38,645 bases of DNA. Origin: an uncultured Oscillospiraceae bacterium. GTDB taxonomy: Bacteria > Bacillota > Clostridia > Oscillospirales > Oscillospiraceae. A model generated the notes under the pieces. That model did not search any database. It was given only the letters and a program-made list of their open reading frames with translations, and had not been told where the DNA came from. The position numbers were made by a program, and so were the translations under genes. The stretch is taken from positions 1 through 38,645 of the forward strand of contig CANQZJ010000015.1 in the NCBI GenBank assembly GCA_947628315.1. Direction: 5' to 3'. This document shows, one piece after another, positions 1-38,645 of the stretch (positions are counted from its first letter, which is position 1; the number at the start of each line of letters is the position of its first letter).

Positions 1-21
1 ACTGGGTGCAGGCGGCTGAGC

Positions 22-66
22 CAGAAAGCGTTGCGGCGAAATGCTTTCTGAAAAAGCGATTTCGCC
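22..66. other. Pair of mutually exclusive hairpins
   Basis: Two perfect 8-bp inverted repeats share bases. CAGAAAGC (22-29) pairs with GCTTTCTG (43-50). GGCGAAAT (35-42) pairs with ATTTCGCC (59-66), with an inner stem GCTTT (43-47)/AAAGC (53-57). Only one of the two can form at a time. No T-tract follows, so neither is an ordinary terminator. The site lies just before the left 51-bp repeat and may be an element end or a leader structure of something left of the window. No gene is visible in 1-74. Confidence 0.4.
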
Positions 67-74
67 ACATTGAG

Positions 75-125
75 CCAGGGGAACGGCTTGCAAATGCAGG
101 CCGTTTCTCATAACATATAGATTAG
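75..125 (+). repeat. Left copy of 51-bp direct repeat
   Basis: The 51 bases are identical to 2118-2168. The repeat starts with CCA and holds a nested hairpin (AACGGC, then TGCA/TGCA, then GCCGTT) followed by TTTCTC, which looks like the terminator of a tRNA gene. Unlike the right copy it is not preceded by a tRNA 3' end. Together the copies bracket the Fic module and the AT-rich gene. Confidence 0.85.
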
Positions 126-133
126 CTTCTCCC

Positions 134-162
134 TTGTGTAAAGAGCATGTATGTGGTATAAT
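134..162 (+). promoter_or_regulatory. Promoter of the first Fic module
   Basis: The -35 is TTGTGT (134-139) and the -10 is a perfect TATAAT (157-162), 17 bp apart, about 30 bp upstream of the antitoxin ATG. It begins right after the left repeat, so the module carries its own promoter. Confidence 0.55.
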
Positions 163-193
163 AAAACAAATTGGGAAGAAAGGCGGGAAAATA

Positions 194-400
194 ATGACCA
201 TCGCTGCAAAATACCGCCGCAACCAGGCTGTAAAGCTGGCCGACGCGCTCAATGCCATTGAGGGCGTCCCTGTGTCGGACTATGCCCGCACTCTTTCCGC
301 CTGTTGGGCGCGGGGCGAACTGACAGGGGAGCAGATGAAAAAAGCTCTGCTGGCCTCTCATCAGAAGCTGGCAGAGCAGGAGCACAGGCGCCATGCGTGA
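194..400 (+). CDS. VbhA-family antitoxin of a Fic toxin
   Basis: A 68-aa protein predicted to neutralise the Fic AMP-transferase encoded next to it. In this family an antitoxin glutamate from a (S/T)xxxE(G/N) motif reaches into the Fic active site and blocks productive ATP binding. Here the motif region reads LNAIEG (about residues 19-24): the Glu-Gly pair is present but the first position is Leu instead of Ser/Thr. The second half (ARGELTGEQM) matches the usual GxLTxEE helix of small VbhA proteins. I chose the ATG at 194 because GAAAGGCGGG stands about 6 nt upstream; an in-frame GTG at 134 lies inside the promoter. The stop overlaps the toxin start by 8 bp, the usual coupling in such modules. 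Confidence 0.8.
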   Translation: MTIAAKYRRNQAVKLADALNAIEGVPVSDYARTLSACWARGELTGEQMKKALLASHQKLAEQEHRRHA

Positions 401-1115
401 CCCGTATCTGTATGAGGATGTGCCGGTACTCCGCAATAAGCTGGATATCAGGACAGAGAGGACGCTGGATCTGATCGAGGCGGAGCAGTCCAGGACGAAC
501 ATGATGCTGCTGTATGAGCAGGGCTTTTCGAACTTCTCGCCGGCTGGCCTCTGTGAGATCCATCGATTCCTGTTTGGGGATATCTATGACTGGGCCGGCA
601 AGTATCGCATCATCAACATTCAAAAAGCCGAGAAGCTACTGGCAGGGCAGAGCGTGTGGTACTCCAACGATGACGACATTGAGCGGGATCTGGACAAGGC
701 TTTCGAGGCGATTTACACGGTCAATTGGAACGCCTGCTCCCGCGAAGAGTTTGTAGGGGCGTTGACGCGGCTGTTTCCTCCGCTTTGGCAGGTGCATCCT
801 TTCCGCGAGGGGAATACCCGCACAGTCGTAATGATGATGACGCTGTTCGTAGAGACGCACGGATACTTTTTTGACAAGGATCTGCTGGCAGCCAGCGCGG
901 GCTATGTACGGGACGCCTTTGTTATGGCGTCACTGGGTAAATATGCGGAGTATGAGCATTTGGAAAAGATTCTTCTGGATGCGGTCTGCACCGAGCCGAT
1001 GCCGGAAGAGGACGAAAGCCAGGTGCAGATAGACGAGCAGGAAAAGTACCGCAGGTATCAGAGAGAGCCGTATACGCCGTCGCCGCATACTCCAAGGATA
1101 GATACAGAAAGTTGA
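393..1115 (+). CDS. Fic-family AMP-transferase toxin
   Basis: A 240-aa Fic protein. Fic enzymes transfer AMP (sometimes another nucleotide part) from a nucleotide to a hydroxyl side chain; the toxins of VbhT/FicT type modify DNA gyrase and topoisomerase IV. The active-site loop is HPFREGNTR at about residues 134-142: catalytic His, the acidic metal ligand Glu and the anion-hole GN are all present, with Thr where HPFxxGNGR has Gly. An earlier HRFLFGDIYDWAGKYR (about 57-72) is the typical upstream Fic helix and flap. The tail (about 205-240) is charged and proline-rich, and may be disordered. It is translationally coupled to the antitoxin. The substrate cannot be read from sequence. Confidence 0.88.
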   Translation: MRDPYLYEDVPVLRNKLDIRTERTLDLIEAEQSRTNMMLLYEQGFSNFSPAGLCEIHRFLFGDIYDWAGKYRIINIQKAEKLLAGQSVWYSNDDDIERDLDKAFEAIYTVNWNACSREEFVGALTRLFPPLWQVHPFREGNTRTVVMMMTLFVETHGYFFDKDLLAASAGYVRDAFVMASLGKYAEYEHLEKILLDAVCTEPMPEEDESQVQIDEQEKYRRYQREPYTPSPHTPRIDTES

Positions 1116-1221
1116 TTATTTACGATCGCTGTACAGTGTAAATGCTGCTGACGTTATACTGTGTACTAGTTTTGCTGTATCGTTGCTGCCTTGAGCATTG
1201 CAAAATGCCAGGAGGAATGGA

Positions 1222-2055
1222 ATGAATATAGAGAAATACATACAGAAACGCAAGTCTGAAGATGGAATCAATGAGTTCGATTTGGAAAAGCGAAAAGAAA
1301 ATACCAGGATTTTTGTAAATTACGTTTTTGAATTTTTTAATGATTATCTGGACACTACCCCAAATGATGAAATAACCGTTTTACAAGAGCGAAAGATTGA
1401 GAAATATCGAAAATATGTTAGGAAGTACGATTTGCCTATTCAAGAGTGGCTGGTTTCATTGTATATTTCGCACGGAAGATATGTACAGAAACTTTTGCGT
1501 GATTTAATTCACGACGATTTTTTCCTTCTTTACACTAGTGATGCCGAATTTAGAGCTCTGGCATATCAAATCTATGCTGAAGCTGTAAAATCTGCAGAAT
1601 TTCTCCAAGGGCAAACGGAAATGGTTTTTTATTTTCTAAAGGATGCCTATAGGATTGATAGTACATTTCATCCTGCCCACGTTAATTTTTATATATTTGA
1701 TGGAATTAACGAGTGGATTGATAATACTTACCAAGACTATGGAGTAAATATCTACAATTTCTGTAGCAAGTGGGTTCACAAATTCTATTATCATCCTGAA
1801 CTTTGGCCTAAAGGCCATAAACGTAGAAATAAAGGGGAGTACAGCGAATATATTCCTTGGAATTACGATTACAAACAAAAGAGTAACTTGTTTGGCCTTG
1901 ACATGCTATATGAGCGAATGCCTAAAAAGAGTTTTGTCCAAGGAAAGAAACAGGAACTAGAAGTTGTGATGATGTACTGCTGGTTGCATGAAGTACATGG
2001 TGACAAAGAATATTGGGAGAACTATATCAACCAAGTTAGTAAAACTTTTCACTGA
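1222..2055 (+). CDS. Unrecognised AT-rich orphan protein
   Basis: A 277-aa protein of a family I do not recognise. The start at 1222 follows AGGAGG (1210-1215) at good spacing; an in-frame ATG at 1198 has no such site. The protein is mostly helical-looking, soluble, rich in Tyr, Phe, Lys, Asp and Glu, without signal peptide or membrane segment. Notable stretches are EFFNDYLDTTP near the N terminus and YNFCSKWVHKFYYHPELWP in the C-terminal half. The DNA is much richer in A/T than anything else here and uses AT-ending codons, a sign of recent transfer. It is the only other gene between the 51-bp repeats, so it is probably cargo of the same element; a defence role is possible but unsupported. 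TATACT at 1155-1160 could be its -10; 1116-1221 otherwise holds only an imperfect GTACA/TGTAC dyad. Confidence 0.75.
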   Translation: MNIEKYIQKRKSEDGINEFDLEKRKENTRIFVNYVFEFFNDYLDTTPNDEITVLQERKIEKYRKYVRKYDLPIQEWLVSLYISHGRYVQKLLRDLIHDDFFLLYTSDAEFRALAYQIYAEAVKSAEFLQGQTEMVFYFLKDAYRIDSTFHPAHVNFYIFDGINEWIDNTYQDYGVNIYNFCSKWVHKFYYHPELWPKGHKRRNKGEYSEYIPWNYDYKQKSNLFGLDMLYERMPKKSFVQGKKQELEVVMMYCWLHEVHGDKEYWENYINQVSKTFH

Positions 2056-2073
2056 GGTTACATCACCTTTAGG

Positions 2074-2120
2074 TTCTCGTGCGGCAACGCGTGTGGGTTC
2101 GAGTCCCTTCAGGCGCACCA
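2074..2120 (+). pseudogene. 3' fragment of a leucine-type tRNA
   Basis: The bases show a variable-arm-like hairpin (CGTG/CGCG), a T arm with TTCGAGT loop, an acceptor 3' strand CAGGCGC, discriminator A and an encoded CCA (2118-2120). No matching 5' half (GCGCCTG start, D arm) is found upstream, where the AT-rich gene ends at 2055. The T stem also has a T-T mismatch. This is the pattern left when an integrative element uses a tRNA 3' end as its target; leucine type is inferred from the long variable arm. Confidence 0.6.
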
Positions 2121-2168
2121 GGGGAACGGCTTGCAAATGCAGGCCGTTTCTCATAACATATAGATTAG
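2118..2168 (+). repeat. Right copy of 51-bp direct repeat
   Basis: Identical to 75-125. It begins at the CCA of the tRNA fragment and continues through the terminator-like hairpin, so here it is in what looks like its ancestral setting (tRNA end plus its own terminator). Confidence 0.85.
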
Positions 2169-2180
2169 GTATATTATAAT

Positions 2181-2217
2181 AAATCAAAACCACCGGTTGA
2201 ACCGGTGGTTTTGATTT
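2181..2217. terminator. Bidirectional terminator
   Basis: A perfect 17-bp stem (2181-2197 with 2201-2217) and a 3-nt loop; A-rich on one flank and TTTTGATTTGTT on the other. It ends the minus-strand penicillin-binding-protein gene and insulates the island. Confidence 0.85.
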
Positions 2218-2236
2218 GTTCTGAGAACCGGAGATG

Positions 2237-3610
2237 TCAGTATCCGTTTACGATGACGTCCAGCACCTTGGCGGCCACGCTGCCCGCGACGGCGGAGCCG
2301 CTGCCTCCGTTTTCCACCAGCACCACAAAGGCGTACGGGGTATCCTCGCCCCGGAGGAACCCGGTAAACCAGGCGTTGGGAGCGTTCTCGCCGCCCACCT
2401 CGCCGGTGCCGGATTTGGCGCACACATCCATGTTGGGGAAACGGGACTCCCCATAGGTCATCACAACGTTGTTGTGGAGCAGTTCCGACATTTTTTCCGC
2501 CGTATCGGGGTTGACCAGGGTGCCCGTGTAATGGGTGAGGTAGAGCGACGCCGGGATGTCCAGAGGCGTCTGGACGCTCTTGATGAGCTGAGGGACGGCC
2601 GCTTTACCCCCGTTGGCGATCGCCCCCATATAGACCATCATCGCGCAGGGGTTGACCTGATCCTTTCCCTGACCGATGCCAGACCACCCCAGCTGATTCT
2701 TGTCCGAGTCGGAGAACTCCACGGAACCGGCGGCGGTGTTCAGGCCGTTGATCTTATACCGGCTGGTCAGCCCGGCCTTTTCCGCATATTCCCGCATAAT
2801 GTCTGCGCCCAGCTCCTCCGCGAGGGGCGCGAACACCCCGTTGCAGGAGTTGGCCAGGGCGTCCGCGATATTTTGCTCTCCGTGGGCTGTGTGACAGGTC
2901 ACCACGCCGTCGCCCACCTGGGTGGAGCCGGTGCACGTCCAGGTGCGGTCATACAGATCCGGGATGTTATCCAGCGCGGCGGCCAGGGTGACCGTCTTAA
3001 AAATGGAGCCCGGGATAAATGTCCCGGAGAGGAACCGGTTGATATATACGCCGTCGTACCGCTCGTCCCCGTCCTCGATGACAGGGGGATCGGCCGGGTC
3101 GAAGGTGGGGGAGGAGACCATACAGAGGATCTCCCCGGTCTTGTAGTTGTAGACGCCCACCGCGCCCTTGTGCCCGTTCAGCGCCTGATAGGCGGTGTAG
3201 TTGTACCTGGCGTCCAGGGTCAGATACAGGTCGTTGCCCGCGCCGAGGGGGGAGTAGGCCCCCGTGATGGGGTTGTATCCGGAGAGCTGGGCGGCGAAGG
3301 CCACCAGGGCCCCGGAGCCGATATTCCCGTTGGGATCGCCCACCGCGTGGAGGGTGGCCTCCCGAACCGTCTCACCGTCATACCACTGGCGTGTGCCTGA
3401 GTCGTCCACCCAGGTGAGGACGTCTCCGTCCCGATCCAGTACCCGCCCCACGGACAGCGCCCCGGAGGAGTTGTACAGGTGCCGGTTGCCGGCGAAGGAG
3501 ACCCAGTCCCCGCCCCGGAAGAAGAACAGGAAGGAGAAGACCGCCAGGCCCAGGATCAAAGCCCCGGCCAGCAGCAAGCAGAACACCGCGCGCTTTTCAA
3601 TTTTCTTCAT
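2237..3610 (-). CDS. Class B penicillin-binding protein (transpeptidase)
   Basis: A 457-aa D,D-transpeptidase that cross-links peptidoglycan outside the membrane. One N-terminal membrane anchor (about residues 8-31) is followed by the transpeptidase domain with all three penicilloyl-serine motifs: SIFK (Ser202, Lys205), SCN (255-257) and KSGT (399-402). It is shorter than FtsI or PBP2 (about 600-700 aa) because the N-terminal dimerisation region is much reduced, like PbpA of actinobacteria and the small PBPs paired with SEDS proteins in Clostridia. ATG 3610 follows GGAGGG. The start overlaps the end of the SEDS gene by 14 bp, so the pair should be made together and act as a polymerase/cross-linker complex. 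Confidence 0.92.
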   Translation of the reverse strand: MKKIEKRAVFCLLLAGALILGLAVFSFLFFFRGGDWVSFAGNRHLYNSSGALSVGRVLDRDGDVLTWVDDSGTRQWYDGETVREATLHAVGDPNGNIGSGALVAFAAQLSGYNPITGAYSPLGAGNDLYLTLDARYNYTAYQALNGHKGAVGVYNYKTGEILCMVSSPTFDPADPPVIEDGDERYDGVYINRFLSGTFIPGSIFKTVTLAAALDNIPDLYDRTWTCTGSTQVGDGVVTCHTAHGEQNIADALANSCNGVFAPLAEELGADIMREYAEKAGLTSRYKINGLNTAAGSVEFSDSDKNQLGWSGIGQGKDQVNPCAMMVYMGAIANGGKAAVPQLIKSVQTPLDIPASLYLTHYTGTLVNPDTAEKMSELLHNNVVMTYGESRFPNMDVCAKSGTGEVGGENAPNAWFTGFLRGEDTPYAFVVLVENGGSGSAVAGSVAAKVLDVIVNGY

Positions 3611-5411
3611 TGGGATATCCCTCCTCTCCCTGCAGATTCCGGTACATCTGCCGGACGGCCTGTTTGTCCTCTTTCCGGCTGGGCAGCCGGATGGCAAAGC
3701 TGGCGTTCTGCCGGGTATCGGTGGCCTTCAGGAAGGCCAGAAGCCCCCAGGCCGCCATCATGGCGGAGCCGCCGTTGGAGACGAAGGGGAACGTGACGCC
3801 GGTGAGGGGAAGCAGATCCACCGCCCCGAAGATGTTGAGACAGGTCTGGAACACCATCATGGACGTGGCGGCGCAGGCCGCGATCACGTAAAAGCTGGAG
3901 CGTCCCGCCCGGCTGGCCCGGACGGCGAACACCGCCAGCGTCACAATGGAAAAGGCGGCCAGCAGGCCGATGATCAGGCCCCACTCCTCGCACAGCATAC
4001 CGAACACCAGGTCGGTATCCGCCGCCGCCACCCAGTGGAGCCAGCCCTCTCCGGGGCCGACCCCTACCAGCCCGCCGGAGGCGGCGGCCGACATGGCCCT
4101 GACCTGCTGGTACCCCCCGCCGGAGGCCTGCTCCCAGGCGTGCCCCCAGACGGCGAAGCGTTGGAGGATATAGGGCTTCAGAGACAGGATCACAAGAACC
4201 GCGAACACCGCGCCTCCGGTGATCAGGGCGAGGGTGGCGAAGTCCCCGGAGCGGAGATAGGCGATCACCAGGAAGGTCACAAAGAAGATGGCGGCGGTGC
4301 CAAAGTCGCTCATCAGGGCCAGACAGCCGAGACAGGCGCCGGTGAGCAGGATGAACAGCCAGATGTTCCGTTTCCGGAAGAGCCGCTCCAGGGTGGCGGA
4401 TCCGGCAAAGATATAGCAGATCTTGGCCAGCTCCGAGGGCTGCAGGGAGACGCCCCCGATGGATATCCAGTTGGCGGCGCCGTTGACGGTCTCGCCCAGA
4501 AGGAGGGAGACACCGCAGAGGCCGATGGCCCCCGCCGCCATGAGCCAGCGGATCTTCCTGGCGCGCTCCAGATCCCGCAGGAAGGACCCCAGCACCAGGA
4601 ACAGGACGATCCCCAGCAGTATGCTGATCAGCTGCTTGGGCAGGGCGTCCGTGTTGGAGGAGGATGTGACCGCCAACGACAGGGTGGAGAGGAAGAACGC
4701 GATGGTCTCCATCTCGAACCCGATACGCCGCAGCGCCCGCAGGATCAGAAAATACGCCCACATCACCAGGATCAGGCAGAGGAAGACGACGGGAATGGAG
4801 ACCGGGGCGTCAACTCCCTCCGAGATGATGAGCTGCAGGCAGGTGAGGATCTGAAACACGGTCAGCAGGATCAGGCTGGGCCAGGGGGAGACGGGCTTGA
4901 CCTCCAGCCGCCGTTTCCGGCGCTCCTGCTTCTCCTCGGGGGAGACCGGGAGGAGAACTGTCTCCACGCCGCCCAGGGAGATGACGTCGCCGTATTCCAC
5001 CGGGGACTGCTCCCGGATCCGATCCCCGTTGACGAAGACCCCTCCGGTGGAGGCCTGGTCATACAGAGTCCACTTGTCCTCCTGGTCGCGGATGAGGGCC
5101 GCGTGCTGCCGGGAGACCACCGGATAGTTCAGGACGACGTCACAGGAGCCGGCCCGGCCGAGGATGTTCTCCCAGTGGGTCAGCGGCGCCCTGGCGCCGT
5201 TGGGCAGGGAGAGGTAGGCCCACACCTCCGGCAGGTGGGGGACTGTCCACAGCGAGCGGATGACCCGGATCAGGATCAGAAGGGCCAGGATCGGGAAAAT
5301 AAAGCGAACCACCGTGGTATACCAGGCGCAGGCCTGGGGATAGGACTGCATGAACTGGGAGATCCGATCCATCAGCATCTGGGGGGCGTCCAGCAGCTGC
5401 TGCATCGTCAT
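3597..5411 (-). CDS. FHA-domain SEDS glycosyltransferase (FtsW/RodA/SpoVE family)
   Basis: A 604-aa membrane protein that would polymerise lipid II into glycan strands. Order: an N-terminal membrane helix (about 33-52), a forkhead-associated domain (about 80-155: GR at 85-86, SRQHA at 100-104, GGVFVNG near 123-129), then the many-spanning SEDS domain with PSELAK (325-330), SDFGT (368-372), a VGVGPG stretch and DTDLVF, the counterpart of the catalytic-Asp TDFIF motif of RodA. FHA domains bind phosphothreonine, so the fusion suggests control by a Ser/Thr kinase such as PrkC/Stk. Start 5411 is chosen because AAAGGAGGTGAG lies 5-7 nt upstream; ATG 5429 overlaps that site. The downstream PBP gene overlaps it. 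Confidence 0.92.
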   Translation of the reverse strand: MTMQQLLDAPQMLMDRISQFMQSYPQACAWYTTVVRFIFPILALLILIRVIRSLWTVPHLPEVWAYLSLPNGARAPLTHWENILGRAGSCDVVLNYPVVSRQHAALIRDQEDKWTLYDQASTGGVFVNGDRIREQSPVEYGDVISLGGVETVLLPVSPEEKQERRKRRLEVKPVSPWPSLILLTVFQILTCLQLIISEGVDAPVSIPVVFLCLILVMWAYFLILRALRRIGFEMETIAFFLSTLSLAVTSSSNTDALPKQLISILLGIVLFLVLGSFLRDLERARKIRWLMAAGAIGLCGVSLLLGETVNGAANWISIGGVSLQPSELAKICYIFAGSATLERLFRKRNIWLFILLTGACLGCLALMSDFGTAAIFFVTFLVIAYLRSGDFATLALITGGAVFAVLVILSLKPYILQRFAVWGHAWEQASGGGYQQVRAMSAAASGGLVGVGPGEGWLHWVAAADTDLVFGMLCEEWGLIIGLLAAFSIVTLAVFAVRASRAGRSSFYVIAACAATSMMVFQTCLNIFGAVDLLPLTGVTFPFVSNGGSAMMAAWGLLAFLKATDTRQNASFAIRLPSRKEDKQAVRQMYRNLQGEEGYPNEEN

Positions 5412-5481
5412 GCCCTCACCTCCTTTCACCGGCGCCCCGGAGGGCCGCGCGGATCAAGTCCTGCGTTTATGACAGCGCGGA

Positions 5482-5508
5482 GGAGAGACAGCCAAAGGCT
5501 GTCTCTCC
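5482..5508. terminator. Hairpin after the xanthine dehydrogenase gene
   Basis: A perfect 12-bp stem (5482-5493 with 5497-5508) with AAA loop. The T-tract (CTTTTCT) is on the plus side, whereas both neighbouring genes run minus, so termination of the minus transcript is uncertain. The rest of 5412-5532 shows no clear promoter for the FHA-SEDS gene. Confidence 0.5.
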
Positions 5509-5532
5509 CTTTTCTGTCGTGTGTTTACAGCG

Positions 5533-8385
5533 TTATTCCATGCGGGCGTCCCTGCGCTCCGCGCCCGCGCCGCTGATCTGCTCCGGCGTGATGGGCAGCT
5601 CGTAGAACCGCCGGCCGGTGGCCTGATAGATGGCGTCGGCAATGGAGGGCAGGGGGGTGTTGATGACGATCTCCCCGATGGACTTGGCGCCGAAGGGGCC
5701 GGTGTCCTCATAGCTGTTCTCAAAGGCCACGTGGATGTGGCCCACGTCCTGCCGGGTGGGGATCTTGTACTGCATAAAGGAGTTCTCCAGCACCCGGCCC
5801 TGCCCGTCGTAAGTGATATTCTCCGTCAGGGCCATGCCGATGCCCTGCACGATGCCGCCCTCCGCCTGGACGCGGGCCAGGTTGGGGTTGATGGGGGTGC
5901 CGCAGTCCACGCAGGCCCAGAAGTCCACCACCTTTGCGCTGCCGGTCTCCGGGTCGATCTCCACTTCGGCCACGCCGGCCATGTGGGGCGGAGGGGATTT
6001 GGGGGAGCTGTGGGTGTCGGTGGCCTCCAGGGCCACGCTGTGGCCGCACATGGAGGCGGTCATCACGTCGTCCAGGGAGACGGCCTTTTCCGGCGCGTCC
6101 AGGGCGTAGACCCGCTTGCCGTCGAACTCCACCTGGTCGGGCCGGCGCTCCAGCAGCTCCGCGCCCAGCTTGCAGATCTGCTCCCGCAGCTTCATCGCGC
6201 AGTTCTCCACCGCCTTGCCGGTGACGTAGGTGGTGCTGGAGGCGTAGGAGCCGGAGTCGTAGGGGGAGACGTCGGTGTCCGCGCCGAACACGGTGATGTC
6301 CTCCACCGGGCAGTCCAGCACCTGGGCGGCGATCTGGGCCAAAATGGTGTCGCAGCCGGTGCCGATGTCCGCCGCGCCGATGGTGAGGGTGTAGTACCCC
6401 TGCTCGTTCAATTTCAGGTTGGCGCTGCCCACGTCCATGCCGGAGATGCCGGAGCCCTGCAGCGCCATGCCCACGCCCATGGCGCGGAGCTTGCCGTCGG
6501 GCATCCTGCGGACGGGGAACTTCTCGTCCCAGCCGCTCATCTCTTTGACCTTGGCGAGGCACCGATCCAGGGCGCAGCTGGCGTTGACCTCGCCGTAGTA
6601 GGCGGGCATCACCTGGCCCTCCCGGACGATGTTCATCTCCCGGATGGCGATGGGATCCATCTTCAACCGGGCGGCCAGCTCGTTCACCGCCGATTCGATG
6701 GCGAACAGCCCCTGGGTCGCCCCGTAGCCCCGGTAGGCGCCGGCGGCCATGATGTTGGTGTACACCACGTCGCTGACGAAGCGGAAGGCCTCCGCCTTGC
6801 CGTACATGGGGATGGCCTTGTGGCCGGACAGGCCGACCGTGGTGGGGCCGTGCTCGCTGTAAGCGCCTGTGTTGGACAGGGTATACAGGTCGATGCCCCT
6901 GATGCGGCCGTCCTTCATGGCGCCCAGGCGCACATGCAACTGCATCTCGTGCCGGGGGCAGGAGGCGGTCATGCACTCCTCCCGGGTGTAGATCATCTTG
7001 CTGGGCTTTTTGGTCTTCCAGGTGACGAAGGCGGGGTAGATCTCCGACACCACCGTCTGCTTGGCGCCGAAGCCGCCGCCGATGCGGGGCTTGGTCACCC
7101 GCACCATGGACTGGGGGATGCCCAGGGCCGCCGCCACGATGCGCCGGGCGTGGAAGACGATCTGAGTGGAGCTGGTCACGTGGAGCCGGCCGTAGGGGTC
7201 GATGGTGCAGAAGGTGCGGAAAGTCTCCATCATGGACTGCTGGCAGGCTTTGGTGTGGTACACCCGGTCGATGACCACGTCGCACTCCGACAGCACCTTG
7301 TCGATGTCCCCGTCGGCGCTCTCCTCATGGGCGCAGAGGTTGCGTTTGTTGTCCGCGCCCACCGGGGCGAGGCTCTCCCAGTTATCCTCCGGGTGGACGA
7401 CGACAGGGGCGTCGATGGCCCTGGTATAGTCCAAAAGCGGCTCAAGCACCTGATATTTCACCTTGATGAGGGACAGGGCCCGATCCACCGCCTTCTCTGT
7501 CTCGCCGGCCACGATGGCCACCGGGTCGCCCACGTAGCGTACGTGCCGGTCCAGCAGCAGCCGGTCGTGGGGGCTGGCCTCCGGCCAGGTCTGACCGGCG
7601 GTGGTGAACCGTTTGGTGTGCTGATCCACGTCCTGCCAGGTGTAGATGGCCTCTACGCCCTCCACCCGCAGGGCGGCGGCGGTGTTGACCTCCTCCACCA
7701 TGGCGTTGGCGTGGGGGGATCGGAGCACCTTGACGATGAGGCAGTCCCTGGGGGCGATGTCGTCGGTGTACACCGGCTGGCCGGTGACCAGCTGCATGGC
7801 GTCTTTTTTCCGCACGGGCTTGTTGACGGCGTGGAAGGCCCGGGCCCCGGCCTTTTCGTGGTAGCCCTGTTCGGGGGCGTCGGCGGGATTCCAGAGAGGG
7901 AAGCTCTCCGGGGCGTCCTCGCCGGCGTTCCGGCGCTTGCGCCACTCCCGGAAGTTGAGCATCCCCCGGAGCTGGCCCTCGTACCCGGAGCAGCGGCAGA
8001 GATTGCCCGCCAGATACGCGCGGATCTCCTCCTCGGAGGGGTCGTCATTGTCCCGGAACAGGGAGATGGCGTTGAGGATGAAGCCGGGGTTGCAGAAGCC
8101 GCACTGCTCCGCCCCCTGGTCGGCGATGAACGCCCCGAACCGGGCCGCCTCCCGCTGGAGGCCCTCCAGGGTGGTCACCTCCCGGCCGTCGACGCGGGCG
8201 GCCAGCACCGAGCAGGACAGGGCCGGCTGCCCGTCCAGCAGGACGGTGCACAGCCCGCAGTTGGAGGTCTCACAGCCCCGCTTGACGCTGTAACAGCCCT
8301 CCTGCCGGACAAGGTCGATGAGCAGCAGGTCGGGGGCGACGTCCCGGGTGAGTTTTTTCCCGTTGAGGGTGAATGTGATGTCCAT
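5533..8385 (-). CDS. Xanthine-dehydrogenase-family molybdoenzyme, fused Fe-S and Mo subunits
   Basis: A 950-aa cytoplasmic hydroxylase subunit, likely acting on a purine such as xanthine or hypoxanthine. Residues 1-150 are the two [2Fe-2S] domains: plant-ferredoxin cysteines C38, C43, C46, C58 and the second set C95, C98, C130, C132. From about residue 185 to the end is the molybdopterin-binding domain, with GGGFGAKQ and, near the C terminus, KSIGEIV whose Glu (about 905) matches the catalytic base of xanthine oxidases. In most bacteria these are separate XdhC-like and XdhA-like chains; here they are one chain and only the FAD subunit is separate. ATG 8385 follows AAAGGAGGG. It lies 12 bp after the FAD-subunit gene. 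Nicotinate, aldehyde or another purine could be the real substrate; the purine permease and Mo genes nearby favour purines. Confidence 0.9.
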   Translation of the reverse strand: MDITFTLNGKKLTRDVAPDLLLIDLVRQEGCYSVKRGCETSNCGLCTVLLDGQPALSCSVLAARVDGREVTTLEGLQREAARFGAFIADQGAEQCGFCNPGFILNAISLFRDNDDPSEEEIRAYLAGNLCRCSGYEGQLRGMLNFREWRKRRNAGEDAPESFPLWNPADAPEQGYHEKAGARAFHAVNKPVRKKDAMQLVTGQPVYTDDIAPRDCLIVKVLRSPHANAMVEEVNTAAALRVEGVEAIYTWQDVDQHTKRFTTAGQTWPEASPHDRLLLDRHVRYVGDPVAIVAGETEKAVDRALSLIKVKYQVLEPLLDYTRAIDAPVVVHPEDNWESLAPVGADNKRNLCAHEESADGDIDKVLSECDVVIDRVYHTKACQQSMMETFRTFCTIDPYGRLHVTSSTQIVFHARRIVAAALGIPQSMVRVTKPRIGGGFGAKQTVVSEIYPAFVTWKTKKPSKMIYTREECMTASCPRHEMQLHVRLGAMKDGRIRGIDLYTLSNTGAYSEHGPTTVGLSGHKAIPMYGKAEAFRFVSDVVYTNIMAAGAYRGYGATQGLFAIESAVNELAARLKMDPIAIREMNIVREGQVMPAYYGEVNASCALDRCLAKVKEMSGWDEKFPVRRMPDGKLRAMGVGMALQGSGISGMDVGSANLKLNEQGYYTLTIGAADIGTGCDTILAQIAAQVLDCPVEDITVFGADTDVSPYDSGSYASSTTYVTGKAVENCAMKLREQICKLGAELLERRPDQVEFDGKRVYALDAPEKAVSLDDVMTASMCGHSVALEATDTHSSPKSPPPHMAGVAEVEIDPETGSAKVVDFWACVDCGTPINPNLARVQAEGGIVQGIGMALTENITYDGQGRVLENSFMQYKIPTRQDVGHIHVAFENSYEDTGPFGAKSIGEIVINTPLPSIADAIYQATGRRFYELPITPEQISGAGAERRDARME

Positions 8386-8397
8386 ATCTGCCCTCCT

Positions 8398-9183
8398 TTA
8401 CCGCAAAAGCCGGGTCACCGCGCGGCCCACCAGCGTTTTGATGAGATGGGTGCGGTACTGTGCGCTGCCCCGCAGGTTGGAGGCGGTGGGGATGGCCCCG
8501 GCGGCATAGGCGGCGATCCGCTCCGGCGCGTCGGGAGAGAAGGGGGGGCGCAGGATGCCGTCTTTGTCGGGCAGCAGGATGGCCTTCTGGGGCCGTGCGC
8601 CGATGGCGACGCGGAGGCCCTGATCGGTCAGGGCGGCGGCGCAGGTGAGGGCGGGGAAGTCCGTCTCGGTGTTCCGGGCGGACAGATAGCAGAATCTGGC
8701 CTCCGTTTTGGGGACGATCAGCCGCACCAAAATGTCCCGATCATAGGGGAGGCCGGCGAACCGGCTCAACGGCATGACGCCGCCCTTGTACAGCTCCACC
8801 TGGGCGTCCAGGGCCAGGAACAGGGTGAGCACGTCGGAGAAGCCGAACCGGCCGAAAATGCTGCCCCCCACGGTGGCGCAGTTGCGGAGCTGGACGCCCA
8901 CGATGTGCCGCAGGGCCTCCCTGACCGCGCCGCCCGAGTAGGCGTTGAGGCCGGGGTGGAGCTCCAGCTGCCGGAGAGTGACCATGGCCCCGATGGAGAA
9001 GCCCTCGCCGGTCTCCTCGATGGCGTCCAGGCCCAGGCCGGACAGGTCGATGGCGGTGCCCACCGGGCGGTCGCTCATCTTCAGCCAGACCATGCCGCCG
9101 ATGACCTTGTTGTTCTTTTTCTGGTTCAGCGTCCAGGCCTCTTCCAGGCTTTCAACGCGCCGGTATTCCCTGATGGTAAACAT
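8398..9183 (-). CDS. FAD-binding subunit of xanthine-dehydrogenase-type enzyme
   Basis: A 261-aa flavoprotein subunit that would carry electrons from the Fe-S clusters to NAD or another acceptor. The N-terminal FAD-binding region shows VIGGMVWLKM (about 27-36) and the conserved CATVGGSIFGRFGFSD (102-117), the latter typical of XdhB/CoxM. The C-terminal third is the usual CO-dehydrogenase-flavoprotein C-terminal domain. I chose ATG 9183 because GAGGGAGAATCTC precedes it and the family begins with a similar MFTIREYxRV; upstream in-frame sequence belongs to the promoter region. First gene of the two-gene operon, divergent from the molybdate-type transporter operon. Confidence 0.88.
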   Translation of the reverse strand: MFTIREYRRVESLEEAWTLNQKKNNKVIGGMVWLKMSDRPVGTAIDLSGLGLDAIEETGEGFSIGAMVTLRQLELHPGLNAYSGGAVREALRHIVGVQLRNCATVGGSIFGRFGFSDVLTLFLALDAQVELYKGGVMPLSRFAGLPYDRDILVRLIVPKTEARFCYLSARNTETDFPALTCAAALTDQGLRVAIGARPQKAILLPDKDGILRPPFSPDAPERIAAYAAGAIPTASNLRGSAQYRTHLIKTLVGRAVTRLLR

Positions 9184-9238
9184 GAGATTCTCCCTCTGTC
9201 CTGTGGTTTTCAAAGCCGGGGGGACAAACTTTTCCCTC

Positions 9239-9267
9239 AGTATATCACATTTTCCTTGCCAAGTACA
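9239..9267 (-). promoter_or_regulatory. Promoter of the xanthine dehydrogenase operon
   Basis: Reading minus, an extended -10 TGATATACT (core TATACT, 9239-9244) lies 17 bp from a weak -35 TGTACT (9262-9267). The -10 is preceded by AATGTGATA, the same nonamer that precedes the -10 of the divergent promoter, giving a perfect TATCACATT-N20-AATGTGATA inverted repeat (9243-9251 and 9272-9280). Confidence 0.55.
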
Positions 9268-9284
9268 GCGCAATGTGATAAACT
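9256..9284 (+). promoter_or_regulatory. Promoter of the molybdate-type transport operon
   Basis: TTGCCA (9256-9261), 17 bp, TAAACT (9279-9284) with an extended TGA just before it. The predicted start of transcription near 9290 falls on the ModE-like operator, so a bound repressor would block it. Confidence 0.6.
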
Positions 9285-9287
9285 CCA

Positions 9288-9311
9288 CGTTGTATTTCCG
9301 AAAATATAACG
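9288..9311. promoter_or_regulatory. ModE-like operator
   Basis: CGTTGTAT (9288-9295), an 8-bp spacer, then ATATAACG (9304-9311): a 24-bp dyad with one mismatch. This agrees in half-site sequence and spacing with the CGTTATAT...ATATAACG class of ModE operators known in Proteobacteria. The operon it precedes encodes a ModE-like DNA-binding domain (12256-12594), which is the obvious ligand. Confidence 0.7.
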
Positions 9312-9329
9312 CTACGGAGGATGAATGAA

Positions 9330-10436
9330 ATGAAAAAACTGACCGCGCTGCTGCTGGCGCTTGCCCTGACCCTCTCCCTGACGGCCTGCGGCGCGCCCGC
9401 CGCCCAAAGCACCCAGACCCCCGCGCCCACCCCCGCGTCCGACCCCACCGCAGCCCCCACGCCGGAGCCCACCAAGGCCCCGGAGCCCGACCCCGACGTC
9501 ATCACCTACCCCGTCACCGTCACTGACCAGCTGGGCAGGGACGTGGTCATTGAGGCCCAGCCGGAGCGGCTGGTGAGCGGCTACTACATCTCCACCAGCC
9601 TGCTCATCGCCCTGGGTCTGGAGGACAAGCTGGTGGGGGTGGAGGCCAAGGCCGCCAGCCGGAACATCTATCAGCTCAGCGCCCCTGAGATCATCGACCT
9701 GCCCAGCGTGGGCACCGCCAAGGAGTTCGACCTGGAGGGCTGCGCCGCCCTGGAGCCCGACCTGGTGATCCTGCCCGCCAAGCTGAAGGACGTGATCCCC
9801 TCCCTGGAGGAGCTGGGCATCGCGGCTATCGCCGTGAACCCCGAGGACGAGGCCCTTCTGGAGGAGGCCGTGGCCATCCTGGGAGAGGCCACCAACACCG
9901 TGGCGCAGGCCCAGGCGCTGCTGGCCTTCCACAACGAGCAGCTGTCCGCCCTCACCAAAGACCTGGCCGGCCTGGAGGCCCCCACGGTGTATCTGGCCTC
10001 CAACAGCGCCCTGCTGTCCTGCGCCGGGCCTGAGATGTACCAGAACGACCTGATCGAGCAGGCCGGCGGCGCCAACGCGGCCGCCGACATCACCGACGAC
10101 TACTGGGCCGACGTGTCCTATGAGCAGATCCTGGCCTGGGATCCCGACTATATCATCCTGGCGGCGGACGCGGAGTACACCGTGGAGTCCGTGCTGGAAG
10201 ACGAGAACCTCCAGGACTGCGCCGCCGTGAAGAACGGCAGCGTTTTCCAGTTCCCCAACGACGTCGAGGCGTGGGATTCGCCGGTGCCCAGCGCCATCCT
10301 GGGCAGCATGTGGCTGGCCTCCATCCTCCACCCGGAGTACGGCGCGTCCAACTGGCAGGACGCCGTCACCGAGTACTACCAGACCTTCTACGGCTTTGAC
10401 GCCGTGGTGGGCGCCGCCGCCGGCGCCGAGGGCTGA
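9330..10436 (+). CDS. Substrate-binding lipoprotein of a metal/oxyanion ABC importer
   Basis: A 368-aa lipoprotein: signal peptide with lipobox LTAC (Cys20), a Pro/Thr/Ala-rich linker (about 21-55), then a two-lobed periplasmic-binding domain of the type used for iron-siderophore, haem, cobalamin and, in Haemophilus MolA, molybdate/tungstate. The N lobe opens with VTDQLGRDVVIEAQPERLVS, the usual start of this family. I chose ATG 9330 because GGAGG (9316-9320) lies 9 nt upstream; ATG 9321 touches it. First of a five-gene operon whose last two genes are a ModE-like regulator and a MocA-like enzyme, so molybdate or tungstate is the likely cargo. An iron or B12 role cannot be excluded. Confidence 0.85.
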   Translation: MKKLTALLLALALTLSLTACGAPAAQSTQTPAPTPASDPTAAPTPEPTKAPEPDPDVITYPVTVTDQLGRDVVIEAQPERLVSGYYISTSLLIALGLEDKLVGVEAKAASRNIYQLSAPEIIDLPSVGTAKEFDLEGCAALEPDLVILPAKLKDVIPSLEELGIAAIAVNPEDEALLEEAVAILGEATNTVAQAQALLAFHNEQLSALTKDLAGLEAPTVYLASNSALLSCAGPEMYQNDLIEQAGGANAAADITDDYWADVSYEQILAWDPDYIILAADAEYTVESVLEDENLQDCAAVKNGSVFQFPNDVEAWDSPVPSAILGSMWLASILHPEYGASNWQDAVTEYYQTFYGFDAVVGAAAGAEG

Positions 10437-11434
10437 TGGCCCGCCCGGCTGAAAAACGGAATATCGCGCTCTGCGCCGCCGCCGGGATCCTAATGCTGGC
10501 GGCGGCGCTGGCGTCGCTGTTGGTGGGGAAGTACCCGCTGTCTCTGGCCGCGCTCCTGGGCGGCGACGAGGGACAGCTGCGGGTGTTCCTCACCCTGCGC
10601 CTGCCCAGAACGGTGATGGCCGCCCTGGGCGGCTTTGCCCTGGGCGCGGCGGGGTATGTGTTCCAGACGGTGTTCCGCAACCCCCTGGCCGCCCCGGATA
10701 TGATCGGCGTGTCCAGCGGGGCCAGTGCCGGGGCCGCCTTTGCCATCCTGTTCCTGCCCGCCACGGCTGCCTCTGTAACGGGGTCCGCCTTTACAGGGGG
10801 GCTTCTGGCGGTGGGGGTGGCCCTGGGGCTGTCCGCCCTGGCGCCGGGCGGCAAAAACGCCTCCATCGTGCTGGCGGGCATCGCCGTCCACGCCCTGGCC
10901 CAGACGGCGCTGATGGCATTAAAACTGGCCGCCGACCCGGAGCGGCAGCTGGCCTCCATCGAGTACTGGATCATGGGCAGCTTGAACGCCATCACCCTGG
11001 GGAAGATCCCGTTCTACTGCGCTGTGTGCGTCGTGGCTCTGATCGGCGTGTTCCTGCTGCACCGGCAGATCGTGCTGCTGTCGGTGGAGGAGGGGGAGGC
11101 CCGGATGCTGGGGGTGCCCGTGGGCCGGATGCGCCTGCTGGTGCTGGTGCTGGCCACCCTGGTGGTGGCGTCGGTCATCAGCGTGACAGGGGTCATCAGC
11201 TTCATCGGGCTGCTGGCGCCCCACATCGCCCGGCTGCTGACGAAGGACAACCGCCTGTCCACCCTGACGCTCAGCGGGCTGATGGGCGGGGTGCTGCTGC
11301 TGGTTGCCGACATCCTGGCCAGGAGCGCCGCCACCTCCGAGCTGCCGGTGAGCATCTTCACCTCGCTGATCGGCGCGCCGTTCCTGCTGTACCTGATCCT
11401 GAGAGGAAACGGAGGGGAACGCCATGCCGCCTGA
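10436..11434 (+). CDS. FecCD-family ABC permease, molybdate-type (inferred)
   Basis: A 332-aa inner-membrane permease with about 8-10 helices, forming the channel of a type II (BtuC-like) importer. Family hallmarks are visible: LRLPRTVMAALGGFALGAAG (about 53-72), QTVFRNPLAAPDMIGVSSGA (78-97), SFIGLLAPHIARLL in the cytoplasmic coupling region and LPVSIFTSLIGAPFLLYL at the end. ATG overlaps the lipoprotein stop (TGATG), and the 3' end overlaps the ATPase gene, so the three are coupled. In Haemophilus the same fold (MolB) imports molybdate and tungstate; that substrate is inferred here only from context. Confidence 0.88.
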   Translation: MARPAEKRNIALCAAAGILMLAAALASLLVGKYPLSLAALLGGDEGQLRVFLTLRLPRTVMAALGGFALGAAGYVFQTVFRNPLAAPDMIGVSSGASAGAAFAILFLPATAASVTGSAFTGGLLAVGVALGLSALAPGGKNASIVLAGIAVHALAQTALMALKLAADPERQLASIEYWIMGSLNAITLGKIPFYCAVCVVALIGVFLLHRQIVLLSVEEGEARMLGVPVGRMRLLVLVLATLVVASVISVTGVISFIGLLAPHIARLLTKDNRLSTLTLSGLMGGVLLLVADILARSAATSELPVSIFTSLIGAPFLLYLILRGNGGERHAA

Positions 11435-12251
11435 CAAAACAACCTTTCTGGTTCTTGACCATATCACCGCCGGATATGGCAGAGCAGAGATATTAAAGGG
11501 TATCTCCTTTACAGCGAATGCCGGGGAGCTGACCGGCCTGCTGGGGGCCAACGGCTGCGGCAAGACCACGCTGTTAAAGGCCATGTGCCGCCAGATCCCC
11601 TGCACCGGGATCATCACCTGCGGCGGGGAAGATCTGACCGGTCTGTCCGGCCGGGAGCTGGCCCGGAAGATCAGCTACGTCCCACAGCGCACCGGGATCG
11701 GCATCTCCCTCCCGGCGCTGGAGGTGGTGCTCATGGGCTTCAACCCCCGGCTGGGGCTGCTGGAGCGGCCCTCCAAAGCCCAGGAGAGACAGGCCATGGA
11801 GGCCCTGGCCGCCGTGGGGATGGCGGACGCCGCCCACCGGGACTACCAGACCCTCAGCGAGGGGCAGAAGCAGCAGTGTATCCTGGCCCGCACCATAGTG
11901 GAGGACGCGCCCCTGCTGCTGCTGGACGAGCCGGAGAGCTCTCTGGACTTCCCCCACCGCCGCCGGATGATGAACCTGCTGGCGGACATGGTGGGCGGTT
12001 GCAAACCGGGCGGCGATGTGGTATCCTCAGGGAAAGCGGGGCTGGTGGTGCTCCACGACCCGGCGCTGGCGCTGGAGTACTGCCGGCAGCTGGTGCTGAT
12101 CAAGGACGGCGTCTGCGTGGCCGTCCTGCGCCCCGGAGAGGACAGGATCGACCGGATGGAGGCCGCCCTGTCCCGGATCTACGGCCCCGTCTGTCTGGCC
12201 GACCTGGGCGAAGGCGGCCGGCGGCGGCTGGTGATGCTGGCAAAGGAGTGA
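11424..12251 (+). CDS. ABC importer ATPase of the FecE/BtuD type
   Basis: A 275-aa ATPase that powers the importer from the cytoplasmic side. Walker A is GANGCGKTT (about 42-50), Walker B LLLLDEPESSLD (about 161-172), and the H-loop is in VVLHDPALALEYC. The signature motif is LSEGQ in place of LSGGQ, an acidic change at the second Gly that also occurs in some natural FecE-like proteins. Between Walker B and the H-loop a short extra stretch (GGCKPGGDVVSSGKAG) is present. GGAGGGGAACGCC precedes ATG 11424, which overlaps the permease end by 11 bp. Confidence 0.88.
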   Translation: MPPDKTTFLVLDHITAGYGRAEILKGISFTANAGELTGLLGANGCGKTTLLKAMCRQIPCTGIITCGGEDLTGLSGRELARKISYVPQRTGIGISLPALEVVLMGFNPRLGLLERPSKAQERQAMEALAAVGMADAAHRDYQTLSEGQKQQCILARTIVEDAPLLLLDEPESSLDFPHRRRMMNLLADMVGGCKPGGDVVSSGKAGLVVLHDPALALEYCRQLVLIKDGVCVAVLRPGEDRIDRMEAALSRIYGPVCLADLGEGGRRRLVMLAKE

Positions 12252-12255
12252 TTCC

Positions 12256-12594
12256 ATGGACTGCGCCACACGGGTATTCCTGCGGGACGACGCCGGGGAG
12301 AAGTTCTTCGGCGAGGGGCCCTGCCGTCTGCTGAAGGGCATCCAGCGCACCGGCTCCCTTCGGGCGGCGGCGCTGGAGATGGAGATGGCCTACACCAAGG
12401 CCACCCGCATTCTGAAAAGGGCGGAGGAGACCCTGGGTTTCCCGCTGACAGAGCGCACCATCGGCGGAAAGGGAGGGGGCGGCAGCCGCCTCACCCCGGA
12501 GGCCGCCGCCTTTGTGGAGAAATACGAGCGGTTCCGGGACGGCTGTTACGCCGCCAACAAAGAGCTGTTCCGCCAGGTGTTTCTCAATGGATAA
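12256..12594 (+). CDS. ModE-like stand-alone winged-helix regulator
   Basis: A 112-aa protein equal to the N-terminal DNA-binding domain of ModE: GPCRLLKGIQRTGSLRAAAL (about 20-39) followed by the recognition helix region MAYTKATRILKRAEETLG and the wing with a Gly-rich GGKGGGGSRLTPEA. It lacks the C-terminal TOBE domains that bind molybdate in full-length ModE (about 260 aa). It may therefore act as a constitutive repressor, or sense through a partner. GGAG lies 7 nt before ATG 12256, and the 3' end overlaps the next gene by 8 bp. The ModE-like operator at 9288-9311 makes autoregulation of the operon very likely. Confidence 0.85.
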   Translation: MDCATRVFLRDDAGEKFFGEGPCRLLKGIQRTGSLRAAALEMEMAYTKATRILKRAEETLGFPLTERTIGGKGGGGSRLTPEAAAFVEKYERFRDGCYAANKELFRQVFLNG

Positions 12595-13171
12595 GAATAT
12601 CGGCTGTGTGCTGATGGCCTCCGGCCTGGGGCGGCGGTTCGGCGGGAACAAGCTGATGGCCTCCTTCGCGGGCGGGCCCATGATATACCGTGTCCTGGAC
12701 GCCACCGACACGCCGCTCATCGCCGGCCGGGTGGTGGTCACCCGGAGCGGGGAAGTGGCGGCGCTGTGCCGGGAGCGGGGCCTGGAGGCAGTCCTCCACG
12801 AACTGCCCTGGCGCAGCGACACCATCCGCCTGGGGCTGGAGGCCCTGGGGGATGGTTTGGACGGCTGCCTGTTCTGCGCCTGCGATCAGCCTCTGCTGGC
12901 CCGAACCTCCGTGGAGGAACTGTGCCGCCGGTTCGCGGAGGAGCCGGACTGCATCTGGCGGCTGTCCTATGGCGGCGAGCCTGGCAGCCCCATCCTTTTC
13001 CCGGCGGGCTGTTTTGCGGCGCTGAGCGCGCTGCCGGAGGGAAAGGGCGGCTCCTACGTTTTCCGATCCTGCCCGGAGCGGGTGCGGCTGACCGAGGCGT
13101 CTTCCCCCTGGGAGCTGCGGGACGTGGACACCCCAGAGGATCTGAAAGAGTTATCAGAGCATATAAAATGA
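12587..13171 (+). CDS. MocA/MobA-like molybdenum-cofactor nucleotidyltransferase
   Basis: A 194-aa protein of the MobA-like NTP-transferase family. The N terminus VLMASGLGRRFGGNKLM (about 8-24) is the nucleotide-binding signature (LAxGxGxRFGxxK), and CACDQPLL (about 101-108) is the metal-binding region. MocA makes the cytidylyl form of molybdopterin used by xanthine-dehydrogenase-type enzymes, fitting the divergent dehydrogenase genes. MobA (GTP) is the alternative. The first codons overlap the end of the regulator gene; the stop lies inside the terminator stem. The weak first Gly pattern and the Cys in place of Asp before DQP are small departures from textbook MocA. Confidence 0.82.
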   Translation: MDKNIGCVLMASGLGRRFGGNKLMASFAGGPMIYRVLDATDTPLIAGRVVVTRSGEVAALCRERGLEAVLHELPWRSDTIRLGLEALGDGLDGCLFCACDQPLLARTSVEELCRRFAEEPDCIWRLSYGGEPGSPILFPAGCFAALSALPEGKGGSYVFRSCPERVRLTEASSPWELRDVDTPEDLKELSEHIK

Positions 13172-13204
13172 GCGCGGTACCGCAACGGGTACCGCGCTCA
13201 TTTT
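13165..13204. terminator. Bidirectional terminator between operon and permease
   Basis: A 17-bp perfect stem (13165-13181 with 13188-13204) with 6-nt loop, AAAA on one side and TTTT on the other. It serves the plus-strand molybdenum operon and the minus-strand permease, and contains the stop codon of the MocA-like gene. Confidence 0.9.
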
Positions 13205-13219
13205 GTCTGTGGGGGAAAA

Positions 13220-14665
13220 TTACTTCTCGATCTTCTCCAGCTCGGCGGACTCCTCGGCCTCGATCTGCTTGTCCTCGGGATCCTTGGGCAGCAGGATGTT
13301 CAGCAGGATGGCCACCACGGCGGCGGGGACGATGCCGGAGCCGCCGAAGATCAGCTGCACGTACTGGGGAGTATGGGCCAGGATGCCGGTGTTGGCGCCC
13401 ATGCCGTAGCCCACGCCCAGGGCCACCGCCACGATGGACAGGCTGCGGGCGGTGAGAGGGTGACGGGTGATCAGCTGGATACCGCTGAGCACGATGGAGG
13501 AGAACATGATGACGGCAGCGCCGCCCAGGACGGACTGGGGCATGATGGACACGATGGCGCCCAGCTTGGGGATCAGGCCGCACAGCACCAGGAAGACGGC
13601 GCCGCAGGCCAGAGCCATCCGGTTGACCACCTTGGTCATGGCGACCAGGCCCACGTTCTGGCTGAAGGAGGTGTTGGGCAGCACGCCGAACAGGGCGGCC
13701 AGGGAGGAGCCGATACCGTCGCAGATGACGCCGCCGGACAGCTCCTTGTCGGTGGCCTCACGATCCATGCCGCCGACCATGACGCCGGAGATATCGCCCA
13801 CGGTCTCCACTGCGGTGACGATGAACATGATGCCCACGGGGAGGATGGCCCGCAGGTCGAACACCAGGGGCACGGGCACCACGTGGGGGATCTCGATCCA
13901 GGCGGCGTCGGCGACCTGGCTCCAGTTCAGCACCCAGGACTTGGTGACCTCGGCGCCGTCGGCCCCGATGAAGGTGTGGGGCAGGATCAGACCCATGACA
14001 AAAGCGGCGATATAGCCGGCGATGATGCCGATCAGGATGGCGGAGGAGCTGAGGAAGCCCTTGGTGCAGTGCTTCACGATGAGGATGACCACCAGCACGA
14101 AGGTGGCCAGCAGCAGGTTCTCCATGGAGCCGAAGTCCTGGGCGGTGTTGCCGCCGCCGAAGGAGTTGATGCCCACGGAGATCAGGGACAGACCGATGGA
14201 CAGCACCACGGTGCCGGTGACCACCGGCGGGAAGAACTTGCGCAGGGGCTTGAGGAAGAAGCCCAGCACGCCCTCAAACAGGCCGCCGATGAGGGAGGCG
14301 CCCATCATGGCGCCGTAGGTGAGGATGCCGCTGCCCATGGAGGCGGCCACACCGCTGAACACGCCGATGAAGCCGGAGGACGTGCCCATGACGATGGGCA
14401 CCTTGCCGCCGATGGGGCCGATGGCGAACAGCTGGATCAGGGTGACGATGCCGGCGATGAGCATGGCGTTCTGCAGCAGGGACACCCGCAGATCGGCGAA
14501 CTCGGCGTTGCCGGCCAGGCCGCACGCGCCGGTGATGACCAGCAGCGGGGTCAGGTTGCCCACAAACATGGCCAGCACGTGCTGGAGTCCCAGCGGGATG
14601 GCCTGTGCCAGGGGCATTTTGCCGTCAAATTGATAGGCGGCTTCGGAAAGACCGTTTTTCTTCAT
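13220..14665 (-). CDS. NCS2-family purine (xanthine/uric acid) permease
   Basis: A 481-aa membrane symporter with about 14 helices that would bring xanthine, uric acid or a related purine into the cell. The N terminus QAIPLGLQHVLAMFVGNLTP (about 21-40) is the NCS2 hallmark, and the signature region NTSFSQNVGLVAMTKV (near the middle of the C-terminal half) has the conserved QN-G-x4-TK pattern. VETVGDISG carries the substrate-site Glu expected of xanthine/urate transporters. The tail is acidic (EAEESAELEKIEK). ATG 14665 follows AGGGAGTG. It converges on the molybdenum operon and completes a plausible purine-use locus with the dehydrogenase genes. Confidence 0.9.
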   Translation of the reverse strand: MKKNGLSEAAYQFDGKMPLAQAIPLGLQHVLAMFVGNLTPLLVITGACGLAGNAEFADLRVSLLQNAMLIAGIVTLIQLFAIGPIGGKVPIVMGTSSGFIGVFSGVAASMGSGILTYGAMMGASLIGGLFEGVLGFFLKPLRKFFPPVVTGTVVLSIGLSLISVGINSFGGGNTAQDFGSMENLLLATFVLVVILIVKHCTKGFLSSSAILIGIIAGYIAAFVMGLILPHTFIGADGAEVTKSWVLNWSQVADAAWIEIPHVVPVPLVFDLRAILPVGIMFIVTAVETVGDISGVMVGGMDREATDKELSGGVICDGIGSSLAALFGVLPNTSFSQNVGLVAMTKVVNRMALACGAVFLVLCGLIPKLGAIVSIMPQSVLGGAAVIMFSSIVLSGIQLITRHPLTARSLSIVAVALGVGYGMGANTGILAHTPQYVQLIFGGSGIVPAAVVAILLNILLPKDPEDKQIEAEESAELEKIEK

Positions 14666-14729
14666 GACTGCACTCCCTATTCTCTCTTATTTGATTGGGT
14701 ATTGCCTGTGCGGGAAAAAAGACTGTCTC

Positions 14730-14759
14730 ATTATACAAGAAAGGAAGGTTTGGAATCAA
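14730..14759 (-). promoter_or_regulatory. Promoter of the purine permease
   Basis: Reading minus: TTGATT (14754-14759), 18 bp, TATAAT (14730-14735). The leader to ATG 14665 is only about 60 nt, and I see no purine-riboswitch core in it. Confidence 0.7.
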
Positions 14760-14858
14760 TAGGGGAAATTCATGTTTTTCCGACTTTTTTCCCGCAGATT
14801 CCTGACATCATTGCATAAATCCCGCGAGGCCCGCCGCGGGGAAAAACCGCGGCCGCTA

Positions 14859-14887
14859 TTGACACGGGGGGCCCGCCGTGATAGTCT
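14859..14887 (+). promoter_or_regulatory. Possible promoter of the acyltransferase pair
   Basis: A perfect TTGACA (14859-14864), 17 bp, then a poor -10 TAGTCT (14882-14887). The gap 14666-15001 otherwise contains the divergent permease promoter and GC-rich dyads around 14820-14855; no gene is seen. Confidence 0.4.
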
Positions 14888-15001
14888 TTTCTGGTCGAAA
14901 AATGTCGAACGCTTTTTGTGCGCGGCGTTCCGCCTGAAGCCGCGGAACCATTGAAACAGCGGCGTTTGCCCGTGCGAATCAGATGAGAAAGGTGAGTCCC
15001 C

Positions 15002-16432
15002 GTGGTCTTTTCCAGCATGATCTTTGTTTTTGTGTTCTTTGCCGTGGTCATTCTCGCGCACACCCTGTGCCGGAACATGACGGCGAAGAATATTTGCCTG
15101 CTGATCTCGTCCCTCATTTTTTACAGCTGGGCCTCCCTGGGCTTTACGGCGATTCTGCTGTTTGAGACCGTGACATGCTGGTTTTTTGCCCTGCGCATCG
15201 ATCGGAGCAGCGGGAAGGCGCGGCGGGGACTGCTCGCCGCCTGCGTGGCGATCCTGCTGGCGATCCTGTGCGTTTTCAAGTACACCGGGTTCCTCCTGGA
15301 GAACGTCCGCTTTTTCACCGGTTTTCCCCAAACCATTCCGAACATCGTGCTGCCTCTGGGCATCTCCTTTTACACCTTCCAGCTCATATCCTATGTGGCG
15401 GACGTCTACAGGGGGGACGTCACCCCCCAGCGGAAGTTCTGGAAGCTGCTGCTGTACGCCAGCCTGTTCCACCAGTGCGTAGCGGGGCCCATCGTCCGCT
15501 ACGGCGATATCGCGGAGGAGCTGGAGGAGCGGTGGGTCACAACGGGACGGATATCCCAGGGGATCACCCGCTTCACCGTGGGGCTTGCGAAAAAGGCCGT
15601 TCTGGCAAATTCCTGCGCGGTGGTCGCCGACGCCTTTTTCACCGGGGACGCCGCCGCGCTGGCCAGCCGGCCCGCGGCAGGGCTGTGGCTCTCGGGGCTG
15701 GCCTTTATGCTCCAGATCTACCTGGATTTCTCCGCTTATTCCGACATGGCGCTGGGGATGGGCCTGATGTGCGGGTTCCACTACCCCGAGAACTTCGACT
15801 ACCCCTATATCGCGTCGTCGGTCACGGATTTCTGGCGGCGCTGGCACATCTCGCTCAGCAGCTTCTTCCGGGACTATGTGTATATCCCCCTGGGTGGGAA
15901 CCGCCGCGGCAAAGGACGGCAGGCCCTCAATCTGCTGATCGTGTGGCTCCTGACCGGCCTGTGGCACGGCGCCTCCTGGAACTACATTTTGTGGGGACTG
16001 TATTTCTTTGTGTTCCTGGCCGCGGAGAAGTTCATATTGGGCGGCCGCCTGGAAAAGATCCCCGCCTTCGTCCGGCGCATCGCCCTTTTGCCCGTGATCT
16101 ATTTCTGCTGGATCATTTTCAAATTTGAGGACTTTACGGCGCTCTGGACGGTGGTCAAGGGTCTGTTCTGCCTGAACGGGAATGCCGCCTCCAATCTCGC
16201 GGCGGAGCTCACGTTCAAGGCAAACTGGATCCTGCTGCTGGTGTCGGCCATCGCCTGTACGCCGCTGTGCAAGGCGGCCGCGGGCCGGCTGAAGGAGCGC
16301 GCCTCCGGGAACACCGCCGCTTTTTGGCTCTATTCCGCACTGGAGGTCATCCATCCGGCGGCGCTGCTGCTGCTGTCCGCCATGGCGCTGGCCGGAGACA
16401 GCTATAACCCGTTTATTTACTGGATGTTCTGA
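15002..16432 (+). CDS. MBOAT O-acyltransferase (AlgI/DltB-like)
   Basis: A 476-aa polytopic membrane enzyme that moves acyl (usually acetyl) groups across the membrane to decorate an extracellular polymer. Conserved MBOAT motifs are WRRWHISLSSFFRDYVYIPLG (about 279-298, His282) and LTGLWHGASWNYILWG (317-332), where His322 is the catalytic histidine. The N-terminal half has about six helices, and PLGISFYTFQ (118-127) is also typical. A GTG start at 15002 with AAAGGTGAG upstream is preferred; ATG 15017 is a possible alternative. It is followed 14 bp later by its DHHW partner, the usual pair for polysaccharide O-acetylation. No polymer-synthesis genes are nearby. Confidence 0.9.
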   Translation: MVFSSMIFVFVFFAVVILAHTLCRNMTAKNICLLISSLIFYSWASLGFTAILLFETVTCWFFALRIDRSSGKARRGLLAACVAILLAILCVFKYTGFLLENVRFFTGFPQTIPNIVLPLGISFYTFQLISYVADVYRGDVTPQRKFWKLLLYASLFHQCVAGPIVRYGDIAEELEERWVTTGRISQGITRFTVGLAKKAVLANSCAVVADAFFTGDAAALASRPAAGLWLSGLAFMLQIYLDFSAYSDMALGMGLMCGFHYPENFDYPYIASSVTDFWRRWHISLSSFFRDYVYIPLGGNRRGKGRQALNLLIVWLLTGLWHGASWNYILWGLYFFVFLAAEKFILGGRLEKIPAFVRRIALLPVIYFCWIIFKFEDFTALWTVVKGLFCLNGNAASNLAAELTFKANWILLLVSAIACTPLCKAAAGRLKERASGNTAAFWLYSALEVIHPAALLLLSAMALAGDSYNPFIYWMF

Positions 16433-16446
16433 CAGGGATGATAAAC

Positions 16447-17856
16447 ATGGAGACAAAGCAGAAAAAGATCTATCGGATCAAGAATATCGTTTTTTTCGCG
16501 GTGCTGGGGGTGTTGGCCGTCATCGGCACGATGTGGTTTTTGCGCCCACATGTCTCGGAGATCGAAAAGCGTGAGCTGACGCCCTTTCCAGACCCCACTC
16601 TGACGGGTGTGCTGGACGGGAGCTTTGCCAAGGATCTGGGGCAGTGGTACTCGGACACATACCCGCTGCGGGAGCAGCTCATCAGCGGGGCCCATCTGAT
16701 CCAGTCCCTTTACGGCAACCGCTCCGAACAGATCATCATCAAGGACAATCCGGCGGACGAGATCCCGGATGTGCCGGGCGGGGACGACCCCCAGGGCGGC
16801 GCGGCGCCGGCCTCAGCGGAGCCGTCGGAGAAACCGTCGGAAGCGCCGTCAGCGGAGCCGACGGCCGCGCCTCCCACCAGCACCCCCGTCCCCACCCCCG
16901 ACAGCACGCCGGAGCCCACGCTGCCCGACGGCACCATCAGCACGCCCGGAGAGGTGATGGGCACCATCTATGTGGCCGGGGACAGCGCCTACAGCCTGTA
17001 CTATTTCAGTGAGGCGGGCGCCACCCGGTACGCGAATTTCATCAACCGCGCCCACCAGGCCCTGGGGGATGACGTCCAGATCTACTCCATCTCCATCCCG
17101 CTGAGCTCCGGGGTGATGCTGGATCAGTCCCTGATGGACGACGTCGGGGCCAGCGACCAGCGGGCCGCCATCGAGTACATGAACAGCCTGATGGAGCCCG
17201 GCGTCCACGGCCTGAATATCTACGATACGATGAAGCAGCACAACTCCCAGTACATCTATTTCCGCACCGACCACCACTGGACGGCCCTGGGGGCGTATTA
17301 CGCCTATGTGGAGTTGTGCAGGGAAAAAGGCGTGACACCGCACACGCTGGATCAGTTTGAGCAGAAGAACTTTGAGGGCTTCCTCGGCACGTTCTACTCC
17401 GAGACCAGATCCGACGCCATGGCGGCAAACCCGGACACGGTGACGGCCTACGTGCCCATGGGGACGAACAGCATGACCTTTGTGGGCCACGACGGCGCGG
17501 AATACAGCTGGAATATCATCAGCGATGTGGAGAGCAGCGGCAGCGGGAGCAAGTACTACTGCTTCTCGGGCTCCGATCAGCCGTATTCCTATGTCCACAA
17601 CCCGCAGATCACCGACGGCAGCGCCTGCGTGGTCATCAAGGACTCCTTCGGCAACGCCTTTGTCCCGTTTATGGTCGACCACTACGAGTACACCTACTGG
17701 ATCGACTTCAGGTACTATGGCGGCACACTGCCGGATCTGGTCCGGGAGAAGGGGATCGGCGATGTGATTTTCTGTCTCAACATGTATAATACCTCCAGCG
17801 AGGGCGCCGTCAGTCTGCTGGAGGATCTGGTGCCTTACATTGAACCGGTGACATAG
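16447..17856 (+). CDS. DHHW-family extracellular acetylation protein (AlgJ/AlgX-like)
   Basis: A 469-aa membrane-anchored protein: one N-terminal helix (about 13-31), a long Pro/Ser/Glu/Thr-rich linker (about 115-165), then an SGNH-hydrolase-like domain. GDS (178-180) holds the likely nucleophile, and DHHW (275-278) gives the catalytic Asp/His pair that names the family; VIKDSFGNAF lies later. Such proteins take the acetyl group from the MBOAT partner and place it on the target glycan outside the cell. I chose ATG 16447 because AGGG lies 9 nt upstream; ATG 16438 overlaps that site. The linker length suggests reach into the cell wall. Confidence 0.88.
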   Translation: METKQKKIYRIKNIVFFAVLGVLAVIGTMWFLRPHVSEIEKRELTPFPDPTLTGVLDGSFAKDLGQWYSDTYPLREQLISGAHLIQSLYGNRSEQIIIKDNPADEIPDVPGGDDPQGGAAPASAEPSEKPSEAPSAEPTAAPPTSTPVPTPDSTPEPTLPDGTISTPGEVMGTIYVAGDSAYSLYYFSEAGATRYANFINRAHQALGDDVQIYSISIPLSSGVMLDQSLMDDVGASDQRAAIEYMNSLMEPGVHGLNIYDTMKQHNSQYIYFRTDHHWTALGAYYAYVELCREKGVTPHTLDQFEQKNFEGFLGTFYSETRSDAMAANPDTVTAYVPMGTNSMTFVGHDGAEYSWNIISDVESSGSGSKYYCFSGSDQPYSYVHNPQITDGSACVVIKDSFGNAFVPFMVDHYEYTYWIDFRYYGGTLPDLVREKGIGDVIFCLNMYNTSSEGAVSLLEDLVPYIEPVT

Positions 17857-17876
17857 ATTAACTGATCACTCATGCG

Positions 17877-17907
17877 ACAAAAGGGCAGCGTTTCGCTGCC
17901 CTTTTGT
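17877..17907 (+). terminator. Terminator after the acyltransferase pair
   Basis: A 14-bp stem (17877-17890 with 17894-17907), TTT loop, arm ending CCCTTTTGT. Bases 17908-18032 then hold the MATE leader; TATCAT near 17991 is a weak -10 candidate. Confidence 0.85.
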
Positions 17908-18032
17908 GTTGTACATTCCGCTGTCCCCACGGGTGAATTTGTCCGATTGTTTGGCAAAAACACTGTGGAAAAACGAAAAAAACAGATGTATCATATGTAT
18001 TGCTTTGAGACGTAAAGGAGCGGACGTTTTTT

Positions 18033-19508
18033 ATGGGTGCAGCGGCCGAAAAAAAGAAATATACGCTGTTCACAGGCAAGCAGCTCCTGTGGCTGATCCT
18101 GCCTATCGTGATCGAGCAGATCTTCTCCACATCCCTGGGCTTTTTCGACTCCCTGCTGGTCTCCAACATCGACGCGGTGGAGGCGGTTCGGAGCAACGCC
18201 AGCAATGCCGTGGGCAATGTGGACTACATCAACAACCTCATCATCCAGCTTTTCTCCGCCTTTGCCACCGGCGGCGCCATCGTCACCGCCCAGGCGCTGG
18301 GCGCGGAGGATCGCCAGCGGGCCAATAAGATCGCCAAGCAGCTGCTCATGCTGGTGATCTGCCTCTCCCTGGGGATCGGCTGTGCCTGCCTGATCCTCAA
18401 CTGGCCCATTTTGAAGCTGTTTTACGGCAATGTGGACGCCACCACCTTTGCCTATCAGCGCACCTACTTCTATGTGACCGCCTGCTCCTTCCCGTTCATC
18501 GGGCTGTTCAACGCCTGCGCGGCGCTGCTCCGGGCCCAGCGGAAGAGCGTTTCCACCATGACCAGCGCCGCCATCAGCTGCTTCCTCAACATCGGCCTGG
18601 ACGCGCTGTTCATGTATGTGATGAAGCTGGGGGTGCTGGGCGCGGGCCTCGCCACGCTGTTCTGCCGCGCCGTCCCCGCGCTCTTTATGCTGGTGCGGCT
18701 CAGCGACCGGGACAATGTGGTCTGCGTCCGCATCCTTGAGCCGTTCCGCTTTGACGGCGGAATGGTCAGGCAAATCCTGCGGATCGCCATTCCCACCGGC
18801 GTGGAGACCGCCATGTTCCAGCTGGGCAAGCTGATGACCAATACCTTTGTGAACGCCGGGGTGTACGCTACGGGGGCAAAGAGCCTCGTCGCCTATAATG
18901 AGGCGGGGCAGATGATCCACGTGAACATCCAGGCCAACGGCAACGCCATCGCCAACCAGCTCAACAACTTTGCCTCGGTGGTGGGTTCCGGCGTGGGCAA
19001 CTCCTGCCTGACGGTGATCGGCCAGGCGGTGGGCGCGGGCGACCCCGACCAGGTGAAGCACTACATGAAGCGGATGTTCGCGCTGTCCTACATCGCCAAC
19101 GGCATCTGCGTGGGGGTCATCCTGTCGCTGGTGCCGGTGGTGACTCAGTTCTACGGTTACACCGCCGAGGCAAAGGAGATCGCGCGCCAGTGCCTCTATT
19201 TCTGCCTGATGTTCCAGTTCTTTACCTATCCGCTGTCCTTTACCGCGCCGAGCATGTTAAAGGCCACCAGCGACGTGAAATACGTGATGGTCTGCGCGGT
19301 CACCTCCATGTTCACCATGCGGGTGAGTCTGGCGTTCCTGCTCACCACCGACCTGATCCCCGGCCTGCCCCAGCTGGGCGCCATGGGCTACTGGATCGGC
19401 ATGGCCTCCGACTGGGTGCTGCGCTCCATCCTGTTCTCCACGCGGCTGCTTTCCGGCAGATGGAAAAAGGCGTCGGGGCTGATCCGCGAACGGGCGGAAC
19501 AGCAGTGA
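18033..19508 (+). CDS. MATE-family multidrug/metabolite exporter
   Basis: A 491-aa protein with 12 predicted helices in two MatE halves. MATE exporters use sodium or proton gradients to expel organic cations, drugs or metabolites. The first half opens with LLWLILPIVIEQIFSTSLGF, and the middle loop of the N half shows NDLIIQ-type sequence (YINNLIIQLFSAFATGGAIV), typical of a Clostridia MATE subgroup. AAAGGAG lies about 11 nt before ATG 18033. It stands alone between two terminators, and no neighbour points to a substrate. Confidence 0.9.
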   Translation: MGAAAEKKKYTLFTGKQLLWLILPIVIEQIFSTSLGFFDSLLVSNIDAVEAVRSNASNAVGNVDYINNLIIQLFSAFATGGAIVTAQALGAEDRQRANKIAKQLLMLVICLSLGIGCACLILNWPILKLFYGNVDATTFAYQRTYFYVTACSFPFIGLFNACAALLRAQRKSVSTMTSAAISCFLNIGLDALFMYVMKLGVLGAGLATLFCRAVPALFMLVRLSDRDNVVCVRILEPFRFDGGMVRQILRIAIPTGVETAMFQLGKLMTNTFVNAGVYATGAKSLVAYNEAGQMIHVNIQANGNAIANQLNNFASVVGSGVGNSCLTVIGQAVGAGDPDQVKHYMKRMFALSYIANGICVGVILSLVPVVTQFYGYTAEAKEIARQCLYFCLMFQFFTYPLSFTAPSMLKATSDVKYVMVCAVTSMFTMRVSLAFLLTTDLIPGLPQLGAMGYWIGMASDWVLRSILFSTRLLSGRWKKASGLIRERAEQQ

Positions 19509-19531
19509 CCGCGGCAGGCTGATCAAGAAGA

Positions 19532-19564
19532 AACACCGGCAGCCCATGGGGCTGCCGGTGTTTG
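19532..19564. terminator. Bidirectional terminator
   Basis: A 15-bp perfect stem (19532-19546 with 19550-19564) with a 3-nt loop between the convergent MATE and ABC-ATPase genes, A-rich on one side and T-rich on the other. Confidence 0.9.
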
Positions 19565-19591
19565 ATATTGATACAGAATGAAAAAGGGGGA

Positions 19592-20746
19592 TCAGAAGTT
19601 GTAGCTCTTGCAGACGGGAGCGCAGATGTCGGCGGACTCCTTGTCGTACCAGATCAGGTTGTTGCCGGTCTCCTTGTCGAACAGCTGGATCAGCTTCGGC
19701 TGGGTGGTGAAGTTCACCTTCGCGCCGGCGGACACATCCACCTTCAGGTCGACGGTGGGGATGACCATGACCACCTCGTCCTCATCGCTGCGGGCGTGCA
19801 GATGCACCTCGGAGCCCATCATCTCGTTGACCTCGATGGTGGCGGTCAGGTCGCCCTCGCCCACGCTGATGTGTTGCGGACGGATGCCGGCCACGATGTC
19901 GCAGGCCTGCTGACCGTTCTGCTTCAGGGCCTTCTGCTGGAAGTCGTCCAGCTTGATCTTGGCGTTCCGGATCTGGGCGTAGTACACGCCGTCCTCCAGC
20001 AGCAGCTTGCAGTGGTCGAAGAAGTTCATCACCGGCATGCCGATGAAGCCGGCCACGAACAGGTTCACGGGCTTGTCGAACACCTCGACAGGGGTGCCGA
20101 TCTGGTTCACAAAGCCGTCCTTCATGATGACGATCCGGTCGCCCAGGGTCATGGCCTCGGTCTGGTCGTGGGTGACATACATAAACGTGGTGTTGATACG
20201 GCTGCGCAGCTTGATGATCTCAGCGCGCATCTGGTTACGCAGCTTGGCGTCCAGGTTGGACAGAGGCTCGTCCATCAGGAACACCTTCGGGTCGCGCACC
20301 ATGGCGCGGCCGATGGCCACACGCTGGCGCTGGCCGCCGGACAGAGCCTTGGGCTTGCGCTGCAGGTACTGGGTGATGTCCAGGATCTCCGCCACTTCCT
20401 TGACCTTCTTGTCGATCTCGGCCTTGGGCACCTTCTTCAGCTTCAGGGCAAAGGCCATGTTGTCGTACACGGTCATGTGGGGGTACAGGGCGTAGGACTG
20501 GAACACCATGGCGATGTCGCGGTCCTTGGGCTCCACGTTGTTGCAGAGCTTACCGTCGATGTACAGTTCGCCTTCGCTGATCTCCTCCAGGCCGGCCACC
20601 ATGCGCAGCGTGGTGGACTTGCCGCAGCCGGAGGGGCCGACCAGCACGATGAACTCCTTGTCGGCGATGTGCAGGTTCACATCGTGGACGGCAGTGACGC
20701 CGCCGTCGTACACCTTTTTCAAATTCTTCAGCACTACTTCAGACAT
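19592..20746 (-). CDS. Sugar-ABC-importer ATPase (MsmK/UgpC/MalK family)
   Basis: A 384-aa ATPase: nucleotide-binding domain (1-235) with Walker A GPSGCGKST (37-45), signature LSGGQRQRVAIGRA (about 135-148) and Walker B VFLMDEPLSNLD, then a C-terminal TOBE/OB regulatory domain (about 240-384) as in MalK and MsmK. No permease or binding protein is nearby, so it is probably a shared ATPase that powers several sugar importers encoded elsewhere, as MsmK does in streptococci. ATG 20746 matches the conserved MSEVVLKNLKKVY start, but its own ribosome-binding site is weak (AGTAGGT directly before it), while a strong AAAGGAGGT lies about 120 nt upstream with no start codon at correct distance. Confidence 0.9.
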   Translation of the reverse strand: MSEVVLKNLKKVYDGGVTAVHDVNLHIADKEFIVLVGPSGCGKSTTLRMVAGLEEISEGELYIDGKLCNNVEPKDRDIAMVFQSYALYPHMTVYDNMAFALKLKKVPKAEIDKKVKEVAEILDITQYLQRKPKALSGGQRQRVAIGRAMVRDPKVFLMDEPLSNLDAKLRNQMRAEIIKLRSRINTTFMYVTHDQTEAMTLGDRIVIMKDGFVNQIGTPVEVFDKPVNLFVAGFIGMPVMNFFDHCKLLLEDGVYYAQIRNAKIKLDDFQQKALKQNGQQACDIVAGIRPQHISVGEGDLTATIEVNEMMGSEVHLHARSDEDEVVMVIPTVDLKVDVSAGAKVNFTTQPKLIQLFDKETGNNLIWYDKESADICAPVCKSYNF

Positions 20747-20918
20747 ACCTACTGACTCTGACAGCCGAACCTCTGTCCGGATGCCTCGCGCCGTCCAGTG
20801 CGGACGGACCGCTTTACGACAGGTCTCCACGCTGCCGCACCGCGAGCCAAACGGGGTTTGAATTACCTCCTTTTTTCGGTGCGCGCCGTCTATTTTGTGT
20901 GGAGTAGGCGGGACGCCC

Positions 20919-20958
20919 GTACTGAGTACAGAATACCATATCGGCCGCCATATTGCAA
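20919..20958 (-). promoter_or_regulatory. Promoter and start-site palindrome of the ABC ATPase
   Basis: Reading minus: TTGCAA (20953-20958), 17 bp, TATTCT (20930-20935). Immediately downstream a perfect palindrome GTACTGAGTAC (20919-20929) spans the expected +1, so it is a candidate operator. The leader to the ATG is about 175 nt. The rest of 20747-21108 holds this leader and the divergent feo promoter. Confidence 0.6.
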
Positions 20959-21017
20959 GATTTTTTTGGAGGAATTCACAACTTTTTATTTCTTTTTTCC
21001 GCGGGCGGCAACCCTTC

Positions 21018-21046
21018 TTGCGCCGGCGCGGGCGGGGTGATATAAT
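21018..21046 (+). promoter_or_regulatory. Promoter of the FeoA-FeoB gene
   Basis: TTGCGC (21018-21023), 17 bp, perfect TATAAT (21041-21046). I see no Fur-type or DtxR-type palindrome close to it. Confidence 0.65.
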
Positions 21047-21108
21047 ACCTGCCAGCTGGAAACAGAGCGGCGCGACACCATTCTGTCCCCACGGAAAGAG
21101 GGATCTGC

Positions 21109-23460
21109 ATGACGCTGAAAGAACTGCCCATCGGGAAGAAAGCCACCATCACCACGGTGGGGGGCGAGGGCGCCCTGCGCCAGCACTTCCTGGACATGGG
21201 CGTCATCCCCAACACGGATATCGTGCTGGTAAAATACGCCCCCATGGGCGACCCCATGGAGTTCATGGTGCACGGCTATGAGCTGACCCTCCGGGTGGCC
21301 GACGCCGAGAAGATCGGGATCACCGACGTGCGGGACAACGAGGCCACCCGCCCCGAGGCCGCCCGGAAGGACTACCGGAAACGCATCGCCCACCCCGGTC
21401 TCGGCGAGGGCGGCAAGTACCACGAGAAGGCCACCGAGAACCCCCTGCCCGACGGCGAGACGCTGACCTTCGCCCTGGCGGGCAACCAGAACTGCGGCAA
21501 GACCACCCTGTTCAACGCCCTCACCGGCTCCAACCAGCACGTGGGCAACTTCCCCGGCGTGACAGTGGATCGGAAGGACGGCGTCATCAAGGGGACGGAC
21601 AACACCCTCATCACCGACCTGCCTGGCATCTACTCCCTGTCCCCCTATTCCAGCGAGGAGATCGTCACCCGCGCCTTCGTGGTGGACGAGCACCCAAAGG
21701 GCATCATCAACGTGGTGGACGCCTCCAACATCGAGCGGAACCTGTACCTGACCATGCAGCTCATGGAGCTGGACATCCCCATGGTGCTGGCGCTGAACAT
21801 GATGGACGAGGTGCGGGGCAACGGCGGCTCCATCAAGATCAACGAGATGGAGCAGATGCTGGGCATCCCCGTGGTGCCCATCTCCGCCGCCAGGGACGAG
21901 GGCATCGACGAGCTGATCCGCCACGCCGTCCACGTGGCGAAGTACCAGGAGAAGCCGGGGCGCATCGACTTCTGCGGGCCGGACGAAAAGGGCGGCGCGG
22001 TACACAGATGCCTCCACGCCATTATGCATCTGATCGAGGATCACGCCCAGCGGGCCGGCATCCCCGTGCGGTTCGCCGCCGCCAAGCTGGCGGAGGGCGA
22101 CCGGCGCGTGCTGGAGCGGCTGCAGCTGGATCAGAACGAGACGGAGATGCTGGAGCATATCATCAGCCAGATGGAGACGGAGAGCGGCATGGATCGGGCG
22201 GCGGCCATCGCCGATATGCGGTTCTCCTTCATCAACGGCGTGTGCGCCGCCACCGTGGTCAAGCCCAGGGAGAGCAAGGAGCACATCCGCAGCGCCAGAA
22301 TCGATCGGATCCTGACCGGCAAATACACCGCAATCCCCGCCTTCATCCTCATCATGGGGCTGGTGTTCTTCCTCACCTTTAACGTGATCGGCGCGGCGCT
22401 CCAGACCCTGCTGGAGACGGGCATCGACAAGCTGTCCCAGCTGGCGGACTCCGCCCTCGCAGCGGCGGGGGTGAACCAGGTCATCCATTCCCTGGTCATC
22501 GACGGCGTCTTCACCGGCGTGGGCAGCGTGCTGAGCTTCCTGCCTATCATCGTGACGCTGTTCTTCTTCCTGTCCCTGCTGGAGGACAGCGGGTACATCG
22601 CCCGTGTGGCATTCGTGATGGATCGGCTCCTCCGTAAGATCGGGCTGTCCGGCCGGAGCATCGTCCCCATGCTCATCGGCTTCGGCTGTACGGTGCCCGG
22701 GGTGATGGCGACAAGGACGCTTCCCTCCGACCGTGACCGCAAAATGACCATCCTGCTGCTGCCCTTTATGAGCTGCTCGGCCAAGGTGCCGGTGTACGGC
22801 TTCTTCGTGGCGGCGTTCTTCCCGGGCAGGGGCGGGCTCATCATGACCGGGCTCTACGCCCTGGGCATCGTCCTGGGCATTGTGATGGCCCTGCTCACCA
22901 AGGGCACCGTGTTCAAGGGCGAGGCCGTGCCCTTTGTGATGGAACTGCCTAACTACCGCATGCCGGGGGCCAGGAACGTGGGCCATCTGCTGTGGGACAA
23001 GGCCAAGGACTTCCTCCAGCGGGCGTTCACCATCATCTTCCTGGCCACCATCGTCATCTGGTTCCTGCAGACCTTTGACTTCCGGCTCAACGTGGTCACC
23101 AACTCCCAGGACAGCATCCTGGCCGCCGTGGCGGGGCTGATCTCTCCGCTGATGGCCCCCCTGGGCCTGGGCGACTGGCGCATCTCCACCGCCCTCATCA
23201 CCGGCTTCACCGCCAAGGAGAGCGTGGTGGCCACCATGTCGGTGCTGTTCGGGGCGGAGAGCCTGACCGCCGTCATCACCCCGCTGGCCTGCGCCTGCCT
23301 GCTGGTGTTCAGCCTGCTCTACACCCCCTGCGTGGCCGCCGTCACCTCCATCAAGCGGGAGCTGGGCGGCAAGTGGGCGGCGGCCGTGGTCATCGGGCAG
23401 TGCGTCATCGCCTGGGTGGCGGCGCTCATCGTGCGCGCCGTCGGCATCCTGCTGATGTGA
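21109..23460 (+). CDS. feoB: FeoA-FeoB fusion, ferrous iron transporter
   Basis: A 783-aa ferrous iron uptake protein. Residues 1-75 are a FeoA (SH3-like) domain, 76-115 a charged linker, and 116 onward FeoB: G domain with G1 GNQNCGKT (125-132), GNFPGVT (146-152), G3 DLPG (170-173) and NMMD, a helical GDI region (about 270-380), then the membrane domain with two gate regions (GFGCTVPG and YTPCVAA carry the conserved Cys). G1 is GNQNCGKT where many FeoB have GNPNSGKT. In most bacteria feoA and feoB are separate genes; the fusion is known in some anaerobes. AAAGAGGG precedes ATG 21109. Confidence 0.93.
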   Translation: MTLKELPIGKKATITTVGGEGALRQHFLDMGVIPNTDIVLVKYAPMGDPMEFMVHGYELTLRVADAEKIGITDVRDNEATRPEAARKDYRKRIAHPGLGEGGKYHEKATENPLPDGETLTFALAGNQNCGKTTLFNALTGSNQHVGNFPGVTVDRKDGVIKGTDNTLITDLPGIYSLSPYSSEEIVTRAFVVDEHPKGIINVVDASNIERNLYLTMQLMELDIPMVLALNMMDEVRGNGGSIKINEMEQMLGIPVVPISAARDEGIDELIRHAVHVAKYQEKPGRIDFCGPDEKGGAVHRCLHAIMHLIEDHAQRAGIPVRFAAAKLAEGDRRVLERLQLDQNETEMLEHIISQMETESGMDRAAAIADMRFSFINGVCAATVVKPRESKEHIRSARIDRILTGKYTAIPAFILIMGLVFFLTFNVIGAALQTLLETGIDKLSQLADSALAAAGVNQVIHSLVIDGVFTGVGSVLSFLPIIVTLFFFLSLLEDSGYIARVAFVMDRLLRKIGLSGRSIVPMLIGFGCTVPGVMATRTLPSDRDRKMTILLLPFMSCSAKVPVYGFFVAAFFPGRGGLIMTGLYALGIVLGIVMALLTKGTVFKGEAVPFVMELPNYRMPGARNVGHLLWDKAKDFLQRAFTIIFLATIVIWFLQTFDFRLNVVTNSQDSILAAVAGLISPLMAPLGLGDWRISTALITGFTAKESVVATMSVLFGAESLTAVITPLACACLLVFSLLYTPCVAAVTSIKRELGGKWAAAVVIGQCVIAWVAALIVRAVGILLM

Positions 23461-23483
23461 CGGGAGCCCCGTTCAAAGAACAA

Positions 23484-23523
23484 AAAAGCGGAGCCGCGCA
23501 GATTTCTGCGCGGCTCCGCTTTT
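23484..23523. terminator. Bidirectional terminator
   Basis: An 18-bp perfect GC-rich stem (23484-23501 with 23506-23523), 4-nt loop, AAAA and TTTT flanks; serves feoB and the convergent hydrolase gene. Confidence 0.9.
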
Positions 23524-23532
23524 CCACAATAT

Positions 23533-24513
23533 TCAGCTGCCAAAAAAGGCGAACACCTTTTCCAGGTAGGGCGCCAGCACGTCGTCGGTGCTGTTGAAGA
23601 TCTCATGCCTGGCGTTCTTGATGACGGCCAAGTCCGCGGTCTTGCCGGCCTTTTTCAGCTTCGCCACAAAGCGCTCCTGCTCCTCGGTGGAGACCATGTT
23701 CTCCCCCTCGGCCTGGAGCAGCAGCACCGGGGCGGTGATCTTCTGCCAGGCGGAGCCCATCAAAAACCTGTTGAGCCGGCCTGTCTCCTTCAGCCAGCCC
23801 AGAGAGCCGGAGGCGGTCTGGAGCCGGGGGTATTTGAGCCGCTTCTGCTGGTACCAGTCGAACCGGGCGCGGGAGGTGGCGCAGCTGGTGTCGAAGTCCT
23901 CCAGCCCGCCGTAGGGCTTGCTGCCGAAGATGTACTTTTTCTTCATTCCCAGCGCCGAGGTGACGGCGGCGATCGCCTTGGCGGCCCCCCAGGGGATGCC
24001 GCCGGTGAGGGGCCTGATCATGGGGGAGTGGAGAAGCACTTTGTCGAACAGCTCCGGCTCCTGTGCCGCGGCGGCGGCCCCGATGCCGCCCCCCATGGAG
24101 TGGGCGAACAGGCAGAGGGGCACGTCCGGGTTGGCCTGCCTGGCGATGTGGGCGACGGCCAGAAGATCCTCCACATAGGTCTCATAGCGATCCACATGCA
24201 CCAGGGAGGGGTCGTCGGTGAGACGGTAGCTGTACCCGTGGCCGCAGTGCTCCGGGAAGTACACGGTGTACCCCATGTTGAGGAAGTAGTAGACCAGCTC
24301 GGCGTATTTCTCCTCCGACTCGGTGAAGCCGTGGGAGAAAAGCACCACCGCCCTGGGATCCTCCACGTGGTAGTGGGTGTAGTGGAGCCGGTTCCCCGGG
24401 ACGCGCTCGATATAGTCGTCGCTGCGCTTCAGGGCCAGCCAGGGCTCCACGATCTTGTCCATGTCCTGGGCGTAGTTGTCCTCGCGGATGAGCAGTTCCT
24501 TGATGGCGGGCAT
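23533..24513 (-). CDS. Alpha/beta hydrolase, lysophospholipase-like
   Basis: A 326-aa cytoplasmic hydrolase of the monoglyceride-lipase/lysophospholipase (Hydrolase_4) type. Oxyanion region HGFTES (61-66), nucleophile elbow AHSMGG with Ser139, and terminal NARHEIFN with the catalytic His (about 299). The usual acid strand reads LLLQAEGENMVS, so the acid is not the standard Asp; a neighbouring Glu may serve. Substrate unknown; a fatty-acyl glycerol or phospholipid ester is typical. ATG 24513 follows GGAGG. It lies 25 bp after the DUF5684-like gene and probably shares its promoter. Confidence 0.85.
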   Translation of the reverse strand: MPAIKELLIREDNYAQDMDKIVEPWLALKRSDDYIERVPGNRLHYTHYHVEDPRAVVLFSHGFTESEEKYAELVYYFLNMGYTVYFPEHCGHGYSYRLTDDPSLVHVDRYETYVEDLLAVAHIARQANPDVPLCLFAHSMGGGIGAAAAAQEPELFDKVLLHSPMIRPLTGGIPWGAAKAIAAVTSALGMKKKYIFGSKPYGGLEDFDTSCATSRARFDWYQQKRLKYPRLQTASGSLGWLKETGRLNRFLMGSAWQKITAPVLLLQAEGENMVSTEEQERFVAKLKKAGKTADLAVIKNARHEIFNSTDDVLAPYLEKVFAFFGS

Positions 24514-24538
24514 ATCGATCGGCCTCCGGTGCGGGCTC

Positions 24539-25045
24539 TCAGTTGTCGGCGCCCACGTACTGGGAGCCGCCCAGGCCCAGGATCAGCAGGAACACGGGGT
24601 TCAGGAAAATCAGGCCCAGGGCGAAGCCGACGCCGTGGCCAAAGGCCTTGGACAGCTTCACGCAGAACACGATGTTCAGGACACCCGCCACGATCAGACC
24701 GCAGCAGATCAGAGGCATGGCGGCGGGGCTGCCGGCGGTGCTGCCGTCAACGGCGGGAAGCAGGCTGTAGCCCACGGTGGTGGCGATCACGCCCAGCAGG
24801 GACAGCCAGAAGTAAACTGTTTTCCAGGCGATCTTAAAGGAGGTGTAGGAATTGACCAGGGGGATGATGCTCTTCCAGCCGGCCTCGCCGGCCTTGGTGA
24901 AGATGCGCCAGTTGGCGATGACCTGGAGGATATACAGCACGATGCACACCACAAAGCCCACCACGACATAGGCCAGCAGGAGCTCAAACAGCTTTTGCAG
25001 TGCGTTGGGATCGCTCACGGTCGCCGCAATATCAGGTATTAACAT
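24539..25045 (-). CDS. DUF5684-like small membrane protein
   Basis: A 168-aa protein with four predicted helices (about 20-45, 75-95, 110-130, 140-160). The segment ANWRIFTKAGEAGWKSIIPLVNSYTSFKIAWK (from about residue 45) matches the F-x-KAG-x-xGW-x-x-IIP-x-x-N-x-Y-x-x-x-KI pattern of DUF5684 proteins, often near signal peptidase genes; their function is unknown. ATG 25045 is chosen because GAGAGGGG lies 8 nt upstream; the longer frame from 25093 would begin inside the promoter. First gene of a probable two-gene operon. Confidence 0.8.
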   Translation of the reverse strand: MLIPDIAATVSDPNALQKLFELLLAYVVVGFVVCIVLYILQVIANWRIFTKAGEAGWKSIIPLVNSYTSFKIAWKTVYFWLSLLGVIATTVGYSLLPAVDGSTAGSPAAMPLICCGLIVAGVLNIVFCVKLSKAFGHGVGFALGLIFLNPVFLLILGLGGSQYVGADN

Positions 25046-25072
25046 ATCAGTTGCCCCTCTCTCAAAGTTGAT

Positions 25073-25127
25073 TGTCAAAATATTTTTTGACATTTTATAG
25101 TATATAATATTTCCGGCCCCTTGTCAA
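25073..25127 (-). promoter_or_regulatory. Promoter with downstream dyad
   Basis: Reading minus: perfect TTGACA (25122-25127), 17 bp, TATACT (25099-25104). Just downstream, in the leader, TGTCAAAA (73-80) and TTTTGACA (85-92 of the same hundred) form an 8-bp inverted repeat with a 4-nt spacer, a possible operator. A GGACGGCCGTCC palindrome (25132-25143) lies upstream, beside the end of the M20 gene. Confidence 0.75.
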
Positions 25128-25179
25128 TGGAGGACGGCCGTCCGCCTCCGGCGGGGTAAGCTTTTTACACTTTCGCCGT

Positions 25180-26397
25180 TCAGCCCTTGTGTTCTCTCAG
25201 CCAGCGCAGCGCCAGCCAGGTGTGGACGGCCGCCCCGCGGCTCAGCGCCGCGTCGTCGAATTTCGCCTTGGGGTGGTGCTGCGCATAGCAATAACCCTTG
25301 TCCATATCGCCGGCCACCAGAAACATCGTCACGGTCGGGACCTTGTGGCTCACAAAGGAGAAATCCTCGCTGCCGCCGCCCGCCTTGCCGCCGCTGATCA
25401 CATTCAGATCCATTGCCGCCGGGCCCAGCAGCTCCTGTGTATAGGCCAGCGTATCCGCGGCCAGCGCCGGGTCAACGTCCATGCAGGGACAGTAATCATA
25501 GAACTCGACCGTCGCCTGGCAGCGCATAGCCGCCGCCAGACCGGCACAGATCTCCCGCATGCGGGCCTTGATCCGCTCCCCCACGGCGTTTTCCGGGTCG
25601 GTGGTGCGGATCGTGCCCCACATCTCAGCCTTGTCCGGGATCACATTGCTCACTTCACCCGCCGCAAAATGACCGGTCGTAAAAATGCCGAACTCATTGC
25701 CGTCCAGCTCGCGGGCGCTGATCTCCTGCAGGGCGATATGGATGTGCGCGGCAGCGGTGATGGGGTCGACTGCCAGGTGGGGCGAAGCGCCGTGCCCGCC
25801 TTTGCCCTGCACAGTGATGTGATACTGCTCGCAGGAAGCGGTGGATACGCCGCCGCCCGCCACCAGCACGCTGCCGCTCGGAAGCGGGATACCGGCCATG
25901 ACATGGATCATCGCGGCGGCGTCCACTTTCGGGGCCTCCAGCAGACCGTTCGCCAGCATGTCGGGAGATCCCTGGAAAATTTCCTCAGCCGGCTGAAAAA
26001 CCAGCTTGACGGTGCCTTCCAGCTCATCCTCATGGGCTTTGAGCAGTTTGGCCGCGCCCAGCAGCATGGCGGTGTGCATATCGTGTCCGCAGCCGTGCAT
26101 CCGGCCGGGAGACAGGCTGACAAAATCGACGTCCGCCTCCTCTGTGATGGGCAGCGCGTCCATATCGGCGCGCAGCAATAGGGTCTTGCCGGGCTTTTTT
26201 CCGCCCGCCAGCGCGATGAGACCGGCCTTGCCGCATTCCACCGGCGCGTATCCCATGTCGGTCAGCTTTTCACGCACATAGGGCAGGGTGTAGGCGAGGT
26301 CGAACCCCAGTTCGGGGTGTCGGTGCAGATCGTGCCGTATGGCTTGCAGTTCCTCCTGTATGGCGGCCGCTTCTGCCAGGATCTCTCTGGGTTCCAT
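25180..26397 (-). CDS. M20D amidohydrolase (N-acyl amino acid / hippurate hydrolase type)
   Basis: A 405-aa metal-dependent aminoacylase or peptidase. RHDLHRHPELGF (21-32) opens the family, metal-site motif MHGCGHDMH has Cys103, His105 and His108, and the catalytic/metal glutamates are in FQPAEE (Glu138-139). The lid (dimerisation) domain spans about 190-300 (GKGGHGASPH), and GGSEDFSFV near the C terminus supplies another metal ligand region. Enzymes of this type remove acyl groups from amino acids, auxin conjugates, hippurate or N-acetyl-diaminopimelate; the exact substrate is not readable. ATG 26397 follows GGAAGG. Single gene downstream of its own promoter. Confidence 0.9.
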   Translation of the reverse strand: MEPREILAEAAAIQEELQAIRHDLHRHPELGFDLAYTLPYVREKLTDMGYAPVECGKAGLIALAGGKKPGKTLLLRADMDALPITEEADVDFVSLSPGRMHGCGHDMHTAMLLGAAKLLKAHEDELEGTVKLVFQPAEEIFQGSPDMLANGLLEAPKVDAAAMIHVMAGIPLPSGSVLVAGGGVSTASCEQYHITVQGKGGHGASPHLAVDPITAAAHIHIALQEISARELDGNEFGIFTTGHFAAGEVSNVIPDKAEMWGTIRTTDPENAVGERIKARMREICAGLAAAMRCQATVEFYDYCPCMDVDPALAADTLAYTQELLGPAAMDLNVISGGKAGGGSEDFSFVSHKVPTVTMFLVAGDMDKGYCYAQHHPKAKFDDAALSRGAAVHTWLALRWLREHKG

Positions 26398-26440
26398 AGT
26401 TTTCCTTCCCTTCGTTTTAAGCGTTCAGGACGATGACTCT

Positions 26441-26490
26441 ATGATACAGTTCGGGTGTCCACAAGGTCAAACACCCTATGGACACCCGAA
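26441..26490 (-). promoter_or_regulatory. Promoter of the M20 gene inside an 11-bp inverted repeat
   Basis: Reading minus: TTGACC (26465-26470), 18 bp, TATCAT (26441-26446). TTCGGGTGTCC (26450-26460) and GGACACCCGAA (26480-26490) are perfect 11-bp arms that straddle the -35 and spacer, directly downstream of the tRNA-Leu 3' end. It could be a tRNA processing/termination hairpin, an operator, or both. Confidence 0.55.
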
Positions 26491-26491
26491 A

Positions 26492-26576
26492 TGGTGCCGG
26501 TGGCCGGACTCGAACCGGCACGCCTCGCGGCACTTGATTTTGAGTCAAGCACGTCTACCAATTCCATCACACCGGC
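26492..26576 (-). tRNA. tRNA-Leu (anticodon CAA)
   Basis: An 85-nt cloverleaf: acceptor GCCGGTG pairing with CACCGGC, A discriminator, encoded CCA; D arm with AATTGGTAGAC; anticodon stem CTTGA/TCAAG with loop CTCAAAA; long variable arm TGCCGCGAGGCG; T arm CCGG-TTCGAGT. The long variable arm and loop identify leucine, anticodon CAA. It sits 43 bp beyond the stop of the upstream AAA+ gene on the same strand. Confidence 0.95.
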
Positions 26577-26619
26577 GGACACGGTGGCATTATACAACGG
26601 CCCGCCGCAAAATGCAAGT

Positions 26620-28086
26620 CTAACCTTCGGCTTTTTCGTCCGCCTCCAGGTCAAGGTCGGCGATGGTGAAGGCCATCAGATCGTCCTTGCCGGGATCCTC
26701 CATGGCGGCCACCCGGTCGGCCTGGCGGGCGATGGCGTTCTCAAACACGTTGCGCACGTCACGGGCGTTGCCGAAGTTTTCGTCCCGGCGGTCGTACATC
26801 ACCTGGAAGGCCTCGGCGGCGGCCCGATCGGTGGCCTCGTCCATGGTGTAGCCGTTCTTTTTGCACATGGAGCGGAAGATCTCCGCCAGCTGGGGGCCGT
26901 CATAGTCCTGGAAGTAGAAATACTTGTTGAACCGGCTCTCCAGGCCGGGGTTGGAGTGGATGAAGTTCCCCATCAGGTCGGTGTAGCCCGCCACGATGAC
27001 GATCAAATCGTCCCGGTGATCCTCCATGGCCTTCAGGATGACCTCGATGGCCTCCCGGCCGAAGTCGTTGGCGTTCTCCTGGTTGGCCAGGGCATAGGCC
27101 TCGTCGATGAACAGCACGCCGCCCAGCGCCTTGTTGACCGCCTCCTGGGTCTTGAGGGCGGTCTGCCCCACAAAGCCCGCCACCAGGCCGGAGCGATCCA
27201 CCTCGATGAGCTGGCCCTTGGACAGCACGCCGATGGCGTGGTACAGCTTTGCCAGCAGCCGGGCCACGGTGGTCTTGCCGGTGCCGGGGTTGCCCATGAA
27301 CACCAGGTGGAGGGACATGGGCGGTACGGGCAGGTCGTGTTCCTGCCGCATTTTGCGCACCTTTACCAGATTGATGAGGCTCTTTACGTCCTTTTTCACT
27401 TTTTCCAGGCCGCACAGCTCGTCCAGCTGGGCCAGCAGCTCCTCCAGAGTTTCCTCGGGCTGGGGCGCGGGCTCGTCCCCGGCTTCCGGCCCGGACGCCG
27501 GCGCGGGGGAAGGGGAGGAGGCCTCGTCCTCCGGGCGGCCGGTCCTGATGGGTTCGCCGTCGGTCTTGCGGGCCACAAAGTCGTTTACGTCCAGCGGCGT
27601 CTTGCCGCCCTCCACGCCGGCCTGGTCGCAGAAGCGAGAGAGGGAGTCCGCGCAGGAATTGACGAAGCCCGCCTCCGCCTCGCTGACCTTGCCGTCCACT
27701 GCGGCGAACAGCAGCAGCATGAGGGTGAAGGTGTCCACAAAGCGGCGGCTGCTCCTGGTGCCGTTTTCCAAATCGGCCTGAACCAGACGGCGGAAGAAAT
27801 TGGGCAGCACGAAGCCGGGGTAGTTCTGGATGTTGGAGCCCAGTTCCCAGTAGAGGACGGTGGGCACCGGGCTGCCCTTGGTGTAGATGGCGTTGTAGTA
27901 CTCCACGTGGAGGGGGGTCAGCCCCTGGTCAGCCCGCCACACGCCGCAGGCGCACTCCCGCATGAAGGCGTCCGACTCCCGGGCGAAGGCGACGCGGGCG
28001 CCGCCGTCGTTAAGCTGGCGGCGGAAGGCGGTCATCCCCTCGTCGTACTGCTTGTGGACGGCGGCGGGGGTCATGGGCTGAGACAT
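26620..28086 (-). CDS. SpoVK/CbbX-type AAA+ ATPase with N-terminal TerB-like region
   Basis: A 488-aa protein. The N-terminal third is helical with a TerB-like acidic stretch (VDGKVSEAEAGFVNSCAD, about 130-147); a Pro/Ser/Glu-rich linker follows (about 185-212), then a single AAA+ module (about 215-470): Walker A GNPGTGKT (265-272), Walker B GGVLFIDEA (322-330), sensor VIVAGYTD and an arginine-finger region GLESRFNKY. CbbX-like ATPases remodel protein complexes through a central pore; SpoVK is sporulation-linked. Target unknown. ATG 28086 follows AAAAAGGAG; the upstream in-frame stretch covers its promoter. Confidence 0.85.
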   Translation of the reverse strand: MSQPMTPAAVHKQYDEGMTAFRRQLNDGGARVAFARESDAFMRECACGVWRADQGLTPLHVEYYNAIYTKGSPVPTVLYWELGSNIQNYPGFVLPNFFRRLVQADLENGTRSSRRFVDTFTLMLLLFAAVDGKVSEAEAGFVNSCADSLSRFCDQAGVEGGKTPLDVNDFVARKTDGEPIRTGRPEDEASSPSPAPASGPEAGDEPAPQPEETLEELLAQLDELCGLEKVKKDVKSLINLVKVRKMRQEHDLPVPPMSLHLVFMGNPGTGKTTVARLLAKLYHAIGVLSKGQLIEVDRSGLVAGFVGQTALKTQEAVNKALGGVLFIDEAYALANQENANDFGREAIEVILKAMEDHRDDLIVIVAGYTDLMGNFIHSNPGLESRFNKYFYFQDYDGPQLAEIFRSMCKKNGYTMDEATDRAAAEAFQVMYDRRDENFGNARDVRNVFENAIARQADRVAAMEDPGKDDLMAFTIADLDLEADEKAEG

Positions 28087-28119
28087 GGCGGACACGCTCC
28101 TTTTTGTCTGATTGGAAAC

Positions 28120-28148
28120 ATTATACTCCGCCCGCCGCCATCCCGCAA
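28120..28148 (-). promoter_or_regulatory. Promoter of the AAA+ ATPase gene
   Basis: Reading minus: TTGCGG (28143-28148), 17 bp, perfect TATAAT (28120-28125). Confidence 0.65.
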
Positions 28149-28182
28149 GCGGAAAAAACATAAGTAGACATAACATTTCCCG

Positions 28183-28211
28183 TTGACAAATGAGGCCAGA
28201 ACGTGTAAGAT
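28183..28211 (+). promoter_or_regulatory. Promoter of the zinc-ribbon membrane protein
   Basis: TTGACA (28183-28188), 17 bp, TAAGAT (28206-28211), divergent from the AAA+ promoter. Confidence 0.7.
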
Positions 28212-28260
28212 GTTAGCGTATCGTGTAAATATGCCCATTTTCAGTTAGGAGGAGATACGG

Positions 28261-29514
28261 ATGGCGCTCAGACCGTCACAGGAAAAGCTGATCCGCTGCG
28301 CCCACTGCGGTGAGGATTACAGCCCCACATATCGGAAATGCCCTTTCTGTGGTATGCGCAACGATCCCCACGGCGCGCAGATCCCGGAACCGCCCCGCCC
28401 CATTTCCCGGCTCTCCCGGCAGACCGGCAGCGAGGCCGACCCGGAGCTGACCCGTGCCATTCCCCGGGTGGAGGATATCGAGAAGGAGATCGCCGCCTCG
28501 GAGGACGACGAGTACGGCTTTTATGACGATAAGCCCGTCGAGGAGCCCGGTGTGGACTCCGCCGGGTACGAGTCCCCCGATTATGAGTCCCCCAACTACG
28601 AATCCCCCCGTCCCGTCTCCCGGCGTGACGAGGAGGACGACGGCTACGTGTTCGACGGCCAGGCTCTGTTCGACCAGGACGAGGCCCCCGAGGAGGAGTA
28701 TCATCCCTCCCGCGGCGGCAAGCGCCTGGCCAGCAGCGGCCGCAGCCGCAGCTCCCGCTCCTCCGCCGCCAGGGCTGACATCAACTGGCCCCGGCTGATC
28801 ACCTTCCTGTGCGCGCTGGTCATCATCGTCGCCGCCATGGTCATCCTCTTTACCGTCATCTATCCCCAGCTCCGCAAGGATCCCAACACCGCTGCCAGCG
28901 ATCCCGGCACTGTCGCCAGCACGGAGCCCAGCGGCAGCCTCGGCACGGAAGAGAGCGCCGAGCCCAGCGCTGACGTGACCGCCACCCCCGAGACTGGCGA
29001 TCTGCTGGATCTCTCCATGGAGTACAAGGAGGTCAAGCTTGAGGACGGCCGCAGCTTCCAGCTGACGCCGATCTTCAGCCCCGAGGACTGGGACGGAGTG
29101 GTGACGTGGACTTCCAGCGATGACAGCGTCGCCACCGTGGATCAGACCGGCACGGTGACCAACGTGAACAGCGAGGCCGGCACCACCAAGTCCGTGACCA
29201 TCACCGTATCCGCCGGCGGCCTTGAGCTGCCCGTCACGGTGACCTGCGTGGGCCCGGCGGCCCCTGAGAGCCAGGCTCCCGCCGGCGGTGAGATCCCGGC
29301 CGGCACCAAGGGCACCGTCACCGGCGCCACCGGCGGCCTGCGGGTGCGCTCCGGCCCCGGCACCACCTACGATGTGCTGGCCAGCATCTATGACGGCACC
29401 GCTGTCACCGTGGTGGAGTACGCCGGCGACGGCTGGTACCAGATCACCTATCCCGGCTCCGGCGGCAACCCCGCCCCCGGCTATATCATGGGTGAGTATA
29501 TCAAGGTCGATTAA
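28261..29514 (+). CDS. Zinc-ribbon, single-pass protein with extracellular Ig-like and SH3 domains
   Basis: A 417-aa protein. Inside the cell: a zinc ribbon (C13, C16, C27, C30) and an acidic low-complexity region with YESP repeats (about 101-116) and an SR-rich patch (about 155-172). One membrane helix (about 178-201) leads to an outside part: Ser/Glu/Pro linker, a bacterial Ig-like group 2 domain (about 250-325, TWTSSDDSVATVDQTGTVT) and a bacterial SH3 domain (about 345-417, GGLRVRSGPGTTYDVLASI). SH3b domains bind cell-wall peptides, so it may link a cytoplasmic partner to the wall. AGGAGGAGA precedes ATG 28261. Function is unknown. Confidence 0.85.
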   Translation: MALRPSQEKLIRCAHCGEDYSPTYRKCPFCGMRNDPHGAQIPEPPRPISRLSRQTGSEADPELTRAIPRVEDIEKEIAASEDDEYGFYDDKPVEEPGVDSAGYESPDYESPNYESPRPVSRRDEEDDGYVFDGQALFDQDEAPEEEYHPSRGGKRLASSGRSRSSRSSAARADINWPRLITFLCALVIIVAAMVILFTVIYPQLRKDPNTAASDPGTVASTEPSGSLGTEESAEPSADVTATPETGDLLDLSMEYKEVKLEDGRSFQLTPIFSPEDWDGVVTWTSSDDSVATVDQTGTVTNVNSEAGTTKSVTITVSAGGLELPVTVTCVGPAAPESQAPAGGEIPAGTKGTVTGATGGLRVRSGPGTTYDVLASIYDGTAVTVVEYAGDGWYQITYPGSGGNPAPGYIMGEYIKVD

Positions 29515-29524
29515 ATCCGAGAAC

Positions 29525-29557
29525 AACGTCCCCCGGTCTTGCGCCGGGGGACGTTTT
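29525..29557 (+). terminator. Terminator
   Basis: A 12-bp stem (29525-29536 with 29544-29555), 7-nt loop, followed by TTTTCTG. Confidence 0.9.
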
Positions 29558-29597
29558 CTGTTATGATGGAGAAAACCACAGAGAGGGAGCGGTGACC

Positions 29598-30224
29598 ATG
29601 CTGAAAGTCGAGCGGGCATGTGTGATGAATCTGGAGAACGCCATCCGGGGGGCGCGAAACCCCATGAACAGCTGGGCCAGAATGGACAGCTACTACGACG
29701 AGAAGGGGAACTACGTGCTGGGGGAGAACGACTTGTCCCTGGCCGTCCGGCTGTGCGCCGCCGGCACCGACCACCGGAAGTTCCTCCGGCAGGTGCTGGT
29801 GTCCATGGACATCACCGCCCCCATGTACTGGTGGAAGGAGTTCGACACCTATAAGGTGGGCACCGTGGCCAACTCCACCTCCACCATGCACAAGATCCAC
29901 GCCAAGCCCTTTGCGCTGGAGGATTTCTCGGTGGATCACCTGACCCCGGAGTCCCTGGCGGAGTTTGAGAAGTACATCGCCTATCTGGAGACCGTCCGCC
30001 TCCGCTACATGGAGGGCAAGGACAAGGCCCACTGGTACGACATGATCCAGCTGCTGCCCTCAAGTTACGACCAGATGCGCACCGTGACGATGAATTACGA
30101 GGTGCTGGCCAACATCTACTACGCCCGGCGGAACCACAAGCTGGACGAGTGGCACACCCTCTGCGACGCCATCATGGAGCTGCCCTACGCCAAAGAGCTG
30201 ATCGGCGCCTGCGGGCGCGAATAA
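29598..30224 (+). CDS. Conserved-looking protein of unknown function
   Basis: A 208-aa soluble protein without signal or membrane segment; I do not recognise the family with confidence. The core RQVLVSMDITAPMYWWKEFD (about residues 62-81) followed by TYKVGTVANSTSTMHKI, the paired histidines/arginines and the SSYDQMRTVTMNYEVLANIYY helix give an overall layout that recalls flavin-dependent thymidylate synthase (ThyX), but the ThyX signature RHRxxSxNExSxR is not there. GGGAG lies 8 nt before ATG 29598, preferred over GTG 29592. Free-standing between two terminators. Confidence 0.7.
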   Translation: MLKVERACVMNLENAIRGARNPMNSWARMDSYYDEKGNYVLGENDLSLAVRLCAAGTDHRKFLRQVLVSMDITAPMYWWKEFDTYKVGTVANSTSTMHKIHAKPFALEDFSVDHLTPESLAEFEKYIAYLETVRLRYMEGKDKAHWYDMIQLLPSSYDQMRTVTMNYEVLANIYYARRNHKLDEWHTLCDAIMELPYAKELIGACGRE

Positions 30225-30226
30225 GG

Positions 30227-30258
30227 AGATCCCCCGGCGGGAAGCCGGGGGATCTTTT
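30227..30258. terminator. Terminator between convergent genes
   Basis: A 12-bp stem (30227-30238 with 30244-30255), 5-nt loop, T-tract TTTT that contains the stop codon region of the convergent hydrolase gene. Confidence 0.85.
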
Positions 30259-31213
30259 ACATGTATTTCTCCAAAAACTCGCTCACCGCCGACCAGTACA
30301 GCTCCGGGTCGGTGCCCACGGAGGCCACATGGCCGGCCCCCGGCACCCACAGGAAGCGCTTGGGGCAGGCGGCGGCCTGGTACAGCCTGCCCATCATGGG
30401 GGCGGGGACGAAATCGTCCTCCAGGCCGTGGATGAACAGGGTGGGGGTTTTGGACTGGCGTACCGCGTCGATGGGGGAGGCGTCCCGCAGGTCGAAGCCG
30501 TCCGCCCGCCGCAGGGTGGCCTTCCGCAGGGCGGAGAACAGCAGTCTCGCGGAAGCTCCTGTGGGCATCTGGGGCACCAGGTCGGCGGCGCGCCACTGGA
30601 TGATGTGCCTGGCCTGCTCCTCAAAGGAGGTGTAGGAGCAGTCGGAGATGACCGCTTTCAGCTGTTTGGGGACGGGGCCGCCGGTGACCATCAGCGCGGT
30701 GGCGGCGCCCATGGACTCCCCGTGGAGGACGATCTCCGCCTCCGGATCCCGGCGGACGATCCAGTTGATCCAGCCCAGCATATCCAGCCGCTCCAGGTAG
30801 CCCCAGCCGATGCAGCCGCCCTCGCTGCGGCCGTGGTGGCGCTGATCGGGCATCAGCACGTTCCAGCCGGCCCCGTGGTAGCGGAGGCCCTGTGCGCCCA
30901 TGGCCTCATAGCTGTCGCTATAGCCGTGGATGCAGATGACCCAGCAGTGCTCATTGGGGGCGCCGGGGCAGAAGGCCGCCCACAGCTTCTTCTGGTCGGT
31001 GGCGATGAGTTCCACCTCCCGGAAGCCCTCCATGCGTCTGGCCCAGAGCCGGCCCTCCCACTGGATGGGGGGCTCCTCCTCCTGCTTCGGCTCACTGAAG
31101 GGGGGATTGTTCACCCGGTCAAAGAGATAGGCGCCCAGGGCGCGGCTGCCGCCGACAGCGCCCGCCGCCGCTGCCGCCAGCCACAGCAGCCCGTACATGG
31201 CCCGCTTTTTCAT
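30257..31213 (-). CDS. Membrane-anchored alpha/beta hydrolase (Bem46-like)
   Basis: A 318-aa protein with an N-terminal anchor (about 5-28) and an alpha/beta-hydrolase domain. HGYSD (96-100) forms the oxyanion region, HGESMGAAT (164-172) holds nucleophile Ser167, HGLEDDFVP the acid and GAGHVASV the catalytic His near the C terminus. Such proteins are esterases, lipases or peptidases acting at or outside the membrane; the substrate is unknown. ATG 31213 follows AAGGAGGT at 5 nt. It is unrelated in detail to the other hydrolase at 23533, which has no anchor. Confidence 0.85.
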   Translation of the reverse strand: MKKRAMYGLLWLAAAAAGAVGGSRALGAYLFDRVNNPPFSEPKQEEEPPIQWEGRLWARRMEGFREVELIATDQKKLWAAFCPGAPNEHCWVICIHGYSDSYEAMGAQGLRYHGAGWNVLMPDQRHHGRSEGGCIGWGYLERLDMLGWINWIVRRDPEAEIVLHGESMGAATALMVTGGPVPKQLKAVISDCSYTSFEEQARHIIQWRAADLVPQMPTGASARLLFSALRKATLRRADGFDLRDASPIDAVRQSKTPTLFIHGLEDDFVPAPMMGRLYQAAACPKRFLWVPGAGHVASVGTDPELYWSAVSEFLEKYM

Positions 31214-31418
31214 GGCGTACCTCCTTAAGCTGCCCCACCGGGCGGCTCTTTTTTTCTGCCTCCATTGTACCCCCCGGCGGACGGGCAGGTCAACCCCGAG
31301 ACTGTAAATCATTTGTAAACAGCGGGCCCGGTCGGGGCGGCGTGCAACAGGGGGGAGAGGCTGTCCGATTTTTGGGGCGGCTTTCGGAAAATCGGCTGGA
31401 GAAAATCGGGGATAGGGG

Positions 31419-31473
31419 TTGACGAACACTTGTTCGAGTGGTATGGTATGGGAGTAAATAGAACAGACGTTCT
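31419..31473 (+). promoter_or_regulatory. SOS promoter with two LexA boxes
   Basis: -35 TTGACG (31419-31424), 17 bp, -10 TATGGT (31442-31447). LexA box 1, CGAACACTTGTTCG (31423-31436), fills the spacer; box 2, AGAACAGACGTTCT (31460-31473), lies just after the expected start. Both contain the GAAC-N4-GTTC core of Firmicute LexA (DinR) sites. Bases 31214-31418 hold the hydrolase leader and no gene that I can see. Confidence 0.75.
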
Positions 31474-31669
31474 ATAACGGAGGACGAAACGGAGGGTGGA
31501 TTCGCTTTTCTGCGGAAAAGCCCGGCGGTTGCGGCGCGCCGCTGGCGCCAGGCCCTCCCGGGGCCCCCACAAAGCGGCCTTTGCTTTGTGGGGAAAGGAG
31601 GAGCGACGGAATGAGTGAGAGACGGCGTAAAAAAACGCCGTCGCGAACGATATGCAGTCCGCGACGACG
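31474..31669 (+). other. Transcribed region downstream of the SOS promoter, no convincing gene
   Basis: The region has two GGAGG sites (31479-31483 and 31491-31495), a GTG-started 40-codon frame (31496-31618, Arg/Ala-rich), an 11-bp stem CCCCACAAAGC/GCTTTGTGGGG (31565-31593), then AAAGGAGGAG and ATG 31611 whose frame runs into the antisense of tRNA-Tyr. A further hairpin GACGGCGT/ACGCCGTC (31621-31642) closes it. It may be a small regulated RNA, a short SOS peptide, or the leader of a lost gene. Confidence 0.35.
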
Positions 31670-31754
31670 TGGTGGAGGAGGGTGGATTCGAACCACCGAA
31701 AGCGAAGCTAACAGATTTACAGTCTGCCCCCTTTGGCCACTTGGGTACTCCTCC
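31670..31754 (-). tRNA. tRNA-Tyr (anticodon GTA)
   Basis: An 85-nt cloverleaf with acceptor GGAGGAG/CTCCTCC, A discriminator and encoded CCA; anticodon stem-loop GCAGACTGTAAATCTGT; long variable arm; T loop TTCGAAT. Cotranscribed with tRNA-Thr upstream. Confidence 0.95.
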
Positions 31755-31777
31755 GTATTCAGTTGAGGTGAAGAAGG

Positions 31778-31853
31778 TGGAGCTGGTGGACGGATTCGAA
31801 CCCCCGACCTGCTGATTACAAATCAGCTGCTCTACCAGCTGAGCTACACCAGC
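31778..31853 (-). tRNA. tRNA-Thr (anticodon TGT)
   Basis: A 76-nt cloverleaf with acceptor GCTGGTG/CACCAGC, T discriminator and encoded CCA; D arm AGCTCAGCTGGTAGAGC; anticodon loop TTTGTAA; T arm GGGGG-TTCGAAT. It lies 23 bp before tRNA-Tyr on the same transcript. Confidence 0.95.
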
Positions 31854-31886
31854 GTGGTGTCTTCACGGTCGCTCACAACGGAGCCT

Positions 31887-31915
31887 ATTATAACAGCGGA
31901 GGTGGGGCTTGTCAA
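31887..31915 (-). promoter_or_regulatory. Consensus promoter of the tRNA-Thr/tRNA-Tyr unit
   Basis: Reading minus: TTGACA (31910-31915), 17 bp, TATAAT (31887-31892); both hexamers are perfect. Confidence 0.9.
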
Positions 31916-31934
31916 CAGTTTTTTGCGGGATGGA

Positions 31935-32160
31935 ATGAAAAAACGGAGGGAGAAAAACGGTCAGATTTTGGCGAAAGCATGAGTGCGGGGCGCTCCAGTG
32001 CGCCCTGTGCCGGGGGGAGCTCTATCCGGGAGACCCCTACTTTGAACTGGAGGGCCGGCCGGTCTGCGAGGACTGCCTGGCCCGGTACGCGAAAACCTAT
32101 TTTGCCCACCGCCTCCGCAGGGTGAGCCGGGGCGGCGGGGCCGGAAGCGAGGAACTATGA
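31935..32160 (+). pseudogene. Small zinc-ribbon protein with a one-base frame problem at an A6 run
   Basis: The frame ending at 32160 encodes CALCRGELYPGDPYFELEGR, then PVCEDCLARYAKTYF: two CxxC pairs like small zinc-ribbon proteins of Clostridia accessory regions. It has no ATG, GTG or TTG upstream before the stop at 31936. ATG 31935 begins ATGAAAAAACGG; removing one A from the run of six (31938-31943) would place it in frame and give a 74-aa protein. Thus it is either inactivated by a +1 change, read by slippage at the A run, or a sequencing error. Its TGA overlaps the next ATG (ATGA at 32157), the coupling expected of a live operon. Confidence 0.55.
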
Positions 32161-32435
32161 CCCTGTACGAACTGTCAATGGAATACATCAGGTCGGCGGA
32201 TCTGCTGTGGGGCCGCATCTCCGCCCTGGAGCGGGAGAAAAAGGAGGAGCCGGACGAGCTCCGCCGGAACCTGCTGGAGGGGCGCATCCGCCCTCTGCGC
32301 GCCATGTACCGGGAGACCCGGGCGGTGGCGCGGCACCTGAAAAATTACTATGCCAAATTCACCCCGCGCAGGGACAAAGCGCCCTCGCTGGGGATCAAGT
32401 CCCTATATCCCATGGATCACAGAAGGAGGAAATGA
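32157..32435 (+). CDS. Small helical protein of an accessory operon
   Basis: A 92-aa protein of unknown function. Two long helices rich in Arg, Glu and Leu (ISALEREKKEEPDELRRNLL and IRPLRAMYRETRAVARHLKNYY) suggest a coiled hairpin that could bind a partner or nucleic acid. Similar short proteins stand beside sigma-like regulators in Clostridia mobile elements (from memory, not checked). Start ATG 32157 overlaps the previous stop, and the ribosome-binding site of the next gene (AAGGAGG, 32423-32429) is inside its last codons. Confidence 0.75.
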   Translation: MTLYELSMEYIRSADLLWGRISALEREKKEEPDELRRNLLEGRIRPLRAMYRETRAVARHLKNYYAKFTPRRDKAPSLGIKSLYPMDHRRRK

Positions 32436-32438
32436 ACG

Positions 32439-32756
32439 ATGAGAACGGTATCCTATGACAACACCTTCGGCATGGTGGATCTGGCGGTCTACACCCGGTT
32501 GATGGCCGACGACAACAAGGACTCCATCAACCGGCTGAAGCGCAACCTGACCAACGCCCTGAAGCACGACGTCACCGCCAAGCAGCGGGAGTACATGACC
32601 CTCTACTACGGCAAGCAGATGACCATGGAGGCCATCGCCAACCAGAAGGGGGTGAACAAGTCCACCGTGTCCAGGACGCTGAAGCGGGGGCGGAAGCGGC
32701 TGTACCGCTGCCTGCGCTACGGGGCCGCCAACCTGCTGGAGCAGGCGGAGAGCTGA
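32439..32756 (+). CDS. Sigma-70 region 4-like DNA-binding protein
   Basis: A 105-aa protein whose C-terminal half, LTAKQREYMTLYYGKQMTME-type sequence followed by AIANQKGVNKSTVSRTLKRG (about 62-81), is a helix-turn-helix like sigma factor region 4. There is no region 2, so it cannot be a complete sigma factor by itself; it may be a half-sigma or a repressor. Third gene of the coupled unit with the zinc-ribbon and helical proteins. Confidence 0.82.
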   Translation: MRTVSYDNTFGMVDLAVYTRLMADDNKDSINRLKRNLTNALKHDVTAKQREYMTLYYGKQMTMEAIANQKGVNKSTVSRTLKRGRKRLYRCLRYGAANLLEQAES

Positions 32757-32784
32757 GGGTTCAGCCGCCGGCCTCATCCGGCAG

Positions 32785-32834
32785 CCTCATCCGTCAGCCC
32801 TTCGGGCTGCCACCTTCCCCAGAGGGGAAGGCTT
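32785..32834. repeat. Dispersed double-hairpin repeat
   Basis: Hairpins CAGCCC-TTC-GGGCTG (32795-32809) and CCTTCCCC-AGA-GGGGAAGG (32813-32831), followed by CTTTTAG. This is the widely scattered double-stem repeat I associate with Oscillospiraceae genomes. It also works as a plus-strand terminator for the sigma-like gene and encodes the tail of the minus-strand gene. Confidence 0.65.
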
Positions 32835-33021
32835 TTAGCGGAGAGCTTCCCTCCTTGGGATCCAGCGGCAGCACCTTCAGCTCCGGCTCCGGCGCGGAGA
32901 GGTACAGCTCCTCGCACGCCCGCTGGGCGGCGATCAGCTCCGACGAGGCCGCCTCCATCTGCCGGAGGGCCTTCTCCGAGGCCCGCATCATCTTCAGGTA
33001 CATCTCTTTATAGTCGGGCAT
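32794..33021 (-). CDS. Small coiled-coil protein with repeat-encoded tail
   Basis: A 75-aa protein, MPDYKEMYLKMMRASEKALR at the start, then a helix with EAASSELIAAQRACEELYLS; function unknown but the pattern is common in Clostridia accessory regions. The last 18 or so residues (SSPLKAFPSGEGGSPKG) are translated from the dispersed repeat at 32785-32834, so the original end (about ...LKVLPLDPK) seems to have been extended by insertion. GGAGGAAA precedes ATG 33021. Divergent from a Cro/XRE-type gene across a shared operator. Confidence 0.7.
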   Translation of the reverse strand: MPDYKEMYLKMMRASEKALRQMEAASSELIAAQRACEELYLSAPEPELKVLPLDPKEGSSPLKAFPSGEGGSPKG

Positions 33022-33044
33022 GACAGTTTCCTCCAAAAATCAGA

Positions 33045-33079
33045 TACCATATGGTACCACAATTTGCGCTGAAATGCAA
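33045..33079 (-). promoter_or_regulatory. Promoter and palindromic operator between the XRE gene and its neighbour
   Basis: Reading minus: TTGCAT (33074-33079), 17 bp, TACCAT (33051-33056). The -10 is inside the perfect 12-bp palindrome TACCATATGGTA (33045-33056). A half-site TATGGTA also covers the start codon of the XRE gene (33114-33120), so the repressor may control both directions. Confidence 0.55.
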
Positions 33080-33114
33080 CCGAATAGTAGCATCATATCG
33101 GAGGGTGATGCGCT

Positions 33115-33336
33115 ATGGTATTTCAGCGTTTGGAGGATCTACGGGAGGACGCGGACAAGTCCCAGGCCCAGATTGCCGAGTTTCTGAATATGAACAGGAA
33201 CGTCTACGGGCGGTATGAGAGGGGAGACCGGGAAATCCCTGTCTGGGCGCTGCTCAAGCTGGCGGACTATTACGGCACCAGCACCGACTACCTGCTGGGC
33301 CGAACCAACGTGCGGAAGCCCTATCCGAAGAAGTAA
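33115..33336 (+). CDS. XRE/Cro-type repressor
   Basis: A 73-aa helix-turn-helix protein: LREDADKSQAQIAEFLNMNR (about 8-27) and NVYGRYERGDREIPVWALLKLADYYGTSTDYLLGRT, the standard XRE fold ending in the YYGxSxDYLLGRT signature. No effector or protease domain. GGAGGG precedes ATG 33115. It probably represses its own promoter and that of the divergent small gene through the palindrome at 33045-33056. Confidence 0.88.
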   Translation: MVFQRLEDLREDADKSQAQIAEFLNMNRNVYGRYERGDREIPVWALLKLADYYGTSTDYLLGRTNVRKPYPKK

Positions 33337-33341
33337 CGCAA

Positions 33342-33367
33342 AGCCCCACGGCGTGAGCCGTGGGGCT
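33342..33367. terminator. Terminator between XRE gene and Fic toxin gene
   Basis: An 11-bp stem AGCCCCACGGC/GCCGTGGGGCT with 4-nt loop. Nearly the same as the terminator after groEL (34241-34270). Confidence 0.85.
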
Positions 33368-33373
33368 GTTTAC

Positions 33374-33982
33374 CTATTTTGACAGGCAGACGCGCAGGAC
33401 ACCCTGTAATCTGTCTGTGTTATAGACCGATTCCTCCATTGCGGCAAGCAGTTCTTCCGCCGTGACAGCGGCCCAGTCGACCTCATAGCCGTTTTTCATA
33501 AAGAGCAGGCGCATGAACTCCCGGATGGCCCGGCCATTGCCTTCCCGGAAAGGGTGGATGTAGTTCAGCTCCGCAAAGTAATACGCGCTCCGCGCCACAA
33601 AGTGATCGAAAGACAGCCCGGACAGCCAACGTTCCTCCCGCAGTTGATCGAGCAGTGCGGTCAACTTGCCCGGGATGTCAGCGTGATGCAGGAACCGGGT
33701 AGTCCCTTTCATGATATCCTCCCGGCGGAAATGGCCGGCAAAAGGGTAAATGTCCCCCAAAAGACAGCGGTGGATCTTACGGAGGTGCGTTGCTGTAAAT
33801 CGGCCCTGGATCGGACGCTCCATCAAATCATTTTGGCGAATCAGCGAGATGTCCGCCTCCACAGCTTTCAGTTCCGTTCCGTCCCGCAAGCCAAAGCGGT
33901 TTTTCAGCACGTTGCTATCCCGATAACAGTAGATCGAACCGGCGACGGCGTAGACGTCGTATTTCCCAAACCCGCTATCCAT
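33374..33982 (-). CDS. Fic-family toxin, second module
   Basis: A 202-aa Fic/Doc AMP-transferase. The active-site loop HPFREGNGRAIREFMR (about residues 142-157) is complete: catalytic His, metal-binding Glu, and the GNGR anion site. GDIYPFAGHFR (about 75-85) is the flap region. Close to the minimal Fic core. It differs from the Fic protein at 393-1115 in length, loop (GNGR against GNTR) and antitoxin type, so the two are not a recent duplication. The ATG overlaps the antitoxin gene by 8 bp. Confidence 0.88.
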   Translation of the reverse strand: MDSGFGKYDVYAVAGSIYCYRDSNVLKNRFGLRDGTELKAVEADISLIRQNDLMERPIQGRFTATHLRKIHRCLLGDIYPFAGHFRREDIMKGTTRFLHHADIPGKLTALLDQLREERWLSGLSFDHFVARSAYYFAELNYIHPFREGNGRAIREFMRLLFMKNGYEVDWAAVTAEELLAAMEESVYNTDRLQGVLRVCLSK

Positions 33983-34160
33983 GGACAGAGACCGGTTTCA
34001 ATCCATGCCGCTTCAAGACAGCGGCAACAGCGGCGTCGGCGGTGAGAGTTCCGCTGGACACCTGCTCGCAGAGTTGCATGGCCTCTTTGCTGGGGCGCAG
34101 CCGCTCGATGGTATGGGTAGAGACGGCATATCTCAGCTGTTTTCTGCACTTTTGCGTCAA
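33975..34160 (-). CDS. VbhA-type antitoxin, second module
   Basis: A 61-aa antitoxin candidate. A TTG start at 34160 is chosen because AAGGGGG lies about 7 nt upstream; no ATG is in a reasonable place (the longer frame would cross the promoter). The inhibitory motif is THTIER: Thr and Glu of (S/T)xxxE(G/N) are present but Arg replaces Gly/Asn. The C-terminal half, SKEAMQLCEQVSSGTLTADA-type helix, is typical. Overlaps the toxin start by 8 bp. Confidence 0.75.
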   Translation of the reverse strand: MTQKCRKQLRYAVSTHTIERLRPSKEAMQLCEQVSSGTLTADAAVAAVLKRHGLKPVSVHG

Positions 34161-34177
34161 GCGAAGGCCCCCTTTAC

Positions 34178-34219
34178 ATATACTGAATCCAGTATATATA
34201 AATCCATGAGAAATTGCAA
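34178..34219 (-). promoter_or_regulatory. Promoter and operator of the second Fic module
   Basis: Reading minus: TTGCAA (34214-34219), 17 bp, TATACT (34191-34196). ATATACTG (34178-34185) and CAGTATAT (34190-34197) form a perfect 8-bp inverted repeat that covers the -10, the usual place for antitoxin-type autorepression. Confidence 0.65.
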
Positions 34220-34240
34220 GGAAAAGTCTTTCAAAGACGA

Positions 34241-34270
34241 AAAGCCCCACGGCAAGAGCCGTGGGGCTTT
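34241..34270 (-). terminator. Terminator of groESL
   Basis: A 13-bp stem (34241-34253 with 34258-34270), 4-nt loop, followed on the minus strand by TTTT. It shares its stem with the hairpin at 33342-33367. Confidence 0.9.
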
Positions 34271-34284
34271 GAACTGTCAGCGGA

Positions 34285-35919
<1,635 letters not shown>

Positions 35920-35932
35920 TTACCTCCTAAAA

Positions 35933-36217
35933 TTACTCGACGATGGCCAGGATGTCGCCCTGGCGCACGATGGTGTACTCCTGGCCGTCCAGCTTGACCT
36001 CGGTGCCGGAATACTTGCTGGTGAGCACCTTGTCGCCCACCTTCACGGTCATCACGACCTCCTTGCCGTCCACCAGGCCGCCGGGGCCCACGGCGATGAC
36101 CTCGGCCATCTCGGGCTTCTCCTTGGAAGCGGAGGTGAGGATGATGCCGCCCTTGGTGGTCTCCTCCGGCTCCACGGCCTTGAGGATGACGCGGTCAGAC
36201 AGGGGCTTGAGATTCAT
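35933..36217 (-). CDS. groES: Co-chaperonin GroES
   Basis: A 94-aa co-chaperonin that forms the lid of GroEL. MNLKPLSDRVILKAVEPEE is the standard start, the mobile loop ETTKGGIILTSASKEKP (about 18-34) contacts GroEL, and EYTIVRQGDILAIVE is the usual end. AGGAGG precedes ATG 36217. First gene of the operon. Confidence 0.98.
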   Translation of the reverse strand: MNLKPLSDRVILKAVEPEETTKGGIILTSASKEKPEMAEVIAVGPGGLVDGKEVVMTVKVGDKVLTSKYSGTEVKLDGQEYTIVRQGDILAIVE

Positions 36218-36266
36218 AACAGGTTCCTCCTTATATAGAATATATTTTTGTAAACAGACGGATGGG

Positions 36267-36293
36267 TTAGCACTCTTTTTCTCTGAGTGCTAA
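36267..36293. promoter_or_regulatory. CIRCE operator
   Basis: A perfect TTAGCACTC-N9-GAGTGCTAA dyad in the groES leader, the binding site of the HrcA heat-shock repressor. Another right half-site GAGTGCTAA stands alone at 36401-36409. Confidence 0.97.
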
Positions 36294-36304
36294 CCACGGT
36301 TTAG

Positions 36305-36333
36305 ATAATACCCCCATCGCAGGAAAAAATCAA
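36305..36333 (-). promoter_or_regulatory. groESL promoter
   Basis: Reading minus: TTGATT (36328-36333), 17 bp, TATTAT (36305-36310), just upstream of CIRCE. Confidence 0.85.
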
Positions 36334-36364
36334 CCCCCATTTTCAAAAAAACAGGGGCTGATTT
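36324..36364 (-). terminator. Terminator of the methyltransferase/lipid kinase operon
   Basis: Reading minus: AAATCAGCCCC pairs with GGGGTTGATTT (36354-36364 with 36327-36337; one G-T pair), 16-nt loop, then a T-tract (36322-36327 as A on plus). The second arm includes the -35 of groESL. Confidence 0.7.
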
Positions 36365-36441
36365 CAAAAAATTCACGTTCCGTTCACAATCGGGATAGGG
36401 GAGTGCTAAAATTCGTCATTCCGCACAGGGGGGAGGCGGTC

Positions 36442-37338
36442 TCAATAGTGTACGTCCGCGGGATAGAAGAAATTCACCTTTTTCTCCGACAGTTTGAAGC
36501 GGAACTCAAAACTCTTCAACACCTCGCCGTCGATGACGGCGGTGAGCTCTTTCTCCGACCGGACGGTGACGTCCACGCCCTGCCGATAGAAGATCTTGTC
36601 CGGGAAGTCCCGGTAGCGCCCTTTGGCGTATTTGCCCACCAGCCGGACGAAGGTGGGGATGCTCACCCCGGGGATCACCAGCGTCTCCAGCAGCCCGTCG
36701 TCGGGCATGTTGTCCCCCACGGGCATGAAGCCGCCGCCGTAGTACCGGCCGCTGCACACGCACACCAGGGCGGTGTCCCCGGTGAACCGGAGGTCGCCCG
36801 CCGTCACGTCCATCTGCTGGCCGATGCCCTTTACCACGTTGACAGCCAGCGACGCGATGTACGCTCCGATGCCACTTACCAGCGGCAATTTTTTGTAGCG
36901 GCCCACGTCGTCGGCCACGCGGGCGTCGATCCCGGTGCAGGCGATGTCTATGCCCAGCCGGCCGTTGCAGTCGATCAAGTCCATGGCGGTCTGGGGGCCG
37001 GCGGCCAGAGCGGGCAGGTCGTTGAACCGGGAGAGGTTTTCCTTCCCGAAGATCTTGAGGAAGTCGTTGCCGGTGCCCAGGGGCACGTTGGTGACGGCGG
37101 CGTTGTCAAACCCCGCCGCGCCGTTCACCGCCTCATTGAGGGTGCCGTCGCCGCCGCAGGCGTAAATGCGCACATCATCGCCTGTTTCGGCGGCCTCACG
37201 GGCGAGGCGCTCGCAGCCCCCCGGGCCGGTGGTGTAGACCGTCTCGGCGGGGAAGGAGAGGGCGCGGACGGCGTCCTCCAGGTTTTTCAGCTGATTGCCC
37301 TTGCCCGCCACGGGGTTGATGATAAAGAGATGGCGCAT
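36442..37338 (-). CDS. Diacylglycerol/lipid kinase-family protein (YegS/DagK/BmrU-like)
   Basis: A 298-aa ATP-dependent lipid kinase of the NAD-kinase/DagK superfamily; in Firmicutes such enzymes recycle diacylglycerol from lipoteichoic acid synthesis. FIINPVAGKGN (5-15) is the nucleotide-binding start, GGDGTLNEAVNG (62-73) the hallmark, and GTGNDF (88-93) completes the site; the C-terminal beta-sandwich begins near 120. ATG 37338 follows GGAGTG and is 4 bp after the upstream stop; the longer frame from 37368 overlaps the methyltransferase gene. Confidence 0.9.
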   Translation of the reverse strand: MRHLFIINPVAGKGNQLKNLEDAVRALSFPAETVYTTGPGGCERLAREAAETGDDVRIYACGGDGTLNEAVNGAAGFDNAAVTNVPLGTGNDFLKIFGKENLSRFNDLPALAAGPQTAMDLIDCNGRLGIDIACTGIDARVADDVGRYKKLPLVSGIGAYIASLAVNVVKGIGQQMDVTAGDLRFTGDTALVCVCSGRYYGGGFMPVGDNMPDDGLLETLVIPGVSIPTFVRLVGKYAKGRYRDFPDKIFYRQGVDVTVRSEKELTAVIDGEVLKSFEFRFKLSEKKVNFFYPADVHY

Positions 37339-37342
37339 ATCG

Positions 37343-38464
37343 TCACACTCCATACATGAAGAAATCACATTTCAGCATCCCGTTGTAGAGCTTGCGCTTT
37401 TTGTCCGCCTGTCTGCCGAAGGTGCGCTCAAACTCGGTGTGGGAGGACAGCACCCCCACGAACCAGTCCGCGGGCAGCTTTTTCACCGCTTTGCCGAAGG
37501 CGCGGTACAGCTCCTCCGCCTCCTGTTTTTCCATGAGACGCTCGCCGTAGGGGGGATTGGTGACGACACGGCCCTTTGGCTCGTCCCGGTGGAATTTGGC
37601 GGCGTCGGCCACCTCGAAGCGCACCGTGTCGTCTACGCCGGCCAGTCTGGCGTTGTGGCGGGACAGCTCCACCGCCGCCGGGTCGATATCCCCGCCCCAG
37701 ATGTCGTAGGAGCCGTGGAACTCATGATCTCTGGCCTCGTCGGCGGCCTCCTGCCACAGCTTTTGGGGGATGAGCCGCCACTTCTGCGCCGCAAAGCTCC
37801 GATTTAACCCGGGGGCCCGGTTCTTGGCGATCAGCGCCGCCTCGATGGGGATGGTGCCCGAGCCGCAGAAGGGGTCGCAGAAGGGATCCCGGCCCTTATA
37901 CCGGGACAGGGACACCAGCGCCGCCGCCAGGGTCTCCCGGAGGGGGGCCAGCACCCCCTGGGCCCGGTAGCCCCGCTTGTAGAGGCTGTCGCCGGAGGTG
38001 TCCAGCATCAGGGTGACCTGATCCTTCAGAATGGAAAACTGCACCTGGTACAGGGCTCCCGTCTCCGGGAGAGTGGTCAAACCATACGCCGACCCAAGCC
38101 TTTTGGCCAGCGCCTTTTTCAAAATGGACTGGCAGGCGGGCACCGAGTGGAGCTGGGAGTTGATGGAGTACCCCTTCACCGGGAACTGCCCCTCCCGGGG
38201 GATGTAGTCCTCCCAGGGCAGGGCGGCAGCGCCCTGGAACAGCTCCTCGAAGGAGCGGGCGGGGAAGGAGCCCAGGGCGATGAGCAGCCGGGCCCCGGTG
38301 CGCAGGTTCACATTGACCCTTGGCACGTCGGCGATGGAACCCCGGCACAGCACCCGGCCGTTCTCCGCTTTCACGTCCGCCAGACCCAGCTTATTCAGTT
38401 CGTAGGTGATGCAGCTCTCGGTGCCCATCAGGGCGGGGATCACAAAGTCCAGCGTCTGATTCAT
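37343..38464 (-). CDS. THUMP-domain 23S rRNA guanine-N2 methyltransferase (RlmL/YpsC-like)
   Basis: A 373-aa RNA methyltransferase. Residues 1-160 carry a ferredoxin-like part and a THUMP RNA-binding domain; 165-373 is the Rossmann methyltransferase, with DPFCGSGTIPIEAALIA (about 197-213) for S-adenosylmethionine and NPPYGERL (about 290-297) as the N2-guanine catalytic motif. By family it would make m2G in 23S rRNA (the E. coli RlmL methyltransferase half), without RlmK fusion. ATG 38464 has only a weak site upstream (GGTACATTT). First gene of the operon with the lipid kinase. Confidence 0.9.
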   Translation of the reverse strand: MNQTLDFVIPALMGTESCITYELNKLGLADVKAENGRVLCRGSIADVPRVNVNLRTGARLLIALGSFPARSFEELFQGAAALPWEDYIPREGQFPVKGYSINSQLHSVPACQSILKKALAKRLGSAYGLTTLPETGALYQVQFSILKDQVTLMLDTSGDSLYKRGYRAQGVLAPLRETLAAALVSLSRYKGRDPFCDPFCGSGTIPIEAALIAKNRAPGLNRSFAAQKWRLIPQKLWQEAADEARDHEFHGSYDIWGGDIDPAAVELSRHNARLAGVDDTVRFEVADAAKFHRDEPKGRVVTNPPYGERLMEKQEAEELYRAFGKAVKKLPADWFVGVLSSHTEFERTFGRQADKKRKLYNGMLKCDFFMYGV

Positions 38465-38504
38465 AGAAATGTACCGTCCGGGAAAAATTTTTTTGAAAAC
38501 CCCC

Positions 38505-38535
38505 TTGACCTTCCACCCACTGGAGGGTGTAGGGT
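38505..38535 (+). promoter_or_regulatory. MerR-type promoter pointing out of the window
   Basis: TTGACC (38505-38510), a 19-bp spacer, TAGGGT (38530-38535). The spacer holds the dyad ACCTTCCA/TGGAGGGT (38508-38528, one mismatch). A 19-bp spacer with a central dyad is the hallmark of MerR-family control. No gene follows within the last 110 bases. Confidence 0.5.
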
Positions 38536-38569
38536 GGTCTCGTCAGCCGGAAGGGGGCCGGCTGGAACC

Positions 38570-38598
38570 AGTATAACGGAAAATGGAAGCGCTGGCAA
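38570..38598 (-). promoter_or_regulatory. Promoter of the methyltransferase operon with cre-like site
   Basis: Reading minus: TTGCCA (38593-38598), 17 bp, TATACT (38570-38575). TGGAAGCGCTGGCA (38584-38597) fits the CcpA cre consensus TGNAANCGNTNNCA fully and covers the -35 and half of the spacer. The leader is about 95 nt. Confidence 0.6.
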
Positions 38599-38645
38599 CA
38601 AATTTTTACAAGATATTTTTCTGATTTTTACAAAAACCATCTTCC

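Follow-up and report, generated by a model that had tools for sequence, protein, structure and literature searches.

The window considered here, that is, the whole stretch of 38,645 nucleotides that was analysed, comes from an uncultured Oscillospiraceae bacterium whose assembly totals 2.69 Mb and is 77 % complete. As stated in an initial annotation of this DNA, it carries an operon for a MolABC-type importer, a 112 aa ModE domain and a MocA-type enzyme, divergent from genes for a xanthine dehydrogenase (XDH). The relevant features are:

5533 to 8385, minus strand: XDH-type Fe-S/molybdopterin subunit (PF02738, PF20256, PF01799)
8398 to 9183, minus strand: XDH-type FAD subunit, divergent (PF00941)
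9256 to 9284, plus strand: sigma-70-like promoter TTGCCA-17-TAAACT, the -10 box ending 3 bp before the operator
9288 to 9311, no strand assigned: ModE-type operator, the near-perfect 24 bp dyad CGTTGTATTTCCGAAAATATAACG (pattern searches and conservation at operon heads)
9330 to 10436 (alternative start 9321), plus strand: MolA-type substrate-binding protein (PF01497; HI_1472, PDB 3psa, E 5e-21)
10436 to 11434, plus strand: MolB-type FecCD permease (PF01032)
11424 to 12251, plus strand: MolC-type ATPase with no TOBE match (PF00005)
12256 to 12594, plus strand: ModE DNA-binding domain alone, 112 aa (HTH_1, 1.3e-8; TIGR00637, 3.3e-16; PDB 2ijl and 1b9m)
12587 to 13171, plus strand: MocA-type molybdopterin cytidylyltransferase (TIGR03310, 9.8e-34; PF12804)
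13220 to 14665, minus strand: xanthine/uracil permease, convergent (PF00860)

The third-best PDB sequence match of the MolA-type protein was HI_1472, which we take to be the molybdate-binding MolA of H. influenzae, and molybdate is considered the substrate of the importer because of this match and the gene context. The 112 aa protein had been described as the ModE winged helix lacking the molybdate-binding TOBE part, and this holds: HTH_1 was its sole Pfam match, the ModE_repress domain was its best NCBIfam match, and neither the Pfam nor the NCBIfam profiles detected in this ORF the C-terminal TOBE pair of ModE regulators. The TIGR00637 match scores 59 bits, which is under the curated cut-off of 98.5, and the PDB match 2ijl is a 135 aa chain named molybdenum-binding transcriptional repressor. 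The mocA gene overlaps modE by 8 bp, and the best family for its product is TIGR03310 (residues 7–188, 117 bits, cut-off 186); the protein keeps the NTP-binding loop ASGLGRRFGGNK (ASGxGxRFGxxK) and has DQP as its DxP motif. The xanthine/uracil permease gene is also close to the operon in many relatives. The window further includes a malK-I RNA (RF03069, 116 bits, 20741–20922) at the start of a minus-strand gene for a MalK-type ATPase, two ORFs of the Fic/DOC family (393–1115 and 33374–33982), and two minus-strand ORFs of 666 and 447 aa (20986–22986 and 28276–29619) that have no Pfam match at 0.001.

Counted by eye, 10 of the 12 base pairs of the operator dyad are symmetric and the symmetry spans all 24 bp. 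When the window was searched for CGTTGTAT-N8-ATATAACG allowing up to three mismatches, 9288–9311, read on both strands, was the sole match, with 0.01 matches expected from shuffled sequence. It is also the sole place with no more than two mismatches in the organism's own assembly, where 10 other places have three mismatches and the reversed pattern, used as a control, gave 17 places. The site belongs to the CGTTATAT-N8-ATATAACG type of ModE regulators. Hence, the dyad claimed as a ModE-type operator at this position is real, being unique at this stringency in the assembly and conserved at related operons, as described below.

The site had also been placed on the expected transcription start, and this is borne out by the promoter, as with a -10 box so close upstream of the dyad transcription of the importer operon should start inside it. 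The distance from the end of the -10 box to the site is 0–5 bp at 22 of the 23 importer heads (an uncontrolled count), and this spacing is the geometry predicted for start-site occlusion. On the other side, 104 bp separate the operator from the start codon of the XDH FAD gene, and inspection by eye places the operator upstream of a TGATATACT box on the xdh strand; given this location, activation or co-control of xdh from the operator is a possible, candidate role. An inverted repeat, TATCACATT...AATGTGATA, was also seen by eye in the region that separates xdh from the divergently transcribed importer genes (9243–9280). It overlaps the -10 regions of both strands; it may act as a further operator, or it may result from the presence of two extended -10 boxes. 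No Moco RNA was matched upstream of the importer operon or elsewhere in the window at the Rfam gathering cut-offs, and control of the operon by a riboswitch, whether of the Moco or another class, was discarded, as Rfam had no match there.

Conservation of the site was examined in related genomes. Close orthologues of the regulator were found at 15 loci (55–82 % identity), and 74 of 200 genomes from the family of the window were matched, 29 of the best loci being read. The main tally of 31 genomes, compiled by hand from those with a regulator of the window's group, consists of the window, the 15 close-orthologue loci, 14 of the loci L161–L176, and L051; L171 and L173, which have no ModE domain, and the more distant L177 and L178, which have a ModE domain and MocA, lie outside it. 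The site is present in 29 of the 31, or 29 of 33 if L177 and L178 are added, though several of the genomes are closely related (L165 and L166; the Lapin MAGs) and the counts are not independent. Of these 29 sites, 23 are at an importer head, five precede a ModE-MocA fusion gene and one precedes a longer gene run (selD-desulfurase-yqeB-modE-mocA-moeA-like). In L036, L042, L046, L047, L048 and L051 the importer operon is preceded by a dyad of the same type, which at other loci precedes ModE-domain genes, and the operator is also kept in genomes where the regulator gene is apart from the importer. Ten genomes in which the importer head was outside the fetched locus were searched whole with the pattern, and nine contained exactly one site (reversed control, none of ten). 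Eight of these directly precede molA, with an XDH FAD gene divergent at six of the eight and none in the short stretch fetched for L091 and L093, and the ninth, in L040, precedes a ModE-MocA fusion gene. Conservation upstream of orthologous operons, set beforehand as the refutation test, was thus found, the exceptions being L037 (no site in the whole-genome pattern search), L175 (no site in the locus, although a ModE domain is present), L177 (a variant dyad only) and L178 (no site above threshold). In L176 (6061–11990), the site at 11967 is followed by selD, a class-V desulfurase gene, yqeB, the modE-domain gene, mocA and the moeA-like gene, and this run appears to tie the regulator to maturation of selenium-dependent molybdenum hydroxylases.

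A site matrix was trained on 13 clostridial sites, which limits the independent test to L161–L180. In these 20 held-out loci (303 kb) there were 13 hits at 18 or above and none in the reversed sequence, and among 20 simulated sets a single set gave a single hit at that level. The cut-off of 18 was set after the scores were known and L162 (19.0) and L164 (18.2) lie near it, though a cut-off of 15 yields the same 13 loci. Hits were found in 13 of the 16 loci with a ModE domain versus none of the four without (Fisher p 0.007), of which only L171 and L179 hold an importer operon. In the L179 genome a ModE domain is encoded on a different contig, while L171 includes a complete importer-NTPase-MocA operon. 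The clostridial matrix also ranks the E. coli modA operator first in a 3.5 kb region, with 13.9 versus 4.5 for the next candidate. A chance dyad is excluded by the assembly-wide count, the held-out matrix test and the conservation in other genomes, and the pairing of this operator with a ModE regulator lacking TOBE domains is, as far as sequence comparison can establish it, well supported. The XDH/MolABC/NTPase-MocA locus of L171 (G711, 268–8364) has no operator and its genome has no ModE-domain match, and it may represent a natural loss of both.

The regulator is also closely linked to MocA. A single protein contains both the ModE domain and MocA in 14 genomes of the 31, such that the DNA-binding domain is physically linked to a pathway enzyme, and the two are encoded by neighbouring genes in 16; L051 has no MocA beside modE. 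The window belongs with the neighbours, having separate, overlapping genes, and its 8-base overlap is shared by L036. One-frame ModE-MocA fusions account for 10 of the 15 close orthologues, and at least four further ones (L161–L164) were among the matches listed from 397 genomes of the family of one fused member, where forward fusions share 41–88 % identity with L038. The linkers range from about 1 to 95 aa, and with such variable lengths simple tethering fits as well as allostery. The reverse order was found at 12 of 13 more distant loci, where a MocA-like domain precedes ModE, the remaining one being MobB followed by ModE; the 13 were chosen for their long frames and hence give no frequency, and eight of them (L078, L080, L081, L083, L084, L086, L087 and L088) were checked against family libraries. 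A sample of 398 genomes from the phylum added at least five whole-length reverse fusions. With forward fusions in 14 genomes and the reverse order at 12 loci, an assembly artefact is unlikely. In a tree of 75 domains, which has few columns and many unresolved forks, at least four changes of label on well-supported branches are needed for the forward fusion and three for the reverse one, each of which may be a gain or a loss.

Of 32 linked MocA proteins, 30 have both the loop and DQP, the loop not being found in L177 and L178. In the reverse fusions the loop was not found in five of 12, and an E. coli-type site lies upstream of one of the 12 (L081). An AlphaFold model of the fusion with the shortest linker has two confident parts with a long helix between them (mean pLDDT 90), and with a pTM of only 0.65 it defines no interface between the domains. 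When this model was used in a fold search, all of the best 50 PDB matches were of the nucleotidyltransferase kind (Rv0371c at the top, MobA 1hjl at rank 50), which supports the assignment of the MocA part; that of the ModE part rests on sequence.

BirA and NadR are trigger enzymes, which unite a DNA-binding domain with an enzyme from the pathway that they regulate. The initial annotation had left the route of sensing open, with the importer ATPase, the cofactor enzyme or no sensing as the options; of these, the cofactor enzyme is favoured by the fusions found in relatives. We propose that a dimer of the 112 aa winged-helix protein would occupy the 24 bp dyad, cover the start point of the importer operon and block its transcription, and that molybdenum sufficiency would be read as cofactor and not as molybdate. 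MocA, which attaches CMP to Mo-molybdopterin (PMC2997495), would use CTP to convert Mo-molybdopterin to the cytosine dinucleotide cofactor, the likely user of which is the divergent XDH-type enzyme, and in its substrate- or product-bound form would set DNA binding by ModE through contact or fusion. If the cofactor were short, the operon would open, and import and MocA would rise. That a TOBE-less ModE on the dyad represses the importer, with the cofactor sensed via MocA as a trigger enzyme, appears to us somewhat more probable than not. The case differs from BirA and NadR in concerning the molybdenum-cofactor pathway and the enzyme MocA, in the proteins being separate in the window, and in that control by a ligand is putative.

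MocA cannot be the sensor everywhere, as few stand-alone ModE domains are near it: among 27 with wide flanks, MocA is next door in three and anywhere in the locus in nine. For the stand-alone ModE domains in the family of the window, a recognisable dyad was found within 280 bp in 10 of 29, five of the E. coli type and five of a second type, CGTTATTCT-N6-AGAATAACG, which occurs with up to three mismatches upstream of the ModE-domain gene in L014, L024, L028, L029 and L035; none of 870 simulated upstream regions equals these matches. In G068 and G189, which have no dyad within 280 bp, the site is farther off, at the importer head. The stand-alone ModE domains and the reverse fusions may, therefore, use other operators or other sensors.

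The same scarcity of MocA, with 24 of the 27 stand-alone ModE domains having none next door, bears on a simpler explanation in which DNA binding by the ModE domain is constitutive or depends only on the level of the protein itself (autoregulation), and fusion to MocA serves co-expression without passing any signal. The long and variable linkers and the position of modE inside the operon that it would control also fit this explanation. However, it does not account readily for fusions in which either domain may come first, or in which MobB takes the place of MocA, nor for the five loop-less reverse fusions of 12, which keep the enzyme domain for no obvious metabolic reason, and we regard it as rather unlikely. 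Sensing of molybdate by a separate TOBE or Mop protein that acts in trans on the ModE domain has a precedent for the splitting of the parts, in the single ModE DNA-binding domain of Desulfovibrio and the Mop-only remnant of Geobacter metallireducens, in the portion of the literature considered. However, PF03459 (TOBE) has no match in nine of the 18 linked genomes searched and a match in a frame of <100 aa in only three of the 18, TOBE frames of 385–429 aa being among the matches, and the single match in the organism's own genome, from an assembly that is incomplete as noted above, is in a frame of 414 aa (L005). This distribution disfavours a TOBE protein as the general partner of ModE and makes sensing in trans improbable.

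MalK acts on MalT in sensing, and the importer ATPase MolC could act likewise on the ModE domain, given that molC adjoins modE in most of the importer operons read. Yet in L161–L163 the 16 kb read contains no importer next to the fusion, elsewhere other genes lie between molABC and the fusion gene or the two are on different contigs, and a MolC-ModE fusion was absent from the loci read, so that this route is a shade less probable again than sensing in trans. The last candidate is the NTPase_1 (THEP1-like) domain, found in eight of the 31 loci, where it lies between modE and MocA in six, after modE in L051, which lacks MocA, and after MocA in L175. Those between modE and MocA were recognised by PF03266 in L046 and L048 and by similarity in L167–L170, and the domain was checked with Pfam in L046, L048 and L051. 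As 23 of the 31 loci, including that of the window, lack it beside these genes, it is very improbable as the sensor. Thus, the reading that we infer from the genomes compared is that the repressor would report the state of the molybdenum cofactor through MocA as a trigger enzyme.

The regulator resembles E. coli ModE in its winged-helix domain, with a GGKGGGG wing in both, and its operator resembles that of E. coli modA, CGTTATATTGTCGCCTACATAACG, which lies shortly before the modA start codon. The clostridial protein differs in having no TOBE pair, in its association with a MolABC/FecCD-type importer, and in adjoining or being fused to MocA. Regulators consisting of the ModE DNA-binding domain alone have been known in two Desulfovibrio species and D. 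psychrophila since Rodionov 2004 (PMC545781), where the mechanism of molybdenum sensing by single-domain ModE was called not clear, and these are likewise tied to molybdate transport. However, the operator predicted in Desulfovibrio is CGGTCACG-N14-CGTGACCG, whereas the site in the window is of the E. coli type, and the companion gene there encodes an integrase-Mop fusion, with no link to MocA described in the part of that source considered here (PMC545781). In the sections considered, a survey from 2025 of the TOBE proteins of gut microbes deals with ModE proteins that carry a single TOBE domain or two (PMC11980592). No ModE-MocA or ModE-MobB protein was named in the titles or abstract openings of the mainly open-access papers listed by the literature searches. 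Hence, a ModE with the DNA-binding domain alone is not new in itself; the point of sensing indicated by the MocA fusions is.

More broadly, clostridial TOBE-less ModE may be a protein sensor of the finished cofactor via MocA or MobB, arising by repeated joining in both orders, with the enzyme in some reverse fusions decayed to a receptor, though the chances for and against this wider proposal seem to us evenly balanced. The Moco riboswitch candidate, as presented in the part of the source considered, would also sense the finished cofactor in controlling molybdate transport and Moco genes (PMC2408646); it differs in being an RNA element, of which the window has none by the Rfam search above. 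The fusions name a concrete candidate sensor for a ModE that has the DNA-binding domain only, within single polypeptides and with a defined operator. If the proposal is true, the suggested Moco riboswitch would have its equivalent among bacterial proteins, and the ModE fold would be a module able to work with different sensors.
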